Of a stretch of 64,000 nucleotides of DNA, positions 1 through 64,000 are shown in pieces (position 1 is the first letter of the stretch; each line of letters starts with the position of its first letter). A model generated the notes under the pieces. That model was not told the origin of the DNA and searched no databases. It saw nothing but the letters and a program-made list of their open reading frames with translations. Origin of the DNA: Lelliottia sp. JS-SCA-14 (GTDB taxonomy: Bacteria; Pseudomonadota; Gammaproteobacteria; Enterobacterales; Enterobacteriaceae); assembly GCF_035593345.1 (NCBI RefSeq), contig NZ_CP141606.1:2728001-2792000 (forward strand), read 5' to 3'. A program made the translations under genes and the position numbers.

Positions 1-283
1 GGCGCTTGAGCGGGGGCGTGACCATCAGCGGGATGGCGTCGCCAGGCCCTTTGCTGTCACTTTCTGCAGCCGGTAGTCCGGTGGTGAAATCCATAGGGCG
101 GATCCACGACTGCATCAGATACGCGCGCCCGGTGTTATTGGTCATCGACCAGGTGATGCCCTTCTTTTCCGCCGCGGGATAGACAATCCGAAACTGGTTG
201 AGGGAAAACCCGGACGCGGTCTCCGGGGAGGCAAAACAGGGCAGCGCGCCCGTCAGCGCGGCTAGCAGCAAAATGCGTTTCAT
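1..283 (-). CDS. Periplasmic pilus chaperone, N-terminal part (runs off the left edge)
   Basis: A leftward reading frame opens with ATG at 283 and stays open to the window edge. It encodes a signal peptide (MKRILLLAALTGALPCFA) and then the first immunoglobulin-like strand pattern of PapD/FimC-type chaperones, with F-x-L-x-x-x-R-I-V-Y and the later W-x-x-x-N-N motif and VTPPLKRL. It would fold and cap fimbrial subunits in the periplasm. Its ATG overlaps the stop of the preceding chaperone (ATGA), so translation is probably coupled. This is the third chaperone of the same operon. The C-terminal domain lies outside the window, so completeness cannot be judged. Confidence 0.8.
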   Translation of the reverse strand, partial: MKRILLLAALTGALPCFASPETASGFSLNQFRIVYPAAEKKGITWSMTNNTGRAYLMQSWIRPMDFTTGLPAAESDSKGPGDAIPLMVTPPLKR

Positions 284-1023
284 GTTGCCCCTCCACTTTT
301 CACAGCGGCGTTGAACAGCGGGCTGTTGCCGCCATAGTCATTAATCAGCGTCCATTGCGCCCGGCGGACGTGGCCCGCCGCAGGCAGGCTGATATGTGAA
401 AATGGCGCGATCATGATCCCGCGGCTCACGTCCACGTCGGCCTCATCAAAGGCCAGGCGCGAGAACGTCAGGTAATAGGGTGTCGGGTTGCTCACCTGCA
501 CGGTTGCCCCCTTATGCTGAAAACCTACCCGCCCCGCCGCCTCTTCCTGCGCTATCGCCAGCCCCACCGGGCGGTAAAACAGCTTGATGGTGTTCTGAAT
601 GCCCACGGAAACCCGCGCCGCCAGCGCAGCGTCGTCGCTCGCTTTGGGCTGGCTCATCGACGGCACGGCAATCGCGGTGAAATAAAAGACCGACTCACGA
701 TCGTCCGGCAGCGCGGCATCGCCTTTGCGCAAAATTCGCACCACGTTTTTGCTGTGCCCTTCCAGGCGGAACAGCGGCGGCGTGGTGAGAAATGGCGCGG
801 GGTCATGTCCGTTCGGGCTGGCGACGACCGCCGACTGCACCAGATACGGCAGGGTTCCGTGGTTTTGCAGGCTCACCGTCTGGGCGTTATCCGTGGACTG
901 AAAAATGACGCGCGTCCGGCTGATGCTGATCCCGCCGTTTTCTGCAGTTGCGCCCTGAACCAGCGCCACCAGCAGTGCGGACACCAGCAGCATCCGGCGC
1001 ACAATCAAAGAAACAAGATTCAT
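280..1023 (-). CDS. Periplasmic fimbrial chaperone
   Basis: A 247-residue PapD-like chaperone. I chose the ATG at 1023 because AAGGAG lies six bases upstream; the open frame extends ten codons further but without a ribosome site. A signal peptide (residues about 1-28, ending GATA) is followed by ISISRTRVIFQSTDNAQTVSLQN, shown here only as the usual N-terminal G1-strand type region, then PPLFRLE and the FYFTAIAVP stretch typical of the family, and an N-P-T-P-Y-Y-L-T motif in domain 2. The conserved Arg of the subunit-binding cleft is in SRTRVIF. It presumably shuttles one or more of the neighbouring pilins to the usher. Its gene follows a pilin with its Shine-Dalgarno overlapping that pilin's stop codon. 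Confidence 0.88.
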   Translation of the reverse strand: MNLVSLIVRRMLLVSALLVALVQGATAENGGISISRTRVIFQSTDNAQTVSLQNHGTLPYLVQSAVVASPNGHDPAPFLTTPPLFRLEGHSKNVVRILRKGDAALPDDRESVFYFTAIAVPSMSQPKASDDAALAARVSVGIQNTIKLFYRPVGLAIAQEEAAGRVGFQHKGATVQVSNPTPYYLTFSRLAFDEADVDVSRGIMIAPFSHISLPAAGHVRRAQWTLINDYGGNSPLFNAAVKSGGAT

Positions 1024-1033
1024 GGAGAGCTCC

Positions 1034-1594
1034 TTACTGATACGCGAAATCAAAGGTAATGCTGGCGTTCAGCAGCCCGGATTTTGTAGCGGCATCGGTA
1101 CACTGATTCCCGCAGGAGAGCGCCACTTTGAGCGGAATGGTGCGGGTGCCGCCGTTAAAACTCGCGGCGTCTGCGGGGGCAGGAATGAACGTATTGTTCG
1201 CCACCACCAAGCCCGCCGCCGTCACCAGACGCACGCCGTAATTCACCGCCTGAGAGGTGGCCTGGCGGAACAGGAAATCACCGGAGGCGGAATTGCCCGC
1301 GCCGGTCACGGTGATGCCGGGACGCTGGACCGCACCGATAAACCCGGCGCATTGCGTCAGGGTGATCTCAAGCGCAAGCGGATCGGCCAGACTGAGGCCC
1401 TGGCGAATGTCAGAGGAGAGCACGGCACCAAAATCGAGCGTCGCCGGGGCGGAAACCTGGCAGGTCGGGGCCTGAAAGGTGGCGCTGAACTGCACATCCG
1501 CCGCCGTCGCGCTGGCCGCCATCCCCATCAGCCACAGGCAAAGGGATCTCCTCAGGGCAATGAAATGCCCTGATAAAATGTTCAAATTTTTCAT
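1034..1594 (-). CDS. Minor fimbrial subunit (FimA-type pilin)
   Basis: A 186-residue protein with a long signal peptide (cleavage probably after SATA, about residue 31) and a pilin domain. The mature N-terminus DVQFSATFQAPTCQVSAP carries the first conserved cysteine; the second is in LTQCAGF, giving the usual pilin disulfide. The C-terminus NASITFDFAYQ shows the penultimate aromatic and beta-strand pattern recognised by chaperones. There are extra cysteines near the end (LSCGNQC), unusual for a major pilin and suggesting a minor or adaptor subunit. It lies 21 bases downstream of another pilin gene in a leftward operon. Confidence 0.85.
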   Translation of the reverse strand: MKNLNILSGHFIALRRSLCLWLMGMAASATAADVQFSATFQAPTCQVSAPATLDFGAVLSSDIRQGLSLADPLALEITLTQCAGFIGAVQRPGITVTGAGNSASGDFLFRQATSQAVNYGVRLVTAAGLVVANNTFIPAPADAASFNGGTRTIPLKVALSCGNQCTDAATKSGLLNASITFDFAYQ

Positions 1595-1615
1595 CGAGTT
1601 TGTCGGTTGAAAGCG

Positions 1616-2149
1616 TTAAGGAAAAATAAAGGCAAAGGTAATGCGGGCGTTGACGTTACCCTGCGTCAGCATCGGATCGCCCGCGCTGCGCACCAGGCCG
1701 ACGGAAAAAGGCTGCACGGAGCTGCCCTGATCCTGAGCGATCGCCACGATGTCGCCGGGCGCGACGGTATCCGCCGCGTTATAGAAATCATTCAGGCTGG
1801 TGAGCGTCCCTTTTTTCAGCATAAAACCGGCGTATTTCGCCGTTGAGCTGGCGGCGCGGAACAGGCGCGTGTCCGTCAGCCCGCTCGATTCTCCGGTCAC
1901 GCTCAGGGACGGCGATTTACCCTGCATTTCTACGCAGTTCAGGTTCACGCCCAGGGGCAGAATTTGCGCCGTGCCGGTGGCAAACTGGGTCACATCTTTC
2001 TGATCAAAGGTGATGCTGGTGTTATCGAGGGAGACCTGACAGCTGCCGTCGACGATATTGGCCTTAATCTCGGTGGTGGCCGCACTGGCCGCCGCGCCTG
2101 ATAACATCAGCGCCATTCCGGCAAAAAGCGGTTTAATGAACGGCGCCAC
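1616..2149 (-). CDS. Fimbrial subunit with GTG start
   Basis: A 177-residue pilin. The open frame extends to 2293 but overlaps the upstream chaperone gene heavily; the likely start is GTG at 2149, because GGAGG sits six bases before it and the product then begins with a proper signal peptide (MAPFIKPLFAGMALML, cleavage after SAA). The mature part has GSCQVSLDNTSITFDQKDV and LNCVEMQG, the paired pilin cysteines, and ends RITFAFIFP. The start lies inside the last codons of the chaperone gene, so translation is probably coupled. It is either a second structural pilin or a minor subunit. Confidence 0.84.
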   Translation of the reverse strand: MAPFIKPLFAGMALMLSGAAASAATTEIKANIVDGSCQVSLDNTSITFDQKDVTQFATGTAQILPLGVNLNCVEMQGKSPSLSVTGESSGLTDTRLFRAASSTAKYAGFMLKKGTLTSLNDFYNAADTVAPGDIVAIAQDQGSSVQPFSVGLVRSAGDPMLTQGNVNARITFAFIFP

Positions 2150-2852
2150 GGAACGCCTCCACGCCACCAAAATCGTTAATCGCAGCCCACTCAGCCTTCC
2201 CCTGCCCGACGCTGACCGGATAGGTATTTGCCGCAAACGGGGCCACCATGCTGGTGCCTTTGATGACGTCGAGTTTGATTTTTTTGCCGTCAATCATCAG
2301 CTTGTTCAGGGAGATGTAGTAAGGCGTCGGGTTCGTCACCTTGACGCCCTGGCCGGTGCGAGAAAACTGTAGTTTCCCCATCGCCTCTTTCTGCGTCAGC
2401 GGCAAATTATCCGGACGATAGAAGAGCTTCACCGTATTGCCGGTCGCTACCTGCAGGGTTCCGCCGACGGTATTCTCATTATTCCCCTGTCCGGCTTTCC
2501 CGGTCGGAATAGACATAATATTCAGATAAAAAACAGACTCCCGATCGCGCGGCAGTGAATTTGATTTTTTCACTATACGAATTTTATTACTGGCATCGGA
2601 TTCAATACGAAATAATGCCGGGACAGGCATAAATACGTTGTCCGATGATTTCGCTGAAAGGCTTTCTGAAATACCGACATTAATAAGGTAAGGTTGAGTA
2701 TGTGACCGGTTATTAATGTCAACACTTTGACTGCTTTCGCTACTGGAAAATATCACGCGCGAAGTACCAATGCTGATACTGGCGAATGCCGGTTGAAGGA
2801 ATAAAAGGCTCAGGCTTAAAATAACGCCGGCCTGGTGATAACGCTTCATCAT
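2133..2852 (-). CDS. Periplasmic fimbrial chaperone
   Basis: A 239-residue PapD-like chaperone with signal peptide (residues 1-24, ending AFA). It shows ISIGTSRVIFSSSESSQS in the first strand, PALFRIE, DRESVFYLNIMSIP and KVTNPTPYYISLNKL, all hallmarks of the family. Two adjacent ATG codons (2852, 2849) are possible starts; neither has a strong ribosome site. It follows the major pilin gene after a 99-base gap containing two hairpins, an arrangement that normally keeps chaperone levels below pilin levels. The gene ends 17 bases inside the next pilin gene. Confidence 0.9.
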   Translation of the reverse strand: MMKRYHQAGVILSLSLLFLQPAFASISIGTSRVIFSSSESSQSVDINNRSHTQPYLINVGISESLSAKSSDNVFMPVPALFRIESDASNKIRIVKKSNSLPRDRESVFYLNIMSIPTGKAGQGNNENTVGGTLQVATGNTVKLFYRPDNLPLTQKEAMGKLQFSRTGQGVKVTNPTPYYISLNKLMIDGKKIKLDVIKGTSMVAPFAANTYPVSVGQGKAEWAAINDFGGVEAFRGAVH

Positions 2853-2872
2853 AAATTCTGCCCGTTCAATGA

Positions 2873-2939
2873 AAAGAGAGACCGCAAGTGCCTCTCTTTT
2901 TTATTCTCCGCGTCGCCCTCAGGGTGAATGCGGGCGACG
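2873..2939 (-). terminator. Tandem intercistronic hairpins after the major pilin gene
   Basis: Two perfect inverted repeats lie between the major pilin and the first chaperone. One pairs CGTCGCCC (2911-2918) with GGGCGACG (2932-2939); the other pairs AAAGAGAG (2873-2880) with CTCTCTTT (2892-2899). Read leftward, the second hairpin is followed only by TTTT, so it looks like a partial terminator or an mRNA-stabilising 3' end that would favour the upstream pilin transcript. The attenuation role is inferred. Confidence 0.6.
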
Positions 2940-2951
2940 GATTTGCTGCAA

Positions 2952-3461
2952 TTAGTTGCTAACGTAGGAAATTTTAACCGGTGCGTTGTATGCGCCTGGC
3001 AGTACGTTTGCGGTATCCATCACTGCCATACCGGCGGTGAAGGTGTAGCTCAGCGCGCCGTCTTCATCAGCCACAACCGGGATGCTGGTGTCGTTGGTGA
3101 CCTGAGTGGTGTTGTCAGACTGCTTCAGCATAAAGCCCGCGGTCTGGGCAACGTCGCTCAGGAACAGGTTGTTGTCGGAACCCACAACACCGCTGACCTG
3201 CAGTGCCCCTTCTTCGTCGGCGTTACAGTTTTTCAGGGTCACAACCAGTGGCTCTTCGCCCACCTGTTGTTTCGCGGCGGTAAATTCAGTCTTGGCGAAA
3301 GAACCCACGTTCAGCGTTGCTGCACCGTTATTTGCCGTGACTTCACACGTGGTGGAAACAATATTCCCCTGCAGAGTCACATCAGCCTGAGTGGCAGCCT
3401 GAACGTGACCCACAAAACCCAAAACCAGAGCGACGGGCGCAAGGGCGATCATTTTATTCAT
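2952..3461 (-). CDS. Major fimbrial subunit (type 1-like pilin)
   Basis: A 169-residue pilin, first gene of the leftward fimbrial operon. AAGGA precedes the ATG at 3461. A signal peptide ending VQA (residue 22) leads into ATQADVTLQGNIVSTTCEV, and the paired cysteines are STTCEV and LKNCNA. The C-terminus YNAPVKISYVSN fits the pilin beta-strand used in donor-strand exchange. The protein is acidic and rich in A, T and V with no tryptophan, as expected of a major pilin. Position at the head of the operon, before the hairpins, supports the major-subunit call. Confidence 0.88.
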   Translation of the reverse strand: MNKMIALAPVALVLGFVGHVQAATQADVTLQGNIVSTTCEVTANNGAATLNVGSFAKTEFTAAKQQVGEEPLVVTLKNCNADEEGALQVSGVVGSDNNLFLSDVAQTAGFMLKQSDNTTQVTNDTSIPVVADEDGALSYTFTAGMAVMDTANVLPGAYNAPVKISYVSN

Positions 3462-3705
3462 TACTCAATCCTTCATTAAAATAGCGTTTGTTACGGTTAA
3501 AAAGAGTTATCTCAGCCTGCCGTGGCTGATGGAAAGATAATATAGTGTGACAGAATGGTTAACTATGAGAGGGAGATTATTTTAATGAAGGTCGTCGACT
3601 ACAGGTGTAGGACGCTATTTGTTTCTGAATAATAGATTAGCTAATTCAAAAACTAACACGGCGTGATTTAAAAATAAAGCCATCATATTGGATAGTGCTG
3701 GCCAG
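3462..3705. promoter_or_regulatory. Upstream region of the fimbrial operon
   Basis: This AT-rich 244-base gap should hold the leftward fimbrial promoter. I looked for short inverted repeats flanking an invertible promoter as in fim switches and found no convincing pair. It ends where repeat copy 1 begins. Confidence 0.35.
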
Positions 3706-4119
3706 TTAAACACCTGAGGTTGTTCCGTTCACCTTATGTTCAGCAGAATATAATGGCGTCTTAACCTGTGAACGTGACAAGGGGGCTGCGGGTACCCACA
3801 CCGGTGCCACATGCAGACAGCTGTATAGCTGGAGGGAGCGGGAGTCCGGCTGAAAATCGCCGAAGCGTTTCCTGGAGGCCGGGTCGAGGCGCAGGGATGC
3901 GCCGAGAGGGTGCGACCTGCATGGATGCAGGATCGCGCCCGACCCGATAGCCGCAAGGAATAAGCTGAGGGCACCGCGAAGCGGCGATTTTCTTTGCCGG
4001 GAGCCGGGGTTGCCAGGGTGGTGGCGATTGAGCCACCCTGGCACGTTCACCGCAGAGAGATGGACCGGAAGCAGAGGAACGAAAGTGAACGGAACAATTC
4101 CACTCATGCCATAAAGGTC
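3706..4119 (-). repeat. Long dispersed repeat with terminal inverted repeats, copy 1
   Basis: This 414-base stretch, read on the minus strand, matches the segment at 20642-21231. The ends are nearly identical: GACCTTTATGGCAT at one side and CCTCAG-TG-TTAA at the other. Inside them lie 16-base terminal inverted repeats with one mismatch (TTGTTCCGTTCACCTT at 3720-3735 and its inverse at 4082-4097). A strong internal hairpin is formed by TGCCAGGGTGG and CCACCCTGGCA. The first roughly 150 bases and last roughly 80 bases are conserved between copies, while the middle differs in length and sequence. Several overlapping open frames here are not conserved in the other copy, so I do not call genes. 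Confidence 0.85.
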
Positions 4120-4153
4120 CTGGGACAACCATTAATCACATCCGATGCTTTAT

Positions 4154-7100
4154 TTAATGGCGAACAGAACGTGAATAAGCATCAATCGCCGCATTGAGAG
4201 CGCTAATCTGCTGCTCCAGCTGCATAACCCCTTTTCCCAACGCCGGCGGATGAAGCCCGGCCGCCAGCTGATTCTCCAGCGTTTCGGCCAGCTCATATAA
4301 CGGCGTCGCGCCCAGAAGCTGCATCGTGCCGTTGATGCGGTGCAAATGGTGTTGCAGCACATCCCACTCTTCCTGCGCCAGCGCCTGAACGGCCGCCGCG
4401 ACGTCTTTGTCGTTTTCAATCCGCGCCTGTTCAAGCATCTGGCACATCAGTTTCTTATCGCCAAGGCTGTGCGCTTCCAGCCCTGGCATGTCGATGAACG
4501 CGTCAAGCGGCGGCCCGTCCTCAGCCATATTCACCCCGCTCAGCGCTGCCTTGAGCTGCTGCAGTTCGATGGGTTTGAACAGACACAAATTCATACCCAC
4601 CGCCAGGCAGCGCTCTTTTTCTTCCGTCTGCGCGTTGGCGGTCAGCCCCCAGATCACCATATTCTGATTCAGCTCGCGCACCCGCTGGGTCAGGGTGATG
4701 CCGTCCATATTGGGCATGTTCAGATCGGTAATCAGCAGGTCGTACTCCTGATTTCTGATCAGATTCAGCGCCTGAAGGCCGTCTTCCGCCTCGTCGACGT
4801 GATAGCCGAGAATATCCAGCTGACGGCGCAGCAGCAGGCGGTTGGTCGGGTTATCTTCGGCAATCACAATTCGAAGCGCGGCGGGGAGCGTCGCTTCCTG
4901 TTCAGCGATCAGCGGCACATCCGGCGCATGATCAGAGGTTTGTGTCACCAGCGTTACCATCATGGTGGTGCCCATGCCCGGCTGGCTGGTGATGCTGATC
5001 TGCCCCGCCATGCGCTCCACCATTTCCCGGCAAATCACCAGACCCAGGCCCGAGCCGATCTGCCGTTTGCCCGACTCCGTCTGGCTGAAGGGCTTAAACA
5101 GCTGCTGCTGTTCGACGTGGCTGATCCCCGCCCCCGTATCCCGCACGCTTAGCGTGAGATACACCCTCTCCTCGCCCATCGCCTGGGTGTGGGCCATCAC
5201 GTCCACGCCGCCCTCGGCGGTAAATTTGATGGCGTTGCTCAGGAGATTCGACAGCACCTGTTTGACCGCCTGCGGGTCAAGCCACAGCGTTTTCCCGTCT
5301 TCAAGACGGCAATCGACCGTGAGGCGCAGATTTTTCTGCCGCGCCAGCCCTTCAAAATTGGCGACCGTGGCGTTAATCACCGACTCCAGATCGACCCATT
5401 CCGGCGTCAGGGTGAAATTGCCGGACTCAATTTTCTCCATATCCAGCACATCGCCAATCAGCGCGATCAGGGTTTGCGCCGTGCTGTAGGCCAGCTGAAT
5501 CGCCTCTTTGGTCTCTTCCGCGCTCTGTTTGCGGGTGGTCAACAGCTCAAGGAAGCCCATGATCGCGCTGACCGGGGTGCGGATCTCATGGCTCATGCTC
5601 GCCAGGAACTGGCTTTTGGCCTGATTCGCATCGATGGCTTTGTCTTTCTCCACCTGCAGCGCTTTCATCAGCTGTCGGGACTCGGTGATGTCCTGCCAGC
5701 CGCAAATCAGGATCGCAGGCCGGTTTTCCGGCATCAGGCAGAGCGTCAGCCAGTGGAGGATCTGCCGATTTTCGCCGCCATTATTGAGGGTCAGAGAATG
5801 GGTGATCACATGGCCGGGAGTCAGGCCCTGCTGAATCTCCGGCTGTACGGTGTAGAAAACATCCGCCAGCGGGCTGCGTCGGTCAAACAGGGAATAACTC
5901 ATCGCTTCGCGCCGCTCAGCAATGAAGAATTCGCTGAACGCGCTGTTGTAACTTTCGAGCTCCCCTTCGAGGGTAATCACGTAGACCGGCACAGGAATGG
6001 AGTTCGATAAGGTCTGGCTGAACGTCAGCTGATAATTCAGCGCGGCCTGCGCGGCCTTGCCCCGCCCAATCGCCCGCAGGAGATACACGCCCCACAGCAG
6101 GCTGGTGATCACCAGCAAAATCGCCAGACCGATCACCAGATAAAAAGGCCGGTTATACAGATTCCAGGTGCCGATTTTCACCTCTGGCGCTTTGATCCAT
6201 TTCCCGGCCAGATTAAGGATCTCTTTGGGCGGAATGTCGTCCAGCGCCTTGTTCAAAATACTCTGCAGTTCAGAGGCGTCGCGCGGGATCGCAAACGCAA
6301 TCTGCGCGGACGGTTCGTCCGGAATACGGGTGTATTTCATGGTGCCGGGGTAGTAGTGATCGATGATAAAGCGCGACGCGAGCTGGGTGGAGACCACGGC
6401 ATCCACGTCACCGAGCATCAGCTTGCTGAGCGCGGTACTGGTATTCTCGGCAATCACCCACTCCACGCCCGGATATTTGTGTTTCAGTTTGTCCGTCAGC
6501 GGATGGTAAGCCGGTATCGCCACTTTGGAGCCCGGTGCGAGCAGTTCGTTTGGCCCCGACGACGCCCGGGTTACCAGCACAAAAGGCGTGGCGATAAACG
6601 GATGGGTGAACAACATCTCCTCTTCGCGCTCAGCGCTGAACGTCGCCGTCGGCAGCACGTCCCAGCCACCTTTGCGCATGATGTTGACCATATCCGTATT
6701 CGAATTGGCGATCACCGGCTGGAACACCAGCCCCGTTTGCAGCTGGATCAGATTCAGGATGTCGCCCAGCAGGCCGCGTATCTCCTGGTGATCGTCGACC
6801 ATGCTCATCGGGGCGTAGTAAGGGTTAATCAGTACGCGCAGCACCGGGTGTTTGGCAATCCAGCGCTCTTCCCGTGGCGTGAGTTTCATCGCCTTATTGA
6901 GAAACGAGATATTGCCGGTATCGACCCAGGACTGAGCGATCTGTTTATGGGTTTGTTCTGTTAGAGAGCTGATAAAGGTATCGAGAATGCCGAGCAGCTG
7001 TTTCTGATCGGCCGGGACGATGAAATGATTTCCCGTCTGGGGTTCACGCCAGAACTTCACCATTTCCAGGGACTGATAAAAATCGCGTACCAGAATAAAA

Positions 7101-7753
7101 CTGGAGGTCAGGTTATTCCCAAAGAAATAGTCGTTTTCGTGATTCGCCACCGAGGCCAGCGCCAGATAATTATCCGCATAGGAGGTAATGTGCGCCTTCG
7201 GAAAAACCATTTTAATAAACTGCTCGGACGGGTAGCCCTGCTTAATGGCCACCGACACTTCGTCCTTATCGTTCGAAAGCGGCTTCATCACATCTGCCTG
7301 ACGCGTGACTAGCGTAGGGTAAGCCCGGATCAGCGGGAGTGAAGCGGAGAAACCCGCATCCAGGTCGCTCTCCCCGGCGGGCGACGTCAGAATAATATCC
7401 GCCTCCCCGGCCCTGAGCGCCGTTAAAGCCTGATCCAGATCGGCGTAATGCTTAATCACCACCTGGATTTGCAGGGAGTTTTCCATCAGCAGCAGGTAGT
7501 CCGCGTTCATTCCCCGGTAGCGCCCGGTCGTCGAATTCATACTCAGCGGCGGCGTTTCCTGCCCGTACACCGCAATGGTCAGGGAGCGTTTTGCCGCCAG
7601 CCACAGCAGATCGTAATGGCCCAAGGGCAGCGCGGGGGTAAACACCTGATTATCGCTGGCAAGCTGAAGCGTCGCCGGTTCAGGGCTGGCTGAACGCGCC
7701 GGAACACTCAGGATAAACAGCAAAAAAAGCCCCGCGATGGCGCGCATGATCAT
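4154..7753 (-). CDS. evgS: EvgS-type unorthodox hybrid sensor histidine kinase
   Basis: A 1199-residue inner-membrane sensor kinase, close to the 1197 residues of E. coli EvgS. Order: signal peptide, two periplasmic Venus-flytrap (SBP_bac_3) domains (about 40-270 and 300-520), a membrane segment (about 536-560), a PAS-like linker, the dimerisation domain with SMSHEIRTP (His722), an ATPase domain with GSGLGLVI, a receiver domain with LLITDLNMP (Asp1010), and an Hpt domain with HRING (His1138). Phosphate would pass His-Asp-His and then to EvgA. I start at ATG 7753, four bases after the evgA stop; a TTG 30 bases earlier lacks a ribosome site. In E. coli the pair responds to acid and redox conditions and drives acid resistance. 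Confidence 0.93.
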   Translation of the reverse strand: MIMRAIAGLFLLFILSVPARSASPEPATLQLASDNQVFTPALPLGHYDLLWLAAKRSLTIAVYGQETPPLSMNSTTGRYRGMNADYLLLMENSLQIQVVIKHYADLDQALTALRAGEADIILTSPAGESDLDAGFSASLPLIRAYPTLVTRQADVMKPLSNDKDEVSVAIKQGYPSEQFIKMVFPKAHITSYADNYLALASVANHENDYFFGNNLTSSFILVRDFYQSLEMVKFWREPQTGNHFIVPADQKQLLGILDTFISSLTEQTHKQIAQSWVDTGNISFLNKAMKLTPREERWIAKHPVLRVLINPYYAPMSMVDDHQEIRGLLGDILNLIQLQTGLVFQPVIANSNTDMVNIMRKGGWDVLPTATFSAEREEEMLFTHPFIATPFVLVTRASSGPNELLAPGSKVAIPAYHPLTDKLKHKYPGVEWVIAENTSTALSKLMLGDVDAVVSTQLASRFIIDHYYPGTMKYTRIPDEPSAQIAFAIPRDASELQSILNKALDDIPPKEILNLAGKWIKAPEVKIGTWNLYNRPFYLVIGLAILLVITSLLWGVYLLRAIGRGKAAQAALNYQLTFSQTLSNSIPVPVYVITLEGELESYNSAFSEFFIAERREAMSYSLFDRRSPLADVFYTVQPEIQQGLTPGHVITHSLTLNNGGENRQILHWLTLCLMPENRPAILICGWQDITESRQLMKALQVEKDKAIDANQAKSQFLASMSHEIRTPVSAIMGFLELLTTRKQSAEETKEAIQLAYSTAQTLIALIGDVLDMEKIESGNFTLTPEWVDLESVINATVANFEGLARQKNLRLTVDCRLEDGKTLWLDPQAVKQVLSNLLSNAIKFTAEGGVDVMAHTQAMGEERVYLTLSVRDTGAGISHVEQQQLFKPFSQTESGKRQIGSGLGLVICREMVERMAGQISITSQPGMGTTMMVTLVTQTSDHAPDVPLIAEQEATLPAALRIVIAEDNPTNRLLLRRQLDILGYHVDEAEDGLQALNLIRNQEYDLLITDLNMPNMDGITLTQRVRELNQNMVIWGLTANAQTEEKERCLAVGMNLCLFKPIELQQLKAALSGVNMAEDGPPLDAFIDMPGLEAHSLGDKKLMCQMLEQARIENDKDVAAAVQALAQEEWDVLQHHLHRINGTMQLLGATPLYELAETLENQLAAGLHPPALGKGVMQLEQQISALNAAIDAYSRSVRH

Positions 7754-7757
7754 GGTG

Positions 7758-8390
7758 TTAGCCAATCGCGTTACGCTGCGCAAAGGAGAAAAGTTCCATC
7801 AGCGATTTGCAGTTCAGCTTCTCCATTAAACGGCTTTTATAGGTGCTCACGGTTTTATTGCTGATACACATTTCCGCCGCGATTTTCATATTGTCATCGC
7901 CATTGAGAATATAGCGCATCACTTTAATTTCCTGGCTCGACAGCGACTGCAACATTTCCTGTTCCGAGGAAAGACTGCCCATGAACGACTGCAGTGATAA
8001 CGGGAAATAACTGTAACCATTTTGCGCCGCGTGGACCGCCGCAATAATATTGGTCATGCCCTCTTTCTTACTGATAAAGGCATTCGCTCCCGCGTCGGCG
8101 CTACGTTTGCCATAAAAGAGATCGTTCTTGGCAGAGACCACAATAATAATCCGGCTGAACGCCTGCTTGCGCAGTTTCTCCACCACTTCAATACCGCTCA
8201 TCACCGGAATATCCACGTCGACAATGACCAGATCCGGGCTGTGCTCGCCGACAAGCTGTAACGCCTGTGCGCCGTCTCCGGCTTCTGCCACGACGGTGAT
8301 ACCTTCATTTTCGAGCAGATTTCTAATCGCCATACGAGCCAGCGGATGGTCATCAACGACGATAGCATGTAACTTATTGGTTTTACCCAT
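7758..8390 (-). CDS. evgA: EvgA-type response regulator (NarL/FixJ family)
   Basis: A 210-residue response regulator. The receiver domain has VVDDHPLARM with the acidic pair and the phospho-acceptor in VIVDVDIP (Asp58). The C-terminal LuxR-type helix-turn-helix is QEIKVMRYILNGDDN and AAEMCISNKTVSTYKSR. AAGGAGCTAAG precedes the ATG at 8390, an excellent ribosome site. evgS follows immediately. The neighbouring divergent emrK-like gene reproduces the E. coli evgAS/emrKY divergon, and a ydeP homologue, an EvgA target in E. coli, lies at 36337-38613 in this window. Confidence 0.94.
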   Translation of the reverse strand: MGKTNKLHAIVVDDHPLARMAIRNLLENEGITVVAEAGDGAQALQLVGEHSPDLVIVDVDIPVMSGIEVVEKLRKQAFSRIIIVVSAKNDLFYGKRSADAGANAFISKKEGMTNIIAAVHAAQNGYSYFPLSLQSFMGSLSSEQEMLQSLSSQEIKVMRYILNGDDNMKIAAEMCISNKTVSTYKSRLMEKLNCKSLMELFSFAQRNAIG

Positions 8391-8847
8391 CTTAGCTCCT
8401 TATTAGCTTCATTTTTCTGGTTCCTGACTCACCGGTTTTAGCCCACAAGACAACGCACATCACCGCCCCTGATGGCGTAATTATAACGTGCCGCAGGAGG
8501 ATGAATGTTTTTCACAAACCCATTATTATTTAGTGATTCGAATGGACGTCGAGTCGAAGAAGTCTACCGTTTCGGTAAGACGATTTCTATTAGCATTAAA
8601 ATAAAGTGTATCACGGCATGCAGAAAAACATCGCGCTTGCGAAAAGTCGTTAAGGAAGGGTTTAAAATAAATTCCTGTCAATTTTTTACCCATTGTTTTA
8701 CAAAGAATTAATTCATCAGGGATTTCACGTGTAGGATATCCCCTGCAAAAGTTTCCGATGTGTCTCCTGTATTTCATCCACACGGATGATTAACCTGACT
8801 GAATATTATTATCACATTCTGTTCAGCAGGACTGGATACACTCTCGC
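8391..8847. promoter_or_regulatory. Divergent evgA / emrK-like intergenic region
   Basis: A 457-base AT-rich gap between two divergent genes. By analogy with E. coli it should contain the autoregulated evgA promoter and an EvgA-dependent promoter for emrK. I see a small inverted repeat (CATCC/GGATG, near 8775-8790) but no motif I would assign firmly to EvgA. Confidence 0.4.
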
Positions 8848-9963
8848 ATGGACAAATTACACGGAGCCAGCGTTAGTTTTGGCAAAACACACCCGCAGCG
8901 AAAAAGTAAAAAACGAATGATATGCGCTCTGCTCATTATCATTTTTTATTTTATTTGCAGCTTCGGGCCAGATATTAGTTTTCGCACGATGCCAGACACC
9001 AGCGATGCCTATATTACCGGTAATCCTGTCTTTATTTTCTCAGAAACAGGGGGTCGCGTGGCGGCCATCGCACCAGTCAACAGCGACAGAGTTCGTAAAG
9101 GCGATATTCTGCTGCAGCTGGAAAATGCCCACGAAGAGCGTCAGTTTAAAAAAGCCGAACAAAGCCTGCTGGAGACGGAAAAAGAGACCCAGGAGCGCTA
9201 CATCGCCGACAGCCAGAATAATGCCCAGATTCTCCATGCCCAGATGACCTACCAGCAGGCGCTGATTGAGTATAACCGCCGGTTACAGTCGATAGGTCCG
9301 GCGGCCATTTCGCAGGAGGATCTCCGACAGGCGCTTAAAAACGTTAACAGCAGCAAAGCGGCGCTGGATATCGCCATTCAACAGTACCGCCGGAATTTGC
9401 TCTGGCTTCGCGAGGCGGATATCTCGCAGCAAAAGCTGATAGTGCAGGCCAGAGAGGCCCTGCAAAAAGCCGCTGAGGCGCTGGATCGCACGCGGGTGCG
9501 AAGCCCCGTGAGCGGGTATGTCGCGCACCGGAATGTGCACACGGGTTTACACGTCAGCCCCGGGCAAACGCTGATGACCATCGTCCCCGCCGACCAGATG
9601 TGGATTAATGCCAACTTTACCGCCGCAGAGATCGCTGACGTCCGCGTCGGCCAGAAAGCGGTGATTCTGACGGAGATGTATGGCAACAAAGTGGTGTTCG
9701 ACGGTCAGGTAGAGGGATGGGATCAGGATGCCGATGCCGCGCTGTCCGCCCTCAGCAGCGCAGAAAAATGGATCAGTGAGGTGCAAAAAATTCCCGTGCG
9801 GATCTCCATCAATCCGATGCAGATGAGCCAGTATCCGCTAAGGATTGGGGTTTCTTCGAGGGTGAAACTGCTCGACCGTCGCACCCGCAGCGCGCACTTT
9901 TCGCTGGTGAGAAAAGGAATCAACATCCTGCGGGCATACCGGAAGTATTTGCTGGAAGATTAA
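8848..9963 (+). CDS. emrK: EmrK/EmrA-like membrane fusion (HlyD family) adaptor
   Basis: A 371-residue periplasmic adaptor with one N-terminal membrane anchor (about residues 25-43). The lipoyl half-motifs are AYITGNPVFIFSETGGRVAA and VRSPVSGYVAHRNVHTGLHV, flanking a long helical hairpin (about 95-215). The protein would link an inner-membrane EmrB/EmrY-type exporter to TolC. Its position divergent to evgA matches emrK, but no emrY-like 14-helix transporter follows; a DUF1304 gene does. The sequence has diverged from E. coli EmrK as I remember it, so an EmrA-like paralogue with an unlinked partner is also possible. The ribosome site before ATG 8848 is weak. Confidence 0.78.
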   Translation: MDKLHGASVSFGKTHPQRKSKKRMICALLIIIFYFICSFGPDISFRTMPDTSDAYITGNPVFIFSETGGRVAAIAPVNSDRVRKGDILLQLENAHEERQFKKAEQSLLETEKETQERYIADSQNNAQILHAQMTYQQALIEYNRRLQSIGPAAISQEDLRQALKNVNSSKAALDIAIQQYRRNLLWLREADISQQKLIVQAREALQKAAEALDRTRVRSPVSGYVAHRNVHTGLHVSPGQTLMTIVPADQMWINANFTAAEIADVRVGQKAVILTEMYGNKVVFDGQVEGWDQDADAALSALSSAEKWISEVQKIPVRISINPMQMSQYPLRIGVSSRVKLLDRRTRSAHFSLVRKGINILRAYRKYLLED

Positions 9964-10044
9964 TGGACTCTGACTGAGTACTCGCGGTGTTTTATTAACT
10001 TATCTATACTCCACCTCACCTTTTCTCAATGCCTGAGGCCCCCT

Positions 10045-10395
10045 GTGCTCGCCACTATTCTCGTCGCGGTTGTTGCCGCCATCCATCTCTATATTCTGGT
10101 TCTGGAAATGTTTTTATGGAATACCCCAACCGGTCGCAAGGCGTTTAACCTGAGCGAAGATTTTGCCCGTGAAACCCGCGTTCTGGCCGCCAATCAGGGC
10201 CTGTACAACGGCTTTCTGGCGGCAGGTTTGCTGTGGGGATTATGGCTCGGCGAAAGCGGCGTTCCGGTCACCTTGTTCTTCCTGACCTGCGTACTGATTG
10301 CGGGTGTTTTTGGCGCGGTAACGGCCAGCCGGAAGATCCTCTATGTTCAGGCGCTTCCGGCGCTGGTTGCTTTAATTGCTTTGCTGGTGCGTTGA
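10045..10395 (+). CDS. DUF1304 family small membrane protein
   Basis: A 116-residue protein with four predicted membrane helices (about 2-22, 50-68, 74-92, 96-115). It starts with GTG at 10045, preceded by TGAGG. The motif HLYILVLEMFLWNT followed by ANQGLYNGFLAAGL is characteristic of DUF1304. No biochemical function is established for the family. It lies 81 bases after the emrK-like gene on the same strand, so it may be cotranscribed, occupying the place where emrY would be expected. Confidence 0.82.
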   Translation: MLATILVAVVAAIHLYILVLEMFLWNTPTGRKAFNLSEDFARETRVLAANQGLYNGFLAAGLLWGLWLGESGVPVTLFFLTCVLIAGVFGAVTASRKILYVQALPALVALIALLVR

Positions 10396-10735
10396 GGGGA
10401 AGGGTTGATGTGGGCGTTGGCGAAGGTACAAGGTTTCACCGATAACCGATGCGGATTCGCATCCAGCGTTTTCTGTGCATATCCGTTTTGTGCAGGAGGG
10501 GACGTTTACATATTCTGCCTGCATTTTTGCATCTAATGTTTATTTACGGATTAATCCATAATTAAAGAAAATGCAAATCCAACCGGCTGTACCTATAACC
10601 TATTGTTAATTGTGACAAATCGATGTAGTGTACTACACATTAAATTTACAAAGGCGGAAATAACCGTGTTTAAATACGGTTATGTCCACCGAATAAGCGT
10701 TATGCCTATTCAAAATGATAATAGAGAACGTGTGA
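10396..10735. promoter_or_regulatory. Left edge of AT-rich island with two small inverted repeats
   Basis: GC content drops here. TGTAGT-GT-ACTACA (10624-10637) and AACCGT...ACGGTT (10662-10681) are short inverted repeats upstream of the next gene and could be operators. A short overlapping frame at 10603-10785 has no ribosome site and is not called. Confidence 0.4.
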
Positions 10736-11623
10736 ATGGATGCGAGATACGAAGAAAAGACTTTCGAAAGTTACTTCAACAATGAGCTTGATAGAAAAAC
10801 ATCTATCTATTTCCCCCTTGGCCAGGTGCAAGAAGGCGTTTTAGGCTTGGACTCCGTTGCTCATTCTAGAGGATGGTTTCTGTGGAGAAAGCTGGGATAT
10901 CCATTCTGGATCTCTCCGCAATTTTCAGGCGTTGACCTAACGGAAATCGCTCATGAAATGGAGCATTATCTTGGCCGAGAGGTTAAGAACATACCGACCA
11001 TGAAAGTTAACTTGCTATTTCAGTATAAGCGTCCGCAATACATAACGATGTCAACTGGTTCTGAATGGCACTTATGGAATCAGAAGTATTTCCGCTATGA
11101 CCTGTACACTCAGCAACATACCTTGCTCTCCCATATAGAAACTAAATTTGGTAACGATGCCGTAGTCCTTTACGCTGCCCCTTCTGTCGTAGATGTTGGC
11201 GAGTTGGTCAAGATAAAAAGGGCTGGCTCAATCATTGATCACACTAACTTTAGACGCGCCAGAGAATTGGATGGGCACCACAGAAACACCTACATAAAGG
11301 CAGGCACATACTCGCAGGCATGTAGTGAACCAGAAATGATTGAAAATTTTAATCTAATTGAAATGATTGAAGCAATGGAACCACGCCAATCAGAAGATAA
11401 CGTTAATCTAATCATTAACTTTTCAAGGCAGATTAATTCAGCCATGAAGGATGTCGAAGGGATTGGTTATCTGAAAACCGCATTTGAGAATCGAATGAAT
11501 GAATTTAGATATCTCGGGCTTCAACAGTTCGAACTGTTCTACTCAATGCTTACTATGGCAATATTCAGAGAGGTTACCGGCAGCCAATGGTTGATACCAT
11601 TTGACGGACGAAAAAATGCATAA
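10736..11623 (+). CDS. Uncharacterised 295-residue protein of an AT-rich island
   Basis: I do not recognise a named family. The protein has no signal peptide or membrane segment, so it is probably cytoplasmic. Features visible: an N-terminal YFPLGQVQEGVLGLDSVAHS, a lysine-containing VNLLFQYKRPQYI (about residues 98-110), a W-rich SEWHLWNQKYFRYD, and VVLYAAPSVV. My recollection is that proteins with the FQYKRP plus FRY plus YAAP pattern occur as hypotheticals in variable regions, sometimes near defence genes, but I cannot verify this. Base composition is lower in GC than the flanking core genes. It ends just before an integrase remnant. The ribosome site (AGAGAA) is poor. Confidence 0.6.
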   Translation: MDARYEEKTFESYFNNELDRKTSIYFPLGQVQEGVLGLDSVAHSRGWFLWRKLGYPFWISPQFSGVDLTEIAHEMEHYLGREVKNIPTMKVNLLFQYKRPQYITMSTGSEWHLWNQKYFRYDLYTQQHTLLSHIETKFGNDAVVLYAAPSVVDVGELVKIKRAGSIIDHTNFRRARELDGHHRNTYIKAGTYSQACSEPEMIENFNLIEMIEAMEPRQSEDNVNLIINFSRQINSAMKDVEGIGYLKTAFENRMNEFRYLGLQQFELFYSMLTMAIFREVTGSQWLIPFDGRKNA

Positions 11624-11721
11624 CAAAACCAAGCTGCATCGCGCACTTCGTGCGCTGGACCTCGCTACGCTCGGCCGCTGTTGGCAGCATTGATGTCCGC
11701 TTCTCGCTAATAAGGGACAAC

Positions 11722-11760
11722 CATACTCAAATCTCCCACATTGCAGGAGATTTGAGTATG
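11722..11760. repeat. Perfect 15-bp inverted repeat over the integrase remnant start
   Basis: CATACTCAAATCTCC (11722-11736) pairs perfectly with GGAGATTTGAGTATG (11746-11760) around a nine-base loop. The right arm contains the GGAG ribosome site and ATG of the decayed integrase, so the hairpin would hide the start in mRNA. It could alternatively be a recombination or operator site. Confidence 0.75.
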
Positions 11761-11909
11761 AACACGTCACCGTGGAACAAAGACCGTATCATCGGCCAAA
11801 AAGGACCACTTCAGATATCTCATATCTGAAGGATCCGGATCCGGCTTGAACTGGAAGGTAAACGCGTGATTTAACTCTGTTCAATATGGCCCTGGACAGT
11901 AAGCTAACC
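11758..11909 (+). pseudogene. Decayed N-terminus of a site-specific (tyrosine-type) integrase
   Basis: Reading from ATG 11758 gives MNTSPWNKDRIIGQKGPLQ, then ISHI followed by a stop where a tryptophan codon is expected, then RIRIRLELEGKRV. After a small deletion the frame continues DLTLFNMALDSKLT. This is the start of the widespread integrase-like protein family that I recall as beginning NKDRxxGQK...IRIRLQL...LALFNLAIDSKL. One nonsense change, one frameshift and loss of everything downstream mark it as a dead remnant. It suggests the surrounding AT-rich genes arrived by recombination. Confidence 0.75.
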
Positions 11910-11956
11910 GTCAGTCTCCAGAATAATGTTTAATTGCTTTTCGTGTATCCATTCCC

Positions 11957-12577
11957 CTACCCTAAATTTAAATCATTCTCGTTAATCAAAGTGTATGTAA
12001 ATTTATTCCCAAAAATTTCACGAGATTTAAAGCACAGACTCATAAACTCATTAAAATCATCAATATTTAAAAAAACTTGACATCCAGCTGAATATTTTTT
12101 ATTCAAAGTAGTGCTTTCTCCATCAACCGGGCCTTTATGGATATTTATTTTAAAATAACCTACCTCTTCCGTTCCTGGAATAAGATTCATATATTCGTCA
12201 TAATTATTATCCCTATAAACAACTACTGGACCAAGATTTTGACATAAGGCTTCATATTTGCCATGATGAAAATTTATTTCATATGCCTCTTTGTATTGAC
12301 CTTCTTTCAAAATCGCCGTTCCTTTTGTATAAACATCCGAAAGTGGTTTTTCTAAATAATATGGACTGGGATCTGTTGTTATGTTGTAAAAATAACAACC
12401 CCAATCATTTCCTTGCCTAAAAAAGACAAGTAATAAATCATCAAAATTCTTTGAACTATTTCCAGCTGATCTTATACCTACTATATTCAAATTCCATTCC
12501 ATTTCTGGCGTATCAAAAACTGAATATCCATTATTCACCATTGTATTTATTACTGCATCTAGCTTTGGTATATTCAT
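11957..12577 (-). CDS. Putative L,D-transpeptidase-like (YkuD-motif) cysteine hydrolase
   Basis: A 206-residue protein with AGGAGAACTT before its ATG. It has no signal peptide or membrane segment. The segment INIHKG (His147) followed after 15 residues by SAGCQVF (Ser163-Cys166) resembles the HX(14-17)[S/T]HGCxN active site of YkuD-type L,D-transpeptidases, with alanine replacing the second histidine. ITTDPSPYYL, GTAILKEGQY and HHGKYEAL, as I remember them, also occur in phage-encoded hypothetical proteins with a similar C-terminus. It may act on peptidoglycan as a lysis enzyme or secreted effector lacking a classical signal. A lipoprotein gene lies upstream on the same strand. The fold assignment is inference. 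Confidence 0.55.
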   Translation of the reverse strand: MNIPKLDAVINTMVNNGYSVFDTPEMEWNLNIVGIRSAGNSSKNFDDLLLVFFRQGNDWGCYFYNITTDPSPYYLEKPLSDVYTKGTAILKEGQYKEAYEINFHHGKYEALCQNLGPVVVYRDNNYDEYMNLIPGTEEVGYFKINIHKGPVDGESTTLNKKYSAGCQVFLNIDDFNEFMSLCFKSREIFGNKFTYTLINENDLNLG

Positions 12578-12779
12578 AAGTTCTCCTACCCTCAGGTTTT
12601 GTTATCAATAAATATGATATATCATATTTATAACCGATTAAAAAATTCAAAGCGTCCTCATCACCCCGCAGACATAAGGGTGATAGCTACTATCTAGAAA
12701 ACGCTTAATAGCTATCCACTGGATCCAGCAGTGCTGATAAGGATAAATACTCGAACGAATTGCTTCAGGCATAGCATAA
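12578..12779. other. AT-rich gap between the lipoprotein and hydrolase genes
   Basis: A 202-base gap with no clear gene. A frame from 12886 to 12647 overlaps the lipoprotein gene and has no ribosome site. A promoter for the hydrolase gene could be here (ATATGATATATCATATTTAT-type AT-rich stretch around 12610-12632). Confidence 0.3.
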
Positions 12780-13481
12780 TTAAATGCAATTTGTAATATA
12801 CACTCCTTTGCTAATAGTTGATGTTTTACAATCATTTTTCTTAGGGTTGACCAATGCATCAATTCTTTCGTCGGTATCAGTATCATCTTTTTTAATTTTC
12901 TCGCCTAACACTGTAAACGCTCTTCCAGGATCACCAGCTAAAGCATATTCATCTAATTCTTTCCTCGCCAAGTCGAATGTGTATACATTTACTTTTTGTT
13001 TTTTGTTTTCCATGATTTTTAAAAAAATTCGCTTACGTTCGGAATTCATTACAGATATCAGAACATTAGCCGATTCTTGATGAAAGACATTTTCGTCTAT
13101 AGCGCCCCTGTAACCAATTATAGTTGTAGTTACAGCGGCTAAAATGGTTTTGGTTGTGACTGGTGTAAATAATGTAGCCGCAAGGCCGGTTGAAAGTGAT
13201 AAAAGCTCGGATCCTGTGTAAATGGAGGTTTGCATATTGGTGAGATTTGAAATGCTTTGATAATATTTTATATCATTAAGTATGAGCTGAGATGTAATGT
13301 ATTTATCTCTGTCAGTCTCATTTTTAGGTGGACTTAACATTGCAAAATCTATATTTCTTGATAATTGCTCTGTTATTCTCTCTAATGCCTTGTCATCATT
13401 GTATGGATACCCCATGCCCCCTATATACATTTTAGAACAACCAAGTAACATCAGGCAAAGCATGATAAGTATTATTTTCAT
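12780..13481 (-). CDS. Uncharacterised lipoprotein
   Basis: A 233-residue protein starting at ATG 13481 (GGTGA upstream; a TTG six bases earlier is less likely). MKIILIMLCLMLLGC is a textbook lipoprotein signal with the lipidated cysteine at residue 15 and serine at +2, which favours the outer membrane. A hydrophobic glycine/alanine/threonine-rich stretch (about 100-135, LSLSTGLAATLFTPVTTKTILAA in two parts) may be a membrane-associated hairpin. The C-terminal half is charged and lysine-rich. I do not recognise the family. It precedes the YkuD-like gene on the same strand, and an immunity or delivery role is conceivable but unproven. AT-rich codon use fits the island. Confidence 0.65.
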   Translation of the reverse strand: MKIILIMLCLMLLGCSKMYIGGMGYPYNDDKALERITEQLSRNIDFAMLSPPKNETDRDKYITSQLILNDIKYYQSISNLTNMQTSIYTGSELLSLSTGLAATLFTPVTTKTILAAVTTTIIGYRGAIDENVFHQESANVLISVMNSERKRIFLKIMENKKQKVNVYTFDLARKELDEYALAGDPGRAFTVLGEKIKKDDTDTDERIDALVNPKKNDCKTSTISKGVYITNCI

Positions 13482-13837
13482 AGCCAATCACCATAATGTA
13501 ATTCTCATTACCCGGGGTATTTCTAGTCTCATAGATATAATGAGAGTAGCTTGTTGTTTTTATTATGCAAATCCGATTTTTAAAATTTTTTTGTAGAAAG
13601 CTAACTGACTACATAGAGATGATCAACATTTCTCGTCAGCACTTGCAGAACAAGTGACCTGCTCCACATTGATTAAGACACCTCAATGTTGGCCATGTTG
13701 TTATTGGAGTTGCGAACGTCCGTTTCTCGCTCATAGCGGCCCCTCCACCCTGCCTACCCATCCAAAAGCTGCAATCTCCAAGCCCCAACCCTATACTCAG
13801 GAACTTCTTATAAAGATTCCACTATGAGGTTTTCGTC
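13482..13837. other. Right edge of the AT-rich island
   Basis: A 356-base gap with no supported gene. It contains a copy of a short motif, GTCCGTTTCTCGCTCATAGCGGC (13718-13740), related to sequences near 11695, 19775 and 32113. GC content returns to normal at the glutathione peroxidase gene. Confidence 0.4.
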
Positions 13838-14338
13838 ATGACGGATTTTCATCAACTCGCTGCCACCAGCCTGCAAGGTCAGCCCATCCCTATGGCCGAC
13901 TATGCGGGTAAGCTGGTTCTGGTGGTCAATACTGCCAGCCAGTGTGGCTTCACGCCGCAATATGCAGGCCTGGAAATGCTCTACAAGAAGTACGCCGACC
14001 AGGGGCTGGTGATTCTTGGGTTCCCCTGCAACCAGTTCGGTAAGCAGGAACCTGGTAGCGCCGACGACATCGCTCAGACCTGCCACATCAACTACGGTTT
14101 GACTTTCCCGATGTTCGAGAAAGTGGACGTTAACGGCGCCGCCGCGCACCCGGTTTTCCGTTATCTCAAAGAAGCCTTGCCAGGCGTTCTGGGTGGGCGG
14201 ATCAAGTGGAACTTCACGAAATTTCTGATCGGACGCGACGGCAAACCGCTCAAGCGTTTCGCACCGATCACCACTCCGGAGAAAATGGAAACCGCGATCC
14301 TGGCAGCACTTGAAAGTAAGGAGCGCGGAAAAACATAA
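13838..14338 (+). CDS. Glutathione peroxidase family protein
   Basis: A 166-residue thiol peroxidase of the GPx family that reduces hydrogen or lipid peroxides using thioredoxin or glutathione. The peroxidatic cysteine is in VNTASQCGFTPQ (about residue 36), and FPCNQFGKQEPG and WNFTKFLI supply the conserved Gln and Trp/Asn of the catalytic tetrad. There is no signal peptide, so it is cytoplasmic. ATGAGG precedes the ATG. It is followed immediately by a strong terminator and stands alone. E. coli BtuE is a related enzyme; I leave the symbol blank because a second paralogue may exist elsewhere. Confidence 0.92.
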   Translation: MTDFHQLAATSLQGQPIPMADYAGKLVLVVNTASQCGFTPQYAGLEMLYKKYADQGLVILGFPCNQFGKQEPGSADDIAQTCHINYGLTFPMFEKVDVNGAAAHPVFRYLKEALPGVLGGRIKWNFTKFLIGRDGKPLKRFAPITTPEKMETAILAALESKERGKT

Positions 14339-14364
14339 ATGCCCTTTCGGGCATTTATGTTTTA
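14334..14364 (+). terminator. Rho-independent terminator of the peroxidase gene
   Basis: CATAAATGCCC pairs with GGGCATTTATG across TTTC, followed by TTTTAC. The stop codon of the peroxidase gene lies inside the left arm. Confidence 0.88.
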
Positions 14365-14415
14365 CTTACGACGATTCTGATATGGCGGGTTAACATGCCG
14401 CGTTAAGCACACATA

Positions 14416-14490
14416 TTAATGGGCAAACAGCGCAATCAGAATAATGATGGGAATGGGGACGCCTAAAAAGAACAGTAATAATGAGCGCAT
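14416..14490 (-). CDS. 24-residue hydrophobic small protein
   Basis: A short frame encodes MRSLLLFFLGVPIPIIILIALF plus AH: one complete transmembrane helix with a central Pro-x-Pro kink. GAGAGG lies seven bases before its ATG. It begins 25 bases downstream of the DUF-like membrane protein gene on the same strand, so both are probably cotranscribed. The composition (no charged residue except Arg2) and good ribosome site argue for a real small membrane protein, possibly a regulator or subunit of the upstream protein. I believe near-identical short peptides occur in other proteobacteria, but this is memory, not a search. Confidence 0.68.
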   Translation of the reverse strand: MRSLLLFFLGVPIPIIILIALFAH

Positions 14491-14515
14491 TTTAAACCTC
14501 TCGCATAATTAGAAA

Positions 14516-15493
14516 TTATAAATCACGTTGACGGCCACCGAAGGTCGCACACAGGCTGGCTACGAAGGCACCCGCCAGCAGAGAAATGAATGTCCAGAGC
14601 ATGAGATAGCTCGTGGTTTTACGTGCGGCATCAGCAGCCTGCTGCGCTTTTTCCTTCGCTTCTTTTAACTTAGCCTGGGCTTTGTCATAGGTGCTCTGTA
14701 CCCGCTGTTCAGCCTCTTGCTGGCTGATACCCGTATTTTGAGCAATCAGTCGGGCGACATACTGACGATCGTCCTGAGGTAAGGCGCCAGTGGTAATGCT
14801 GTTGGCAAAGATACCCGTCACTTCACCTAACTGTGCAGGCGAAACGGGTTGATGTGATGGCGCGACAGGAGCCGCAGTTGGCGAAGCGGGATCGGCTGCG
14901 CCGTTTGCCGGTGTGGCAGGATTATTCGCCCTGAACAGCGAGTTAACGAAATAGTTCATTGACGAACCGGGTCCTGCGGATGGTCCGTTCGCCATACTCG
15001 CTGCGCCAGCCGCCGTGGTCGCCGCGGCCCCTCCGGCAACGGTACCCACGATTTTAGCGCCCCCTCCCACAATGGCCCCGACCGTGCTCGTTAACAGCGC
15101 AGCAGAGACCAGCGCCGCCACCGCCCAGGCCAAAAAACCATGTGCCGTATCGCGGAAGTACACTTCGTCGGTGTGGGTATCGACCCATTTCGTGCGTAGT
15201 CGTCCGGCCAAATAGCCACCCATACCCGACGCCACAATTTGCGTGAATGTCAGCCAGGCGATGGCCGCGATACCCACCGTACCAGCGTCGAGTCCGCGAC
15301 TTTCCCATGGCGAAACGGACGTGAGCCCCAAACCGGCGCCCAGCATCAGTAAAATCAAAGAGAGGGATGCCGCTGCTGCCGCACCGGCAAAGATGGCACC
15401 CCAGGATACGGCGCTGCTGCTCGCGGCAGGCAGAGGCAGACGCGTATCGGGATACGACGTGTTAACTGTGGACTGTTCGTGAATGTGAGTCAT
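14516..15493 (-). CDS. Multi-pass membrane protein of unknown function
   Basis: A 325-residue inner-membrane protein. The open frame extends to 15703, but AAGGACAACAGCT before ATG 15493 marks the start. It has an N-terminal cytoplasmic tail, about three membrane segments (about 30-60, 75-95, 125-150) with SWGAIFAGAAAAASLSLILL, a long Pro/Ala-rich linker (about 165-235), a lysine-rich coiled coil (QAKLKEAKEKAQQAADAAR, about 280-298) and a final helix near the C-terminus (MLWTFISLLAGAFVASLC). Similar proteins are usually annotated only as membrane or PhnA-like proteins; no function is assigned. It probably shares a transcript with the 24-residue protein. Confidence 0.75.
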   Translation of the reverse strand: MTHIHEQSTVNTSYPDTRLPLPAASSSAVSWGAIFAGAAAAASLSLILLMLGAGLGLTSVSPWESRGLDAGTVGIAAIAWLTFTQIVASGMGGYLAGRLRTKWVDTHTDEVYFRDTAHGFLAWAVAALVSAALLTSTVGAIVGGGAKIVGTVAGGAAATTAAGAASMANGPSAGPGSSMNYFVNSLFRANNPATPANGAADPASPTAAPVAPSHQPVSPAQLGEVTGIFANSITTGALPQDDRQYVARLIAQNTGISQQEAEQRVQSTYDKAQAKLKEAKEKAQQAADAARKTTSYLMLWTFISLLAGAFVASLCATFGGRQRDL

Positions 15494-16076
15494 AGCTGTT
15501 GTCCTTGAATTAATCTTTGCGTTCGGAACCAGGAACTGATTGATGAAACAGGAAACATTACCACCTTCAACATTGAGGCTCTTCGTGAGCCAAGTGATGC
15601 AATTGATAAACAGAAAGGCTGAAAAACATAAAGAAACGAAATCGAAAAAATCACAGTGGAAATTTATTCCACGCACTAAGGATAGTAGATAATTTCGCGC
15701 CAAATGGATTTTAAACTTTAAACATCCGTTACCATTTGAGATGGCGGATTTTATAGTGGGTCTAAAAATGACCAGACGGCGTGAAATCCCTCCCGGTTCA
15801 CTGCTCCATAAACCTTAGAATTACTGCGTGTTTATTTGCGCTGAGTTAACAGTTGGCTTGTTTTTTGAACAGATGTACTGCCGTTGGGTGAAGATCAAAT
15901 AACGGCATCGTCTTTGCCTGCTCAATTTTAAAAAAAAGAAATTTCCTAACCTGTTGATTTAAATGTATTAAAATGTTGGCAAAATGATTCCGTTAACAAT
16001 AGCCCCGGCGGATATGTAAATAGCACAGTAACTAAATTATAATTCTTTAACATCCGGTTGATATTCGAGGTCAAAA
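15494..16076. promoter_or_regulatory. 583-base divergent intergenic region
   Basis: This AT-rich gap separates the leftward membrane-protein gene from the rightward sulfite-oxidase-like gene, so it should contain two divergent promoters. No RNA gene or long inverted repeat was evident. The stretch 15480-15700 was open in one frame but lacks a plausible start. Confidence 0.4.
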
Positions 16077-16571
16077 ATGCGGTTAATTGTCATGCTGTTA
16101 AGCTTTGCGCTCTCAACACAGGCCTGGGCGGGTGAACTTTCCAGACCTGCCGGTAAAATCCTTTTAACGCTGTCTGGTCATATCGAAAATACCAATGAAG
16201 ATGGCAAAGCCGTTTTTGATCTCGCAAGCCTTGAGAAACTGGGTATGGTCAGCTTCCAGACCACTTCCCCCTGGTATGATGGCCGCACGACCTTCACGGG
16301 TATTCCACTGCAAAAACTCATGGATTATGTCGGGGCGAAAGGATCTGTTGTTAAGGTCACTGCGCTCAATGACTACACCACGGAAATCCCGCTCAGTGAT
16401 TTTAAAAAATACAACGTTATCCTGGCGTTAAAAGTCAACGGAGAATATATGCGCATCCGTGATAAAGGCCCGTTGTTTGTGGTTTACCCCTACGACAGCA
16501 TACCTGAGCTGAATAATCAGATTTATTATTCCAGGTCAGCGTGGCAGGTCAGCAGAATGAATATTGAGTAA
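16077..16571 (+). CDS. Periplasmic sulfite-oxidase-like (molybdopterin-binding fold) protein
   Basis: A 164-residue protein with a signal peptide ending AWA (residue 18) and GAGG before its ATG. The mature part (ILLTLSGHIE, FDLASLEKLGMVSFQTTSPWY, FTGIPLQKLMDYVGA, VYPYDSIPEL) matches the small oxidoreductase molybdopterin-binding domain family. The cofactor-binding cysteine of sulfite oxidases is not present, so it may be a non-catalytic ligand sensor. It lies 17 bases before a GGDEF-EAL gene; such pairs are common and suggest that this protein senses a periplasmic signal for the cyclic-di-GMP enzyme. Confidence 0.78.
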   Translation: MRLIVMLLSFALSTQAWAGELSRPAGKILLTLSGHIENTNEDGKAVFDLASLEKLGMVSFQTTSPWYDGRTTFTGIPLQKLMDYVGAKGSVVKVTALNDYTTEIPLSDFKKYNVILALKVNGEYMRIRDKGPLFVVYPYDSIPELNNQIYYSRSAWQVSRMNIE

Positions 16572-16588
16572 GGGGTCAGAAGACCAAC

Positions 16589-18550
16589 ATGAACAGAATT
16601 CTGGCTGGCATCATCTGTTTCCTTTTTATATCTACAGGGTATATCTCTTTCCTTGTGCATGAAAGGCAACAGGAGTTACAGAAACTGACGCACTACGCCG
16701 CGTCGTGGTCTGCTGCACAGCTGGTTTCACAATATTACCGGTTCGAATCCCTGCTGGGTCTTTACGCTATCGATGAGACGATGACGCTCGATGATGTGCG
16801 CATGCGTCTCGATATTATGCTCAGCCAGAGTGATTTAATGAAACAAGGCGATCTGAGCAATTACATTGAAAGCAGTAAAGCCCACCATGAACTGGCGGTC
16901 CAGCTTGAAAAGACGCTGGATTATCTGGATGTTCACCTTGAGAAAATGAATCGTTCCGAGCTGCAGGCCTACCTGCTAACCATGCACACTCTGGATCCAC
17001 AGCTGGCTCGTCTCTCTTCCGGCGCTTTAGACAAAGATATCAACACCATTAATGACGCCAACCTCAAGATTAAAACCCTGTACTATATTTACTCAGCGAC
17101 CTCGGTATTGCTGATAATAATGAGTGCGATACTGGGCGTGCTGATTTACTTCCAGAACAGAAATATTCTGAAGGCGCATCTTCAGGTGAAAAGCCTTGCT
17201 GATGCACTACAGGAGTCGAAAGAAAAACTACAAGTCCAGAATGCAAAACTGGAGTATGACGTTTACCATGACTCTCTGACGGAGATGAATAACCGCCATT
17301 ATTTCTGGGAGAATTTAAATGAAACCATCGAGCGCGCAGTTAAAAACAATAACTCCGTCAGCGTGATGTTGTTTGATTTAGATCGGTTCAAAGAGGTCAA
17401 TGATACCTACGGTCATGATGTCGGTGATATGTTATTACGCCAGATATCACAGCGTCTGACTTCGATGGGCCTGACTTCCGATACACTTTATCGGTTAGGC
17501 GGGGATGAGTTTGCGTTTCTCTCGAGTGGCCTGACGGAGAGCAGTGCCGTTTCACGAGCCCAAAAAATATGCGATGCGATCAACCAGCCCTACACGATTT
17601 ATAATACGATTATCAATATTACCACCTGTGTCGGCATTGTTATTTCAGACACTGAACGCCGCTCCGACTATCTCTATAAATTTGCCGATCTGGCCCTTTA
17701 TGAAGCCAAAAAAGAAGGCGCGGGAAAAATAAAAGTCTTCCGCCAATGGATGTTAGATAAACTGCAAGAAAGCCGAACCCTTGAGCATGATATGGCTCTG
17801 GCGATAGTGAATAAAGAATTCGTGGTTTATTATCAGCCTATTGTTGATTCTTTCAGCCAGGAAATTTACAGCTATGAAGCCCTTATTCGCTGGAAACATC
17901 CTCTGAAGGGCCTCCTGTCGCCGGACAGCTTTATCCCTGTGGCGGAAAAAACAGGAATGATTAACGAGATCGGGAAATCGGTGCTTGAAATGGCCTGCCG
18001 TGAAGCCGCTTCCTGGGCGGTTCCGGCTAAAATTTCAGTCAATGTTTCCCCTGTCCAGCTGGGCAGCAAAGCCTTCGCCGGAATCGTGCTCTCTATTCTG
18101 AACGAAACGGGACTCCCCGCTGAGCGTCTTGAACTGGAAGTGACTGAATCTTCTCTCTTTACTGAGAGCAATACGCCGATGAATACGCTTAACAGGCTGC
18201 GGGCGCTGGGGGTGAAAATTTCTATCGATAATTTTGGGACCGGTTATTCTTCTCTGTCGCGCCTCAGCAGGCTTGCCTTCGATAAAATCAAAATAGACAA
18301 GTCCTTTGTGTATTCATTATCGACACAGCAAGACGCCCTTAATATCATCAGGCTCATTACCGGTATGGCGAAATCCCTCAATATGAAGGCCGTTGCAGAA
18401 GGTGTTGAAACGCAGGAGCAGCTGGAAAGCCTTAAAGCGCTGGGCTGCGATTTCGTGCAAGGCTATCTGTTTGGTAAACCTCAGCCTTATGTAGATGAGA
18501 AAATCAGAAACGGCTCAACGGAAAATATTCCTCGTGCCCGCTCTGTATAG
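16589..18550 (+). CDS. Membrane-bound GGDEF-EAL protein (c-di-GMP turnover)
   Basis: A 653-residue inner-membrane protein. Two membrane segments (about 2-22 and 172-192) bracket a helical periplasmic sensor region; a short coiled coil leads to a GGDEF domain with RLGGDEFAF (about residue 300) and NDTYGHDVGD, then an EAL domain with YEALIRWKHP (about 430), DNFGTGYSS and KIDKSFV. Both active-site signatures look intact, so synthesis and hydrolysis of c-di-GMP are both possible. The upstream periplasmic protein is likely its sensory partner. The gene ends two bases from a convergent chloramphenicol acetyltransferase gene. Confidence 0.9.
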   Translation: MNRILAGIICFLFISTGYISFLVHERQQELQKLTHYAASWSAAQLVSQYYRFESLLGLYAIDETMTLDDVRMRLDIMLSQSDLMKQGDLSNYIESSKAHHELAVQLEKTLDYLDVHLEKMNRSELQAYLLTMHTLDPQLARLSSGALDKDINTINDANLKIKTLYYIYSATSVLLIIMSAILGVLIYFQNRNILKAHLQVKSLADALQESKEKLQVQNAKLEYDVYHDSLTEMNNRHYFWENLNETIERAVKNNNSVSVMLFDLDRFKEVNDTYGHDVGDMLLRQISQRLTSMGLTSDTLYRLGGDEFAFLSSGLTESSAVSRAQKICDAINQPYTIYNTIINITTCVGIVISDTERRSDYLYKFADLALYEAKKEGAGKIKVFRQWMLDKLQESRTLEHDMALAIVNKEFVVYYQPIVDSFSQEIYSYEALIRWKHPLKGLLSPDSFIPVAEKTGMINEIGKSVLEMACREAASWAVPAKISVNVSPVQLGSKAFAGIVLSILNETGLPAERLELEVTESSLFTESNTPMNTLNRLRALGVKISIDNFGTGYSSLSRLSRLAFDKIKIDKSFVYSLSTQQDALNIIRLITGMAKSLNMKAVAEGVETQEQLESLKALGCDFVQGYLFGKPQPYVDEKIRNGSTENIPRARSV

Positions 18551-18552
18551 GT

Positions 18553-19236
18553 TTAGACTTGTGGCGAATCAGTCTCAGAAAGGTGCTGTATGTCATCACT
18601 CATCGCCTGTAGCTCATTGAACAGTCTCGCCAGATGGAAACCATCGCACACGGAATGATGGACCTGAACGGCGAGAGGCAATAATACTTTTCCATCCTGC
18701 GTGTAGTATTTTCCAAGCGTGAACATGGGGGCAAAAAAGTTCTGCATGTTAGCCACGTTGATATTAAAGCTGGTAAAACTGACCCAGGGAATACCCGATA
18801 CGAAAAACACATTTTCCCGTGACTCTTCTTTAGGCCAATAAGCCAGGTTATTACCGTAGCGCGCAGTGTCTTCTGCATAAACATTCTGGAAGTGATGAAT
18901 ATTACCATCGTAGTGACTCCATAATGACGAAAAAGTCTCCGTTTCATGATGGAAAATGGTATAGCTGGGATGGACTTCATTCCATATGACCAGCTCATTG
19001 TTCTTCATGGTCATACGGAATTCTGTGTGATTATTGACGACCTTAGAGATAAGGAAAATAATGGTGGGGTAAAACTTCCAGCCTTTTTCCTTAGAATATT
19101 TTAGCAGCATGGTAATATCGATCATCACGGTCTGGTTAATGGTACTTTGCGCAAACGACTGAAACACCTCAAAATGCTCTTTCCTTGCCCAACGCGATAA
19201 GTCAACAGGGGTATATTCCGGGGTTGTTTTTTTCAT
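18553..19236 (-). CDS. cat: Chloramphenicol O-acetyltransferase (type A)
   Basis: A 227-residue cytoplasmic trimeric acetyltransferase that inactivates chloramphenicol with acetyl-CoA. The catalytic region is [17 protein letters not shown] (second His is the general base), and [16 protein letters not shown] and [11 protein letters not shown] are family signatures. The length is typical (about 213-227). AAGG precedes the ATG. There is no transposon, integron or plasmid marker beside it, so it looks like a resident chromosomal copy rather than a recently acquired cassette, though GC is lower than in the neighbouring catabolic genes. Confirming resistance would require expression data. Confidence 0.93.
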
Positions 19237-19337
19237 TTTTTAACCTTTGATGATATATCAGGTGTTAGTGTTTTATGAATTAAGACAATGGGCAGCGGTC
19301 CAAATCACTTTTAAAGCGAACGCATTGACTTCCATAA

Positions 19338-19727
19338 TTATACAGCAGTATCAGGCATAATTTTTCTCCACCATTCAGGTTTCATATCCTGAAATGAGTG
19401 AGAGTGTGGCGAAAACAGAGCGCATTCATTGTGGTCAAAAATACCGCTGAGCAAAGCAACCACCGGATTGTCATCGATAGCGCCGATGGAGCTGCCACAT
19501 CTGGCGCAAAATGCTCTGGATGTAGCCGCAGATGAGCGGTAGAGAGAAGGCGCGCCCCCTTCCCCCGTCCATTCAACATCTGACGAGTGGAATTCAAGCC
19601 ATACTGCGGTCTGACAGCCAGAATGCTTCTGGCACATATCGCAGGAGCAGGAATGAGAGGAAGCCGGGTTAATCGCTGTGAATCGGATAAACCCGCATAA
19701 ACATCCACCTGACAATTTCATATCCAT
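19338..19727 (-). CDS. GFA / CENP-V family zinc protein
   Basis: A 129-residue protein with the zinc-binding cysteine pattern of the glutathione-dependent formaldehyde-activating (GFA) family: GGCLCGFIRF, HSCSCDMCQKHSG and FCARCGSSIG. Members bind two zinc ions; most have no proven substrate, and true formaldehyde activation is shown for few. The C-terminus HSFQDMKPEWW is usual in the family. It is monocistronic between the acetyltransferase and a 336-base gap. Confidence 0.88.
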   Translation of the reverse strand: MDMKLSGGCLCGFIRFTAINPASSHSCSCDMCQKHSGCQTAVWLEFHSSDVEWTGEGGAPSLYRSSAATSRAFCARCGSSIGAIDDNPVVALLSGIFDHNECALFSPHSHSFQDMKPEWWRKIMPDTAV

Positions 19728-20062
19728 ATCAGCCGATACCCTATCAACGCTCAGAGAATGATAAAGATAGCATCGTCAGCTTATCGCTCATAGCGGACCC
19801 TATGACCTTGCTTTCTGTCCGCACTGTGCCAGAAGCAGTCATTTTCGCGCAAGCACAAAACTCGAGTGTCCTGTGAAACGAATCTGTCGTCACTGCAATC
19901 GAGTACAAGCAGTAAGGGGACCGGGGTCTCAATTTGATGTTCGATCACGAATGCCGCAGATTGCTTCAAAATAATTACCGTATTTGTTATATTGTTGTTT
20001 ATTGCTTATTCACCTCTGCGGTGCCAAAAAGAACAAGATTCACCGCAACCCAGGACAGAAAA
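19728..20062. promoter_or_regulatory. Upstream region of oqxR with intergenic scar motif
   Basis: A 335-base gap. It includes GTCAGCTTATCGCTCATAGCGGACC (as a motif at 19775-19799) related to the recurring intergenic motif described elsewhere, and near 20020-20045 a CTGCGGTG...CACCGCA inverted repeat just upstream of oqxR that could be its operator. No gene is supported here. Confidence 0.4.
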
Positions 20063-20542
20063 ATGCTAGATTACCGCTTCCCGACAGCTTTGCAGATGGT
20101 TCTCAGCGTAGCGATGGCGGAGCAATTGGGCGAACGTTCGACGAGTGCTATTCTGGCCTACGGGCTGGAAGCAAATCCGAGCTTCATCCGCAAATTGATG
20201 GTTCCGCTCACGCGTGACGGCATTATCGTCTCAACGCTTGGCCGTAACGGCTCCATTCATCTTGGTCGCCCGCCGGAAGAGATCACCCTGCGTGACATCT
20301 ACCTGTCGGTTATCGAAGATAAAAAGCTATGGGCGTCGCGCCCTGATGTTCCGGCCCGCTGCGTGGTCAGCGCTAACGCCTGCTGGTACTTTAAATCGAT
20401 TTCTGAAGAAGCTGAGCAGGCGTCGTTAGCGGTATTAGCCCGCCATACCGTGGCAAGCGCCCTGGATGCGGTGAAAAACGCCGATACTAGCGGATGTGAT
20501 CCGCTCCCCGAGCTTTTAGCCCAGTATCAAAAAACGTCTTAG
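20063..20542 (+). CDS. oqxR: OqxR, Rrf2-type repressor of oqxAB
   Basis: A 159-residue Rrf2-family transcription factor. I start at ATG 20063 (AGGA upstream), giving the usual MLDYRFPTALQMVLSVAMAE start; the open frame extends 43 codons further upstream without support. The winged helix includes RSTSAILAYGLEANPSFIRKLMVPL and GIIVSTLGRNGSIHLGRP. In Klebsiella OqxR represses oqxAB, and loss raises quinolone, chloramphenicol and tigecycline efflux. Cysteines in PARCVVSANACW might bind a cluster or react with oxidants. It is convergent with oqxB, separated by a perfect palindrome and repeat copy 2. Confidence 0.88.
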   Translation: MLDYRFPTALQMVLSVAMAEQLGERSTSAILAYGLEANPSFIRKLMVPLTRDGIIVSTLGRNGSIHLGRPPEEITLRDIYLSVIEDKKLWASRPDVPARCVVSANACWYFKSISEEAEQASLAVLARHTVASALDAVKNADTSGCDPLPELLAQYQKTS

Positions 20543-20598
20543 CGCTTTCCCTGTTGCGAACAAAAATCGCCTTCACTCTGAAGTAATACCAGTCAGTT

Positions 20599-20634
20599 AA
20601 GCAACATAATGAATTTAAATTCATTATGTTGCTT
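20599..20634. repeat. 36-bp perfect palindrome after oqxR
   Basis: Eighteen bases starting AAGCAACATAATG are followed with no spacer by their exact reverse complement. It lies 57 bases after the oqxR stop and eight bases before repeat copy 2. It could act as a bidirectional transcription stop, though it lacks a T-tract outside the stem, or as a scar or target of a mobile element. Confidence 0.8.
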
Positions 20635-20641
20635 GCCCTAA

Positions 20642-21231
20642 GACCTTTATGGCATCAGTGGAATTGTTCCGTTCACTTTCGTTCCTCTGCTTCCGGTCTA
20701 TCTCTCTGCGGTGAACGTGCCAGGGTGGCTCAATCGCCACCACCCTGGCAACCCCGGCTCCCGGCAAAGAAAATCGCCGCTCCGCGGTGCCTTCGTCTTA
20801 TTCCTTCCGGCTGACGGGGACGGGCGCAGGTAACATCCCTGTAAGTCGCGCCCTCGACGCACATCCCTGTGCGTCGCCCCTACCTCCAGTCAACGCCTCA
20901 GCGATTTTCAGCCGGACTCACGATCCCTCCACCTTCACGACAGCCCGAAAGTGGCACCGGTGTTGGGTCCCCGCAGAAATCGGCGAACCGGAGGCCGGAT
21001 GACAAGGGCTGGACGCCATGGATGGCGGCCAGAGGCGAAACGAGACAGGAAGTCGAGTCGAGCCGACCGCAGGCAGCTGGCCGGGAGGTGAGCGCAGTGC
21101 GAAGCACCGATTTCATGGCGGGGCGCGGGGATTGACAAGGGGGCCGCGCAGCCCCCTTGTCACGTTCACAGGTTAAGACGCCATTATATTCTGCTGAACA
21201 TAAGGTGAACGGAATAACCTCAGATGCTTAA
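20642..21231 (+). repeat. Long dispersed repeat with terminal inverted repeats, copy 2
   Basis: This 590-base element matches 3706-4119 in opposite orientation. Its terminal inverted repeats are TTGTTCCGTTCACTTT (20664-20679) and AAGGTGAACGGAATAA (21202-21217). The left 150 bases, including the TGCCAGGGTGG/CCACCCTGGCA hairpin, and the right 80 bases are conserved; the centre carries about 170 extra bases and differs from copy 1. The right end overlaps the oqxB stop codon. No conserved reading frame spans the two copies, so this looks like a non-autonomous, structured element. Confidence 0.85.
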
Positions 21232-24200
21232 TGGACCAGCAACTCTTCCCTTTCCACTTTGCCGCGCGTCACGAATTTACGCAGCGTCACGTAGAACACC
21301 GGTGTCAGGAACAGACCAAACAGCGTCACGCCCAGCATCCCGGAGAAGACGGTGATCCCGGTCACGCCGCGCACTTCTGCACCTGCACCGTGACCCAGGA
21401 TCAGCGGTATCGTCCCGGCAATAAAGGCGATGGAGGTCATCACGATCGGGCGTAAACGCAGGCGGCAGGCCTCCAGCGCGGCTTCCATAATACCCTTGCC
21501 CTGCATTTCCAGCTCGCGGGCAAACTCCACGATAAGAATCGCGTTTTTACAGGCAAGCCCCATCAGTACCACCAGCCCCACCTGCACGAACACGTTGTTA
21601 TCGCCCCCGGTCAGCCAGACGCCAAACAGCGCGGACAGCATCGTCATCGGAACGATCAGGATCACCGCCAACGGCAGCGTCCAGCTTTCATACAGCGCCG
21701 CCAGCACCAGGAACGCCAGCAGCACAGCGACCGGGAAGACGATCAGCGCCGTGTTACCCTGCGTGGCCTGCTGGAAGCTCAGGTCTGTCCATTCAATGTT
21801 CATCCCGTTTGGCAGGATCTGATTCGACATGCCTTCGAGCTGCGTCATAGCCTGTGTGGACGAAAGCACGCGAGGGTCGGCATCGCCAATGAGATCCGCC
21901 GCAGGATAACCATTGTAACGAATCACCGGATCCGGCCCGTAGGTGGTCGTGATGTTCACCATACTGCCGATCGGCACCATTTCGCCCTGCTTATTACGGG
22001 TGCGTAAATTAGCGATATCTTCCACGCTGTCGCGGAACTGCCCATCGGCCTGCGCCATCACGCGCCAGGTACGCCCAAACTGGTTGAAGTCGTTCACGTA
22101 CGACGAGCCCAGATAGGTTTGCAGCGTCCCGAAAAGATCGGTCAGCAACACGCCCTGCGCTTTCGCCTTATCACGATCGACCTGCACATCCAGCTGCGGC
22201 ACGTTAGCCTGGTAGGTCGAGATCGGGAAATGCATCCCCGGCGTTTGCATAATCGCACCCGACATCGAGTTCACCGCGTTTTGCAGCGCGCCATACCCAA
22301 GACCCGCACGATCCTGAATGTACAGCGAATAGCCCGACCCCTGACCCAGCCCTAAAATGGGTGGCGGCAGGATGGAGAAACCGAAGCCCTCCTGAATTTG
22401 CGCGATTTTTGCGTTGATCTCAGCGTTAATTTCCGCCGCAGAGTGTTTACGCTGATCGAAGGGTTTCAGGCCAAAGAAGACCGTTCCGGTATTCGGCGTA
22501 TTGGTGAACTGCAGCGCATTCAGCCCTGGAAACGCCACCGCATAGTCCACGCCTTCGGTATTCATCCCGATTTCGCTCATTTTGCGGATCACCGCATCGG
22601 TGCGCGCCAGTGACGAACCTTCCGGCATTTTGACGCCGCCAATCAGGTACAGCTTGTCCTGCGTCGGAATAAAGCCGCCGGGTACCGCTTTAAATATCAC
22701 ACCCGCCGCACAGAGCAGCAGCAAATAAACCGCAAATACCGCGCCGCGTCGTCCGAGCGTTTTGCCGACCAGCCCCTGATAGCCGTGCGAGCTGCGCTGG
22801 AAAAAGCGGTTAAACGGACGGAAAATCCAGCCGAACAGACGGTCAATCAACCGGGTCGGAAAATCTTTCGCTGCGCCGTGTGGCTTTAACAGCAGGGCTG
22901 CCAGCGCCGGAGAGAGCGTCAGCGAGTTGATGGCGGAAATCACCGTCGAAATCGCGATCGTCACCGCAAACTGTTTGTAGAACTGCCCGGTGACGCCCGA
23001 AAGAAATGCCATCGGCACAAACACCGCGCATAGCACCAGCGCAATCGCAATAATCGGCCCCGAAACCTCACGCATCGCCTGATGCGCCGCCGCAAGGGGA
23101 GTCAGGCCCTCTTCGATATTTCGCTCGACGTTTTCCACCACCACGATGGCGTCGTCCACCACGATACCGATAGCCAGTACCAGCCCGAACAGGCTCAGGG
23201 TGTTAAGTGAAAAGCCCAGCAGGTAGAGAATGCTGAACGTCCCCACGACAGAAACCGGCACCGCGATCAACGGAATGATCGACGCGCGCCAGGTTTGCAG
23301 GAACAGAATCACGACCAGAACCACCAGCACCACCGCTTCCAGCAGCGTTTGAACCACCGCACGAATGGAATCGCGTACAAAAACGGTCGGATCGTAAGGT
23401 GCCGCCCACTTCATATCTGCCGGGAAACGCGTGGAAAGTTCGTCCATTTTTGCGCGCACCGCGTTAGACAAATCAATGGCGTTTGCCCCCGGAGACTGGA
23501 AGATACCAATCCCGACCGCGTCTTTGTTGTTCAACTGAGAACGCAGGGCGTAGCTGCCGGAGCCCATTTCGATACGCGCCACATCGCGCAGGCGGACAAC
23601 CGTACCGTCCTGCGTCGTTTTCAGGACAATGTTGCCAAACTCTTCTTCAGTATGCAGACGCCCCTGGGCGTTAATGGAGATTAGGAAATCGCTCTCTTTC
23701 GGCAGCGGTTCGGCACCCAGCTGCCCGGCGGAAACCTGCACGTTCTGCTCCTGCATCGCCGTGACCACATCCGAAGCGGTCAACCCGCGTGCCGCCACTT
23801 TGTTGGGGTCCAGCCAGATGCGCATGGCGTATTCGCCCGAGCCGAATATCTGAATCTGGCCGACGCCGGGCAGACGCGCCAGCTCGTCCTTCACTTTCAG
23901 CGTGGCGTAGTTACGCATATACAGGGAGTCGTATTTACCGTTGGGCGAAAACAGATGCACCACCAGCGTGAGCGTTGGCGACTGTTTCTGGGTTGTGATG
24001 CCTAAACGTCGCACGTCTTCCGGCAGACGCGCCTCGGCCTGTGCGACCCGGTTTTGCACCTGAACCTGCGCCTGATCGGGGTCAGTCCCCGGACGGAAAG
24101 TGACGGTGGTCACTAGTACGCCGTCCGAGCCCGCGACGGATTTCATGTACATCATGTTTTCAACGCCGTTGATCGCTTCTTCCAGCGGCGTCGCCACGGT

Positions 24201-24383
24201 CTCGGCAATCACTTTCGGGTTGGCGCCCGGGTACTCCGCGCGGACCTGAACGCTTGGCGGCACAACGTCAGGATATTCGCTCACCGGCAACAGCGGGATG
24301 GCGATCAGCCCTGTGATAAAAATCAGAATCGACAGTACGGCAGCAAAAATTGGCCTGTCGATGAAAAAACGGGAAAAGTCCAT
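21228..24383 (-). CDS. oqxB: OqxB, RND multidrug efflux pump
   Basis: A 1051-residue inner-membrane RND transporter, essentially the known OqxB length. The N-terminus MDFSRFFIDRPIFAAVLSIL, the PGTDPDQAQVQVQNRV porter region, VLAIGIVVDDAIVVVENVERN in transmembrane helix 4 with the paired aspartates, and FLALYESW-like ALYESWTLPLAVILIVP in TM9 are diagnostic. It exports quinolones, chloramphenicol, quinoxalines and other drugs using the proton gradient with OqxA and TolC. The gene follows oqxA after 23 bases. Its stop codon is inside the conserved end of repeat copy 2, so the repeat supplies the 3' untranslated sequence. Confidence 0.96.
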   Translation of the reverse strand: MDFSRFFIDRPIFAAVLSILIFITGLIAIPLLPVSEYPDVVPPSVQVRAEYPGANPKVIAETVATPLEEAINGVENMMYMKSVAGSDGVLVTTVTFRPGTDPDQAQVQVQNRVAQAEARLPEDVRRLGITTQKQSPTLTLVVHLFSPNGKYDSLYMRNYATLKVKDELARLPGVGQIQIFGSGEYAMRIWLDPNKVAARGLTASDVVTAMQEQNVQVSAGQLGAEPLPKESDFLISINAQGRLHTEEEFGNIVLKTTQDGTVVRLRDVARIEMGSGSYALRSQLNNKDAVGIGIFQSPGANAIDLSNAVRAKMDELSTRFPADMKWAAPYDPTVFVRDSIRAVVQTLLEAVVLVVLVVILFLQTWRASIIPLIAVPVSVVGTFSILYLLGFSLNTLSLFGLVLAIGIVVDDAIVVVENVERNIEEGLTPLAAAHQAMREVSGPIIAIALVLCAVFVPMAFLSGVTGQFYKQFAVTIAISTVISAINSLTLSPALAALLLKPHGAAKDFPTRLIDRLFGWIFRPFNRFFQRSSHGYQGLVGKTLGRRGAVFAVYLLLLCAAGVIFKAVPGGFIPTQDKLYLIGGVKMPEGSSLARTDAVIRKMSEIGMNTEGVDYAVAFPGLNALQFTNTPNTGTVFFGLKPFDQRKHSAAEINAEINAKIAQIQEGFGFSILPPPILGLGQGSGYSLYIQDRAGLGYGALQNAVNSMSGAIMQTPGMHFPISTYQANVPQLDVQVDRDKAKAQGVLLTDLFGTLQTYLGSSYVNDFNQFGRTWRVMAQADGQFRDSVEDIANLRTRNKQGEMVPIGSMVNITTTYGPDPVIRYNGYPAADLIGDADPRVLSSTQAMTQLEGMSNQILPNGMNIEWTDLSFQQATQGNTALIVFPVAVLLAFLVLAALYESWTLPLAVILIVPMTMLSALFGVWLTGGDNNVFVQVGLVVLMGLACKNAILIVEFARELEMQGKGIMEAALEACRLRLRPIVMTSIAFIAGTIPLILGHGAGAEVRGVTGITVFSGMLGVTLFGLFLTPVFYVTLRKFVTRGKVEREELLVH

Positions 24384-24406
24384 GGGTCGGATTCTCAGGT
24401 AAGGGA

Positions 24407-25582
24407 TCAGTTAAGGGCGGTGCTGGCGGTCATGGCAACGGTCTTCGCGTTAACCGGCATCCCCGGCATGAACACTTTTTGTAAACCCTCGACGATGACT
24501 TTATCGCCAGGGTTCAGCCCCTGCTGCACGATGCGTAAACCGTCTGCCAGACGCCCCTGCGTAATGTCGCGACGCTGTGCTTTTCCCTCTTTATCCACGA
24601 TATACACATACTTACGATCCTGATCGGTCAGCACCGCTTTATCGTCAATCAATGTGGCTTTAAATTCAGCACTGCCCGGCAGGCGCACACGGGCAAAGAG
24701 CCCAGGCGTGAACTGACGCTGCGCGTTATCCAGCAGCGCACGCATACGGATGGTGCCCGTACTCGGCGTTAACTGATTATCCAGAAAATCCACTTTGCCC
24801 TGATGGGGATAACCTTCCTCGCCCGTCAGGCCAATTTCCACCGGAAGCGCCGTGTGATGACTGGACGCGCCCTGCCCGCTGCGGGCGAGGTTTTGATAGT
24901 GAAGGTAGGTCGACTCATCCACGTCAAAGTAGACGTAAACCGTTTTCTGCGAGACCAGCGTGGTGAGCACACTCGCGCTGTCACCCGCAGTAACCAGATT
25001 ACCGCTGGTGATCAACGCCCGGCTGGCGCGACCCTCAATAGGCGCGGTGACTTTGGTGAAATCCAGGTTGAGTTGTGCGGCGTCCACCGTCGCCTGGGCA
25101 GCGCGAATGTCGGCCTGTGCCTGAGTGGCAGCCGAACGGCGCTGCTCCCATTCTTCACGGGAGACCACGTTGGTATTGACCAGTTTATTGGTACGGTTAG
25201 CCTCGCTTTGCGCCAGGCTGGCCTGCGTTTTGGCTCTCGCCAGCGCCGCCTGCGCCTGTTCCAGTGCCGCACGATAGGTTCTGTCATCAATGGTGAACAG
25301 CACCTCGCCCTTCTTCACCTCCTGGCCGTCGGTATAATTCACTTTATCAATGTAGCCCGAGACGCGCGGACGTAACTGAACACTTTCCACCGCTTCAATC
25401 CGGCCGTTAAAGCTATCCCACTGGCTAATGGATTTCACAACCACGTCAGCCGCGCTGACGGCAGGCGCAGGTGGCGCAGCATTTTGCGCGACACTGTTAT
25501 CGCATCCGACGAGTAGCACGGCGAGCAACATGACCCCCACCGCGCTCAGATGAAAGTTACCCCAGGTTTTTTGCAGGCTCAT
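24407..25582 (-). CDS. oqxA: OqxA, periplasmic adaptor of the OqxAB efflux pump
   Basis: A 391-residue lipoprotein adaptor. MSLQKTWGNF is followed by a lipobox LLVGC with lipidated Cys27. IEAVESVQLRPRVSGYID and FTKVTAPIEGRASRALI are the two lipoyl halves separated by an alpha-helical hairpin (about 95-165), followed by beta-barrel and membrane-proximal domains. The sequence strongly resembles plasmid-borne OqxA from pOLA52 as I recall it. It bridges OqxB to TolC. Expression should be activated by RarA, encoded divergently, and repressed by OqxR. Confidence 0.96.
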   Translation of the reverse strand: MSLQKTWGNFHLSAVGVMLLAVLLVGCDNSVAQNAAPPAPAVSAADVVVKSISQWDSFNGRIEAVESVQLRPRVSGYIDKVNYTDGQEVKKGEVLFTIDDRTYRAALEQAQAALARAKTQASLAQSEANRTNKLVNTNVVSREEWEQRRSAATQAQADIRAAQATVDAAQLNLDFTKVTAPIEGRASRALITSGNLVTAGDSASVLTTLVSQKTVYVYFDVDESTYLHYQNLARSGQGASSHHTALPVEIGLTGEEGYPHQGKVDFLDNQLTPSTGTIRMRALLDNAQRQFTPGLFARVRLPGSAEFKATLIDDKAVLTDQDRKYVYIVDKEGKAQRRDITQGRLADGLRIVQQGLNPGDKVIVEGLQKVFMPGMPVNAKTVAMTASTALN

Positions 25583-25916
25583 TATTTTTATTCCGGTAAT
25601 TTTAGCCGCCAGACAAGACGCCGCGGGAGACGCCGCGCCACTTCCTTTGTCCGGGTTGGCTTAAGGCCATTTGTGCCGTTCATCGCCACAAAACTGTAAC
25701 AATAATGAATACATTATTTGCGGCGATTGTAGGAAGGCGCTTAACTAAGTGCAAGAATAATTGTTGCACTTTATGTGCTATTTGATTCAGAGAGAAAAGA
25801 CCCGTTTCGCGCAAGGATTTAAATGCAACAATAAAACTTGCAATTCATATCAAAACGGGCCACCTTTAAATGCAACAGATAAAGATACTTTTAGACAGGC
25901 TTTGGGGGGTAACCAG
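25583..25916. promoter_or_regulatory. Divergent oqxA / rarA control region with two inverted repeats
   Basis: AATAATG-AATA-CATTATT (25701-25718) and AAGTGCAA-nine bases-TTGCACTT (25747-25771) are perfect inverted repeats between the divergent genes. They are candidates for OqxR or RarA binding and sit where promoter elements of oqxA would be expected. Which protein binds is inference. Confidence 0.6.
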
Positions 25917-26270
25917 ATGAACACGGGCGCATTTATGCATGATTTACTCGACTGGATCGACAACAACCTGGATAGCCGTCTGGACATTGAGTCCGTCGCC
26001 AGGCGATCCGGCTACTCAAAATGGCACCTCCAGCGCCTGTTCAAAGAACATACGGGCTATCCCCTCGCCGGGTATATTCGCGCGCAAAAACTGCAAAAAT
26101 CGGTTGAGCGCTTAACCCGCAGCGATGAACCGATTTTAAACGTGGCGATCGCCCTGGGCTTTGACTCTCAGCAGTCCTTCAACCGCAGCTTTAAGCGTCA
26201 GTATGGTCAGGCGCCCGGCGCATGGCGGCGGAGTTTAGGTGGCCCGGAAACGCAGCCGCTACGCCAGTAA
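25917..26270 (+). CDS. rarA: RarA, AraC/XylS-type activator of oqxAB
   Basis: A 117-residue single-domain AraC-type regulator, like MarA, SoxS and Rob. I start at ATG 25917 after GGGGGGT; the frame extends upstream without support. Two helix-turn-helix units are visible: LDIESVARRSGYSKWHLQRL (about 20-40) and ILNVAIALGFDSQQSFNRSF (about 68-90), ending KRQYGQAPGAWR. Overexpression of RarA in Klebsiella raises OqxAB-mediated multidrug resistance. Position divergent to oqxA completes the rarA-oqxA-oqxB-oqxR locus. Confidence 0.93.
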   Translation: MNTGAFMHDLLDWIDNNLDSRLDIESVARRSGYSKWHLQRLFKEHTGYPLAGYIRAQKLQKSVERLTRSDEPILNVAIALGFDSQQSFNRSFKRQYGQAPGAWRRSLGGPETQPLRQ

Positions 26271-26295
26271 TCCCGGTCGTGCATCGCGCGTGGGA

Positions 26296-27174
26296 TCATT
26301 CCCCGCCATCGACGGAAATGCCTGCTCGTATACTGGCAATAAAGTTGTCGCGAATGACATCCTCTTTGCTTGCGTCCCAGGCGATGCCGACCTTCCAGCT
26401 GATTGACTCCCCCGTTAACGGAATCATCACCAGTTCCGGCGGCGCGATATGCGTAACGCTGGTGGGCAGAATGGCAACACCGATCCCCGCAATCACCATC
26501 GCAACGATAGTCTGGATATCATCAGTCAGTTGAGTCGATGAGATGAAAAGACCGTTATCGTGCAGATAACGGTCGATCTGCCTATTCAAACCCTGCCCCC
26601 GCTCATCATGCAGGCGCAACAGGGGACGTTTCGTTAGCCACTCAGCCGCGGGCATTATCGGCGATGTTGCGGGCGCAACCAGAACCAGCCGATCGGTAAC
26701 TAACGGCAGGTATTCAAGCGCCACAGGGGGCGGAACCCTGACAAAACCGACCTGAAGCTCATCATTTTGTAAAAGCTCGTACTGCTGGAAGGAGGGAAGA
26801 TCCGTCAATGACATCTCGACTCCCGGATAGTCTCGGCGAAAATCAGCGATACACCGGGGTGCCAGATAAAAGCTAGAGAGACCGAAGCCTACGCTTATAT
26901 GCCCCTCGACCCCTTTTGATACCCGCTCAGCGTGATGCATAAATAACTGGGTTTGCCTGACCACTTTCTCGGCCTCTGGCAGCAAACGTCTCCCGCCAGC
27001 CGTCAGGGCTGCGCCGTGTCGTCCTCGTGAAAATAGAGCAATATTCACCTGGGATTCGAGGAGATTAATCTGTTTGGTCAAGGCCGGTTGCGAGATAAAC
27101 AGCGCCCGCGCCGCATCGGCATAGTTTCCTTTTTCAGCCAGTATCACAAAAGCCTTAAGCAACCGGATGTTCAA
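26296..27174 (-). CDS. LysR-family regulator, divergent to a nitrilase gene
   Basis: A 292-residue LTTR. The HTH is LNIRLLKAFVILAEKGNY then AARALFISQPALTKQINLLE; the effector domain includes ISVGFGLSSFYLAPRCI. No ATG fits: the open frame reaches 27297 but would overlap the divergent nitrilase gene. TTG at 27174 preceded by GGA gives the correct LTTR length and start. It likely regulates the nitrilase-like gene 100 bases away and itself. Confidence 0.87.
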   Translation of the reverse strand: MNIRLLKAFVILAEKGNYADAARALFISQPALTKQINLLESQVNIALFSRGRHGAALTAGGRRLLPEAEKVVRQTQLFMHHAERVSKGVEGHISVGFGLSSFYLAPRCIADFRRDYPGVEMSLTDLPSFQQYELLQNDELQVGFVRVPPPVALEYLPLVTDRLVLVAPATSPIMPAAEWLTKRPLLRLHDERGQGLNRQIDRYLHDNGLFISSTQLTDDIQTIVAMVIAGIGVAILPTSVTHIAPPELVMIPLTGESISWKVGIAWDASKEDVIRDNFIASIRAGISVDGGE

Positions 27175-27274
27175 TTTTGCATTCCAGATAGTTATTAAAA
27201 TCAGAAATGATTTGATTATACAGTTATCGGAAAGCGTTATGTAATTCAGTCTCGATGACAACTGGAGATGCATC

Positions 27275-28273
27275 ATGAACGAACATCCACCCCTCAAAGC
27301 GGCAACCGTACAGTTTCAGCATCAGGCGAATAACAAAAAATACAATCTGCTGATCATGGAGAAATTTATTGAACAGGCGGCGCTTGAGCAGGTGAAAATT
27401 CTCACCTTCCCTGAAATGTGTATCACCGGCTACTGGCATGTCCCCAAACTCAACGCAGCAGAGGTGTCCGCTCTGGCAGAGCCGATTGCTGAGAGCCCTT
27501 CCCTGTCGTTAATTCGCACTCTGGCGATGAAACATCACATGCTTATTGGCGCCGGTCTGATTGAAAGAGCCGACGATGGCCGCCTTTACAATGCGTATGT
27601 GGCCTGTATGCCGGACGGCTCCATGCATACGCATCGTAAGCTCCATGCTTTTGAACATCCGGCCATCAGCAGCGGGGACAGCTTTACCGTTTTTGATACA
27701 CCCTGGGGCGTGAAAGTCGGCATCCTGATTTGCTGGGACAATAATCTGGTCGAAAATGTGCGTGCGACGGCGTTGCTGGGTGCCGATATTCTTCTCGCGC
27801 CGCATCAAACAGGGGGGACCGATTCCCGCAGTCCTCACGCGATGAAGCCTGTTCCGCTGTCGCTCTGGGAGGAGCGGGAAACGCGCAAGGAAGAAATTAC
27901 GGCCGCCTTCAAAGGGCCAAGCGGACGGGAATGGCTCATGCGCTGGCTACCTGCCCGTGCACATGACAACGGCGTCTTTCTTCTCTTCAGCAACGGCGTC
28001 GGTGCGGATGATGACGAAGTGCGAACAGGTAATGCTATGATCCTCGATCCTTATGGCAGGATTGTGAATGAAACCTGGGCGGCTGAAAATGTGATGGTGA
28101 GCGCTGAACTGGATTTAAGCCTGCTTGCAATGAGCACCGGACGCCGCTGGATCCATGGTCGCCGTCCTGATTTATACCAGATACTGACACAGCCGCAGGG
28201 CTATGAGCGTGATGCGATCAGTGCACGATTTTCGAATGAGCTCCCTTCTCGCCAGAATGTCAGCACTTTTTAG
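27275..28273 (+). CDS. Carbon-nitrogen hydrolase (nitrilase superfamily)
   Basis: A 332-residue cytoplasmic hydrolase with the Glu-Lys-Cys triad: FPEMCITGYW (Glu47), HTHRKLHAFEHP (Lys122) and ILICWDNNLVEN (Cys153). It cleaves amide or nitrile C-N bonds; the substrate is not evident. GGAGATGCATC precedes the ATG. The extra C-terminal region (WIHGRRPDLYQILTQ) is common in aliphatic amidohydrolases. It is controlled, presumably, by the divergent LysR protein. A link with indole-acetonitrile or aromatic nitrile use is tempting given the iac cluster but is not shown by the sequence. Confidence 0.9.
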   Translation: MNEHPPLKAATVQFQHQANNKKYNLLIMEKFIEQAALEQVKILTFPEMCITGYWHVPKLNAAEVSALAEPIAESPSLSLIRTLAMKHHMLIGAGLIERADDGRLYNAYVACMPDGSMHTHRKLHAFEHPAISSGDSFTVFDTPWGVKVGILICWDNNLVENVRATALLGADILLAPHQTGGTDSRSPHAMKPVPLSLWEERETRKEEITAAFKGPSGREWLMRWLPARAHDNGVFLLFSNGVGADDDEVRTGNAMILDPYGRIVNETWAAENVMVSAELDLSLLAMSTGRRWIHGRRPDLYQILTQPQGYERDAISARFSNELPSRQNVSTF

Positions 28274-28300
28274 CTGCAACATAAACCCGGAACTGATATG

Positions 28301-28316
28301 CTGTATATAATTACAG
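28301..28316 (+). promoter_or_regulatory. LexA (SOS) box of yebG
   Basis: CTG-TATATAATTA-CAG is a canonical CTG-N10-CAG LexA operator, 16 bases before the yebG start codon. Confidence 0.9.
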
Positions 28317-28331
28317 TATGAGGTGCGCATA

Positions 28332-28643
28332 ATGGCTGTTGAAACAAAATTTGTTGTCGTAAGAAAAGGTGTAGAGAAAATGACTTTTGCCAGTAAGAAA
28401 GAAGCTGACGCTCACGACAAGCTGCTTGATATGGCAGACGCGTTTACCGACTGGCTGCTGCAAAGCGAAATGGGTATGGATGAGACGCAGGCTGAAAATC
28501 TTGGTCTTTATCTCGCCGAGCAGAAAGAGACCGTGCAGCATATTCTGCGTACCAGCAAGCTTCCCGATCCCGCCGTTGTTGCAGATAAAACAGAATCCGA
28601 TGCCGTTGATGCTAAAAAAATCAGAGCAGTGAAAGCGGCCTGA
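28332..28643 (+). CDS. yebG: YebG family SOS-induced protein
   Basis: A 103-residue protein beginning MAVETKFVVVRKGVEKMTF, the YebG signature, with FASKKEADAHDKLLDMADAF and a C-terminal tail rich in Ala/Asp/Lys (E. coli YebG is 96 residues). GAGG precedes ATG 28332. The function is unknown beyond LexA-controlled induction after DNA damage and, in E. coli, additional cAMP influence. A LexA box upstream and a strong terminator downstream define a single-gene unit. Confidence 0.93.
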   Translation: MAVETKFVVVRKGVEKMTFASKKEADAHDKLLDMADAFTDWLLQSEMGMDETQAENLGLYLAEQKETVQHILRTSKLPDPAVVADKTESDAVDAKKIRAVKAA

Positions 28644-28673
28644 TTGTCAGAACACATCATCACCGAGCCTGTC

Positions 28674-28706
28674 GCCGTAAGCAGATAACTGCTTACGGCT
28701 TTTTTG
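28674..28706 (+). terminator. Terminator of yebG
   Basis: GCCGTAAGCAG pairs with CTGCTTACGGC around ATAA, followed by a TTTTTT run: a strong rho-independent terminator. Confidence 0.92.
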
Positions 28707-28783
28707 TTGTCTGAAGGGAGCCGCAACGCTTCAGGACCGCAGTTGTAGATATCAGCGCCTCGCTCCACTGGCAGAACCTTGCA

Positions 28784-29368
28784 TCATTGATTTCGTTTCA
28801 CCTCGTATTGCAGGCACGCCACCCCTGACGGGAAAACTTGACTCTTCACCAGCCTGAGTGAGGTTCTCTCTTTTATGTTTTTGAACAAGGGAATGCCTTG
28901 CCCCAGCAGAATTGGATTGACGAATAGCCAATACTCATCGATAAGGTTTTCCGCCATTAGCGCGTGAGTCGCTGAGGGACTGCCAAACAGTAAGATTTCG
29001 ATGCCCGCGCTGTGCTTGAGCTTGCTGATTTCGTCGCTTAAATTGCTACTGATAATTTGCGTATCAGGGTGATTTTTTGGCACCAGCGTTTTCGACAACA
29101 CCACTTTGTGGGCAGATTTATACCAACGCGAATGCGCGTGGTCATGCGGGCTGGCATCAGGCTTATCGGCAGCCGTTGGCCAGTACGACTCCATCATCTG
29201 ATAGGTGTTGCGCCCATATAAGGCAGTGTCGGTCTGCTGAATTCGCTGCTCCACGTACTCAAACAAGTCGGGGCTTATGCTTATCCACTCCAGACCCGCC
29301 GGGCCCTCAGCGGTAGAAGAGACAAAACCATCCAGCGACACATGAACAAACGAAACGATTTTTCTCAT
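28784..29368 (-). CDS. RibD C-terminal / dihydrofolate reductase-like protein
   Basis: A 194-residue protein of the RibD_C family (COG0262). MRKIVSFVHVSLDGFVSS is the N-terminal strand; DTALYGRNTYQMMESYWP and IEILLFGSPSATHALMAENLIDEYW follow, with ILLGQGIPLFK near the end. I start at ATG 29368 (AAAGAGAAA upstream); an upstream extension to 29479 lacks support. Members are NAD(P)H-dependent reductases of mostly unknown substrate. A second, divergent member lies at 31431-31964. Confidence 0.85.
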   Translation of the reverse strand: MRKIVSFVHVSLDGFVSSTAEGPAGLEWISISPDLFEYVEQRIQQTDTALYGRNTYQMMESYWPTAADKPDASPHDHAHSRWYKSAHKVVLSKTLVPKNHPDTQIISSNLSDEISKLKHSAGIEILLFGSPSATHALMAENLIDEYWLFVNPILLGQGIPLFKNIKERTSLRLVKSQVFPSGVACLQYEVKRNQ

Positions 29369-29540
29369 GATTTTCTCTTTGGTTACGTTTTGACTACATA
29401 GGCCTGTGAGCCGCGCCAGGGGTTCGTTCCCGTCTTCAATTGTTGCCATTTTCTCCAGCGGGATCTTGCGTGCTTGCACGTTCGGAAAAAACAGATGTTT
29501 TGTACGAGAACGATCCGAAGCGCGATCTCACGATTGGTAT

Positions 29541-30500
29541 CTATTTCTTAGCCAGCCAGGGAGATGTCGTGCTCCAGAAAATGATATCAGCACCGAGATA
29601 ATCTTCTGCGAACAGGACAAACTCATCCTTGCTAAATGGCTTACCCGTTTTAGGATTTTTATAGGTTAAGGTCGGTTCCTGTACTGCCATGGCAACGAGC
29701 GCCAGTTTGCCTTTATATTTATTGAAGAAGGGGTATGAGTTCTTCATTTGCGCCTTGCGGTTGGGGACGATATCCGGACCTCCAACGCCAATATGATTAG
29801 CACTGGCAAACTCAAACAGACGCCCCATGTAATTATGGTCGTTGTTCCATTCGCACGGCCAGAAATTGACATATTGAACCACGTGGGATTTGGTAAACAC
29901 CTTTCGTGCAAAGGCCAGGTTTTCCATTTCCCCTGCAAAATAGTTATCGCAGGAAAATCCTTTGGGTAGTTTGTTCTTGTCAAGATCAATGGCGGTTTCA
30001 GGTAGATTCACCCCATAGACTTGACCATCGAAACGCTTTGCAATCGCCGCCAGCAACGACTGATAACGTTGACGAACATCAGCATCCCATTGCTGTGCCA
30101 CCCAACCTGCTCCAATGGGCTTCCCTTCGCCTGGGTTATCAAATTGTGGCGAAATCCCACCGCCATATCGGGCTTCACTCATCAGATAATCAGGGACATA
30201 CCGGGCATCTTGTTCGAAAAATCGGTCCTGGATTTGGATGAACAGTTTTTTATTGGCTCCCTTGAGACGAGCCAGATCCTCCTCAATCTGCGAGAAGTCG
30301 TATTTGTTTTTCTCAGGTTCGAGTGAACGCCAGTTGTAAACGATCTGCGCACCGCCAATGTCGCTACGAGCCATAATGGCTGACGCTGCTTCGAGCTCAC
30401 CAGAGCTGGTGTAGATAAAGTTCTCCGGCGTTTTAGCCAATACTGGCAATGCCACAGCAAGCAGTACTGCTGCTACACCAGGTCGAATTTTTATGGTCAT
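29541..30500 (-). CDS. Secreted TIM-barrel (glycosidase-like) protein
   Basis: A 319-residue protein with signal peptide ending VLA (residue 22), so it is periplasmic or secreted. IYTSSGELEAASAIMARSD, NWRSLEPEKNKYDFSQIEED and KLFIQIQDRFF resemble the strands of glycoside hydrolase clan A barrels (cellulase or beta-galactosidase-like). A glutamate in VYGVNLPETAID could be the acid/base and that in VAMAVQEPTLTY the nucleophile; this is inference. I do not recognise a named family, and similar proteins are usually called hypothetical. It stands alone between an RibD-like gene and a TetR gene. Confidence 0.6.
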   Translation of the reverse strand: MTIKIRPGVAAVLLAVALPVLAKTPENFIYTSSGELEAASAIMARSDIGGAQIVYNWRSLEPEKNKYDFSQIEEDLARLKGANKKLFIQIQDRFFEQDARYVPDYLMSEARYGGGISPQFDNPGEGKPIGAGWVAQQWDADVRQRYQSLLAAIAKRFDGQVYGVNLPETAIDLDKNKLPKGFSCDNYFAGEMENLAFARKVFTKSHVVQYVNFWPCEWNNDHNYMGRLFEFASANHIGVGGPDIVPNRKAQMKNSYPFFNKYKGKLALVAMAVQEPTLTYKNPKTGKPFSKDEFVLFAEDYLGADIIFWSTTSPWLAKK

Positions 30501-30764
30501 GATATTGGTCCTTTTTAAAGGCTCGGTAGCCTGCTTCGATGAGTTATCAGGGTGACAGAAGCCGGTAATTAGACCCGAACAACCAGATGTTTTCTATATG
30601 TTTGCAACAGCCCATTTGGAGCAACTTTTGTGTCACAGCGCACTGATTTTCCGCTGAGACTAACGCCCGCCTTTACGGCCACAGGATCTTTCACAGGCGT
30701 GCCCAGCCGTGGTGTGTGTGGATTTCAGATCATATAACATGTTGTGAAATCCGATATCCAAGGG

Positions 30765-31331
30765 TTAAGGTCGGGAGGATTCCAATGCATTGCAAATTAG
30801 TGCTAAAGGTCCATTCATCATTTCAGTTTTGATCATCTTCTCATCATGGCAACAACTGATGGAAAACGCGAAACCGTGCAAATAATCTGCCAGTAAATCT
30901 AGTCCGTCTTTTTCGGTTTTTTGGGGTAGAGCTAAAGGAGAAACAATGATTTTATACCGTTCAGTAAATATTTGGGCTGGGCCGTGTGATGTCATACTCA
31001 GCATAGTTTGTAGTAGTCCGTTATACTCGCGTAATATTTCGACATAACTGACACATAAGTACTTTAACTCGTTTTGCCAGTCTGAATGCACTTGAGGCAG
31101 GTAGATCTCTCCCACAAGTGATGTAGTTAGTGCTTCTAGCAACGAATTCTTGTTGTTGAAGTAGTGATAGATCGCCATAGGATCCACGTTTAATTGCGTT
31201 GCTAATGAACGGATACTGGGGACTTTTCCATTCTCTTTCATCAAACACTTAGCTGTTTCTATAATTCTATCAGCACTTAACTGTGTTAACTTTCCTACCG
31301 GTCGCCCGCGTTTTTTTTCATTGACATCCAT
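30765..31331 (-). CDS. TetR-family transcriptional regulator
   Basis: A 188-residue TetR regulator. The N-terminal HTH is IRSLATQLNVDPMAIYHYFNNK (residues about 40-61, quoted in part), and the C-terminal domain is helical and hydrophobic. GKRGRPVGKLTQLSADRI type N-terminus (KKRGRPVGK) is usual. It is divergent to the RibD-like gene at 31431, and a perfect 19-base palindrome lies between them, so it probably represses that gene and itself. Confidence 0.88.
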   Translation of the reverse strand: MDVNEKKRGRPVGKLTQLSADRIIETAKCLMKENGKVPSIRSLATQLNVDPMAIYHYFNNKNSLLEALTTSLVGEIYLPQVHSDWQNELKYLCVSYVEILREYNGLLQTMLSMTSHGPAQIFTERYKIIVSPLALPQKTEKDGLDLLADYLHGFAFSISCCHDEKMIKTEMMNGPLALICNALESSRP

Positions 31332-31356
31332 CTGATAACTCCAATAAAATCGATTT

Positions 31357-31375
31357 AATTCTACATTGTAGAATT
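31357..31375. promoter_or_regulatory. Palindromic TetR operator candidate
   Basis: AATTCTAC-ATT-GTAGAATT is a perfect inverted repeat with a three-base centre, 26 bases from the TetR start codon and 56 bases from the divergent gene. Length and position fit a TetR operator. Confidence 0.8.
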
Positions 31376-31430
31376 CATTGTAAACTATGTTTTAGTTTGA
31401 CTCAACCACGACTAATTTTATGGGGTATTC

Positions 31431-31964
31431 ATGGCAAACATCGTATTTATTGCAACCAGCCTGGATGGCTATATTGCTGATAAACAAGGGAAGCTCGACT
31501 GGCTTTATGCGATACCGAATCCAGATAATGTCGATACTGGCTTCTTTGCTTTGTTGGAGCGAATTGACGGGGTGGTGATGGGGCGTAATACCCTTGATGT
31601 TGTGCTGAGTTTTGATTGCAATTGGCCTTATACAAAGCCAGTGTTTGTTTTGAGCAATACCATGACAAAAGTGCCGCGAGGCTATGAAGAAAAAGTATTC
31701 TTAGTCAAAGGCGAATTGAAAAATATTATCGCGGACCTGAATGCCAAGGGATTTAATGATCTCTACATCGACGGTGGTGCAACAATTCAAAGCTTCCTCA
31801 ATGAAGATTTAATCGATCAAATGATTATTACTCGCTTTCCAATCTTACTTGGAGGGGGCGTACCTTTGTTTAGTGAACTAAAACAACCATTGAACTTCAA
31901 AGTGACAAAAAATGAAGTTGTGCTAGATACCTTAGTTAAAACCACTTACGTACGAGAGAAATAA
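31431..31964 (+). CDS. RibD C-terminal / dihydrofolate reductase-like protein
   Basis: A 177-residue member of the same reductase family as 28784-29368, but of a different subgroup: MANIVFIATSLDGYIAD, VVMGRNTLDVVLSF, LYIDGGATIQSFLNEDLID and FPILLGGGVPLF. It probably binds NADPH; the substrate is unknown. Lower GC than surrounding core genes. It is likely under control of the divergent TetR repressor through the intervening palindrome. Confidence 0.86.
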   Translation: MANIVFIATSLDGYIADKQGKLDWLYAIPNPDNVDTGFFALLERIDGVVMGRNTLDVVLSFDCNWPYTKPVFVLSNTMTKVPRGYEEKVFLVKGELKNIIADLNAKGFNDLYIDGGATIQSFLNEDLIDQMIITRFPILLGGGVPLFSELKQPLNFKVTKNEVVLDTLVKTTYVREK

Positions 31965-32212
31965 TAACTATTTTTGTATTTATAAATGATATTCATAACA
32001 AGTCTCTGGCTATTTTTAAATACCGAAAAGGCCCGACTTGCAACATTTAGCACGTGGCGATTCAGATCAACAGGCACTAGTTTAGGCGGTCCCTTTTACA
32101 TGCAACATGATTATCCGCTTCTCGCTCAAAGCAAACATAACCGCCCCCGCCCCCCCCCAGGCACACTTAGCAAGCCCTTCAACAAAGCCCATACCGCACA
32201 ACCCAACCAACA

Positions 32213-32237
32213 GAAGATGCCCGCCACGGGCATCTTC
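32213..32237 (-). terminator. Terminator-like hairpin after the GNAT gene
   Basis: GAAGATGCCCG pairs with CGGGCATCTTC around CCA. It lies just downstream of the leftward GNAT gene; the T-rich tail is weak. Confidence 0.6.
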
Positions 32238-32252
32238 CCCCCTACCCTTGCT

Positions 32253-32729
32253 CTATTCAGCGAACCGCAAAAGCGCTTCACCGTCCAGGCGATAGCGCAC
32301 CCATTCGTTTTGCGGTAATGCACCAATACTGAGGTAAAAATCAATTGCCGGTTGGTTCCAGTCCAGAACACTCCATTCTAAGCGTCCACACCGCCGTTCA
32401 ACTGCATATTGCGCAATTTGTTTCAGCAATGCTCTCCCCGCACCTTTACCGCGATATTCGGGGGAAACATACAGATCTTCCATATAAATGCCATTACGCC
32501 CAAGCCAGGTGGAATAGCTGGTGAAGAAGACCGCATACCCTGCTGCTTTGCCATCAATCTCGCAGATCAACGCTTCTGTATGACTGCCGTCGCCAAAAAG
32601 TGTTTCCCGAATTTCATCTGGCGTCGTCACCACCTCTTCCGGGGCTTTTTCATAGACTGCCAGTTCATAAATCATTGTGTAGATTGCAGACGCATCTTCC
32701 GGACGGGCCTGGCGAAGAGTGATACTCAT
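32253..32729 (-). CDS. GNAT-family N-acetyltransferase
   Basis: A 158-residue acetyltransferase. AGGAAAACA precedes ATG 32729. The acetyl-CoA motif A is VSPEYRGKGAGRALLKQIA (about 90-110), with MEDLYV before it and EWSVLDWNQPAIDFYLSIGA after. This arrangement is typical of the diamine/spermidine-like or thialysine acetyltransferase subgroup (SSAT-like), so a polyamine or amino-acid analogue may be the substrate. Standing alone; a hairpin terminator follows. Confidence 0.88.
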   Translation of the reverse strand: MSITLRQARPEDASAIYTMIYELAVYEKAPEEVVTTPDEIRETLFGDGSHTEALICEIDGKAAGYAVFFTSYSTWLGRNGIYMEDLYVSPEYRGKGAGRALLKQIAQYAVERRCGRLEWSVLDWNQPAIDFYLSIGALPQNEWVRYRLDGEALLRFAE

Positions 32730-32821
32730 TTGTTTTCCTGTCATTTTTACAAGCTATCGATATTGATGGCGGTAAGCATAGGGGGTATTGTCGGAAGAAT
32801 TAAGTGCAATGAAATCACCCA

Positions 32822-33748
32822 ATGATGAATATTATGCATCCAGCGCTAAGGCGCCTTGATTTGAATCTGCTGCTCATTTTTGACGCAATCTATCGCCACT
32901 CTTCCGTTCGACTCGCCGCAGATGAACTGGCGATGAGCACATCGGCGCTGAGTCACGCCCTGTCACGGCTACGCGCGGCTCTCAATGACCCGTTGTTTTA
33001 CCGGGAAGGCTATCGGATGCGTCCAAGCGTATATGCCACCCAGCTCGCGCCTTCTATTGCTTCAGCCCTGAAACTTCTCAATCAGGAATTGACTCCTCAA
33101 CCAGAATTCATCGCTGCCGAAAGCTCGGATTGTATCCAGGTCGCCATTACGGACTTCACCGCGTTATGCATTTTTCCTGCGCTGATGCATCAGTTGCAGC
33201 ATGACGCTCCCGGCTTACGCTTTGAGTTACGGTATTTGCCGCACAGCCCGGCGCTGACAGAACTGCTGGCGGGCGAAGTGGATTTGGCGCTTGGGTTCAG
33301 TACACCGGAAGATCTTCAGCATCAGGAACTGGAAGAGATCAACTGGTTTGAAGATGAGTATGTTGTCATCAGCAACCTTCACCGAACCCAGCTAACACTG
33401 GAGGATTATCTCACCGCGCGTCATCTCGTTATCACCCCCTGGAATGAAAAGCGGGGCGTACTGGATATTCAGCTTGAGCAGATGGGCTACACACGGCAGA
33501 TTGCGCTCAAGACGCCGTCGATGCTGAGTGCACCCTTTATTGTTGCGCAAAGCGATCTGCTGATGGCCCTTCCCCGTTATGCGGCTGAGAAACTCATTCC
33601 TGCCGCCAGTATCAAGATTTTTCCATTGCCGTTCGCGATAAGCCCGTTTGAAGTCAAAATTTATTCGCACAAACGCAGTGGTCAGCGAGGGGCAACCAAA
33701 TGGCTCAAGGCAAAACTCCAGACGCTGGCAGACGAGATTAACCCTTGA
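32822..33748 (+). CDS. LysR-family regulator
   Basis: A 308-residue LTTR with HTH LNLLLIFDAIYRHSSVRLA and ELAMSTSALSHALSRLR, and an effector-binding domain IQVAITDFTALCIFPALM. The subgroup resembles NodD/LeuO-like regulators with short linkers. Three in-frame ATG codons (32822, 32825, 32834) compete; none has a strong ribosome site. The divergent GNAT gene and the downstream PanE-like gene are both plausible targets. Confidence 0.86.
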   Translation: MMNIMHPALRRLDLNLLLIFDAIYRHSSVRLAADELAMSTSALSHALSRLRAALNDPLFYREGYRMRPSVYATQLAPSIASALKLLNQELTPQPEFIAAESSDCIQVAITDFTALCIFPALMHQLQHDAPGLRFELRYLPHSPALTELLAGEVDLALGFSTPEDLQHQELEEINWFEDEYVVISNLHRTQLTLEDYLTARHLVITPWNEKRGVLDIQLEQMGYTRQIALKTPSMLSAPFIVAQSDLLMALPRYAAEKLIPAASIKIFPLPFAISPFEVKIYSHKRSGQRGATKWLKAKLQTLADEINP

Positions 33749-33887
33749 TATGGCAACGGGAAAAGGGGGATAAGCGGACTGTTTACGCGCAAATTCATCA
33801 ACTTGCCAGCCACAGCCCAAAGAGCCGCATAATGCGAGAGGAGTATGCTAAAAAGTCACTCTCGTTACTCAAGAAGGAGGTAATAAG

Positions 33888-34778
33888 ATGTCTGACCATC
33901 CCTCAGTCGCCCTTATCGGTCCCGGCGCTATCGGCACCACGATTGCCGCCGCACTTCATGAAGTTGGCCGAACGCCCCTGCTCTGCGGGCGCACCGCTCA
34001 TCCGCAGTTAATTTTGCGTCACGATGACGGTGAAGTAACGGTGCCCGGCCCGGTATTAACCGATCCGACGACCGTCCGTCATCCGTTCGATTTGGTGTTT
34101 GTCGCGGTAAAAACGACTCAGGTGGCAGACTGCGCCGAATGGCTTGCCGCCCTGTGTGATGAAAACACCGTCGTCTGCGCGCTGCAAAATGGCGTCGAGC
34201 AGAAAACCCAGCTCGAACCTTACGTCAATGGCGCCACGGTGATCCCGTCGGTGGTCTGGTTTCCGGCCCAGCGCGAGGCGGATGCCTCGGTCTGGCTGCG
34301 CGCCAAACCGCGTCTGACCCTCCCGGATATCCCGCAGGCCACACGCATCATCGATGCCCTCAGCGGCACGCGCTGTGCGGTCGAGCTGTCAGCCGATTTT
34401 ATCTCCATAGCCTGGCGCAAGCTGTTACAAAATGCCGTTGCCGGGCTGATGGTGCTGGCGAATCGTCGCGCGGGCATGTTCTCGCGGGACGATATTACCG
34501 AGCTGGCGCTGGCCTATCTGCACGAATGTCTGAGCGTCGCGCGGGCAGAGGGCGCGAGCCTGAGCGACAGCGTGCCGCAGGAGATCGTCGACGGGTTTCA
34601 TCGTGCCCCGGCAGATCTGGGCACCTCCATTCTGGCCGACCGCCAGGCCAATCGCCCGCTGGAGTGGGACATCCGTAACGGCGTGATCCAGCGCTACGGG
34701 CAAAAACATGGCCTTCCCGTGCCCATCAGCAACGTCATCGTTCCGCTGCTGGCGGCGGGCAGCGAGGGGCCGGGTTGA
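33888..34778 (+). CDS. Ketopantoate reductase-like (PanE/ApbA family) oxidoreductase
   Basis: A 296-residue protein with a Rossmann NADP motif ALIGPGAIGTTIAAALHE at the N-terminus and the catalytic lysine and asparagine in IAWRKLLQNAVAGL (about 183-196). GGAGGTAATAAG is an ideal ribosome site. The family reduces 2-oxo acids such as ketopantoate, but this copy is divergent from PanE and its substrate is uncertain. It follows a LysR gene by 139 bases on the same strand. Confidence 0.83.
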   Translation: MSDHPSVALIGPGAIGTTIAAALHEVGRTPLLCGRTAHPQLILRHDDGEVTVPGPVLTDPTTVRHPFDLVFVAVKTTQVADCAEWLAALCDENTVVCALQNGVEQKTQLEPYVNGATVIPSVVWFPAQREADASVWLRAKPRLTLPDIPQATRIIDALSGTRCAVELSADFISIAWRKLLQNAVAGLMVLANRRAGMFSRDDITELALAYLHECLSVARAEGASLSDSVPQEIVDGFHRAPADLGTSILADRQANRPLEWDIRNGVIQRYGQKHGLPVPISNVIVPLLAAGSEGPG

Positions 34779-34788
34779 CGTGAAGGAT

Positions 34789-35109
34789 TCAGGGGGCGGC
34801 GGATTTTCCCTGCCCCACGTCCACCAGCAATAAGACGCCAAAACTCCCCTCCGGCACCGAATGGCTCGCCCCTCTCGGCACGAAACAGTACTCCCCGGTT
34901 TGCAGCGTAAACTGCTCGCCCGCCACCACCAGCGGCAGTTCGCCGTCGAGCACCAGCAGCAGCTCGTCGAAATCGTCGTGAACCTCAGACGGAATACCCT
35001 CTCCGCCCATTTTGATCACTTTAATACTGGCGTTCCCGACGGTTCCAAGCACGCGTGAACGCCAGATCTCCGGCAGGCTCGCGACGACGCCTGCAATAGA
35101 GGCTTTCAT
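34789..35109 (-). CDS. Small cupin protein
   Basis: A 106-residue single cupin barrel: VHDDFDELLLVLDGELPLVV (first motif with His and two acidic residues) and FVPRGASHSVPEG (second motif). The metal site is H-D-E-H-like. Many such proteins are isomerases or ligand sensors; function is not assignable. It is convergent with the PanE-like gene, eleven bases apart. Confidence 0.8.
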   Translation of the reverse strand: MKASIAGVVASLPEIWRSRVLGTVGNASIKVIKMGGEGIPSEVHDDFDELLLVLDGELPLVVAGEQFTLQTGEYCFVPRGASHSVPEGSFGVLLLVDVGQGKSAAP

Positions 35110-35374
35110 TTTTCCACTCCGCTTCGTTAGATTTCACCACCTTTACCATGCCGCCAGGAATACCGTTATGATTTCATCAGGTTAGGCTTGCCGGATTTTA
35201 GCTAAGCCTTATTAACGCTCTGGTTTACAAGGATATTCACGAACCCTTCCAGGAACTTCCTGACCCGAGAATTCAGGCAAACGGCACCGTTCTCAGCTAG
35301 ACTTGGATGCTGTACTTTTCCACCTGATAACCAACCTACCCCTTCTCCTTTCACTCCACCCGAGAGGTTCAATC

Positions 35375-36211
35375 ATGTCATTTGTCACCACGAAAGATAA
35401 CGTTGAGATCTTCTATAAAGACTGGGGCCCCAAAGATGCGCAGCCGATATTTTTCCACCACGGCTGGCCGCTCAGCGCGGATGACTGGGATAACCAGCTG
35501 CTGTTCTTTTTAGCGCAAGGTTATCGCGTGCTCGCCTCGGACCGACGCGGGCACGGGCGTTCCAGCCAGGTCAGCGACGGGCACGATATGGATCACTACG
35601 CCGCCGACGTCTCCGCCGTCGTTGAGCATCTGGATCTGAAAAACGTGGTGCATATCGGGCACTCGACGGGTGGCGGGCAGGTTGCGCGCTACGTCGCAAA
35701 ATATGGTCAGCCGCAGGGGCGCGTGGCGAAAGCGGTGCTAATCAGCGCCGTCCCTCCGCTGATGGTCAAAACGCCAGACAACCCGGGCGGCACGCCGCTG
35801 GAGGTTTTCGACGGCTTCCGCCAGGCGCTGGCCGCCAACCGCGCGCAGTTCTTTCTCGATGTCGCGACGGGGCCGTTCTACGGTTTTAACCGGGATGGCG
35901 CGGAGATCTCTCAGGGCATCATCCAGAACTGGTGGCGTCAGGGGATGATCGGCAGCGCAAAGGCGCACTACGAGGGTATCAAAGCCTTCTCAGAAACCGA
36001 CCAGACCGAGGATCTGAAAGCCATCAGCGTGCCGACGCTGATTTTGCATGGCGATGACGATCAGGTGGTGCCGTACAAAAATGCGGCCCTGCTTCAGGAT
36101 GAGCTCCTCAGCAATAGCACGCTCAAGATCTATCCGGGCTTCCCGCACGGGATGCACGCGACGCACGCCGATGTGATTAACCAGGATCTGCTGGCATTTA
36201 TTCGCAGCTAA
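35375..36211 (+). CDS. Alpha/beta hydrolase, cofactor-free chloroperoxidase type
   Basis: A 278-residue alpha/beta hydrolase. GAGAGG precedes ATG 35375; a longer frame upstream is not supported. Nucleophile elbow GHSTGGG (Ser at about 98), acid in LHGDDDQVVP, and histidine in GFPHGMHATH form the triad; FHHGWPLSADDWDNQ is the oxyanion region characteristic of non-haem chloroperoxidases/perhydrolases (Bpo/Cpo type). These enzymes make peracids from acetate and hydrogen peroxide in vitro, but the physiological role is probably esterase or lactonase. A hairpin follows the stop codon. Confidence 0.9.
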   Translation: MSFVTTKDNVEIFYKDWGPKDAQPIFFHHGWPLSADDWDNQLLFFLAQGYRVLASDRRGHGRSSQVSDGHDMDHYAADVSAVVEHLDLKNVVHIGHSTGGGQVARYVAKYGQPQGRVAKAVLISAVPPLMVKTPDNPGGTPLEVFDGFRQALAANRAQFFLDVATGPFYGFNRDGAEISQGIIQNWWRQGMIGSAKAHYEGIKAFSETDQTEDLKAISVPTLILHGDDDQVVPYKNAALLQDELLSNSTLKIYPGFPHGMHATHADVINQDLLAFIRS

Positions 36212-36214
36212 CTG

Positions 36215-36250
36215 AACTGTCGGTATCGCCGCCTGGCGATGCCGACAGTT
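36215..36250 (+). terminator. Hairpin after the hydrolase gene
   Basis: AACTGTCGGTATCGCC and GGCGATGCCGACAGTT form a 16-bp stem with one G-T pair and a four-base loop. There is no T-tract, so it may protect the 3' end rather than terminate alone. Confidence 0.7.
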
Positions 36251-36336
36251 ATCACAAAAATGATGATTATTTGTTGTTATTTCGTTAACTCCAACGGTGT
36301 AGAATTGATCTATTGATCGATATTGCCGGAGCTTAC

Positions 36337-38613
36337 ATGAACAACAAACGCCGCTCGGTTCCAGGAATCAGGCACTATGATGGTCCTGCCGGTGGATGGG
36401 GCGCGCTGAAAGCGACCGCCATCGCCGTTCGCACGCAGATGGACACCCTCGACGCCCCCGCCACTCTGCTTCGCACCAACCAGCCTGACGGATTTGACTG
36501 CCCCGGCTGCGCCTGGCCCGACAAAGAGCACAAATCCACCTTCCAGTTCTGCGAAAACGGCGCCAAAGCCGTCACCTGGGAAGCGACCAGCAAACGCGTC
36601 ACACCGGCCTTTTTCGCTGAAAACACCGTATCTTCCCTGCTGGCAAAAAGCGACTTCGAACTCGAAGGCTACGGGCGTCTGACCCATCCGCTGGTGTATC
36701 ACCCGGAGAGCGACACCTTCCGCCCGGTCGAGTGGGAACAGGCCTTCGCGCGCATCGGCGAGATCCTGCGCGAACTCCCGCCGGATGCGGTTGAGTTTTA
36801 CACCTCCGGGCGGGCGTCGAACGAAGCGGCCTATCTGTTCCAGCTGTTCGCCCGCGAGCTCGGCACCAATAATTTTCCTGATTGTTCCAATATGTGCCAC
36901 GAAGCCACCAGCGTCGGTCTGCCGCGCTCCATCGGCATCGGGAAAGGCACCGTATCGCTGGACGATTTTGATAACACCGAGCTGGTGATTTCGATTGGGC
37001 ATAACCCCGGCACCAACCACCCGCGGATGATGGGCACGCTGCACGAACTGGCCCGACGCAATGTGCCGATTATCGTGCTCAATCCGATGCGCGAGCGCGC
37101 CCTGGAGCGCTTTGCCGATCCGCAAAGCGTGGTGGAGATGGCAACCTACAGCTCCACCGATATCGCCTCGACCTATTTCCAGGTCAAAGCGGGCGGTGAC
37201 GCCGCCGCGCTGAAAGGCATCGCGAAACATCTGCTGGAATTTGAAAACGCCCTGGATCAGGCGTTTATCGCCACCCACACCCAGGGATTCGAAGCGTTTG
37301 CGGCAGATATTCAGGCGACCAATTGGGAATCGATTGAGCGCGAGTCAGGCCTGACGCGCCAGGATCTTCATCAGGTCGCCGAGGCCTACGCCAAATCGAA
37401 CGCCACCATCATCACCTACGGCATGGGCATTACCCAGCACAACAAAGGCACCTCTAACGTGCGCCTGATTGCCGACCTGCTGCTGATGCGCGGCAATATC
37501 GGCAAGCCGGGCGCGGGGATTTGTCCGCTGCGCGGCCACTCGAACGTACAGGGCAACCGCACCGTCGGGATCTCCGAAAAACCGACCGCGGCGTTTCTTG
37601 GCAAAATTGAAGAGGTGTTTGGCTTTACGCCGCCTGCGGCGCACGGCCACGACGCGGTACAGGCCACCGAGGCGATGATCAACGGCTCGGCGAAGGCGAT
37701 GCTCTGTCTGGGCGGCAATTTCGCGGTGGCGATGCCCGATCATGCCCGCGCGTTTCCGGCGATGCGTAGCCTGGATCTCAGCGTCCACGTCGGGACTAAG
37801 CTCAACCGCACCCACCTGCTCACCGCCAAAGAGACGTATCTGTTCCCCTGCCTGGGCCGCACGGAGCTGGATATGCAGCAGACCGGCCGTCAGTCCATCA
37901 CCGTGGAAGATTCCATGTCGATGGTGCATGCCTCTTCCGGCAAGCTCAAACCCGCTTCGCCCGCGCTGCGCTCCGAACCGGCGATTGTTGCCGGGCTGGC
38001 GAAAGCCACGCTGACTCACACCAAAGTCGACTGGGAAAACCTGGTGACGGATTACGATCTGATCCGCGATCTGATTGAAAAAACCATCCCCGGCTTTGAG
38101 CAGTACAACCAGCGCATCCGCGTCCCCGGCGGTTTTCGCATGCCGCTCCCGCCGACCGAGCGCGTCTGGCCGACGCCAACGGGCAAAGCGATGTTCTCGG
38201 TGTTTGAGGGCGTGGATGAAAACCGGGCTGGCGTCGGCGACAACGTTCTGCGCCTGGTGACGCTTCGCAGTCACGACCAGTACAACACCACCATTTATGC
38301 CCTGGACGACCGCTACCGCGGCGTGTTTGGCCGCCGCGATATTCTGTTTATGAACGAAGGTGACATGGCGCGGCTCGGCCTGGAGCATGGCGACCGGGTG
38401 GATATTTCCACTGCGTTACCTGATAGCGTTCAGCATCTGGAAGACATCACCGTGGTGGCCTACAGCATCGCGGCAGGGACGGTCGGGGCCTATTATCCCG
38501 AGGCTAACGTGCTGGTTCCCCTCGATTATCTTGACAAAGACAGCGGGACACCGTCCTATAAATCGGTGCCCGTCCGGGTGACGCTGCGATCAAAAGAGAT
38601 CCGTGCGATATAA
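36337..38613 (+). CDS. ydeP: YdeP-type molybdopterin oxidoreductase
   Basis: A 758-residue protein of the FdhF-like family, same length as E. coli YdeP (759). GGAG precedes ATG 36337. The N-terminal iron-sulfur region has only DCPGCAWPD, not the four cysteines of formate dehydrogenases. It continues with SNMCHEATSVGL, GHNPGTNHPRM, GITQHNKGTSNVR and LRGHSNVQGNRT in the molybdopterin guanine-dinucleotide domains, and a C-terminal dinucleotide-binding domain (RSHDQYNTTIY). E. coli ydeP is EvgA-activated and required for EvgAS-dependent acid resistance; the presence of evgAS in the same window makes that link likely. The substrate is unknown. Confidence 0.92.
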   Translation: MNNKRRSVPGIRHYDGPAGGWGALKATAIAVRTQMDTLDAPATLLRTNQPDGFDCPGCAWPDKEHKSTFQFCENGAKAVTWEATSKRVTPAFFAENTVSSLLAKSDFELEGYGRLTHPLVYHPESDTFRPVEWEQAFARIGEILRELPPDAVEFYTSGRASNEAAYLFQLFARELGTNNFPDCSNMCHEATSVGLPRSIGIGKGTVSLDDFDNTELVISIGHNPGTNHPRMMGTLHELARRNVPIIVLNPMRERALERFADPQSVVEMATYSSTDIASTYFQVKAGGDAAALKGIAKHLLEFENALDQAFIATHTQGFEAFAADIQATNWESIERESGLTRQDLHQVAEAYAKSNATIITYGMGITQHNKGTSNVRLIADLLLMRGNIGKPGAGICPLRGHSNVQGNRTVGISEKPTAAFLGKIEEVFGFTPPAAHGHDAVQATEAMINGSAKAMLCLGGNFAVAMPDHARAFPAMRSLDLSVHVGTKLNRTHLLTAKETYLFPCLGRTELDMQQTGRQSITVEDSMSMVHASSGKLKPASPALRSEPAIVAGLAKATLTHTKVDWENLVTDYDLIRDLIEKTIPGFEQYNQRIRVPGGFRMPLPPTERVWPTPTGKAMFSVFEGVDENRAGVGDNVLRLVTLRSHDQYNTTIYALDDRYRGVFGRRDILFMNEGDMARLGLEHGDRVDISTALPDSVQHLEDITVVAYSIAAGTVGAYYPEANVLVPLDYLDKDSGTPSYKSVPVRVTLRSKEIRAI

Positions 38614-38626
38614 AAGAGACAATGTG

Positions 38627-39367
38627 ATGTTGATGAAAACAAAAGCGCTGCCACGGAACGAGGCCAGCATGGAATTTCGCGCCGGGATCACCGCCTGTCT
38701 GCCGACCATCCCCGGCTACTGGAGCATCGGCTTTGCCGCCGGAGCCATCGGTACCCTCGCCGGGTTTACGACTTTACAAACTGCCCTGCTGGCGAGCGCG
38801 CTGTACGCGGGCTCAGCCCAGTTTCTGTTCTATTCCCTGTGGGCCACCGGCGCGGAGATCGCCTCGGTGGTGCTGAGCGTCTTCCTCGTCAATCTGCGCT
38901 ATCTGCTGATGAGCTCGGCGATGAGCGTATTTTTCCGCGACTACACCACCCTGCAAAAAGTGGTCAGCGGGCTGCTGCTGACGGACGAAACCTTTGGCGT
39001 GGCGGTTCAGCAGGGCAGCCAGCAGAGCAAAGTCCCCTTTGCGTGGATGCTGGGGCTGAACATGGCCGCGTGGCTTAACTGGATCCTCGCCTGCATCGTC
39101 GGCGCGTGGCTGGCATCCGCCCTGCCGCCGTCGTTGATGGAGGGGCTGAGCTTTAGCCTGGTGTCGATGTTTATCGGCCTGGTGCTGATGATCTGGTTCG
39201 CCAGTCGCCGCAAAGCGCTGGAGTCCTTCAGCATCGCCGCGGCGGTGGTCATTACCCTGCTGACCGCCAGCCATACGGACATGAGCGTGGTGGTGATCGT
39301 GGCAGCATCGGTGTCCGCAACCCTGGCGACCCTCGGGCTGCGCCTGTTCTATAAAGGCGGGAAATGA
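38627..39367 (+). CDS. azlC: AzlC family branched-chain amino-acid exporter, large subunit
   Basis: A 246-residue inner-membrane protein with about six helices. EFRAGITACLPTIPGYWSIG is the N-terminal family signature, LLASALYAGSAQFLFYSLW and FLVNLRYLLMSSAM follow. With AzlD it exports branched-chain amino acids (E. coli YgaZH analogue). AGAGA precedes ATG 38627, and a second ATG at 38633 is possible. The last codons overlap azlD (ATGA). It lies 13 bases after ydeP, so it may be cotranscribed. Confidence 0.9.
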   Translation: MLMKTKALPRNEASMEFRAGITACLPTIPGYWSIGFAAGAIGTLAGFTTLQTALLASALYAGSAQFLFYSLWATGAEIASVVLSVFLVNLRYLLMSSAMSVFFRDYTTLQKVVSGLLLTDETFGVAVQQGSQQSKVPFAWMLGLNMAAWLNWILACIVGAWLASALPPSLMEGLSFSLVSMFIGLVLMIWFASRRKALESFSIAAAVVITLLTASHTDMSVVVIVAASVSATLATLGLRLFYKGGK

Positions 39368-39687
39368 TGGAGCGAAATATTTTACTGGCGATTATCGCCT
39401 GCGCGGTGGTGACGGCGCTGATGCGCACGGTGCCGATTCTGCTGCTTTCGCGCTTTCGGCTGGCGCCCGTGCTGCAGCAGTGGCTGAGCTTTATTCCCTC
39501 GGCGATCATGGCGGCGATTATCACGGCGGAGCTGGTCGGTAAACCAGCGCTGACCCCGTCGGGGATCAGCGTTTCGCTGCTGGCAGCCGGCGTGGCGACC
39601 GTCGCCGGGATTATCACCCGCAGCCTGTTTGCCACGGTGATCGCCGGGATGGTGGCGTTTTCAGGGTTGAGTTATTTATTGGGGTGA
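39364..39687 (+). CDS. azlD: AzlD family branched-chain amino-acid exporter, small subunit
   Basis: A 107-residue membrane protein with about four helices; VVTALMRTVPILLLSRF and VLQQWLSFIPSAIMAAII are family signatures. ATG 39364 overlaps the azlC stop, indicating translational coupling. Together they form the two-component exporter. Confidence 0.9.
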   Translation: MMERNILLAIIACAVVTALMRTVPILLLSRFRLAPVLQQWLSFIPSAIMAAIITAELVGKPALTPSGISVSLLAAGVATVAGIITRSLFATVIAGMVAFSGLSYLLG

Positions 39688-39699
39688 TGCGGTTTGTTG

Positions 39700-39755
39700 C
39701 CGGATGGCAGTCGCGGATTTTGTAGGTCGGGTAAGGCGCAGCCGCCACCCGACAC
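39700..39755. repeat. REP (PU-type) element
   Basis: GCCGGATGGC and GTCGGGTAAGGCGCAGCCGCCACCCGAC form the palindromic units of enterobacterial REP elements, lying between the azlD and PhnD-like convergent genes. Confidence 0.85.
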
Positions 39756-39768
39756 TGTGGGCACAACG

Positions 39769-40551
39769 TCAAATCCGCGCCACCCCCAACTCCGCCGCCT
39801 CATCGCGCCACGCGAGCAACAGAGAATACGGCTCGCGCGACACCGCGCTAAACCCGCCGATCAACATCGCCTCGCACACACTCCGGTACTGCGGGTCACT
39901 CACCAAACTGCTCAGCGCATCCCGCAGAAGCTCAACCGTCGAAGCCTCCCCCGCCGTGATCAGCGGCAGCCCTGGCGCGAGCGGCGTTTCCCCCACCACG
40001 CTCAAACCCTCCACTAACTCAGGCTCATGGCGCTGCAATAACGCCCAGGTCACGCAGTCGATAGCAGCGATATCCGCGCCCCCTTCTGTCAGCGCGTTAA
40101 GCGACTGCCGGTGACTCCCGCTTAAACTCGTTTGCGCAAAAAACCGTCCCTGCTCTGCGAGCGGGGCAACCATTTTGCGCAGGGCGTTATACCCCGACTG
40201 CGAATCGACAGAATTACACACCGCCCGCTGACCGCGAAAATCCGCCAGCGTTTTGCCCGCATCCGCCTCACGCGCCACCAGAAAACTGCGGTAGTGAATC
40301 CCTTCGCAGCCGGGCGCGGTGTAGTGAAAACACCCTACCGTCTGCACCTCCGGCAGCTGTGTCACCAGCGGGAAACCGCAGGTCTGGCTGAGGAGCAGGT
40401 CGCCGCTTTGCCAGTGTGCGAGCAAATCTTCTCCACTCCATCCGCTGACCGCCAGACCGCGTTCGAGCAGCAGCCTCTGCACCGCCTGCCACAGTCGTTC
40501 ATTGTCAGCCTGGTTCACGCCATACATCGGAAACGCGAGGGTATTAGTCAT
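39769..40551 (-). CDS. PhnD-like substrate-binding protein without signal peptide
   Basis: A 260-residue protein of the phosphate/phosphonate-binding (PhnD-like, TctC-like) fold: LLSQTCGFPLVTQ, YRSFLVAREADAGKTLADFRGQRAVCNSVDSQSGYNALR (quoted in part as VCNSVDSQSGYNALR) and GGADIAAIDCVTWALL. It has no signal peptide, lipobox or neighbouring transporter, so it is probably a cytoplasmic ligand-binding or enzyme-like protein rather than an uptake component. Its start overlaps the stop of the upstream desaturase gene by eight bases, so the two are cotranslated. The reason for this pairing is unknown. Confidence 0.72.
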   Translation of the reverse strand: MTNTLAFPMYGVNQADNERLWQAVQRLLLERGLAVSGWSGEDLLAHWQSGDLLLSQTCGFPLVTQLPEVQTVGCFHYTAPGCEGIHYRSFLVAREADAGKTLADFRGQRAVCNSVDSQSGYNALRKMVAPLAEQGRFFAQTSLSGSHRQSLNALTEGGADIAAIDCVTWALLQRHEPELVEGLSVVGETPLAPGLPLITAGEASTVELLRDALSSLVSDPQYRSVCEAMLIGGFSAVSREPYSLLLAWRDEAAELGVARI

Positions 40552-41521
40552 GTTGTTTCACACCCGGATGGACGGTGACATCAACGGCTTTCGCCCAGAA
40601 GCGGCGCAGCCATTCCCCGTAGCCGCGCACCACAAAGTGCTGGTTGCGCTGCTGATACTGCGCTTTATCGCGCAGATAGATCGCCCGCAGGCCGTACCAG
40701 GGCACGCCGGGCAGATCGTGATGCACAACATGATAGTTGAGATTGAGAAACAGCACCCGCCACACCAGGGAGGCTTCGTTGATCACCGAGCGTGCGTGCG
40801 GATCGTCCGCCGCCTGATGCTCGAGGAACGAGCGCACTTTCGTGAGCGCCAGCGCGGGATAACTCACCGCGACCACAAAAAATAGCGCTGAAAAGCCGAC
40901 CATTTCCATCAAGGCAAACAGCGGCACCAGCAGCGCGACGTGAATCAGCCACATCGCCATACTCCTGCGCTCCAGATGGCGAAACGCCCGGTATGCGCCC
41001 GCAAGCGTCTGGGCAATATCCAGCAGCGGTGCCAGCAGCAGCCGACCGGGAAAGGTATTGCGTGCATGAATCAGCTTGCGTTGCCAGGGGGAGAATGTTG
41101 CCCAGGTTTCATCGGTGAAATAGTAGGATTCAGGGTCGTCCACCGGAACCGTCAGGTGGTCATGATTGTGATGCGCCAGATGCGAATCGCGATACAGCCC
41201 GTACGGGTACCACACCGCCAGCGGCAGCGTGCCGAGCAGTTGGTTAAACCAGGCGAGACGCGTCGGATGCCCGTGGATCAGCTCGTGCTGAAGCGACATA
41301 TACCAGGCGGTAAACCCGATCAGCAGCAGCGTGGCGGGCAGTCGTCCGAGGGTTTGCCAGTAAAACAGCGTGGCAAACCAGCCGCCGTAAATGACGACGA
41401 TTAACCCCCAGGTGGGTAATTCGCTGCGCCAGAGCCAGCTTTGGGAGAGCTGGCGAAGTGTATCGCGTTGCTGCGGGTGTAAATAGAGAGGCGACCGTTG
41501 ACCCATGTGTTTCAATGCCAT
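40544..41521 (-). CDS. Integral-membrane fatty acid desaturase/hydroxylase
   Basis: A 325-residue di-iron membrane enzyme. The three histidine clusters are HELIHGHPTR, HLAHHNHDH and HVVHHDLPG (about 285), separated by pairs of membrane helices. Such enzymes introduce double bonds or hydroxyls into acyl chains or carotenoids using an external electron donor. Typical enterobacteria make unsaturated fatty acids anaerobically with FabA/FabB, so an aerobic desaturase is accessory. It is followed by the PhnD-like gene with an eight-base overlap. Confidence 0.88.
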   Translation of the reverse strand: MALKHMGQRSPLYLHPQQRDTLRQLSQSWLWRSELPTWGLIVVIYGGWFATLFYWQTLGRLPATLLLIGFTAWYMSLQHELIHGHPTRLAWFNQLLGTLPLAVWYPYGLYRDSHLAHHNHDHLTVPVDDPESYYFTDETWATFSPWQRKLIHARNTFPGRLLLAPLLDIAQTLAGAYRAFRHLERRSMAMWLIHVALLVPLFALMEMVGFSALFFVVAVSYPALALTKVRSFLEHQAADDPHARSVINEASLVWRVLFLNLNYHVVHHDLPGVPWYGLRAIYLRDKAQYQQRNQHFVVRGYGEWLRRFWAKAVDVTVHPGVKQHD

Positions 41522-41597
41522 TTCCGTAATATGACGTTATCCCACGAAGATGTGAGATAACGTCGGAAATCACAAAGAATTTAAATGGTAATGCTTT

Positions 41598-41698
41598 GCC
41601 GGATATTGCGCATTATTGCCGGGTGGCGGCTTCGCCTTACCCGGCCTACATTATTGGGTTTTGTAGGTCGGGTAAGGCGAAGCCGCCACCCGACAATG
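41598..41698. repeat. BIME (paired REP units)
   Basis: Two inverted units, GCCGGGTGGCGGCTTCGCCTTACCCGGC and GTCGGGTAAGGCGAAGCCGCCACCCGAC (given by their ends), lie about 35 bases apart between the desaturase start region and catA. As the 3' end of a 16-gene operon it may act as an mRNA stabiliser. Confidence 0.85.
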
Positions 41699-41708
41699 TC
41701 CTCGCGCG

Positions 41709-42635
41709 TTATTCCTTCACCCGCGCACGCTTGCCGCGCTCTTCTTCGTGGCTGTCGGCACTGGTCACTAAGGCGAAATCAAAACTGACCTCCGTATGCG
41801 GGCCATTAATATCGCGCTCCTGCGATACCTTGCTGTCGGTGATTTTAATTGGATCGGCGATCAGCTCTTCGCGGGTGGCAAAGGCAAAATCGTCCCACAG
41901 ATATTCATCGCCGTTGAGGTTAATCTGAGTGGTGAGATGTTTAAAGCCCGGCGCGGAGACAAAGAAATGCACATGCGCCGGGCGATTGCCGTGACGCCCC
42001 AGCCCATTGAGCAGTTTTTGCGTTGGTCCATCCGGCGGGCAGCCGTAGCCGCATGGCACGATGCTGCGCACCGCGTAGCGACCATCCGCGCCGGTTTTTA
42101 CGCGGCGGCGGAGGTTGTATTCGCTCTGCGACGCATCAAAGAACGAGTAGCCGCCGAGCGTGTTGGCGTGCCAGATATCGACAATCGCCCCGGCCACCGG
42201 TTTGCCGTGCAGATCGGTGATGGTCCCGTGCAGCCACATGGTTTCGGCCTTCTCGCTACCGTCGTCCATGCGGGCGTAACCCTCACTCAATGGCGCGTTC
42301 GCCACGTACAGCGGCCCTTCGATGGTGCGCGGCGTGCCGACGTCATTGCCCGTCGCCGCCTCTTTCTCGTCGGCACGCATATCGAGGTAATGCTCCAGCC
42401 CGAGCCCTGCCGCCAGCAGCGCCGCCTCTTTGCGCTCGCCGAGTTCGTTGAGATAATTCACCGCCAGCCAGAACTCTTCGTCGGTGATATCGAACTTTTT
42501 AATGGTCGCGCACAGGTCACCGAGGAGCTGATGCATAATCGTTTTAAAACGCTCGTTACCCTGGGCAGAATTTAATCCGCTGCTGATGGCGAGTAATGTT
42601 TCCAGTTCGGTTTGTTTGGTTGGATTGACTGACAT
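41709..42635 (-). CDS. catA: Catechol 1,2-dioxygenase
   Basis: A 308-residue intradiol ring-cleavage dioxygenase that opens catechol to cis,cis-muconate with non-haem Fe(III). Helical N-terminal dimerisation domain (about 1-90) and a beta-sandwich with EGPLYVANAPL, GAIVDIWHANTLGGYSFFD and YAVRSIVPCGYGCPPDGP; the iron ligands are Tyr in PLYVAN-like positions, YAVR region and His in RPAHVHFFVSAPGFKHLTTQI (His pair). It is the last gene of the leftward iac-pca-cat operon, 39 bases after catC, with a BIME downstream. Confidence 0.94.
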   Translation of the reverse strand: MSVNPTKQTELETLLAISSGLNSAQGNERFKTIMHQLLGDLCATIKKFDITDEEFWLAVNYLNELGERKEAALLAAGLGLEHYLDMRADEKEAATGNDVGTPRTIEGPLYVANAPLSEGYARMDDGSEKAETMWLHGTITDLHGKPVAGAIVDIWHANTLGGYSFFDASQSEYNLRRRVKTGADGRYAVRSIVPCGYGCPPDGPTQKLLNGLGRHGNRPAHVHFFVSAPGFKHLTTQINLNGDEYLWDDFAFATREELIADPIKITDSKVSQERDINGPHTEVSFDFALVTSADSHEEERGKRARVKE

Positions 42636-42674
42636 TGCGTATTCCTCTTGTAGGGTAAGGTTTATTATTAGGTG

Positions 42675-42965
42675 TTACGACTTTTCGGAATAAATAGATG
42701 ACGGGTGTTCGCACAAGGGCTGCACCGTGATGTCCATATACGGAAATAGCGGCAGGCCGGTTATTATCTCGTGCAGCTCCTGATTATCTTTCACCTCAAA
42801 CAGACTGACGTTGGCGTATTGCCCGACCACTCGCCAGATATGCAGCCATTTCCCTTCGCGCTGTAATTGCTGCGAATAGGCTTTTTCTCTGGCTTTTATT
42901 TCTTCTGCCTGGGCTGCGGGCAGCGTGGCGGGAATATTCACCGTCATCTCGACTTTAAATAGCAT
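42675..42965 (-). CDS. catC: Muconolactone delta-isomerase
   Basis: A 96-residue enzyme beginning MLFKVEMTVNIPATLPA, converting muconolactone to 3-oxoadipate enol-lactone. WLHIWRVVGQYANVSLFEV and LPLFPYMDITVQPL are family signatures. AGAGGAACTGAGC precedes ATG 42965; longer frames on this strand are artefacts. It follows catB with a two-base gap. Confidence 0.95.
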   Translation of the reverse strand: MLFKVEMTVNIPATLPAAQAEEIKAREKAYSQQLQREGKWLHIWRVVGQYANVSLFEVKDNQELHEIITGLPLFPYMDITVQPLCEHPSSIYSEKS

Positions 42966-42967
42966 GC

Positions 42968-44092
42968 TCAGTTCCTCTCTTTTCTGGCGTAATAACGCAG
43001 TTTGTCTTCGTCGATCTCGACGCCCAGGCCCGGCCCCTGCGGTAGGGTCACCTGGCCGTCGCGGAAATCGAGAGGGTTTGCCACGATGTCGTCTTTCAGC
43101 AGCAGCGGGCCGAACATCTCGGTGCCCCACTGCATGTTGATCGTCGACCAGGCGTGAAGAGAGGCCACCGTGCCGAGCGTCCCCTCCAGCATCGTCCCGC
43201 CGTACAGCGCCACGCCAGCGGCCTGCGCCGTATGCGCCAGCTTCAGCGCCTGCGCCGGACCGCCCGCTTTGGCGATTTTCAGGGCATAGGCCCCGGTAAA
43301 GCCGCCGCTCGCCAGGGCATAGCCGTCGTGAAGGGTTGCCACCACCTCGTCCGCCAGGATTGGCAGGGTAAAGCGCTGGCTCAGCGTAATGAGACCGCGC
43401 GCGTCCCAGAGTGGGATCGGCTGCTCGACCAGGTCGATTCCGCCCTCCTGTAACCGCGTCATGCCCTGGATCGCGCTGGTCAGATCCCACGCCTGATTCA
43501 CATCCACGCGAATGCTGACCTCATCGCCCAGCGCCGACTTGATCGCCAGGGCGTGGCGGATATCGCTGTGCAGTTCCCCCGCGCCGATTTTCAGCTTGAA
43601 GGTGTTGTGCCGCCCTTCCGCCAGCAGGCGTTTGCCCTCGTCGATGTCTTTGTGAGTGTCGCCGCTCGCCAGGGTCCAGAGCACCGGCAGACGTGGCGTG
43701 AGTGCCCCGCCGAGCAGGCTGCTGACGGGCACATTGAGCTGTTTGCCGAGCGCATCGAGAAACGCGGTTTCCAGCGCAGATTTGGCAAAGGTGTTGCCCT
43801 TGACGCTGGCGTTCATCTTCCCGGCGAGCGGTGCGACGCCGCTAAACGTCTGGCCGCACAGCAGCGGCGCGAGATAGGTTTCAATCGCCGAGCGAATGCC
43901 TTCCGGGCTTTCCGCCCCATAGCTCAGCCCGCCGATAGTGGTGGCTTCGCCCCAGCCGACCACGCCCTGCGCGCATTCCATGCGCACAATGGTCAGGGTC
44001 TGGCAGCCCATGGTCGCCATCGACAGCTTGTGCGGGCGGATGGTTGGGATATCCACCAGCCAACAGGTGATGGATTCAATGGTGAGGCTCAT
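42968..44092 (-). CDS. catB: Muconate cycloisomerase
   Basis: A 374-residue enolase-superfamily enzyme that lactonises cis,cis-muconate. N-terminal capping domain (about 1-130), then barrel with KLKIGAG (general base region), VDVNQAW (first metal Asp), VEQPIPLW and ILADEVVAT. It overlaps pcaD by 17 bases, a sign of tight operon packing. Confidence 0.93.
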   Translation of the reverse strand: MSLTIESITCWLVDIPTIRPHKLSMATMGCQTLTIVRMECAQGVVGWGEATTIGGLSYGAESPEGIRSAIETYLAPLLCGQTFSGVAPLAGKMNASVKGNTFAKSALETAFLDALGKQLNVPVSSLLGGALTPRLPVLWTLASGDTHKDIDEGKRLLAEGRHNTFKLKIGAGELHSDIRHALAIKSALGDEVSIRVDVNQAWDLTSAIQGMTRLQEGGIDLVEQPIPLWDARGLITLSQRFTLPILADEVVATLHDGYALASGGFTGAYALKIAKAGGPAQALKLAHTAQAAGVALYGGTMLEGTLGTVASLHAWSTINMQWGTEMFGPLLLKDDIVANPLDFRDGQVTLPQGPGLGVEIDEDKLRYYARKERN

Positions 44093-44855
44093 GCTCGGCT
44101 CCTGCGGTTAAAAAGGTGATCACATGCTGGTTAAACGCCGCCGCGCAGGCGACATTCGACAGGTGTGAGGCGGGTAAAATCAGACAGTGCGCGTGGGGGG
44201 CATCGACCACGATAGCTTCGGCGTCTCGCGAGGTGGTGACAGTGTCACTTTCCCCGGCAATCACCAGCATCGGGAGCGGCATTTGCGTCAGTTCATCTCG
44301 CAGATCGGCCATCGCCAGCGCGTCGCAGCAGGCGGCGTAGCCCTCGGCGGGCGTCGCGGCGAGCTGCTCAATCAGCGGATAAACCACCTCCGGATTACTG
44401 TGGCGAAACGCAGGCGTAAACCAGCGGTCGGCGGCGCTCTCGGCAACCGGGTTCATGCCCTGCGCGCGCACCGTCGCGGCACGCTCACGCCAGCCCGCCT
44501 CCTGCCCAATTCGCGCGGCGGTGTTGGCCACCACAATTCGCTGAAATCGCTCCGGCGCGTGGCGGTTGAGCCACATCCCGGTCATCCCGCCAAGCGAGAT
44601 CCCGCAAAAACAGGCCCGCTCCACGTCGAGATGATCCAGCCGGGCAATCACGTCCTGCCCGAGTCGCTCGAGGGTGACGGGCTGTTGCCCGACGGCTGAA
44701 CGCCCGTGTCCGCGCGTGTTGTAGCGCAGCACGCGAAAATGTTGCGTCAGCGCTGGGATTTGCGCCTGCCACATCTCCCAGGTAGTGCCTAACGAATTCG
44801 ACAGCACCAGCAGCGGCGCGTCCTCCGGGCCATCAAGCCGATACTCAATCTCCAT
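44076..44855 (-). CDS. pcaD: 3-oxoadipate enol-lactonase
   Basis: A 259-residue alpha/beta hydrolase that opens the enol-lactone to 3-oxoadipate. LVLSNSLGTTWEMWQAQIPAL is the family N-terminal motif, the nucleophile is in FCGISLGGMTGMW (Ser about 95), the acid in VIAGESDTVTT, and histidine in LPASHLSNV. Located between catB and pcaJ in the operon. Confidence 0.93.
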   Translation of the reverse strand: MEIEYRLDGPEDAPLLVLSNSLGTTWEMWQAQIPALTQHFRVLRYNTRGHGRSAVGQQPVTLERLGQDVIARLDHLDVERACFCGISLGGMTGMWLNRHAPERFQRIVVANTAARIGQEAGWRERAATVRAQGMNPVAESAADRWFTPAFRHSNPEVVYPLIEQLAATPAEGYAACCDALAMADLRDELTQMPLPMLVIAGESDTVTTSRDAEAIVVDAPHAHCLILPASHLSNVACAAAFNQHVITFLTAGAEHEPHH

Positions 44856-44864
44856 AGATTCTCC

Positions 44865-45527
44865 TTACGCCGTCGCGTCTTCGGTCAGCAGCGCGAACGT
44901 CAGCGCCACCGGCGTGACGGACTGCAAATACTCCGCCGTGATGTCGCCAAACAGCTCGCGCACCATCACGCCCTGCGGGGTGATATCCATCACCGCCATA
45001 TCGCTGTAGATGCGGTCGATGCAGGCCATCCCGGTCAGGGGATAGGTGCATTGCTCGACGATTTTGCACTCGCCCTTTTTGGTCAGATGTTCGGTCATCA
45101 CGAACACTTTTTTGGCCCCGATCGCCAGGTCCATCGCCCCGCCAACGGCAGGAATGGCGGACGGCGCGCCGGTGCTCCAGTTGGCGAGATCGCCCCGCGC
45201 CGAGACCTGGTAGGCCCCGAGCACACAGATATCCAGGTGCCCGCCGCGCATCATGGTGAAGGAGTCGCCGTGGTGGAAATAGCAGCCGCCCGCCAGCAAC
45301 GTCACCGGCTGTTTACCGGCGTTAATCAGCTCAGCGTCTTCCTCCCCCGGCGCAGGCGCTGGCCCCATGCCGAGAATGCCGTTTTCGCTGTGCAGGAAAA
45401 TCTCGCGGTCCGCCGGGAGATAGTTGGCAATCTGGGTCGGCATACCGATGCCGAGATTAACGTAGGCCCCCTCGGGGATGTCGCGCGCAATGCGTTCGGC
45501 AAGCTGTTGATGCGTCAATGTGTTCAC
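44865..45527 (-). CDS. pcaJ: 3-oxoadipate CoA-transferase, subunit B
   Basis: A 220-residue beta subunit. It starts with GTG at 45527 after AAGGAGATCGC; frames running further upstream overlap pcaI. Signatures: GAYVNLGIGMPTQIANYL, and SENGILGMGP with the catalytic glutamate that forms a thioester with CoA. With subunit A it transfers CoA from succinyl-CoA to 3-oxoadipate. The product, 3-oxoadipyl-CoA, needs a thiolase that is not in this window; paaJ or pcaF elsewhere could supply it. Confidence 0.93.
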   Translation of the reverse strand: MNTLTHQQLAERIARDIPEGAYVNLGIGMPTQIANYLPADREIFLHSENGILGMGPAPAPGEEDAELINAGKQPVTLLAGGCYFHHGDSFTMMRGGHLDICVLGAYQVSARGDLANWSTGAPSAIPAVGGAMDLAIGAKKVFVMTEHLTKKGECKIVEQCTYPLTGMACIDRIYSDMAVMDITPQGVMVRELFGDITAEYLQSVTPVALTFALLTEDATA

Positions 45528-46210
45528 GCGATCTCCTTGAGTGATGTGCGGGCAACCTGAATGACGCGCTGGACGAAAATCCCCGGCGTCACCACCGCTT
45601 CCGGGTCCAGCTCGCCGAGGGCCACACACTCGCTCACCTGTGCAATGGTGCAGCTCGCCGCAGCGGCCATGATTGGGCCAAAGTTGCGGCCGGTTTTGTC
45701 GTACACCAGGTTGCCCCAGCGGTCGGCTTTCAGCGCTTTGATCAGCGCGAAATCGGCTTTCAGCGGCAGTTCAAAGACGTAATCTTTGCCATCGATATGG
45801 CGCGTCTCTTTACCCCCGGCAAGCTCTGTGCCGTAACCGGTCGGCGTAAAAATGCCGCCTAATCCCGACCCGCCCGCCTGAATGCGCGCCGCGAGATTGC
45901 CCTGCGGCACCAGCTCCAGTTCGACCTCGCCGCGACGATAGAGATCGTCAAACACCCAGGAATCCACCTGACGCGGGAAGGAGCAGATCACCTTCTTCAC
46001 ACATCCGGCTTTCAGCAGCGCCGCCAGACCGTAGTCGCCGTTGCCAGCGTTGTTGCTGATGAGGGTGAGTTCGCGCGGGCGGCGGCGGATCAGGGCGTCC
46101 AGCAGATCGGACGGTTGCCCCGCCGGGCCAAAGCCGCCAACCATCACCGTCGCGCCGTCAAAAATGTCTTTCACCGCGCCATCCAGCGTGGCAATCCGTT
46201 TATCAATCAT
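45524..46210 (-). CDS. pcaI: 3-oxoadipate CoA-transferase, subunit A
   Basis: A 228-residue alpha subunit with VMVGGFGPAGQPSDLLDAL at the N-terminus and GGIFTPTGYGTELAGGKE in the centre. I start at ATG 46210 (GAGG upstream). It overlaps both neighbours by four bases, so translation of transporter, pcaI and pcaJ is coupled. Confidence 0.93.
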   Translation of the reverse strand: MIDKRIATLDGAVKDIFDGATVMVGGFGPAGQPSDLLDALIRRRPRELTLISNNAGNGDYGLAALLKAGCVKKVICSFPRQVDSWVFDDLYRRGEVELELVPQGNLAARIQAGGSGLGGIFTPTGYGTELAGGKETRHIDGKDYVFELPLKADFALIKALKADRWGNLVYDKTGRNFGPIMAAAASCTIAQVSECVALGELDPEAVVTPGIFVQRVIQVARTSLKEIA

Positions 46211-47526
46211 TCCTGAGCCTCTTTGTTGTGATTCGGCAGGCTGCGCAGGGCAATCCACGCCAGCAGGGCGTAAACCATCAGCAGAAGGGAGACCGGCCAC
46301 GAGGCGTTAAACTCCATCAGCAACGCCACCGCCAGCATTGGTCCCAGACCGCCGGAGAAGATCGATCCCACTTCGTGCCCCAGCGCCAGGCCGGAGTAGC
46401 GCACCCGCACCGGGAAGAGATCGCTCATGATGCAGGGCTGGGTGCCGATCATCGCCCCGTGGCAGAACGGCAGCCCGAGCAGCATCGCCAGCATGATCCA
46501 GCCGTACGTCCCGGTTGCGAGCAGCCAGAAGAACGGGAACGCCATCACCAGCAGGCCAATCACGCCGATGTAGTAGACCGGCTTGAGGCCGATGCGATCC
46601 GACAGCGCCCCCCAGAACAGAATCGAGAAGAACTCCACCAGCATCGCCAGGGTTACGGCGCTGATGATCTCCCCGGTGCTGATGCCGATGTGTTTGGCGT
46701 AGACCACCGAGAAGGTAAAGAAGATGTAGGACGCGCCGTTCTCCGGCAGACGCAGGGCAATCGCCTGCAGCAGCGCTTTCGGGTGTTCGCGGATAATCAC
46801 CAGCAGCGGGATTTTCTCGTGCGTGTCTTCCGGTTTGGCCTGAGTAAACGCCTTGCTCTCGCGGATGTTTTTGCGGATGTAAACGCCGACTAAAAAGATG
46901 ACGATGCTCAGCAGGAACGGCACGCGCCAGCCCCAGCTCATAAAGTCTGATTCCGGCAGTTTCTGCACCAGGTAGAACGCAAACGCCGAGAGGACAAACC
47001 CGCCAGACACCCCCATCTGGCTCCAGGCGGTGTAATACCCGCGACGTGACGCGGGCGCGTTTTCACTTAGCATCAGCACCCCGCCGCCCCACTCCCCGCC
47101 GGAGGCCACGCCCTGTAAGAAGCGCAGAATGATCAGCGACAGCGGTGCCCAGATGCCGATCTGCGCGTAGACCGGCAGGAGGCCAATTACAAAAGTGGTG
47201 GCACCCATCAGCGTCAGGGTCATGATCAGCGTCATTTTGCGGCTGTAACGATCGCCGATATGCCCGAAGACAATCCCACCCAGCGGACGGGCCAGGAAAC
47301 CCACGGCGAAACCGGAAAATGCCAGCAGCGTGCCCTGGAGCGGATCGCCGCCTACAGGGAAGAACAGCGGGCCAAACACCAGCGCCGCCGCGGTGCCGTA
47401 CAGGAAAAAGTCATACCACTCCAGCGCATTGCCCAGCACCGAGGCGATCACCAGCTTGCGCATCTGCTGCGCGTCCTGGCTGCCCGCGGCGGTGGTCACG
47501 CGGTTTTCAGTGACGACATTACTCAT
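46207..47526 (-). CDS. MFS transporter of the metabolite:proton symporter (MHS) family
   Basis: A 439-residue inner-membrane transporter with 12 predicted helices. VLGNALEWYDFFLYGTAAAL and RPLGGIVFGHIGDRYSRK are hallmarks of the MHS group (KgtP, ShiA, ProP), which import carboxylates with protons. Embedded between iacG and pcaI with a four-base overlap to pcaI, it is likely the uptake system for indole-3-acetate or a pathway intermediate. No symbol is given because I am not certain of a standard name. Confidence 0.87.
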   Translation of the reverse strand: MSNVVTENRVTTAAGSQDAQQMRKLVIASVLGNALEWYDFFLYGTAAALVFGPLFFPVGGDPLQGTLLAFSGFAVGFLARPLGGIVFGHIGDRYSRKMTLIMTLTLMGATTFVIGLLPVYAQIGIWAPLSLIILRFLQGVASGGEWGGGVLMLSENAPASRRGYYTAWSQMGVSGGFVLSAFAFYLVQKLPESDFMSWGWRVPFLLSIVIFLVGVYIRKNIRESKAFTQAKPEDTHEKIPLLVIIREHPKALLQAIALRLPENGASYIFFTFSVVYAKHIGISTGEIISAVTLAMLVEFFSILFWGALSDRIGLKPVYYIGVIGLLVMAFPFFWLLATGTYGWIMLAMLLGLPFCHGAMIGTQPCIMSDLFPVRVRYSGLALGHEVGSIFSGGLGPMLAVALLMEFNASWPVSLLLMVYALLAWIALRSLPNHNKEAQE

Positions 47527-47555
47527 AACGCGCGTCCCCTCTTGTTGTCGTGGGC

Positions 47556-48050
47556 TTACGCCTGCACATCGTCACCGACGGTGTGATAGCGGCGGTTGAA
47601 GTAGACCAGCCCGCGCGGCTGCTCGCTGATGCGGATCGCCTGCACCTGGCAGTAGAAAACGCTGTGGCTGCCCACTTCGTGACAGGTGTCGATGGTGCAG
47701 TCGAAGCTGGCGACACTTGAACTTAGGACCGGCGCGCCGCTGCTCATCACCTGCCAGCGGTCGTGGAGAAAACGCTCTTCAGAGCGCAGGCTGGCGTTGG
47801 CAAAAACACCGGAGAGATCCTGATGTTCCCCGGAGAGCACGTTGACGCACAGGGTGCCGTTCTGTTTGAAGTGCTGATGGGCGTAGGAGTTGCGGTTCAT
47901 GCACACCAGCAGCGTTGGCGGCTGGTCGGTCACGCTACAGACCGCCGAGGCGGTAAAGCCAAATTTCCCCGCCGGGCCGTCGGTGGTGATCACCGAAACC
48001 GCGCTGCCGAGCTGCGCCATCGCATTACGAAATTCTGTTTGCAGTGTCAT
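47556..48050 (-). CDS. iacG: IacG, flavin reductase of the indole-acetate pathway
   Basis: A 164-residue flavin reductase (HpaC-like) with AMAQLGSAVSVITTDGPAGKFG, FTASAVCSVTDQPPTLLVCMN (in part) and GSHSVFYCQVQ. It supplies reduced flavin to the flavin-dependent oxygenase IacA. The position between iacF and the transporter fits the known iac gene order. Confidence 0.88.
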   Translation of the reverse strand: MTLQTEFRNAMAQLGSAVSVITTDGPAGKFGFTASAVCSVTDQPPTLLVCMNRNSYAHQHFKQNGTLCVNVLSGEHQDLSGVFANASLRSEERFLHDRWQVMSSGAPVLSSSVASFDCTIDTCHEVGSHSVFYCQVQAIRISEQPRGLVYFNRRYHTVGDDVQA

Positions 48051-48060
48051 AAGTGATTCC

Positions 48061-48993
48061 TTACAAATCGATAACGAGACGGGCGCACTTCGCCCGCGAA
48101 CAACAGAGCAGGATCTGATCGCCGTCGGCTTTCTCTTCGTCGGTCAGATAGTGGTCGCGGTGATCCGGCTCGCCTTCCAGCACGTCCGTCAGGCAACTGC
48201 CGCAGATCCCCTGCTTGCACGACACATTCACTTTCAGCCCGGCCTGAGCCAGCGCCTCGACGATGGTCTGGTTTTCCAGCACTTTCACGCTGATGCCGCT
48301 GGTCGCGGCCACCACTTCAAAAGCCTTACCGCCGGTCTGCACTTCCGCGCTGAAACACTCCTGATGGATTTGCTCCTGGCGGTATCCCTGGGCTTTCGCC
48401 CGATCGGTCACCGCATCCATCAGCCGCGTCGGACCGCAGGTGTAGACGTGGGTGTTGTCGGGCACGTCGCACAGCACCGCGTCCAGATTCAGACGCTGCT
48501 CGTCGCTAAAGTGCAGGTGTACCCGTTCCGCGAAGGGGGCGTTTTCCAGCTGCGGAATGAACGCCGCCTGCGAGCGTGACCGGGCACAGTAATGCAGCGA
48601 AAAACTGCGCCCGGCGGCGTGGAGTTCCGCCGCCATCGCCAGCATCGGCGTGATGCCAATCCCGCCGCCAATCAGCAGGCTGTGGGCCGCCGCATCGTCC
48701 AGCGCAAACAGGTTGCGCGGCTCGCTGACCTGAATCTCATCCCCTTCGCGCAGGGCGTGGGCGGCGAGCGATCCGCCCGTTGAGCGTGAGACTTTCAGCA
48801 CGCCGAGCTGGTAATGCTGCGCGTCCTTAGGGTCGCTGCACAGAGAGTACGGACGAATCAGATCGGCGCTCAGATGCAGGTCGATATGCGCCCCGGCGCG
48901 AAACGTCGGGAGCGGAATGCCATCCACATGCGCCAGGGTCAGCAGGACCACCTCGCCCTGCAGCTCGCGGCGGATCACCTGTAAAGTCAGCAT
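48061..48993 (-). CDS. iacF: IacF, phthalate-dioxygenase-reductase-type electron transfer protein
   Basis: A 310-residue oxidoreductase with three modules: FMN-binding barrel with RPYSLCSDP, NAD-binding domain with GGIGITPMLAMA, and a C-terminal plant-type ferredoxin with CKQGICGSCLTD plus a later cysteine in LLCCSR. It feeds electrons from NADH to the Rieske oxygenase IacCD. Eight- to ten-base gaps to neighbours show tight operon packing. Confidence 0.9.
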   Translation of the reverse strand: MLTLQVIRRELQGEVVLLTLAHVDGIPLPTFRAGAHIDLHLSADLIRPYSLCSDPKDAQHYQLGVLKVSRSTGGSLAAHALREGDEIQVSEPRNLFALDDAAAHSLLIGGGIGITPMLAMAAELHAAGRSFSLHYCARSRSQAAFIPQLENAPFAERVHLHFSDEQRLNLDAVLCDVPDNTHVYTCGPTRLMDAVTDRAKAQGYRQEQIHQECFSAEVQTGGKAFEVVAATSGISVKVLENQTIVEALAQAGLKVNVSCKQGICGSCLTDVLEGEPDHRDHYLTDEEKADGDQILLCCSRAKCARLVIDL

Positions 48994-49002
48994 GAAAACT
49001 CC

Positions 49003-49737
49003 TTAGCGCATGAACAGACCGCCGTTGATGTCCCAGGTCGCCCCGGTGACAAACGACGCCTGTGGGGAAGCCAGCAATGCCACGGCCTGGGCGATAAACT
49101 CCGGCTCGCCGAGTTTCCCGACCGGGATCATCTGCAGCAGCCCGGCCATTTTCTCTTCCGGCACCAGGGCGTGAACCATCGGCGAATCCATCGGGCCCGG
49201 CGCGATGGCATTGACCGTCACGCCGGATTTGCTCAGCTCGCGGGCGAAGATTTTGGTCAGCGTCAAAATACCGCCCTTCGAGGCCGCGTAGTGCGCACCG
49301 GATGCCGTGCCGCCGTTCTGCCCGGCGAGCGACGCGAGGTTGATAATGCGGCCGTAGTGTTGGGCGGCGAAATAGCGCCCCAGCGTCTGGCAGCCAACGA
49401 AAGTGCCGCGCAGGTTGGTGGAGATCACCCGGTCAAACTCGTCGACGCCAATCTCCATCACCGGCGTGGCGAGGGTCAGGGCAGCGTTGTTCACCAGCAC
49501 CTGTAAGCTGCCGAAACGGGCAACGGTGGCGTCCAGCGCGCGGGTAAAATCCTCCGGCTGGCGGATATCCAGCCCCAGTGCCAGCACGTTATCGTGGTCG
49601 AGCGCGTCCGCCGCCTGCCGGGCACGCGCGGCGTCGACGTCCGTCAGCACCACCTGGAACCCCTGCTCCAGCAGGTGCGCGGCGATGACATTGCCCAGAC
49701 CGGCGGCCGCGCCGGTCACTAATGCGGTTTGCGTCAT
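49003..49737 (-). CDS. iacE: IacE, short-chain dehydrogenase/reductase
   Basis: A 244-residue SDR with TGAAAGLGNVIAAHL nucleotide motif, NNAALT, and catalytic Ser-Tyr-Lys in LASLAGQN and HYAASKGG. GAGG precedes ATG 49737. In published iac systems IacE acts after IacA in oxidising indole-3-acetate toward a dioxindole-type intermediate; the exact step is taken from memory. Confidence 0.88.
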   Translation of the reverse strand: MTQTALVTGAAAGLGNVIAAHLLEQGFQVVLTDVDAARARQAADALDHDNVLALGLDIRQPEDFTRALDATVARFGSLQVLVNNAALTLATPVMEIGVDEFDRVISTNLRGTFVGCQTLGRYFAAQHYGRIINLASLAGQNGGTASGAHYAASKGGILTLTKIFARELSKSGVTVNAIAPGPMDSPMVHALVPEEKMAGLLQMIPVGKLGEPEFIAQAVALLASPQASFVTGATWDINGGLFMR

Positions 49738-49747
49738 GAGCGATTCC

Positions 49748-50230
49748 TCACAGGATGTAGCCGATGCTGTGCAGCACATCGTCGCTGTTGACCAGGCGGA
49801 TCACCTTCTGCTGGATGCGCAGGCGGTCGCCCTCGCGCTGCAGCTGCCAGGTGATATCCGCCGCGTAATGGCGGCTGTGACCCTTGCGGTGTTCCCACAG
49901 GGACTGCGCCCCGCGCACCACCAGTAAATCGTCATTCGCTTCCAGCAGACGAAAACGCGACAGCGTGCGCAGGGTTCTGGCGCGCGGCGTGGTGGAGATC
50001 GACTCCCCGCTGTAGAGGCGATGCACGCGTTTTTCACGCATGTGGTGATCGTCGCAGGCGTAGTTCAGGGTGTTTTTGAAATCGGTCTCGTTCGGGTCGA
50101 TCGGCACCACGTACAGACCGTCGTGCTGCCACAGATCCAGCCAGGCGGTGAATTCGCCCTGATCGAGCAGGTCGCCCTCGAGGTTAATCAGGGTCACGGC
50201 GGCAAAGAGTTGAGATTCTGGCGTCATCAT
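49748..50230 (-). CDS. iacD: IacD, Rieske oxygenase beta subunit
   Basis: A 160-residue NTF2-fold small subunit of an aromatic-ring hydroxylating dioxygenase, ending TWQLQREGDRLRIQQKVIRL. LWQHDGLYVVPIDP is a family signature. Start at ATG 50230 overlaps the iacC stop, so the two subunits are cotranslated. It stabilises the alpha hexamer or trimer and has no redox centre. Confidence 0.88.
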   Translation of the reverse strand: MMTPESQLFAAVTLINLEGDLLDQGEFTAWLDLWQHDGLYVVPIDPNETDFKNTLNYACDDHHMREKRVHRLYSGESISTTPRARTLRTLSRFRLLEANDDLLVVRGAQSLWEHRKGHSRHYAADITWQLQREGDRLRIQQKVIRLVNSDDVLHSIGYIL

Positions 50231-51540
50231 TGTTCGCTCTCCGTCATCAGTTTTTTCCACTGCTGGTAGGCGGCGCGCATTCCGGTTTCGGCGCTGACAT
50301 CGCTGCGCAGCCCGTCGTCGGTGCGGTACTCGCCCGCCAGCCCGCGATTGAGCATGATCCACAGGTCGTCGCCCGCCGTGGCGCCGCGCTGTACGCGCTC
50401 CCAGGCTTCCGAGTCGTCCGGCGTGCCGAAGCCCATCGGCCCCTGGAAGTGTTCGTGCAGACGCAGGCGCGCCTGGTTAGCGATGTCTGGCCCGCCGTCC
50501 ATGGTGATCACCGCGTGGTGGATTTCGGTTTCGTTGACCGACACCGGCTGGAGCACGCGGAAGAAGGCCATCGAACAGGCGATGTTCGGGAAGATATTGA
50601 GGTTAAAACCGGAGCCGCCGACGGCGCGCACGATGCGACGCACCTGCTGTTCGTCGTGGTCGGCGCGCAGGGCCTCGGCCAGTTCTTCAAAGCGCTCGGG
50701 GATCGGTGCGTCGAGATTGGCCTCGAGATCCACTAATTCCGGGATCATCACCATCACGCTGTGGCCATTGCCGAGATCTTCCACGTAGCCGCTGCCGTCG
50801 ACGAAGTTGAGCATCTCTTCGGTCTGCTTATCGACGGAGCTTAAGAATGAGCGGTGCACCACCGGGAAGTGGTAGCCGTCGGTGGTGTTTTCGAGCTGGA
50901 TTTTCCAGTTGCCGGGGAAGCGGAAGCGGTGCGCCGGGCCGGTTTTGATCGGATAGCCCGCGCCCTGCTTCATAAACAGATCCATCCACTTTTTCGCCGC
51001 GCCGAGGAAATCTTCCAGGGGTTCAATCTGCTCGTTAAAGGTGGCGAAAATCATCCCCGCGTACTGTTCCGTGCGCAGGGAAACCAGCCCCAGTTCGCCT
51101 TTTTCCAGCCGATCCGCGTAGCTTTCCGGGTGCGGCACGCCGCGCAGGCTGCCGTCCAGGGCATAGCCCCAGCCGTGGTACGGGCAGACGAAGCTGTTGG
51201 TTTTCCCGCTGCGGTGTTCGCACACGGTCGCCGCGCGGTGACGGCAGCGGTTGAGCAGCGTGTGGACGGTGCCTTTGCGATCGCGTACCACGATCACCGG
51301 CTGAGTACCCAGCTCGGTGGTTTTGAAGCTGCCGGTCTCCGGGATTTCACTGGCGTGCGCCACCCACACCCAGGTCTTGCTGAAGATGCGATCCAGCTCG
51401 AGCTGGAACAGGCTGTCGGAGGTATAAAGCGAGGTGTGGACGCGGTCGCTTTGTACCAGCCCGGCAATCTCTGCCGATGTCGGCAGAGAGTGCGGCGTGG
51501 TGTCGATATTTTTAATGGTGATCAGGTGATCGCAATTCAT
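50227..51540 (-). CDS. iacC: IacC, Rieske oxygenase alpha subunit
   Basis: A 437-residue catalytic subunit. The Rieske 2Fe-2S site is CRH (Cys99, His101) and CPYHGW (Cys119, His122). The mononuclear iron site is in ENTTDGYHFPVVH (about 215-230), with the bridging aspartate in the same stretch. It would hydroxylate the aromatic ring of a pathway intermediate to yield catechol with IacD and IacF. It overlaps iacI by four bases and iacD by four bases. Confidence 0.92.
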   Translation of the reverse strand: MNCDHLITIKNIDTTPHSLPTSAEIAGLVQSDRVHTSLYTSDSLFQLELDRIFSKTWVWVAHASEIPETGSFKTTELGTQPVIVVRDRKGTVHTLLNRCRHRAATVCEHRSGKTNSFVCPYHGWGYALDGSLRGVPHPESYADRLEKGELGLVSLRTEQYAGMIFATFNEQIEPLEDFLGAAKKWMDLFMKQGAGYPIKTGPAHRFRFPGNWKIQLENTTDGYHFPVVHRSFLSSVDKQTEEMLNFVDGSGYVEDLGNGHSVMVMIPELVDLEANLDAPIPERFEELAEALRADHDEQQVRRIVRAVGGSGFNLNIFPNIACSMAFFRVLQPVSVNETEIHHAVITMDGGPDIANQARLRLHEHFQGPMGFGTPDDSEAWERVQRGATAGDDLWIMLNRGLAGEYRTDDGLRSDVSAETGMRAAYQQWKKLMTESEQ

Positions 51541-52073
51541 GTCTGGTTCTCCTGCACGTTTTCTTTTTTATCAGGGACAGGTAATTCATCCGCCGCATGC
51601 CAGCGGTCCACCGGTCGGCTGAACAGGTTGCGGGTGGTGAAGTGGCGCATCGCCATGCCGTTTGCCTCGCGCACAAAGGTGACGCAGATTTCCGCCGCGT
51701 TGAGGTGCGCGCCCCCGGCGGTAAATTCCGAGGTTTGCAGCATCAGCCAGCGCCCGCGCAGTTCGCCGTCCGGCGTATGGCCCAGCGCTTCCGAGCACAG
51801 GAAATGCGCGTTGAGGGCAAAGTGCGCGGGCTGTCGTACGTAGCTTGCCATCATGGTGACTATCGCCTCGCGCCCCAGGTGTTTACCGAGGCGGGTAGCG
51901 TAGGGTTCGCCGAGCCCTTCCCAGCAGGCGTCGGCGGTAAAGAGCGCGCCAATCGCCTGCACGGTGTCGGTGCTGTCGAGCTGGTCGCACAGGCGCATGT
52001 AATCGCTGATGCACACCCGCGCCGCCTGGCTGTCTTCGAGCTGCTGTAAGCGCAGCGCATCCTGTGCGTTCAT
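51537..52073 (-). CDS. iacI: IacI, SnoaL/NTF2-like protein
   Basis: A 178-residue protein of the NTF2-like (SnoaL_4) fold, LEDSQAARVCISDYMRLCDQ with LFTADACWEGLG, and RGRWLMLQTSEF in the core. Function is unproven; the NTF2 fold and the position beside iacC suggest a hydrolytic or isomerase helper, or an extra beta-like subunit. It lies between iacB and iacC, which differs from some Pseudomonas arrangements where iacI lies elsewhere (from memory). Confidence 0.82.
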   Translation of the reverse strand: MNAQDALRLQQLEDSQAARVCISDYMRLCDQLDSTDTVQAIGALFTADACWEGLGEPYATRLGKHLGREAIVTMMASYVRQPAHFALNAHFLCSEALGHTPDGELRGRWLMLQTSEFTAGGAHLNAAEICVTFVREANGMAMRHFTTRNLFSRPVDRWHAADELPVPDKKENVQENQT

Positions 52074-52077
52074 GGTC

Positions 52078-52437
52078 TTAGCCCTGGATAATCAGTTCGC
52101 GGCCCACGCGGGCTTCGATTTTGCAGTACTTCCACAGTTTGCTGCCGCCCTCGCCCACCGGCGTGGTGCGGAACAGGTTGCAGACGGCGGCGACGTTCTC
52201 CAGTTTCTCGGCGTCCGCCAGCACGTAGGTGGTCCAGGGCGCGGTGGTGGACGGGCCGACCATCAGCTGGTCGTCATCCATGTTGCCGATGACGCGAATG
52301 CCTGGGGTCTCTTCGATCCCTTTCATCATCACGCCGAAAGCGCCCCACACCTGTTTGGCTTCCGCCGGGCTGGCGTCGAAAAAGTTCTGATTTACCCCGA
52401 TGCAAAACAGCACACGTAACGTTGTTGACTGGCTCAT
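52078..52437 (-). CDS. iacB: IacB, small ferredoxin-like-fold protein of unknown function
   Basis: A 119-residue protein beginning MSQSTTLRVLFCIGVNQNFF, with AKQVWGAFGVMMKGIEETPG and LWKYCKIEARVGRELI. The fold is probably a dimeric alpha-beta barrel. IacB is conserved in iac clusters but without a firmly assigned role. AAGGAG precedes ATG; four-base gap to iacI. Confidence 0.83.
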   Translation of the reverse strand: MSQSTTLRVLFCIGVNQNFFDASPAEAKQVWGAFGVMMKGIEETPGIRVIGNMDDDQLMVGPSTTAPWTTYVLADAEKLENVAAVCNLFRTTPVGEGGSKLWKYCKIEARVGRELIIQG

Positions 52438-52459
52438 CTGTTGCTCCTTACGTTAAAAA

Positions 52460-53587
52460 TCACAAGTAACCGGGCAGCGGTTTGCCGCCGAAAAAGACCG
52501 TACCGGCGTTGAGGTATGAGAGATCGCCCATAAAGGCGTGCTGGGTGATCACCATAGTGTCGCGGACAAAACGCTGCAGCGGACTGGTGAGCGTGACGCC
52601 GCCCATGCCGTTCAGCGCCAGCGCCTGGCGGGCCACGTCGGCGGCGACGCGGGTGACGTGGGTCGATGAAAGTCTGAGCGCATTAATCTGCTCGCAGCTT
52701 GCGTCGTCCCCGACCAGCAGGCTTTGCCAGGCGTCGTCGATGGCTTCGTAGAACCAGGCGCGGGCGGAGCGCAGTTCGGCTTCGCAGCGGGCAATTTGCA
52801 TCTGTGCCTGCTGGCGGTCGGCCAGACGCGGCGCGCCGGTTACCGACTGCTGACGATGGGCGATGGCATAGATTTCGTTGAGCGCCGCGCGGGCCACCCC
52901 GAGTGCCACCACGGAGAGCACCTGGGTCGCAAGCGACAGCACCGGATAGCGGTACAGCGGCCCCTCAAGATTCAGCGCCCCGCCGCGAATAAAGGTCCAC
53001 TCGTGCGGGACGAAAACATCGTTGACCACCAGATCGTGGCTGCCGGTTCCGGCGAGGCCGACCGTGTCCCAGACGGGATCGATCTGCACGCTGGCCCGCG
53101 GCAGAACCGCCATGCGCGGCAGGGCCTGATCGGCGTCCGGCAAAATCCCGACGCCCAGCACCGAGGCGCCCATGCTGCCACTGGCAAAGCTCCAGCGTCC
53201 GCTGACGCGATACCCGCCGTCGGCCTGAGTGGCTTTTTGCGTCGGGAAGATGCCGCCCGCAAAGACCACGTCCGGCCCGTCGCGGTAGAGTTCCTGCAGG
53301 GTGTCAGGCGGCAGCGCGCCGAGGTAAAACGGGCTCATGCCAAAACTCGCCACCCAGCCTGCGGAGCCGTCGGCAGTGGAGATTTGCTCCACCAGCTCGC
53401 AAAACTGCGCCGGGGAGCATTCGTCGCCGCCGTAGATTTTCGGCACCAGCGCGCGGTAGACGCCCACCTGTCTGAAACGGGCGATGATGTCGTCAGAGAT
53501 ATGACGTTGATGCTCAAACTCCCGGCTGCGAGCCGCGACATCACTCAGAAGCGGAACAAGTTCTTCACGAACAGGAATGGCAGACAT
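52460..53587 (-). CDS. iacA: IacA, flavin-dependent indole-3-acetate oxygenase
   Basis: A 375-residue acyl-CoA-dehydrogenase-fold monooxygenase (HsaA/indole oxygenase type). GGAGGACGCC precedes ATG 53587; a longer frame begins at 53653. Signatures: ARFRQVGVYRALVPKIYGG, GSAGWVASFG, WSFASGSMGASVLGVG and GLAGTGSHDLVV. It carries out the first attack on indole-3-acetate and can turn indole into indigo in known systems. It needs reduced flavin from IacG. There are 93 bases between it and iacH. Confidence 0.92.
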   Translation of the reverse strand: MSAIPVREELVPLLSDVAARSREFEHQRHISDDIIARFRQVGVYRALVPKIYGGDECSPAQFCELVEQISTADGSAGWVASFGMSPFYLGALPPDTLQELYRDGPDVVFAGGIFPTQKATQADGGYRVSGRWSFASGSMGASVLGVGILPDADQALPRMAVLPRASVQIDPVWDTVGLAGTGSHDLVVNDVFVPHEWTFIRGGALNLEGPLYRYPVLSLATQVLSVVALGVARAALNEIYAIAHRQQSVTGAPRLADRQQAQMQIARCEAELRSARAWFYEAIDDAWQSLLVGDDASCEQINALRLSSTHVTRVAADVARQALALNGMGGVTLTSPLQRFVRDTMVITQHAFMGDLSYLNAGTVFFGGKPLPGYL

Positions 53588-53680
53588 GGCGTCCTCCGAA
53601 AAGGGTTGTGCGGTGCGCGCAAGGCGAGCGCGGCCGCAATGAGTCGTACTCACTGAGTCATCGGGTAAGAAAAACGGGAA

Positions 53681-54805
53681 TTACGCTTGTCGTCGGCCCG
53701 TGAGCCACTCGACGGCCTGCACCAGCAGCCCGTCGTGGCCTTTGGCGGCAATCAGCTGGAGCGAAACCGGACGCCCACGCCGTTCAGCCACCGCAAGCGT
53801 GATGGCCGGATGGCCGCTGAGGTTGAACGGCCTGACCAGCCGCGTGAGGTTCACCACGCCGAGCGGATCGGCGGCTTCCTCAAGCGTCGGCGGCAGTTCC
53901 GGCAGCGTCGCCAGCGCCAGCAGCGGGGTTTTTGCAAGCAGTGCGTCGACCTGCGCGGTGAAGGTCGTGCGCATCTGTTCGGCGGCATCGAGCGCTTCGG
54001 CGCTGACGTCCGCCCCGGCGCGGATACGCGAGGCGACGTCCGGCGAAACCTGATGGCCCGACAGCAGCGGGCTGAACGCCTGCCAGTTTTCGTGGCTGAT
54101 GAGGGTTAAGCCTGCCCGGTGGGCATCATTCAGATCCGGGAGTGGCGCCTGTTGCGGCGTCACGCCCTGCTGTTCAAGGAAATTCAGAAGCGTTGCGTCG
54201 ATGTCTTCTGACGCGGCGGAGATAAACGCCATCGCCGGCAGCGCGTCCAGCGGCTCGCCGACGGGTACGGAAAGCCGGGTCATCGCCTGGCGCAACACCG
54301 CGGCGTCGCTCGCAAAAACGCCGACACAGTCGAGAGAGCTTTGGGCAGGCATCACGCCGTCACGGCTGAGCACGCCGAAGCCGGGTTTGAATCCGAGAAT
54401 TCCGCAGCAGGCGGCGGGCATTCTGACGGAGCCGCCGGTGTCGGTGCCCAGCGAAAAATCGACGTCACCGGAGGCGACCACGGCGGCAGAGCCGCTGGAC
54501 GAGCCGCCCGGAATCAGCGCCGGATAGCGCGGGTTAACCGGCGTGCCGCTCCAGGGGTTGATCCCGGTGACGCCAAACGCCAGCTCATGCAGCGTGGTTT
54601 TGCCCGTCAGCCGGCAGCGCTTTTCGAGTAGCGTCGATACGACCCTGGCGTGCTGCCCCGCAACCGGGACATTTGCCAGCGCCGGACAGCCTGCGCGGGT
54701 CTGATACCCGGCGACGTCCAGGGTGTCTTTCACCGCGAATCGCAGGTCGCCCTCGCCGAGGACGAATTGCTCAACGTAACCATTGCTCTCATAAACTGGC
54801 TTCAT
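53681..54805 (-). CDS. iacH: IacH, amidase-signature hydrolase
   Basis: A 374-residue amidase with Lys in RFAVKDTLDVAG, the Ser-rich GGSSSGSAAVVASG, and catalytic Ser in TDTGGSVRMPAACCG. It begins the iac operon; AAGG precedes ATG 54805. IacH is the amidohydrolase of known iac clusters, presumably opening an amide after the indole ring is oxidised. It is shorter than typical amidases (about 450-500) but the signature is intact. Confidence 0.9.
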   Translation of the reverse strand: MKPVYESNGYVEQFVLGEGDLRFAVKDTLDVAGYQTRAGCPALANVPVAGQHARVVSTLLEKRCRLTGKTTLHELAFGVTGINPWSGTPVNPRYPALIPGGSSSGSAAVVASGDVDFSLGTDTGGSVRMPAACCGILGFKPGFGVLSRDGVMPAQSSLDCVGVFASDAAVLRQAMTRLSVPVGEPLDALPAMAFISAASEDIDATLLNFLEQQGVTPQQAPLPDLNDAHRAGLTLISHENWQAFSPLLSGHQVSPDVASRIRAGADVSAEALDAAEQMRTTFTAQVDALLAKTPLLALATLPELPPTLEEAADPLGVVNLTRLVRPFNLSGHPAITLAVAERRGRPVSLQLIAAKGHDGLLVQAVEWLTGRRQA

Positions 54806-55138
54806 GATTGATACCTTAACCAGAAAAAGTGAATCATATTCAGGCTGGCAGTCACTGCTGCCTTTTTGTCCTGACTAACGTTAGGTCAATCATGGAAGAA
54901 TTAGATGAAAATTCAAGTAATCTTTCACGTTAATTTTACGCTGACGCAACATTTTATTAACCTTTAACTCTGCAAGGTTACTGATTCAGGATGATGAAAA
55001 ATAAGACAAAATGGCGGGAAACAGAAAGCCGTGTCGCTCCGGAGATTCAGAGCGACATAAGCAATTTATGGTTGTAATTACAGAAGGTTAGAGAGAAAGA
55101 CTACGGAGTTCACAAATTTGTCATCGGATAATTTGACC
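54806..55138 (-). promoter_or_regulatory. Control region of the iac-pca-cat operon
   Basis: A 333-base AT-rich gap before iacH. CTAACGTTAG (54875-54884) is a perfect 10-base palindrome nested in TGACTAACGTTAGGTCA, which is near-symmetrical and has MarR-operator-like size. It lies 70 bases upstream of iacH, a sensible place for IacR control. No other gene is seen. Confidence 0.55.
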
Positions 55139-55612
55139 TCACAGTTCGTTGAGGTTATCCAGTACTTTGGCGAGTGACAGATTCATCTTATCGACCTGCG
55201 ACACACTCATCCCTTTGAAGCCTTTTTCGAACACTTTTTCGGTCAGGGCGTAGGCCTCTTCCACTTTTTTCAGACCGGCCTCCGTGAGCATCACTTCGGT
55301 GACGCGCGCGTCCTGTTCGCTGCTGGCGGTGGTCACCAGACCGTCATCGCGCAGCCGCCCGACGATTTTGGTGATGGTTGGCATTTTCGCCATCGCGTAT
55401 TCAGAAATTTGCGAAATGCTGGCTTTTCCGTACTGGTGCGTGACCATCAGCACCCGAAAGCGAGACACGTCCAGCTGGGCTTTTTTCAGTGTGATTTCCA
55501 TGATTTGCGTGTAGCGCGCATAAACATTCACGATCCAGTAGAACGGAAACGCTTCGCGATGAAAGGCGGGATCGTCAGGTGCGCCGTCCGGGGTATTTTT
55601 TAGAGTTGTCAT
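55139..55612 (-). CDS. iacR: IacR, MarR-family repressor
   Basis: A 157-residue MarR-type regulator with winged-helix region ISQISEYAMAKMPTITKIVGRLRDDGLVTTASSEQDARV (quoted in part as AKMPTITKIVGRLRDDGLV). AAGGAAACGC precedes ATG 55612; an upstream GTG is less likely. In characterised systems IacR represses iac genes and is released by indole-3-acetate. It is transcribed leftward just before the operon, 333 bases from iacH. Confidence 0.9.
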   Translation of the reverse strand: MTTLKNTPDGAPDDPAFHREAFPFYWIVNVYARYTQIMEITLKKAQLDVSRFRVLMVTHQYGKASISQISEYAMAKMPTITKIVGRLRDDGLVTTASSEQDARVTEVMLTEAGLKKVEEAYALTEKVFEKGFKGMSVSQVDKMNLSLAKVLDNLNEL

Positions 55613-55802
55613 GCGTTTCCTTACCAAAAAAAGCGTCAGAGTGAACGATTATACCCCGCGATCCGGCGGCGACTAAGCCTATCTGAGAGCCTGCTGAAAC
55701 GTATAAGAGATCCCGATCGCATTATGATTCAAAAATGATAAGTGATTAACAATTACGTATCATTTTTTACACATTGCGTTGACGATTGCGGTGGCTATTT
55801 TC

Positions 55803-55929
55803 TATACCCTAAATAATTCGAGTTGCAGGAAGGCGGCAAGCGTGGGAATCCCCAGGAGCTTACTTAAGTAAGTGATTGGGGTGAGCAGGCGCAGCCAACG
55901 CACCTGCAACTTGAAGTATGACGGGTATA
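55803..55929. repeat. ERIC element (127 bp)
   Basis: This imperfect palindrome begins TATACCC and ends GGGTATA, and contains the core GAATCCCCAGGAGCTTAC and AAGTAAGTGATTGGGGTGAG of enterobacterial repetitive intergenic consensus elements. The length is exactly the classical 127 bases. It lies between divergent iacR and the MFS transporter. Confidence 0.95.
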
Positions 55930-55982
55930 TACGTTTAGCGGACCTGTACGACAACTCTAATAATCGCAATGTGGAGCATTTC

Positions 55983-57365
55983 ATGAACGAACGTTCTTCT
56001 GTGGAGCAGACGCGCCCGCCGTCGTCTGCGCCCGACGCTCTGGACCCTCGCCAGCAGGCCGTGATCAAAAAGCTGTTCCGTCGGCTGATTGTATTTTTAT
56101 TTATTCTGTTCGTTTTTTCCTACCTCGATCGCATCAACATTGGCTTTGCCGGTCTGACGATGGGCAAAGATCTGGGCCTGACCAGCACCATGTTTGGCCT
56201 CGCTACCACCCTGTTCTACGTGATGTACGTGATTTGCGGCATTCCGAGCAACATCATGCTGAGTATCGTTGGCGCGCGGCGCTGGATTGCGGTGCTGATG
56301 GTGGTGTGGGGTATCGCCTCCACCGCCACCATGTTCGCCACCGGGCCGAACAGTTTGTATGTCCTGCGCATGCTGGTCGGGATCGCCGAAGCGGGCTTTT
56401 TACCGGGCCTGCTTCTGTATTTAACCTACTGGTTCCCGGCCCATTATCGTGCGCGTGCTAACGCGCTGTTTATGATTGCGATGCCGGTGACGATGGCGCT
56501 CGGGTCGCTGGCTTCCGGGTATATTCTGAACATGGACGGCCTGCTGAATCTGAAGGGCTGGCAGTGGCTGTTCCTGCTGGAGGGCTTCCCGTCCGTGCTG
56601 CTCGGTCTGGTGGTCTGGTTCTGGCTGGATGACAGCCCGTCGAAGGCCAAATGGCTGACCGAGGATGACAAAGCCTGCCTCGCGGAGATGCTGGAAGCGG
56701 ATAAAATCGCCGCCAGCAAAACCCAGCTGGAAGCGAATACCCTGCCCCAGCGCAGCGTGGCGCGCGAACTGTTCACGCCGATTATTATTCTCTACACGGT
56801 GGCCTATTTCTGTCTCACCAACACGCTGAGCGCCCTGAGCGTCTGGACACCGCTGATCCTGCGCAGCTTCAACGAAACCAGCAGCAACGTCACCATCGGT
56901 TTGCTGAGCGCCATTCCGCAGGTGTGTACGATTGTGGCGATGGTCTGGTGGAGTAAGCGCTCCGACCGCCTGAACGAGCGCAAAATCCACACCCTGCTGC
57001 CGTATCTGTTTGCCGCCGCAGGCTGGATGTTAACCGCCTCGAGTACCCATGCAATGCTGCAGTTTACCGGCATTGTGATGGCGTCGGCAGGCGCGTTTGC
57101 GGCGATGGTGATCTTCTGGACCACGCCGGATCGCTTTATCTCCCTGCGCGCTCGCGCCGTGGGGATCGCGGTGATCAACGCCACCGGGATGACCGGGGCG
57201 GCGCTGGGGCCGCTGCTGATGGGCTGGATGAAAGATGTCACCGGGAACTTCAACGCCGGGATCTTTATGGTGGCCGGATTCCTGGTGCTGGGCGCGCTGA
57301 TTATCGCCCTGATCCCGATGAGCAAAACCGCTATGCAAAAAGCTGCCGCCCCACTCTCGACTTGA
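55983..57365 (+). CDS. MFS transporter, anion:cation symporter family
   Basis: A 460-residue inner-membrane transporter with about 12 helices, of the ACS group (phthalate, hydroxyphenylpropionate, tartrate-like). FSYLDRINIGFAGLTMGKDL and YVICGIPSNIMLSIVGARRWIAV (quoted in part as CGIPSNIMLSIVGARRW) are family motifs. TGGAG precedes ATG 55983; the frame upstream runs into the ERIC element. Divergent to iacR, it is a second possible importer for indole-3-acetate or related aromatic acids. Confidence 0.88.
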   Translation: MNERSSVEQTRPPSSAPDALDPRQQAVIKKLFRRLIVFLFILFVFSYLDRINIGFAGLTMGKDLGLTSTMFGLATTLFYVMYVICGIPSNIMLSIVGARRWIAVLMVVWGIASTATMFATGPNSLYVLRMLVGIAEAGFLPGLLLYLTYWFPAHYRARANALFMIAMPVTMALGSLASGYILNMDGLLNLKGWQWLFLLEGFPSVLLGLVVWFWLDDSPSKAKWLTEDDKACLAEMLEADKIAASKTQLEANTLPQRSVARELFTPIIILYTVAYFCLTNTLSALSVWTPLILRSFNETSSNVTIGLLSAIPQVCTIVAMVWWSKRSDRLNERKIHTLLPYLFAAAGWMLTASSTHAMLQFTGIVMASAGAFAAMVIFWTTPDRFISLRARAVGIAVINATGMTGAALGPLLMGWMKDVTGNFNAGIFMVAGFLVLGALIIALIPMSKTAMQKAAAPLST

Positions 57366-57396
57366 CTTATTATGTAAAAAAGATACTTTTCAGGAC

Positions 57397-58377
57397 ATGA
57401 AGAAAATCCTGATTATCGTCCCTGACGGCGGCATGTTGTTCGAAGCCGCCGGTATCGCAGACATTCTGATGCAGGCCAACCAGCTCCATCCCGAAGGCCT
57501 CGCCCAGCCTCGCTATCGCATTATTATCGCCACCACCCAGCCGCATCAGGTGATCCACGGCCAGTCCGGATTAAACCTGCTGGCGGACTATCGCCTGCCG
57601 GAGCTGGATCCGCGCGAACCGCTCGACACCATCATCATTACCGGTCGCGGGATGAACGAGCTGGAGAGCACCGCGGTGGTGGACTGGCTGCATCTGGCCG
57701 CCCCGCACGCCCGGCGCATCGCCTCGATTTGCGGCGGCGCGATGCTGCTGGCGCAGAGCGGTTTGCTCGACGGTCGCCGCGCCACCACCCACTGGCGGCT
57801 GCTGGAGACGATGCAAAAAACCTGGCCTGCCATCAAAGTTGAAGGCGGTCCGCTCTATATTCAGGACGGCCCGATCTGGACCTCTGGTGGCGTGAGCTCG
57901 GGGTTTGATTTGACGCTGGCGCTGGTCGAAGAGGACTACGGTTTTAGCCTGGCGCGCGACGTGGCCCAGGATCTGGTCATGTACCTGCGCCGCCCCGGCG
58001 GGCAGCTGCAGTTCAGCCGCTACAACCTGCACCAGTCCAGCAGTTCCGGGCCGATCGGCGAACTCCAGACCTGGATTTTGAACCATCTCACGGACGATCT
58101 TTGCGTCGAAAAACTGGCGGAACAGGCGGCGATGAGTCCACGCAATTTCACCCGCGTCTTTACGCGCGAAACCGGGGCGTCCCCGGCGCGTTACGTGATG
58201 GAAGCCCGCCTCGCCGCGGCCCGTCAGCTGCTGGAGCAGACCAGCGAACCGCTGGAGCGCATCGCGGAGCAGAGCGGGTTTGGCACCAGCATCAACCTCA
58301 GGCGCGTGTTTGAGAAACAGCTCCACCTCACCCCCGGCGAGTATCGCCAGCGCTTCCACTGCCGCAAAATGGCGTAA
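57397..58377 (+). CDS. GlxA-type AraC regulator with DJ-1/PfpI domain
   Basis: A 326-residue regulator. An N-terminal DJ-1/PfpI-like domain (about 1-190) carries the nucleophile-elbow-like SICGGAMLLAQSG, followed by an AraC-type DNA-binding domain (about 220-320) with LCVEKLAEQAAMSPRNFTRVF and LERIAEQSGFGTSINLRRVF. It follows the ACS transporter by 31 bases, so it may be cotranscribed and regulate it. GlxA family members often respond to amines or quaternary amines; the ligand is unknown here. Confidence 0.87.
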   Translation: MKKILIIVPDGGMLFEAAGIADILMQANQLHPEGLAQPRYRIIIATTQPHQVIHGQSGLNLLADYRLPELDPREPLDTIIITGRGMNELESTAVVDWLHLAAPHARRIASICGGAMLLAQSGLLDGRRATTHWRLLETMQKTWPAIKVEGGPLYIQDGPIWTSGGVSSGFDLTLALVEEDYGFSLARDVAQDLVMYLRRPGGQLQFSRYNLHQSSSSGPIGELQTWILNHLTDDLCVEKLAEQAAMSPRNFTRVFTRETGASPARYVMEARLAAARQLLEQTSEPLERIAEQSGFGTSINLRRVFEKQLHLTPGEYRQRFHCRKMA

Positions 58378-58455
58378 TGTGATCTTTTTTTGTCATTTAC
58401 GCCAACCGGCCTGACGCCTACAGTGACTCCAGACACCACAGTTAAGGAGTGCATC

Positions 58456-59466
58456 ATGGTTAAGGTCGGTATTAATGGTTTCGGCAGAATTGGACGCAAC
58501 TTCCTGCGCGCTGCCCTCGGCAATCCGGACATTGAGATCGTGGCGATTAACGATCTGACGGACAGTAAAACCCTCGCTCATCTGCTGAAATACGACTCCC
58601 TGCTCGGGACGCTGCCAGTACCCGTGGAGGCTGCCGATAACCATCTGCAGGTGGATGGCAAACGGATTACGGTCTTCAGCGAGCGCGACCCGGCGAATAT
58701 TGCGTGGCGCAGCGTCGACGTGGATATCGTGATTGAGGCCACCGGTTTCTTCACCGACCGCGAGAAAGCAGCGGTGCATATCACCAGCGGCGGTGCGAAA
58801 CGGGTCATCATCTCCGCGCCGGGTAAGAACGACGATTTGACGGTGGTGATGGGCGTGAACCACCAGCTGTACGATCCGGCTCAGCATTTTGTGGTGAGTA
58901 ACGGGAGTTGCACGACCAACGGTCTGGCCCCGGCGGCGCAGGTGCTGCATCAGCACTTCGGCATTGAACATGGCCTGATGAACACGACTCACGCCTACAC
59001 CAACAGCCAGGCGCTGCACGACCAGCCGGAGAAAGATCTGCGCGGTGCGCGTGCGGCGGCCCTGTCGATTGTGCCCTACTCCAGCGGCGCGGCGAAAGCG
59101 CTCGGGAAGGTGATCCCCGAACTCGACGGACGTCTGACCGGGTATTCATTGCGCGTCCCGGTGCCGGTGGTATCGATTGTCGATCTGACGGTGACCCTGA
59201 GCCGGGAGGCGACGGTTGAAGAGGTGAATAACGCGTTTCGTGAAGCGGCGTCTGCGGGGCCTCTGAAAGGCATTCTGGGCTACAGCGATGAGCCGCTGGT
59301 CTCGAGCGATTATCAGGGCGACCCGCGCTCATCAATTATCGACGGGCTTTCTACGCTGGTGATTGGCGGGAATATGGTGAAGATCCTCGCATGGTATGAC
59401 AACGAGTGGGGCTTCTCGAACCGCCTGGTGGATTTGGCGGTGCTGATGGATGAGAAAGGGGTGTAA
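58456..59466 (+). CDS. Glyceraldehyde-3-phosphate dehydrogenase, atypical paralogue
   Basis: A 336-residue phosphorylating GAPDH. AAGGAG precedes ATG 58456. The NAD domain starts VKVGINGFGRIGRNFLRAAL with Asp33 in INDLTD favouring NAD, and the catalytic site is SNGSCTTNGLAP (Cys152) with His about 179 in NTTHAYTN. The residue four after the catalytic cysteine is glycine, where most GAPDHs have cysteine. The sequence differs from enterobacterial GapA and looks closer to Gram-positive or cyanobacterial type, so it is probably a transferred secondary copy. It stands downstream of the GlxA-type gene. Confidence 0.9.
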   Translation: MVKVGINGFGRIGRNFLRAALGNPDIEIVAINDLTDSKTLAHLLKYDSLLGTLPVPVEAADNHLQVDGKRITVFSERDPANIAWRSVDVDIVIEATGFFTDREKAAVHITSGGAKRVIISAPGKNDDLTVVMGVNHQLYDPAQHFVVSNGSCTTNGLAPAAQVLHQHFGIEHGLMNTTHAYTNSQALHDQPEKDLRGARAAALSIVPYSSGAAKALGKVIPELDGRLTGYSLRVPVPVVSIVDLTVTLSREATVEEVNNAFREAASAGPLKGILGYSDEPLVSSDYQGDPRSSIIDGLSTLVIGGNMVKILAWYDNEWGFSNRLVDLAVLMDEKGV

Positions 59467-59476
59467 ACAGAAAAGC

Positions 59477-59911
59477 CGGGTGGCGGCTGTGCCTTACCCG
59501 GCCTACGTTTTGATTTTGTAGGCCCGGTAAGCGCAGCGCCACCGGGCGAATTCAGGCTCGGGTGCCAGCCAACATGTCGGGTGGCGGCTTCGCCTTACCC
59601 GGCCTACGTTTTGATTTTGTAGGCCCGGTAAGCGCAGCGCCACCGGGCGAATTCAGGCCTGGGTGCCAATCAACATGTCGGGTGGCGGCTGCGCCTTACG
59701 CGACCTACATTTTGATTTTGTAGGCCCGGTAAGCGAAGCGCCACCGGGCAAATTCAGGCCTGGGTGCCAATCAACATGTCGGGTGGCGGCTGCGCCTTAC
59801 CCGACCTACGTTTTGATTTTGTAGGCCCGGTAAGCGCAGCGCCACCGGGCAAATTCAGGCCTGGGTGCCAAACAATATGTCGGGTGGCGGCTTCGCCTTG
59901 CCCGACCTACG
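59477..59911. repeat. BIME array, five units with exact 101-bp period
   Basis: CGGGTGGCGGCT begins at 59477, 59578, 59679, 59780 and 59881, so units repeat every 101 bases. Each contains the paired REP palindromes and a spacer GTTTTGATTTTGTAGG, with small differences between units. The array lies between the GAPDH gene and the convergent MFS gene; it is a mosaic REP array that can bind gyrase, IHF or polymerase I in E. coli. Confidence 0.92.
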
Positions 59912-59935
59912 AAATCGCAAAATCCATGAACCACA

Positions 59936-61123
59936 CTATCCCGCTTTGACGCGTACACCCATCAGCACAATCACCATCGCGGAGACCAGCAACAAGCCGC
60001 TTCCGGCGAAGACGCCGCTGGCGCCGTTGAGGTCAAACACTGCCCCGCCGCCTGCGGCACCCGCGCCAATCGCAAATTGAATCGATGCCACCAGCAGGCC
60101 ACCCGCACTTTCGGCTTCGTCCGGCACGGTGGTCGCCAGCCAGGTTGACCAGCCCACCGGCACCAGGCCGAAGGCGAAGCCCCACATCGCGACCAGCAAT
60201 CCGTCGAGCATCGCCAGATGACCGAACGCCACCATGGTCAGCGCCAGCACGCCCATCACGAAAGGCACCAGCGCCAGAGTCAGGCGTAAGTTTCGTGCCA
60301 GCAGATGCCCGGCGATCGAGGTGCCGACAAAGTTAGCGAGACCAAAGCCGAGCAGAATCAGCGAAATGCTCTCGACGCTCGCCTGCCCGACGGTTTCGAG
60401 GAACGGACGCAGATAGGTGAAGAAGGCAAAGTGACCGCTAAAAATCAGCACCGTCGCCAGCAGGCCGCCGATCATCCCCGGACGGCGCAGCACGCGCAGT
60501 AATGTCCCGAGACTGCCGCTGCTTTCCGGTTTCATCGACGGAAGCACCCACAGCTGCCAGAGCAGCGCCAGCATGCTCGGCAGAATGCAGAGGATAAAGA
60601 CGTTGCGCCAGCCGATCAGGCTGCCAAGATAGCTGCCGAGCGGTGCGGCCACCACGGTCGCAATCGACACGCTGGAGAAGATGATCGCCAGCGCTTTTGG
60701 TACGTGCTGCGCAGGCACCAGACGCATCGCCGTGGCCGTCGACATCGCCCAGAATCCACCGATGGCGACGCCCAGCAGCAGGCGGCCCATCAGCAGCACC
60801 TGCAAATTCGGCGCGAAGGCCACCAGCAGGCTGGAGATAATCTGCAGCACCGAGAAAAACATCAGCACCCAGCGGCGGTCGATGCTTTTGGTGGCCGGGG
60901 TGATGAGCAGCCCGGTCACCAGCGCCACCAGCGCCGTCGCGGTCACCGCCTGCCCGGCCATCCCTTCGCTGACGCCGAGGCTTGCGGCCATCGGCGTTAA
61001 CAAACTGGCGGGTAAAAACTCCGCCGTGATCAGGCCAAAAACCCCCAGTCCCAGTGAATAGACCGCGCGCCAGGCGGGTCTGGCGGGCGCTATGGCCTCG
61101 CTTGCCGCGATACTTGAATTCAT
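59936..61123 (-). CDS. MFS exporter (NepI/SotB-like, DHA1 family)
   Basis: A 395-residue inner-membrane transporter with about 12 helices. GVFGLITAEFLPASLLTPMA and GRLLLGVAIGGFWAMSTATAM are motifs of the NepI/AraJ/SotB drug and nucleoside efflux group. GGAGAG precedes ATG 61123; the longer frame to 61210 is unsupported. An AraC regulator is divergent 116 bases away and probably controls it. The substrate is not predictable. Confidence 0.87.
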   Translation of the reverse strand: MNSSIAASEAIAPARPAWRAVYSLGLGVFGLITAEFLPASLLTPMAASLGVSEGMAGQAVTATALVALVTGLLITPATKSIDRRWVLMFFSVLQIISSLLVAFAPNLQVLLMGRLLLGVAIGGFWAMSTATAMRLVPAQHVPKALAIIFSSVSIATVVAAPLGSYLGSLIGWRNVFILCILPSMLALLWQLWVLPSMKPESSGSLGTLLRVLRRPGMIGGLLATVLIFSGHFAFFTYLRPFLETVGQASVESISLILLGFGLANFVGTSIAGHLLARNLRLTLALVPFVMGVLALTMVAFGHLAMLDGLLVAMWGFAFGLVPVGWSTWLATTVPDEAESAGGLLVASIQFAIGAGAAGGGAVFDLNGASGVFAGSGLLLVSAMVIVLMGVRVKAG

Positions 61124-61239
61124 CTGTTGCTCTCCAGTTAGAAAAATGTGACAAACATCGCAAAAGCATAGAGTGTTCCCCGTGGACGATCTATGACATA
61201 TAATCTCCACTTATTGATAATTCGTCCGGAGTTGTGCCG

Positions 61240-62196
61240 ATGACCGTTCAGTCGCCCGATTTAATCAGTGAGCTTTTACGTGGAATGCGCCTCTCCGGAG
61301 TGAAATATCGCCGGATTGAGGCCAGCGCCCCTTTTGGCGTGGCGTTCAGTCAGGCGCCCGGCAAGGCGCAGTTTCACTTCGTCAGCCACGGTTCGGCGGT
61401 GCTGCGCATGGAGAGCGGCGCGGTGTTTAACCTCAGCAGCGGCGATGCGCTGTTTATCCCCAACGGCAATGCCCACGCCCTGCTGTCGGACGAAAATGCC
61501 TGCGTCACGCCAGTGTCGGCCTTCCCCAGCGAGCCGATTTGCAACTCCGTGTGCGCCATCACCTGCGAGCCGTGCCCGGAAAGCGCACACACGGTGATAT
61601 TCAGCGGATGCATGGATTTTGAACTCGGCGGGATGCAGCCGCTGATCAAAGCGATGCCGGAAGTGATGATGGTCAGCCGTCTGATGTCGACCTGGCCGGA
61701 GATCCACCCGCTGCTGGCGGCGATGGAGCGGGAATCCATGACCCGCCAGGTGGGTTTCGCCGGGATCCTGGCGCGCCTCGCCGACGTGGTAGCGGCGCTG
61801 ATCGTCCGCGGTTGGGTGGAAGCCGGCTGCGGGAAAGCCACCGGCTGGGTGCAGGTGTTGCGCGATCCGCGTCTGAGCCGCGCGATTTACGCCATGCATC
61901 AGCAGCCGGGCGTCAACTGGAGCGTGGCGGAGCTGGCGAAAGAGGCTGGAACTTCGCGTTCCGTGTTTGCCGAGCGCTTTTTGTCCGCGACCGGCACCAC
62001 GCCCGCTAAGTATTTGAGTGAATTAAGGATGCGCCTGGCGATTCAGTATATTCGTCATGAGCATCAGGCGATTGAGACGGTGGCGTTGCGGCTGGGATAT
62101 GGATCGCTGGCGGCCTTTAGCCGGGCGTTTAAGCGTATTGTCGGACATGCGCCGGGCACGCTGCGGGAGACCAGCCAGACCCCGGAAGAGGTCTGA
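61240..62196 (+). CDS. AraC-family regulator with cupin domain
   Basis: A 318-residue AraC regulator with an N-terminal cupin (AraC_binding type; VAFSQAPGKAQFHFVSHGSAVLRM, quoted in part as FHFVSHGSAVLRM) and two HTH units VAELAKEAGTSRSVFAERF and IETVALRLGYGSLAAFSRAF. GGAG lies nine bases before ATG 61240. Two cysteines in ITCEPCPE may sense electrophiles or metal. Divergent to the MFS exporter. Confidence 0.9.
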   Translation: MTVQSPDLISELLRGMRLSGVKYRRIEASAPFGVAFSQAPGKAQFHFVSHGSAVLRMESGAVFNLSSGDALFIPNGNAHALLSDENACVTPVSAFPSEPICNSVCAITCEPCPESAHTVIFSGCMDFELGGMQPLIKAMPEVMMVSRLMSTWPEIHPLLAAMERESMTRQVGFAGILARLADVVAALIVRGWVEAGCGKATGWVQVLRDPRLSRAIYAMHQQPGVNWSVAELAKEAGTSRSVFAERFLSATGTTPAKYLSELRMRLAIQYIRHEHQAIETVALRLGYGSLAAFSRAFKRIVGHAPGTLRETSQTPEEV

Positions 62197-62207
62197 CCGG
62201 CGAGGCG

Positions 62208-63590
62208 TCAGAAGTAATATTTAAAGCGCACGCGGCCACCGTAGCGGTCGTCGTTATTTCCGTCGCCGTCGTTCGGATGCGCTTGCACCCACGAGGCGTA
62301 GGCCCCGAGATAGATATTAAAGTTCTTCATTTTCATCACGTTCGGGATGAGATACGACGCGTGAATGGTGTGGATATCGTAATCGCCCGGATCGGTTATC
62401 CAGCAGTCGTTGTCGCAATTGTCGAATACATTCGCAGAGTTGAATTTATCCACCTGGTTGTGGGCGTAGATGTAGCCCAGCTCGAAGTTATGCCACAGGG
62501 CGTTAGTCCCGGCCGTGAAGTCGGTTTCATCCGTGGCGTCCATGTAGGCGGTGTTGAGATTCACCACCACGCCCTCTTCCGGATCGGTTTTTTGCCCGTT
62601 CCAGGTCATCGTCAGGCCGTACCCGGTACGATCGGACTGATCGACCCACTGCCCGGACGCATCGCGATAGCCGTAGGCGTTGTTGACAAGGTTGCTCTCC
62701 ATCGCCACCGCCGTGGAGAAGCGCCCGCTCTGCCATGAAATCACCGGACGGACGTACGCGACGTTTTTGTCGTTATCGAGATCGATGCCGTGATACTGCT
62801 TATCGACGAACAGCGTGCTGCCGTTTTCCAGCAGGGTGTTGACCTCGAAATACCAGTTATCGAGGGTTTTACTCATCAGGAAGTTGCCGCCGCTGTCGCT
62901 ACGGCCTCGGCCCTCTTTCATCATGTAGATATAACCGTAGCCGTCGCTGTAGAGATCGTTGGCGGTATTCCCGGAGTACTCAATAAAGGTATCCTGGTTC
63001 AGCGGGAACATATCGTAGGCTTCGAAGCGGCCGACTTTAATCTTCCAGTTATTTTCGTTGCCGAAGAAGAATACCGCATCATCGAGATTCATTTTGCCGG
63101 TGAGATCCGCCAGCGGCTGGACGGAGAATCCGGCGAAATTACCGTCCTCCATTCGGCGATATCCGTCAAACCCTAACAGCAGACGGCCGTTAATATCCCA
63201 GCGTTCATTATTTCCCGATGCCCAGTCCTTGTTCGCACTGGTTTTAATCGAGGTTAATGCGCCACTTCGGCTGGCGGCATCCATATTAAATTCGACGTCG
63301 CCATAAAATTTAATATCCCCATAGCCCGAGAGCGTGAGTTTGGGTAATGCGGCGGCGCTCACCGGCTCGGCGGACTGCACCGCCACGGTCGGCTGATTTT
63401 TGGCCGCCACGGTTTGGTTTTTCTCTAATTGCTCAATTTGCGCCTCGGCCTTTTCTGCCCGGCTTTCGGCTTTTTCCAGACGCGCTTCCAGCTGCGCGAG
63501 TTTTTCTTCCAGATCGGGGGAATTCTGTGCGGCATTGATCCCAGCGGAACAGAGTGCGCTGACGGCCAAAACAATAAGTTTTATTCTCAT
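62208..63590 (-). CDS. LamB/ScrY-like carbohydrate porin
   Basis: A 460-residue outer-membrane protein with signal peptide (about 1-21, ending NAA), a coiled coil of charged heptads (about 28-60, LEEKLAQLEARLEKAESR), a Pro/Ala linker and an 18-strand barrel beginning LTLSGYGDIKFYGDVEF and ending RVRFKYYF. An N-terminal coiled coil before the barrel is typical of ScrY/RafY-type sugar porins rather than LamB itself. AAGGGATCC precedes ATG. No sugar transport or hydrolase gene is adjacent in view, so the substrate is unknown. Confidence 0.88.
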   Translation of the reverse strand: MRIKLIVLAVSALCSAGINAAQNSPDLEEKLAQLEARLEKAESRAEKAEAQIEQLEKNQTVAAKNQPTVAVQSAEPVSAAALPKLTLSGYGDIKFYGDVEFNMDAASRSGALTSIKTSANKDWASGNNERWDINGRLLLGFDGYRRMEDGNFAGFSVQPLADLTGKMNLDDAVFFFGNENNWKIKVGRFEAYDMFPLNQDTFIEYSGNTANDLYSDGYGYIYMMKEGRGRSDSGGNFLMSKTLDNWYFEVNTLLENGSTLFVDKQYHGIDLDNDKNVAYVRPVISWQSGRFSTAVAMESNLVNNAYGYRDASGQWVDQSDRTGYGLTMTWNGQKTDPEEGVVVNLNTAYMDATDETDFTAGTNALWHNFELGYIYAHNQVDKFNSANVFDNCDNDCWITDPGDYDIHTIHASYLIPNVMKMKNFNIYLGAYASWVQAHPNDGDGNNDDRYGGRVRFKYYF

Positions 63591-64000
63591 GGATCCCTTC
63601 CTGATAAATTATTATGACATTCCTGAACAGCTTCGGTATTTCGCCTAATCAGGGCGGCGGGTTCCATTACGTTTTTTCACCTGTTGATTATGATTTTTTA
63701 TTTATGTGATCGTGAAGAAGCCTTTAGTGAGAAATTCAATAACGGAGCGCGCGCGAGATCACACTTATAATTACGGCAACCCATAACGAAAAATAAAAAA
63801 TATAATTACGGCGCCTATTAATATTTAAAATTAATAAACCATGTAAATCTATTAACATTAAATATCCGCTTATCCTGATACGGGTAAAGAGTCTGGAACT
63901 GTGAAAAATGGGAGGTTCGACACGCGAAACCCGTCAGATTCGTCTAAGGTTTTCAGGTGATTGACGGCAGCGGCGACGCTGCTCGCGAATAAAAAGGAGA
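63591..64000. promoter_or_regulatory. Divergent control region at the right edge
   Basis: A 410-base AT-rich gap upstream of the porin gene. The final bases AATAAAAAGGAGA contain an AAGGAG ribosome site pointing right, so a rightward gene probably starts just beyond the window. A TGTGATCGTGA half-site at 63702-63715 resembles a CRP half-site; the full palindrome is not convincing. Confidence 0.5.

What the first reader, a model, noticed from the sequence alone, without database searches (positions are those of the whole stretch)
41709..55612. A 16-gene iac-transporter-pca-cat operon making a complete indole-3-acetate to 3-oxoadipyl-CoA route
Nine iac genes, a transporter, pcaI, pcaJ, pcaD, catB, catC and catA run in one direction; most gaps are below 30 bases or are overlaps, with iacR just upstream. 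The funnelling genes for catechol, normally in a separate cat operon with a LysR regulator CatR, are here placed under the iac promoter, and no catR is present. The result is a self-contained auxin-catabolic module that may help plant or soil colonisation. A thiolase is missing from the window and must be elsewhere.
Basis: partly seen in the sequence, partly recalled or inferred. Interest (0 to 1): 0.7.

Follow-up and report, generated by a model that had tools for sequence, protein, structure and literature searches.

The report
Auxin-degradation operon with catechol genes
This stretch is a bacterial operon for eating the plant hormone auxin (indole-3-acetic acid) almost down to central metabolism; the same gene order is already published for the soil bacterium Enterobacter soli, so it is real and intact but ordinary in kind.

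Summary
Sixteen co-directional genes, iacHABICDEFG-mfs-pcaIJD-catBCA, lie at 41709-54805 (minus strand), with iacR upstream at 55139-55612. All frames are open, and 13 of 15 junctions are overlaps or gaps of at most 29 nt. The same cluster under IacR, induced by IAA, is in print for Enterobacter soli LF7 (passages of PMC8383072). The E. soli ATCC BAA-2102 locus has the identical order. So this is a new member of a known kind, nearest to Lelliottia sp. V86_10 (97.6% DNA identity). Added here: (1) the 'missing' thiolase is a PcaF/PaaJ enzyme inside the phenylacetate cluster, so the operon is not self-contained; (2) a palindrome TTACTTGAAnnTTCA stands upstream of iacH in 35 of 35 testable enterobacterial loci, a candidate IacR operator; (3) a close copy of the HpaX-type permease divergent from iacR is in all 8 iac-positive genomes of a 36-genome genus sample and in none of the other 28; (4) the catechol tail varies and complements what each genome holds elsewhere, but there are too few independent events to prove a rule.

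The parts
55983..57365 (+). HpaX-type MFS permease divergent from iacR (ATG at 55983); likely part of the same locus
   Evidence: TIGR02332 730.8 bits, cut-off 615.4; >=85% copy in all 8 iac+ and in none of 28 iac- genomes of the genus sample; start
55139..55612 (-). iacR, MarR-family repressor
   Evidence: Pfam MarR; best PDB relative 7l19, E-value 9.9e-81, labelled Enterobacter soli ATCC BAA-2102 in PMC11630574 (passage)
54901..54920 (.). candidate IacR operator, palindrome TTANNTGAANNTTCANNTAA
   Evidence: only window match at up to 2 mismatches, 0.10 expected; only perfect match to TTACTTGAANNTTCANNTAA in the genome; core TTACTTGAANNTTCA in 35 of 35 testable enterobacterial loci
53681..54805 (-). 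iacH, amidase family
   Evidence: PF01425
52460..53587 (-). iacA, acyl-CoA-dehydrogenase-type monooxygenase (ATG start; GTG at 53653 possible)
   Evidence: PF08028; start
52078..52437 (-). iacB
   Evidence: no Pfam or NCBIfam match; the gene in the same place on a K. variicola plasmid is annotated 'IacB protein'
51537..52073 (-). iacI, SnoaL-like
   Evidence: PF13577
50227..51540 (-). iacC, Rieske oxygenase alpha subunit
   Evidence: PF00355, PF00848
49748..50230 (-). iacD, oxygenase beta subunit
   Evidence: PF00866; start
49003..49737 (-). iacE, short-chain dehydrogenase
   Evidence: PF13561; start
48061..48993 (-). iacF, ferredoxin-type reductase
   Evidence: PF00111, PF00175
47556..48050 (-). 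iacG, flavin reductase
   Evidence: PF01613
46207..47526 (-). mfs, metabolite/H+ symporter-like MFS
   Evidence: PF07690; TIGR00883 389.5 bits, below its cut-off of 443.45
45524..46210 (-). pcaI, 3-oxoacid CoA-transferase subunit A; overlaps mfs by 4 nt
   Evidence: TIGR02429 365.3 bits, cut-off 128.5
44865..45527 (-). pcaJ, 3-oxoacid CoA-transferase subunit B (GTG start)
   Evidence: TIGR02428 298.1 bits, cut-off 243.55
44076..44855 (-). pcaD, 3-oxoadipate enol-lactonase
   Evidence: TIGR02427 288.1 bits, cut-off 255.85
42968..44092 (-). catB, muconate cycloisomerase
   Evidence: TIGR02534 473 bits, cut-off 334.95
42675..42965 (-). catC, muconolactone isomerase
   Evidence: TIGR03221 148.4 bits, cut-off 130.6; start
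41709..42635 (-). catA, catechol 1,2-dioxygenase; the only intradiol dioxygenase found in the genome
   Evidence: TIGR02439; genome search with PF00775 found 1 match
41615..41697 (.). REP-like inverted repeat just after catA, possible transcript end or stabiliser
   Evidence: 36-nt arms, 94% complementary; an 18-nt core occurs 14 times in the genome, the backward control 0 times

Best explanation
An IAA-inducible catabolic operon of the type described in Enterobacter soli LF7. IacR represses one promoter in the 333-bp iacR-iacH gap by binding a palindrome at 54901-54920, and IAA releases it. The long transcript makes a transporter (mfs), IacA-I to turn IAA into catechol, CatA/CatB/CatC to turn catechol into 3-oxoadipate enol-lactone, PcaD to give 3-oxoadipate and PcaIJ to give 3-oxoadipyl-CoA. 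[quoted passage not shown] Shown here: gene content, order, tight packing, conservation of the operator-like site, place of the thiolase gene. Inferred: repression and induction in this strain, use of PaaJ, substrates of the two permeases. The enzyme steps are pathway knowledge, not tested here.
For: Gene identities and packing. The 4-nt overlap of mfs and pcaI leaves no gap for a promoter, and no sigma-70-like site lies inside the operon. The full order is found in 11 of the 37 distinct enterobacterial genomes compared, the window's own included. Published control of the same cluster in E. soli LF7 (PMC8383072, passages). IacR closest to 7l19. One intradiol dioxygenase, one PcaI-class gene and one PcaF-type thiolase found in the genome; the thiolase, at G000:C1:2318349-2319548, stands in a run whose PaaA, C, D, F, G, H and K all pass their NCBIfam cut-offs.
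Against: No expression, binding or growth data for this strain. The operator is a footprint only. The 93-nt (or 27-nt) iacH-iacA gap and the 39-nt catC-catA gap could hide promoters of another type. Terminator-like sites are in excess in 41500-56100 (22 against 14.2, sd 3.0), 7 of them on the operon strand inside the operon, with stems of 5-7 pairs, so attenuation along the transcript is not excluded. The primary paper (AEM.01057-18) is not held and was seen only as summarised in another paper.
Confidence: 0.92

Rival explanations
1. Two adjacent transcription units: iac genes under IacR, and pcaIJD-catBCA from a separate internal promoter that also answers to other catechol sources.
For: In relatives the tail is modular: catBCA, catB+catA, catA alone or no cat gene can follow, and related cat genes exist as separate loci with an IclR-type regulator. 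Terminator-like sites are in excess in the region.
Against: mfs and pcaI overlap by 4 nt and no sigma-70-like site lies inside; no catechol regulator gene stands beside the operon; in E. soli the whole set is reported under IacR.
Confidence: 0.06
2. The locus degrades another indole or aryl-acetate rather than IAA as main substrate.
For: The divergent permease is of the 4-hydroxyphenylacetate (HpaX) family.
Against: All nine iac genes are present and their products are 77-94% identical to those of the E. soli locus L044; IacR is closest to the E. soli IacR structure, which PMC9613470 counts among IAA-binding IacR proteins (passage).
Confidence: 0.03

Closest known systems
iacHABICDEFG-mfs-pcaIJD-catBCA cluster of Enterobacter soli LF7 (Greenhut et al. 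2018, seen through passages of PMC8383072)
   Same: Same 16 genes, same order, MarR-type iacR upstream; the E. soli ATCC BAA-2102 locus (L044) also shares the hpaX-type, AraC-type and GAPDH genes on one side and the desaturase and PhnD-like genes on the other
   Different: 81.0% DNA identity over the cluster; different organism
Lelliottia sp. V86_10 iac locus (L036)
   Same: Same order, 97.6% DNA identity over the whole cluster
   Different: Nothing of substance seen
iac cluster of Pseudomonas putida 1290 (iacABCDEFG-R-HI)
   Same: Same nine iac genes and iacR
   Different: Other gene order; catechol genes lie upstream as a catR-catBCA cluster (PMC6624763, passages)
pcaIJFD-catBCA-benABCD locus of Shimwellia pseudoproteus (L170; the name ben is recalled)
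   Same: Same pcaIJ-D-catBCA order; in the catA tree its catA is sister to the 20 iac-linked catA (98/91)
   Different: Has pcaF between pcaJ and pcaD, is followed by ben-type genes, has an IclR-type regulator and no iac genes

Membership tests
iac-type IAA catabolic locus | iacA-I genes present and intact | tested here: met
iac-type IAA catabolic locus | IacR of the MarR family beside the operon | tested here: met
iac-type IAA catabolic locus | IAA degraded to catechol; iacA required | not testable with these tools
   needs culture; reported for relatives (passages)
E. soli-type extended iac operon | mfs-pcaIJD-catBCA directly after iacG on the same strand | tested here: met
E. soli-type extended iac operon | whole set induced by IAA and controlled by IacR | not testable with these tools
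   reported for LF7 as summarised in PMC8383072
[quoted passage not shown]
   no thiolase in the operon; the PcaF/PaaJ-type gene is in the paa cluster
iad-type IAA locus (anthranilate route) | iad gene set | not tested
   no iad genes were searched for; the genes present fit iac

The most novel reading that the evidence does not exclude
In Enterobacteriaceae the iac operon is a fixed core (iacR-iacHABICDEFG, mostly with mfs) with an adjustable catechol tail that keeps only the steps the rest of the genome lacks: pcaIJD sits in the operon in all 11 genomes without a separate pcaI and in 0 of 26 genomes with one; catC is in the operon in 20 genomes, 19 of which have no other catC; and the thiolase can be left out because another PcaF-type gene, in this genome that of the phenylacetate cluster, supplies it. 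The iac-linked catA form one clade, as if the catechol genes were captured once and then trimmed or extended. Auxin use would then depend on the phenylacetate gene paaJ, linking two aryl-acetate pathways, with a conserved HpaX-type permease as second uptake route.
Probability: 0.35. Interest if true: 0.45.

Novelty: new member of a known kind. Interest (0 to 1): 0.28.

Why it matters
It confirms a published operon type in a further organism and gives testable additions: the thiolase source, a candidate IacR operator sequence for the family, a second candidate permease, and a family-wide view of how a peripheral pathway gains or sheds its funnelling genes. Auxin degradation by root bacteria bears on plant growth, so knowing which genomes hold a working route to central metabolism is of practical use.

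Tried and rejected
Considered that pcaIJD-catBCA might be a separate operon: judged unlikely for want of a gap or promoter-like site. Considered that the HpaX-type gene is under IacR: its upstream region has a conserved promoter-like block of its own but not the TTACTTGAA palindrome, so not claimed. Looked for IacR operators elsewhere in the genome, to link paaJ to IacR: one perfect site; the two other places (3 matches, 2 mismatches each) are no more than the 3 matches of the control pattern. Rfam gave no match in the window. The near-identity search gave no match in E. coli genomes; in plasmids 11 records matched, 9 of them (6 Klebsiella) at 60-80% over parts of the query and 2 Paracoccus over 40 bases at 95%. 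The complementarity of tail and genome was put on the tree and cannot reach significance: at most 3 independent pairs. The pcaI tree was too poorly supported to tell whether pcaIJD came with catBCA or later, and the catB tree does not separate Shimwellia's catB from the iac-linked ones. A Lelliottia isolate in PMC7481731 has the row '- + -' under headings outside the passage seen, so it is no evidence of IAA use.
Full report
What is there. The minus strand of 41709-54805 carries sixteen intact genes in the order iacH, A, B, I, C, D, E, F, G, mfs, pcaI, J, D, catB, C, A, and iacR lies upstream at 55139-55612 on the same strand. Pfam and NCBIfam support the names, except IacB, which matches neither library. 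Thirteen of 15 junctions are overlaps or gaps of at most 29 nt; the exceptions are iacH-iacA (93 nt, or 27 nt with a GTG start) and catC-catA (39 nt). No sigma-70-like site was found inside the operon, and mfs and pcaI overlap by four bases. Against this, terminator-like sites are somewhat in excess (22 against 14.2, sd 3.0, in 41500-56100), seven of them on the operon strand inside it, with short stems. A REP-like inverted repeat lies just after catA; an 18-nt core of it occurs 14 times in the genome, against 0 for the control.

What is known. The passage of PMC8383072 that I saw states that E. soli LF7 has iacHABICDEFG with pcaIJD-catBCA downstream, and that the whole set iacHABICDEFG-mfs-pcaIJD-catBCA is controlled by IacR and up-regulated by IAA, citing Greenhut et al. 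2018. That paper itself is not held. The public E. soli ATCC BAA-2102 locus (L044) has the same 17 genes in the same order; that this strain and LF7 are the same is recalled, not looked up. The nearest solved structure to the window's IacR is 7l19, which PMC11630574 labels E. soli ATCC BAA-2102 (passage); PMC9613470 reports structures of IAA-binding IacR from P. putida, E. soli and A. baumannii (passage). The nearest named genome found is Lelliottia sp. V86_10, 97.6% identical over the cluster; the window's genus is inferred from that. In a family sample, 21 of 392 genomes, in 10 of 154 genera, hold a close IacA (E <= 1e-120).

The missing thiolase. The genome was searched with the Thiolase_N model (9 matches, none in the window; four score 195 bits or more). 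One of these four, G000:C1:2318349-2319548, is a 3-oxoadipyl-CoA thiolase (TIGR02430, 726 bits, cut-off 597); the other three fit FadA, FadI and an acetyl-CoA acetyltransferase type. It lies in the phenylacetate cluster: PaaA, PaaC, PaaD, PaaF, PaaG, PaaH and PaaK around it all pass their NCBIfam cut-offs. It is the only such match in the genome at E <= 1e-180. So the operon ends at 3-oxoadipyl-CoA and the last step most likely uses PaaJ. That use is inference.

Regulation. In the iacR-iacH gap a palindrome TTACTTGAAnnTTCAnnTAA (read on the minus strand) stands at 54901-54920. In its symmetric form it is the only match in the window at up to two mismatches (0.10 expected), and it is the only perfect match in the genome. 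Its core TTACTTGAAnnTTCA was found upstream of iacH in 35 of the 36 enterobacterial loci that hold iacH, two of them Klebsiella plasmid records; the exception, L046, is cut off at the contig end. Three further loci without a recognisable iacH have no match anywhere, and none of the 62 other loci (L052-L113) has one. The two Klebsiella records and four chromosomal loci (L051, L217, L218, L220) carry the fully symmetric ACTTGAAnnTTCAAGT form. It is the best candidate for the IacR operator. One literature search for it (28 papers with three of four terms, 10 listed, none opened for this) does not tell whether it is in print; the primary E. soli paper may give it.

A second permease. The gene divergent from iacR (ATG at 55983) is an HpaX-type permease (TIGR02332, 730.8 bits, cut-off 615.4). 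In the sample of 36 genomes of the genus (own plus 35, as the tool groups them; a few incomplete), the 8 with IacA at 85% or more all have a copy at 85% or more, and the other 28 have none above 70% (the 25 best candidates per genome were scored). In the 37-genome set it stands beside iacR in 27; of the other ten, L046 is cut and L221-L223 have no recognisable iacR. It is present in 26 of 26 testable loci whose operon holds any cat gene. It probably belongs to the locus. Its own upstream region lacks the palindrome, so its control is unknown.

The variable tail. The 37 distinct enterobacterial genomes are the 22 (own, 16 named ones, 5) and 15 new ones. What follows the iac genes is pcaIJD-catBCA in 11, catBCA in 9, catB+catA in 3, catA alone in 4 and no cat gene in 10, one of these (L223) cut by the contig end. 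Genome-wide counts with curated models: the 11 genomes with pcaI in the operon have no other match to TIGR02429, and all 26 others have one of 360 bits or more elsewhere (further matches at 212-263 bits, taken as AtoD-like from recall, and below 53 bits were left out). Of the 20 with catC in the operon 19 have no other catC, the exception being Kluyvera sichuanensis; of the 17 without it 16 have one elsewhere and one, a 73%-complete genome, has none. The second set of 15 was looked at after the pattern had been seen in the first 22 and fitted it, but held no new case with pcaIJD in the operon. On a tree of IacA, IacC, IacE and IacF the full form needs three changes, and well supported branches force only one; at most three independent pairs exist, so no test can reach significance. 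The pattern is therefore a description, and shared descent may explain all of it.

Origin of the tail. In the catA tree the 20 iac-linked sequences of the first set form one group (100/97) whose sister is the catA of Shimwellia's pcaIJFD-catBCA-ben locus (98/91), apart from the other seven separate catA. The tool flags the Shimwellia row as a long branch whose place is unsure, and in the catB tree it falls unresolved among the iac-linked ones. A single capture from such a locus, with loss of pcaF, is the simplest story, not a proof. The pcaI tree is too weak to test it. The four separate cat loci whose regulator I scanned have a divergent IclR-type one, not a LysR-type CatR.

Verdict. A real, intact operon of a kind already described in E. 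soli. The additions above are modest but testable.

Noticed in passing
window 55803-55929: A 127-bp element with 27-nt imperfect terminal inverted repeats between iacR and the hpaX-type gene, also in Lelliottia V86_10 but absent from the other 12 loci aligned; looks like a MITE-type insertion.
   Followed up: partly
window 39715-39758 and 41615-41699: REP-like repeat TGTAGGTCGGGTAAGGCG, 14 exact copies in the genome, on either side of the desaturase/PhnD-like gene pair downstream of catA.
   Followed up: partly
L180 (Klebsiella variicola plasmid pRHBSTW-00883_2): A plasmid typed as conjugative (IncFIB, IncFII) carries iacR-iacHABICDEFG with no annotated catechol genes beside it, so the iac core can travel without the tail; a further copy with an MFS gene is on a 568-kb Klebsiella aerogenes record labelled plasmid.
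   Followed up: partly
L170: Shimwellia pseudoproteus has pcaIJFD-catBCA-ben in one run with an IclR-type regulator.
   Followed up: yes
L045, L046, L050 (Buttiauxella): catB and catA follow mfs without catC; catC is in a separate catBCA-ben locus.
   Followed up: yes
L221-L223: Three family members have a rearranged iac cluster (iacC, D, E, F, mfs, A, B, G) without recognisable iacH, iacI or iacR at the thresholds used.
   Followed up: no
window 280-8390: Two PapD-type pilus chaperones, then a large hybrid sensor kinase with solute-binding domains and a LuxR-type response regulator.
   Followed up: no
window 26296-27297 and 32822-33748: Two LysR-type regulators, the nearer about 8 kb beyond catA; no sign that either serves the cat genes.
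   Followed up: no
window 18553-19236: A protein of the chloramphenicol acetyltransferase family (PF00302, 301.9 bits); no mobile-element context was looked for.
   Followed up: no
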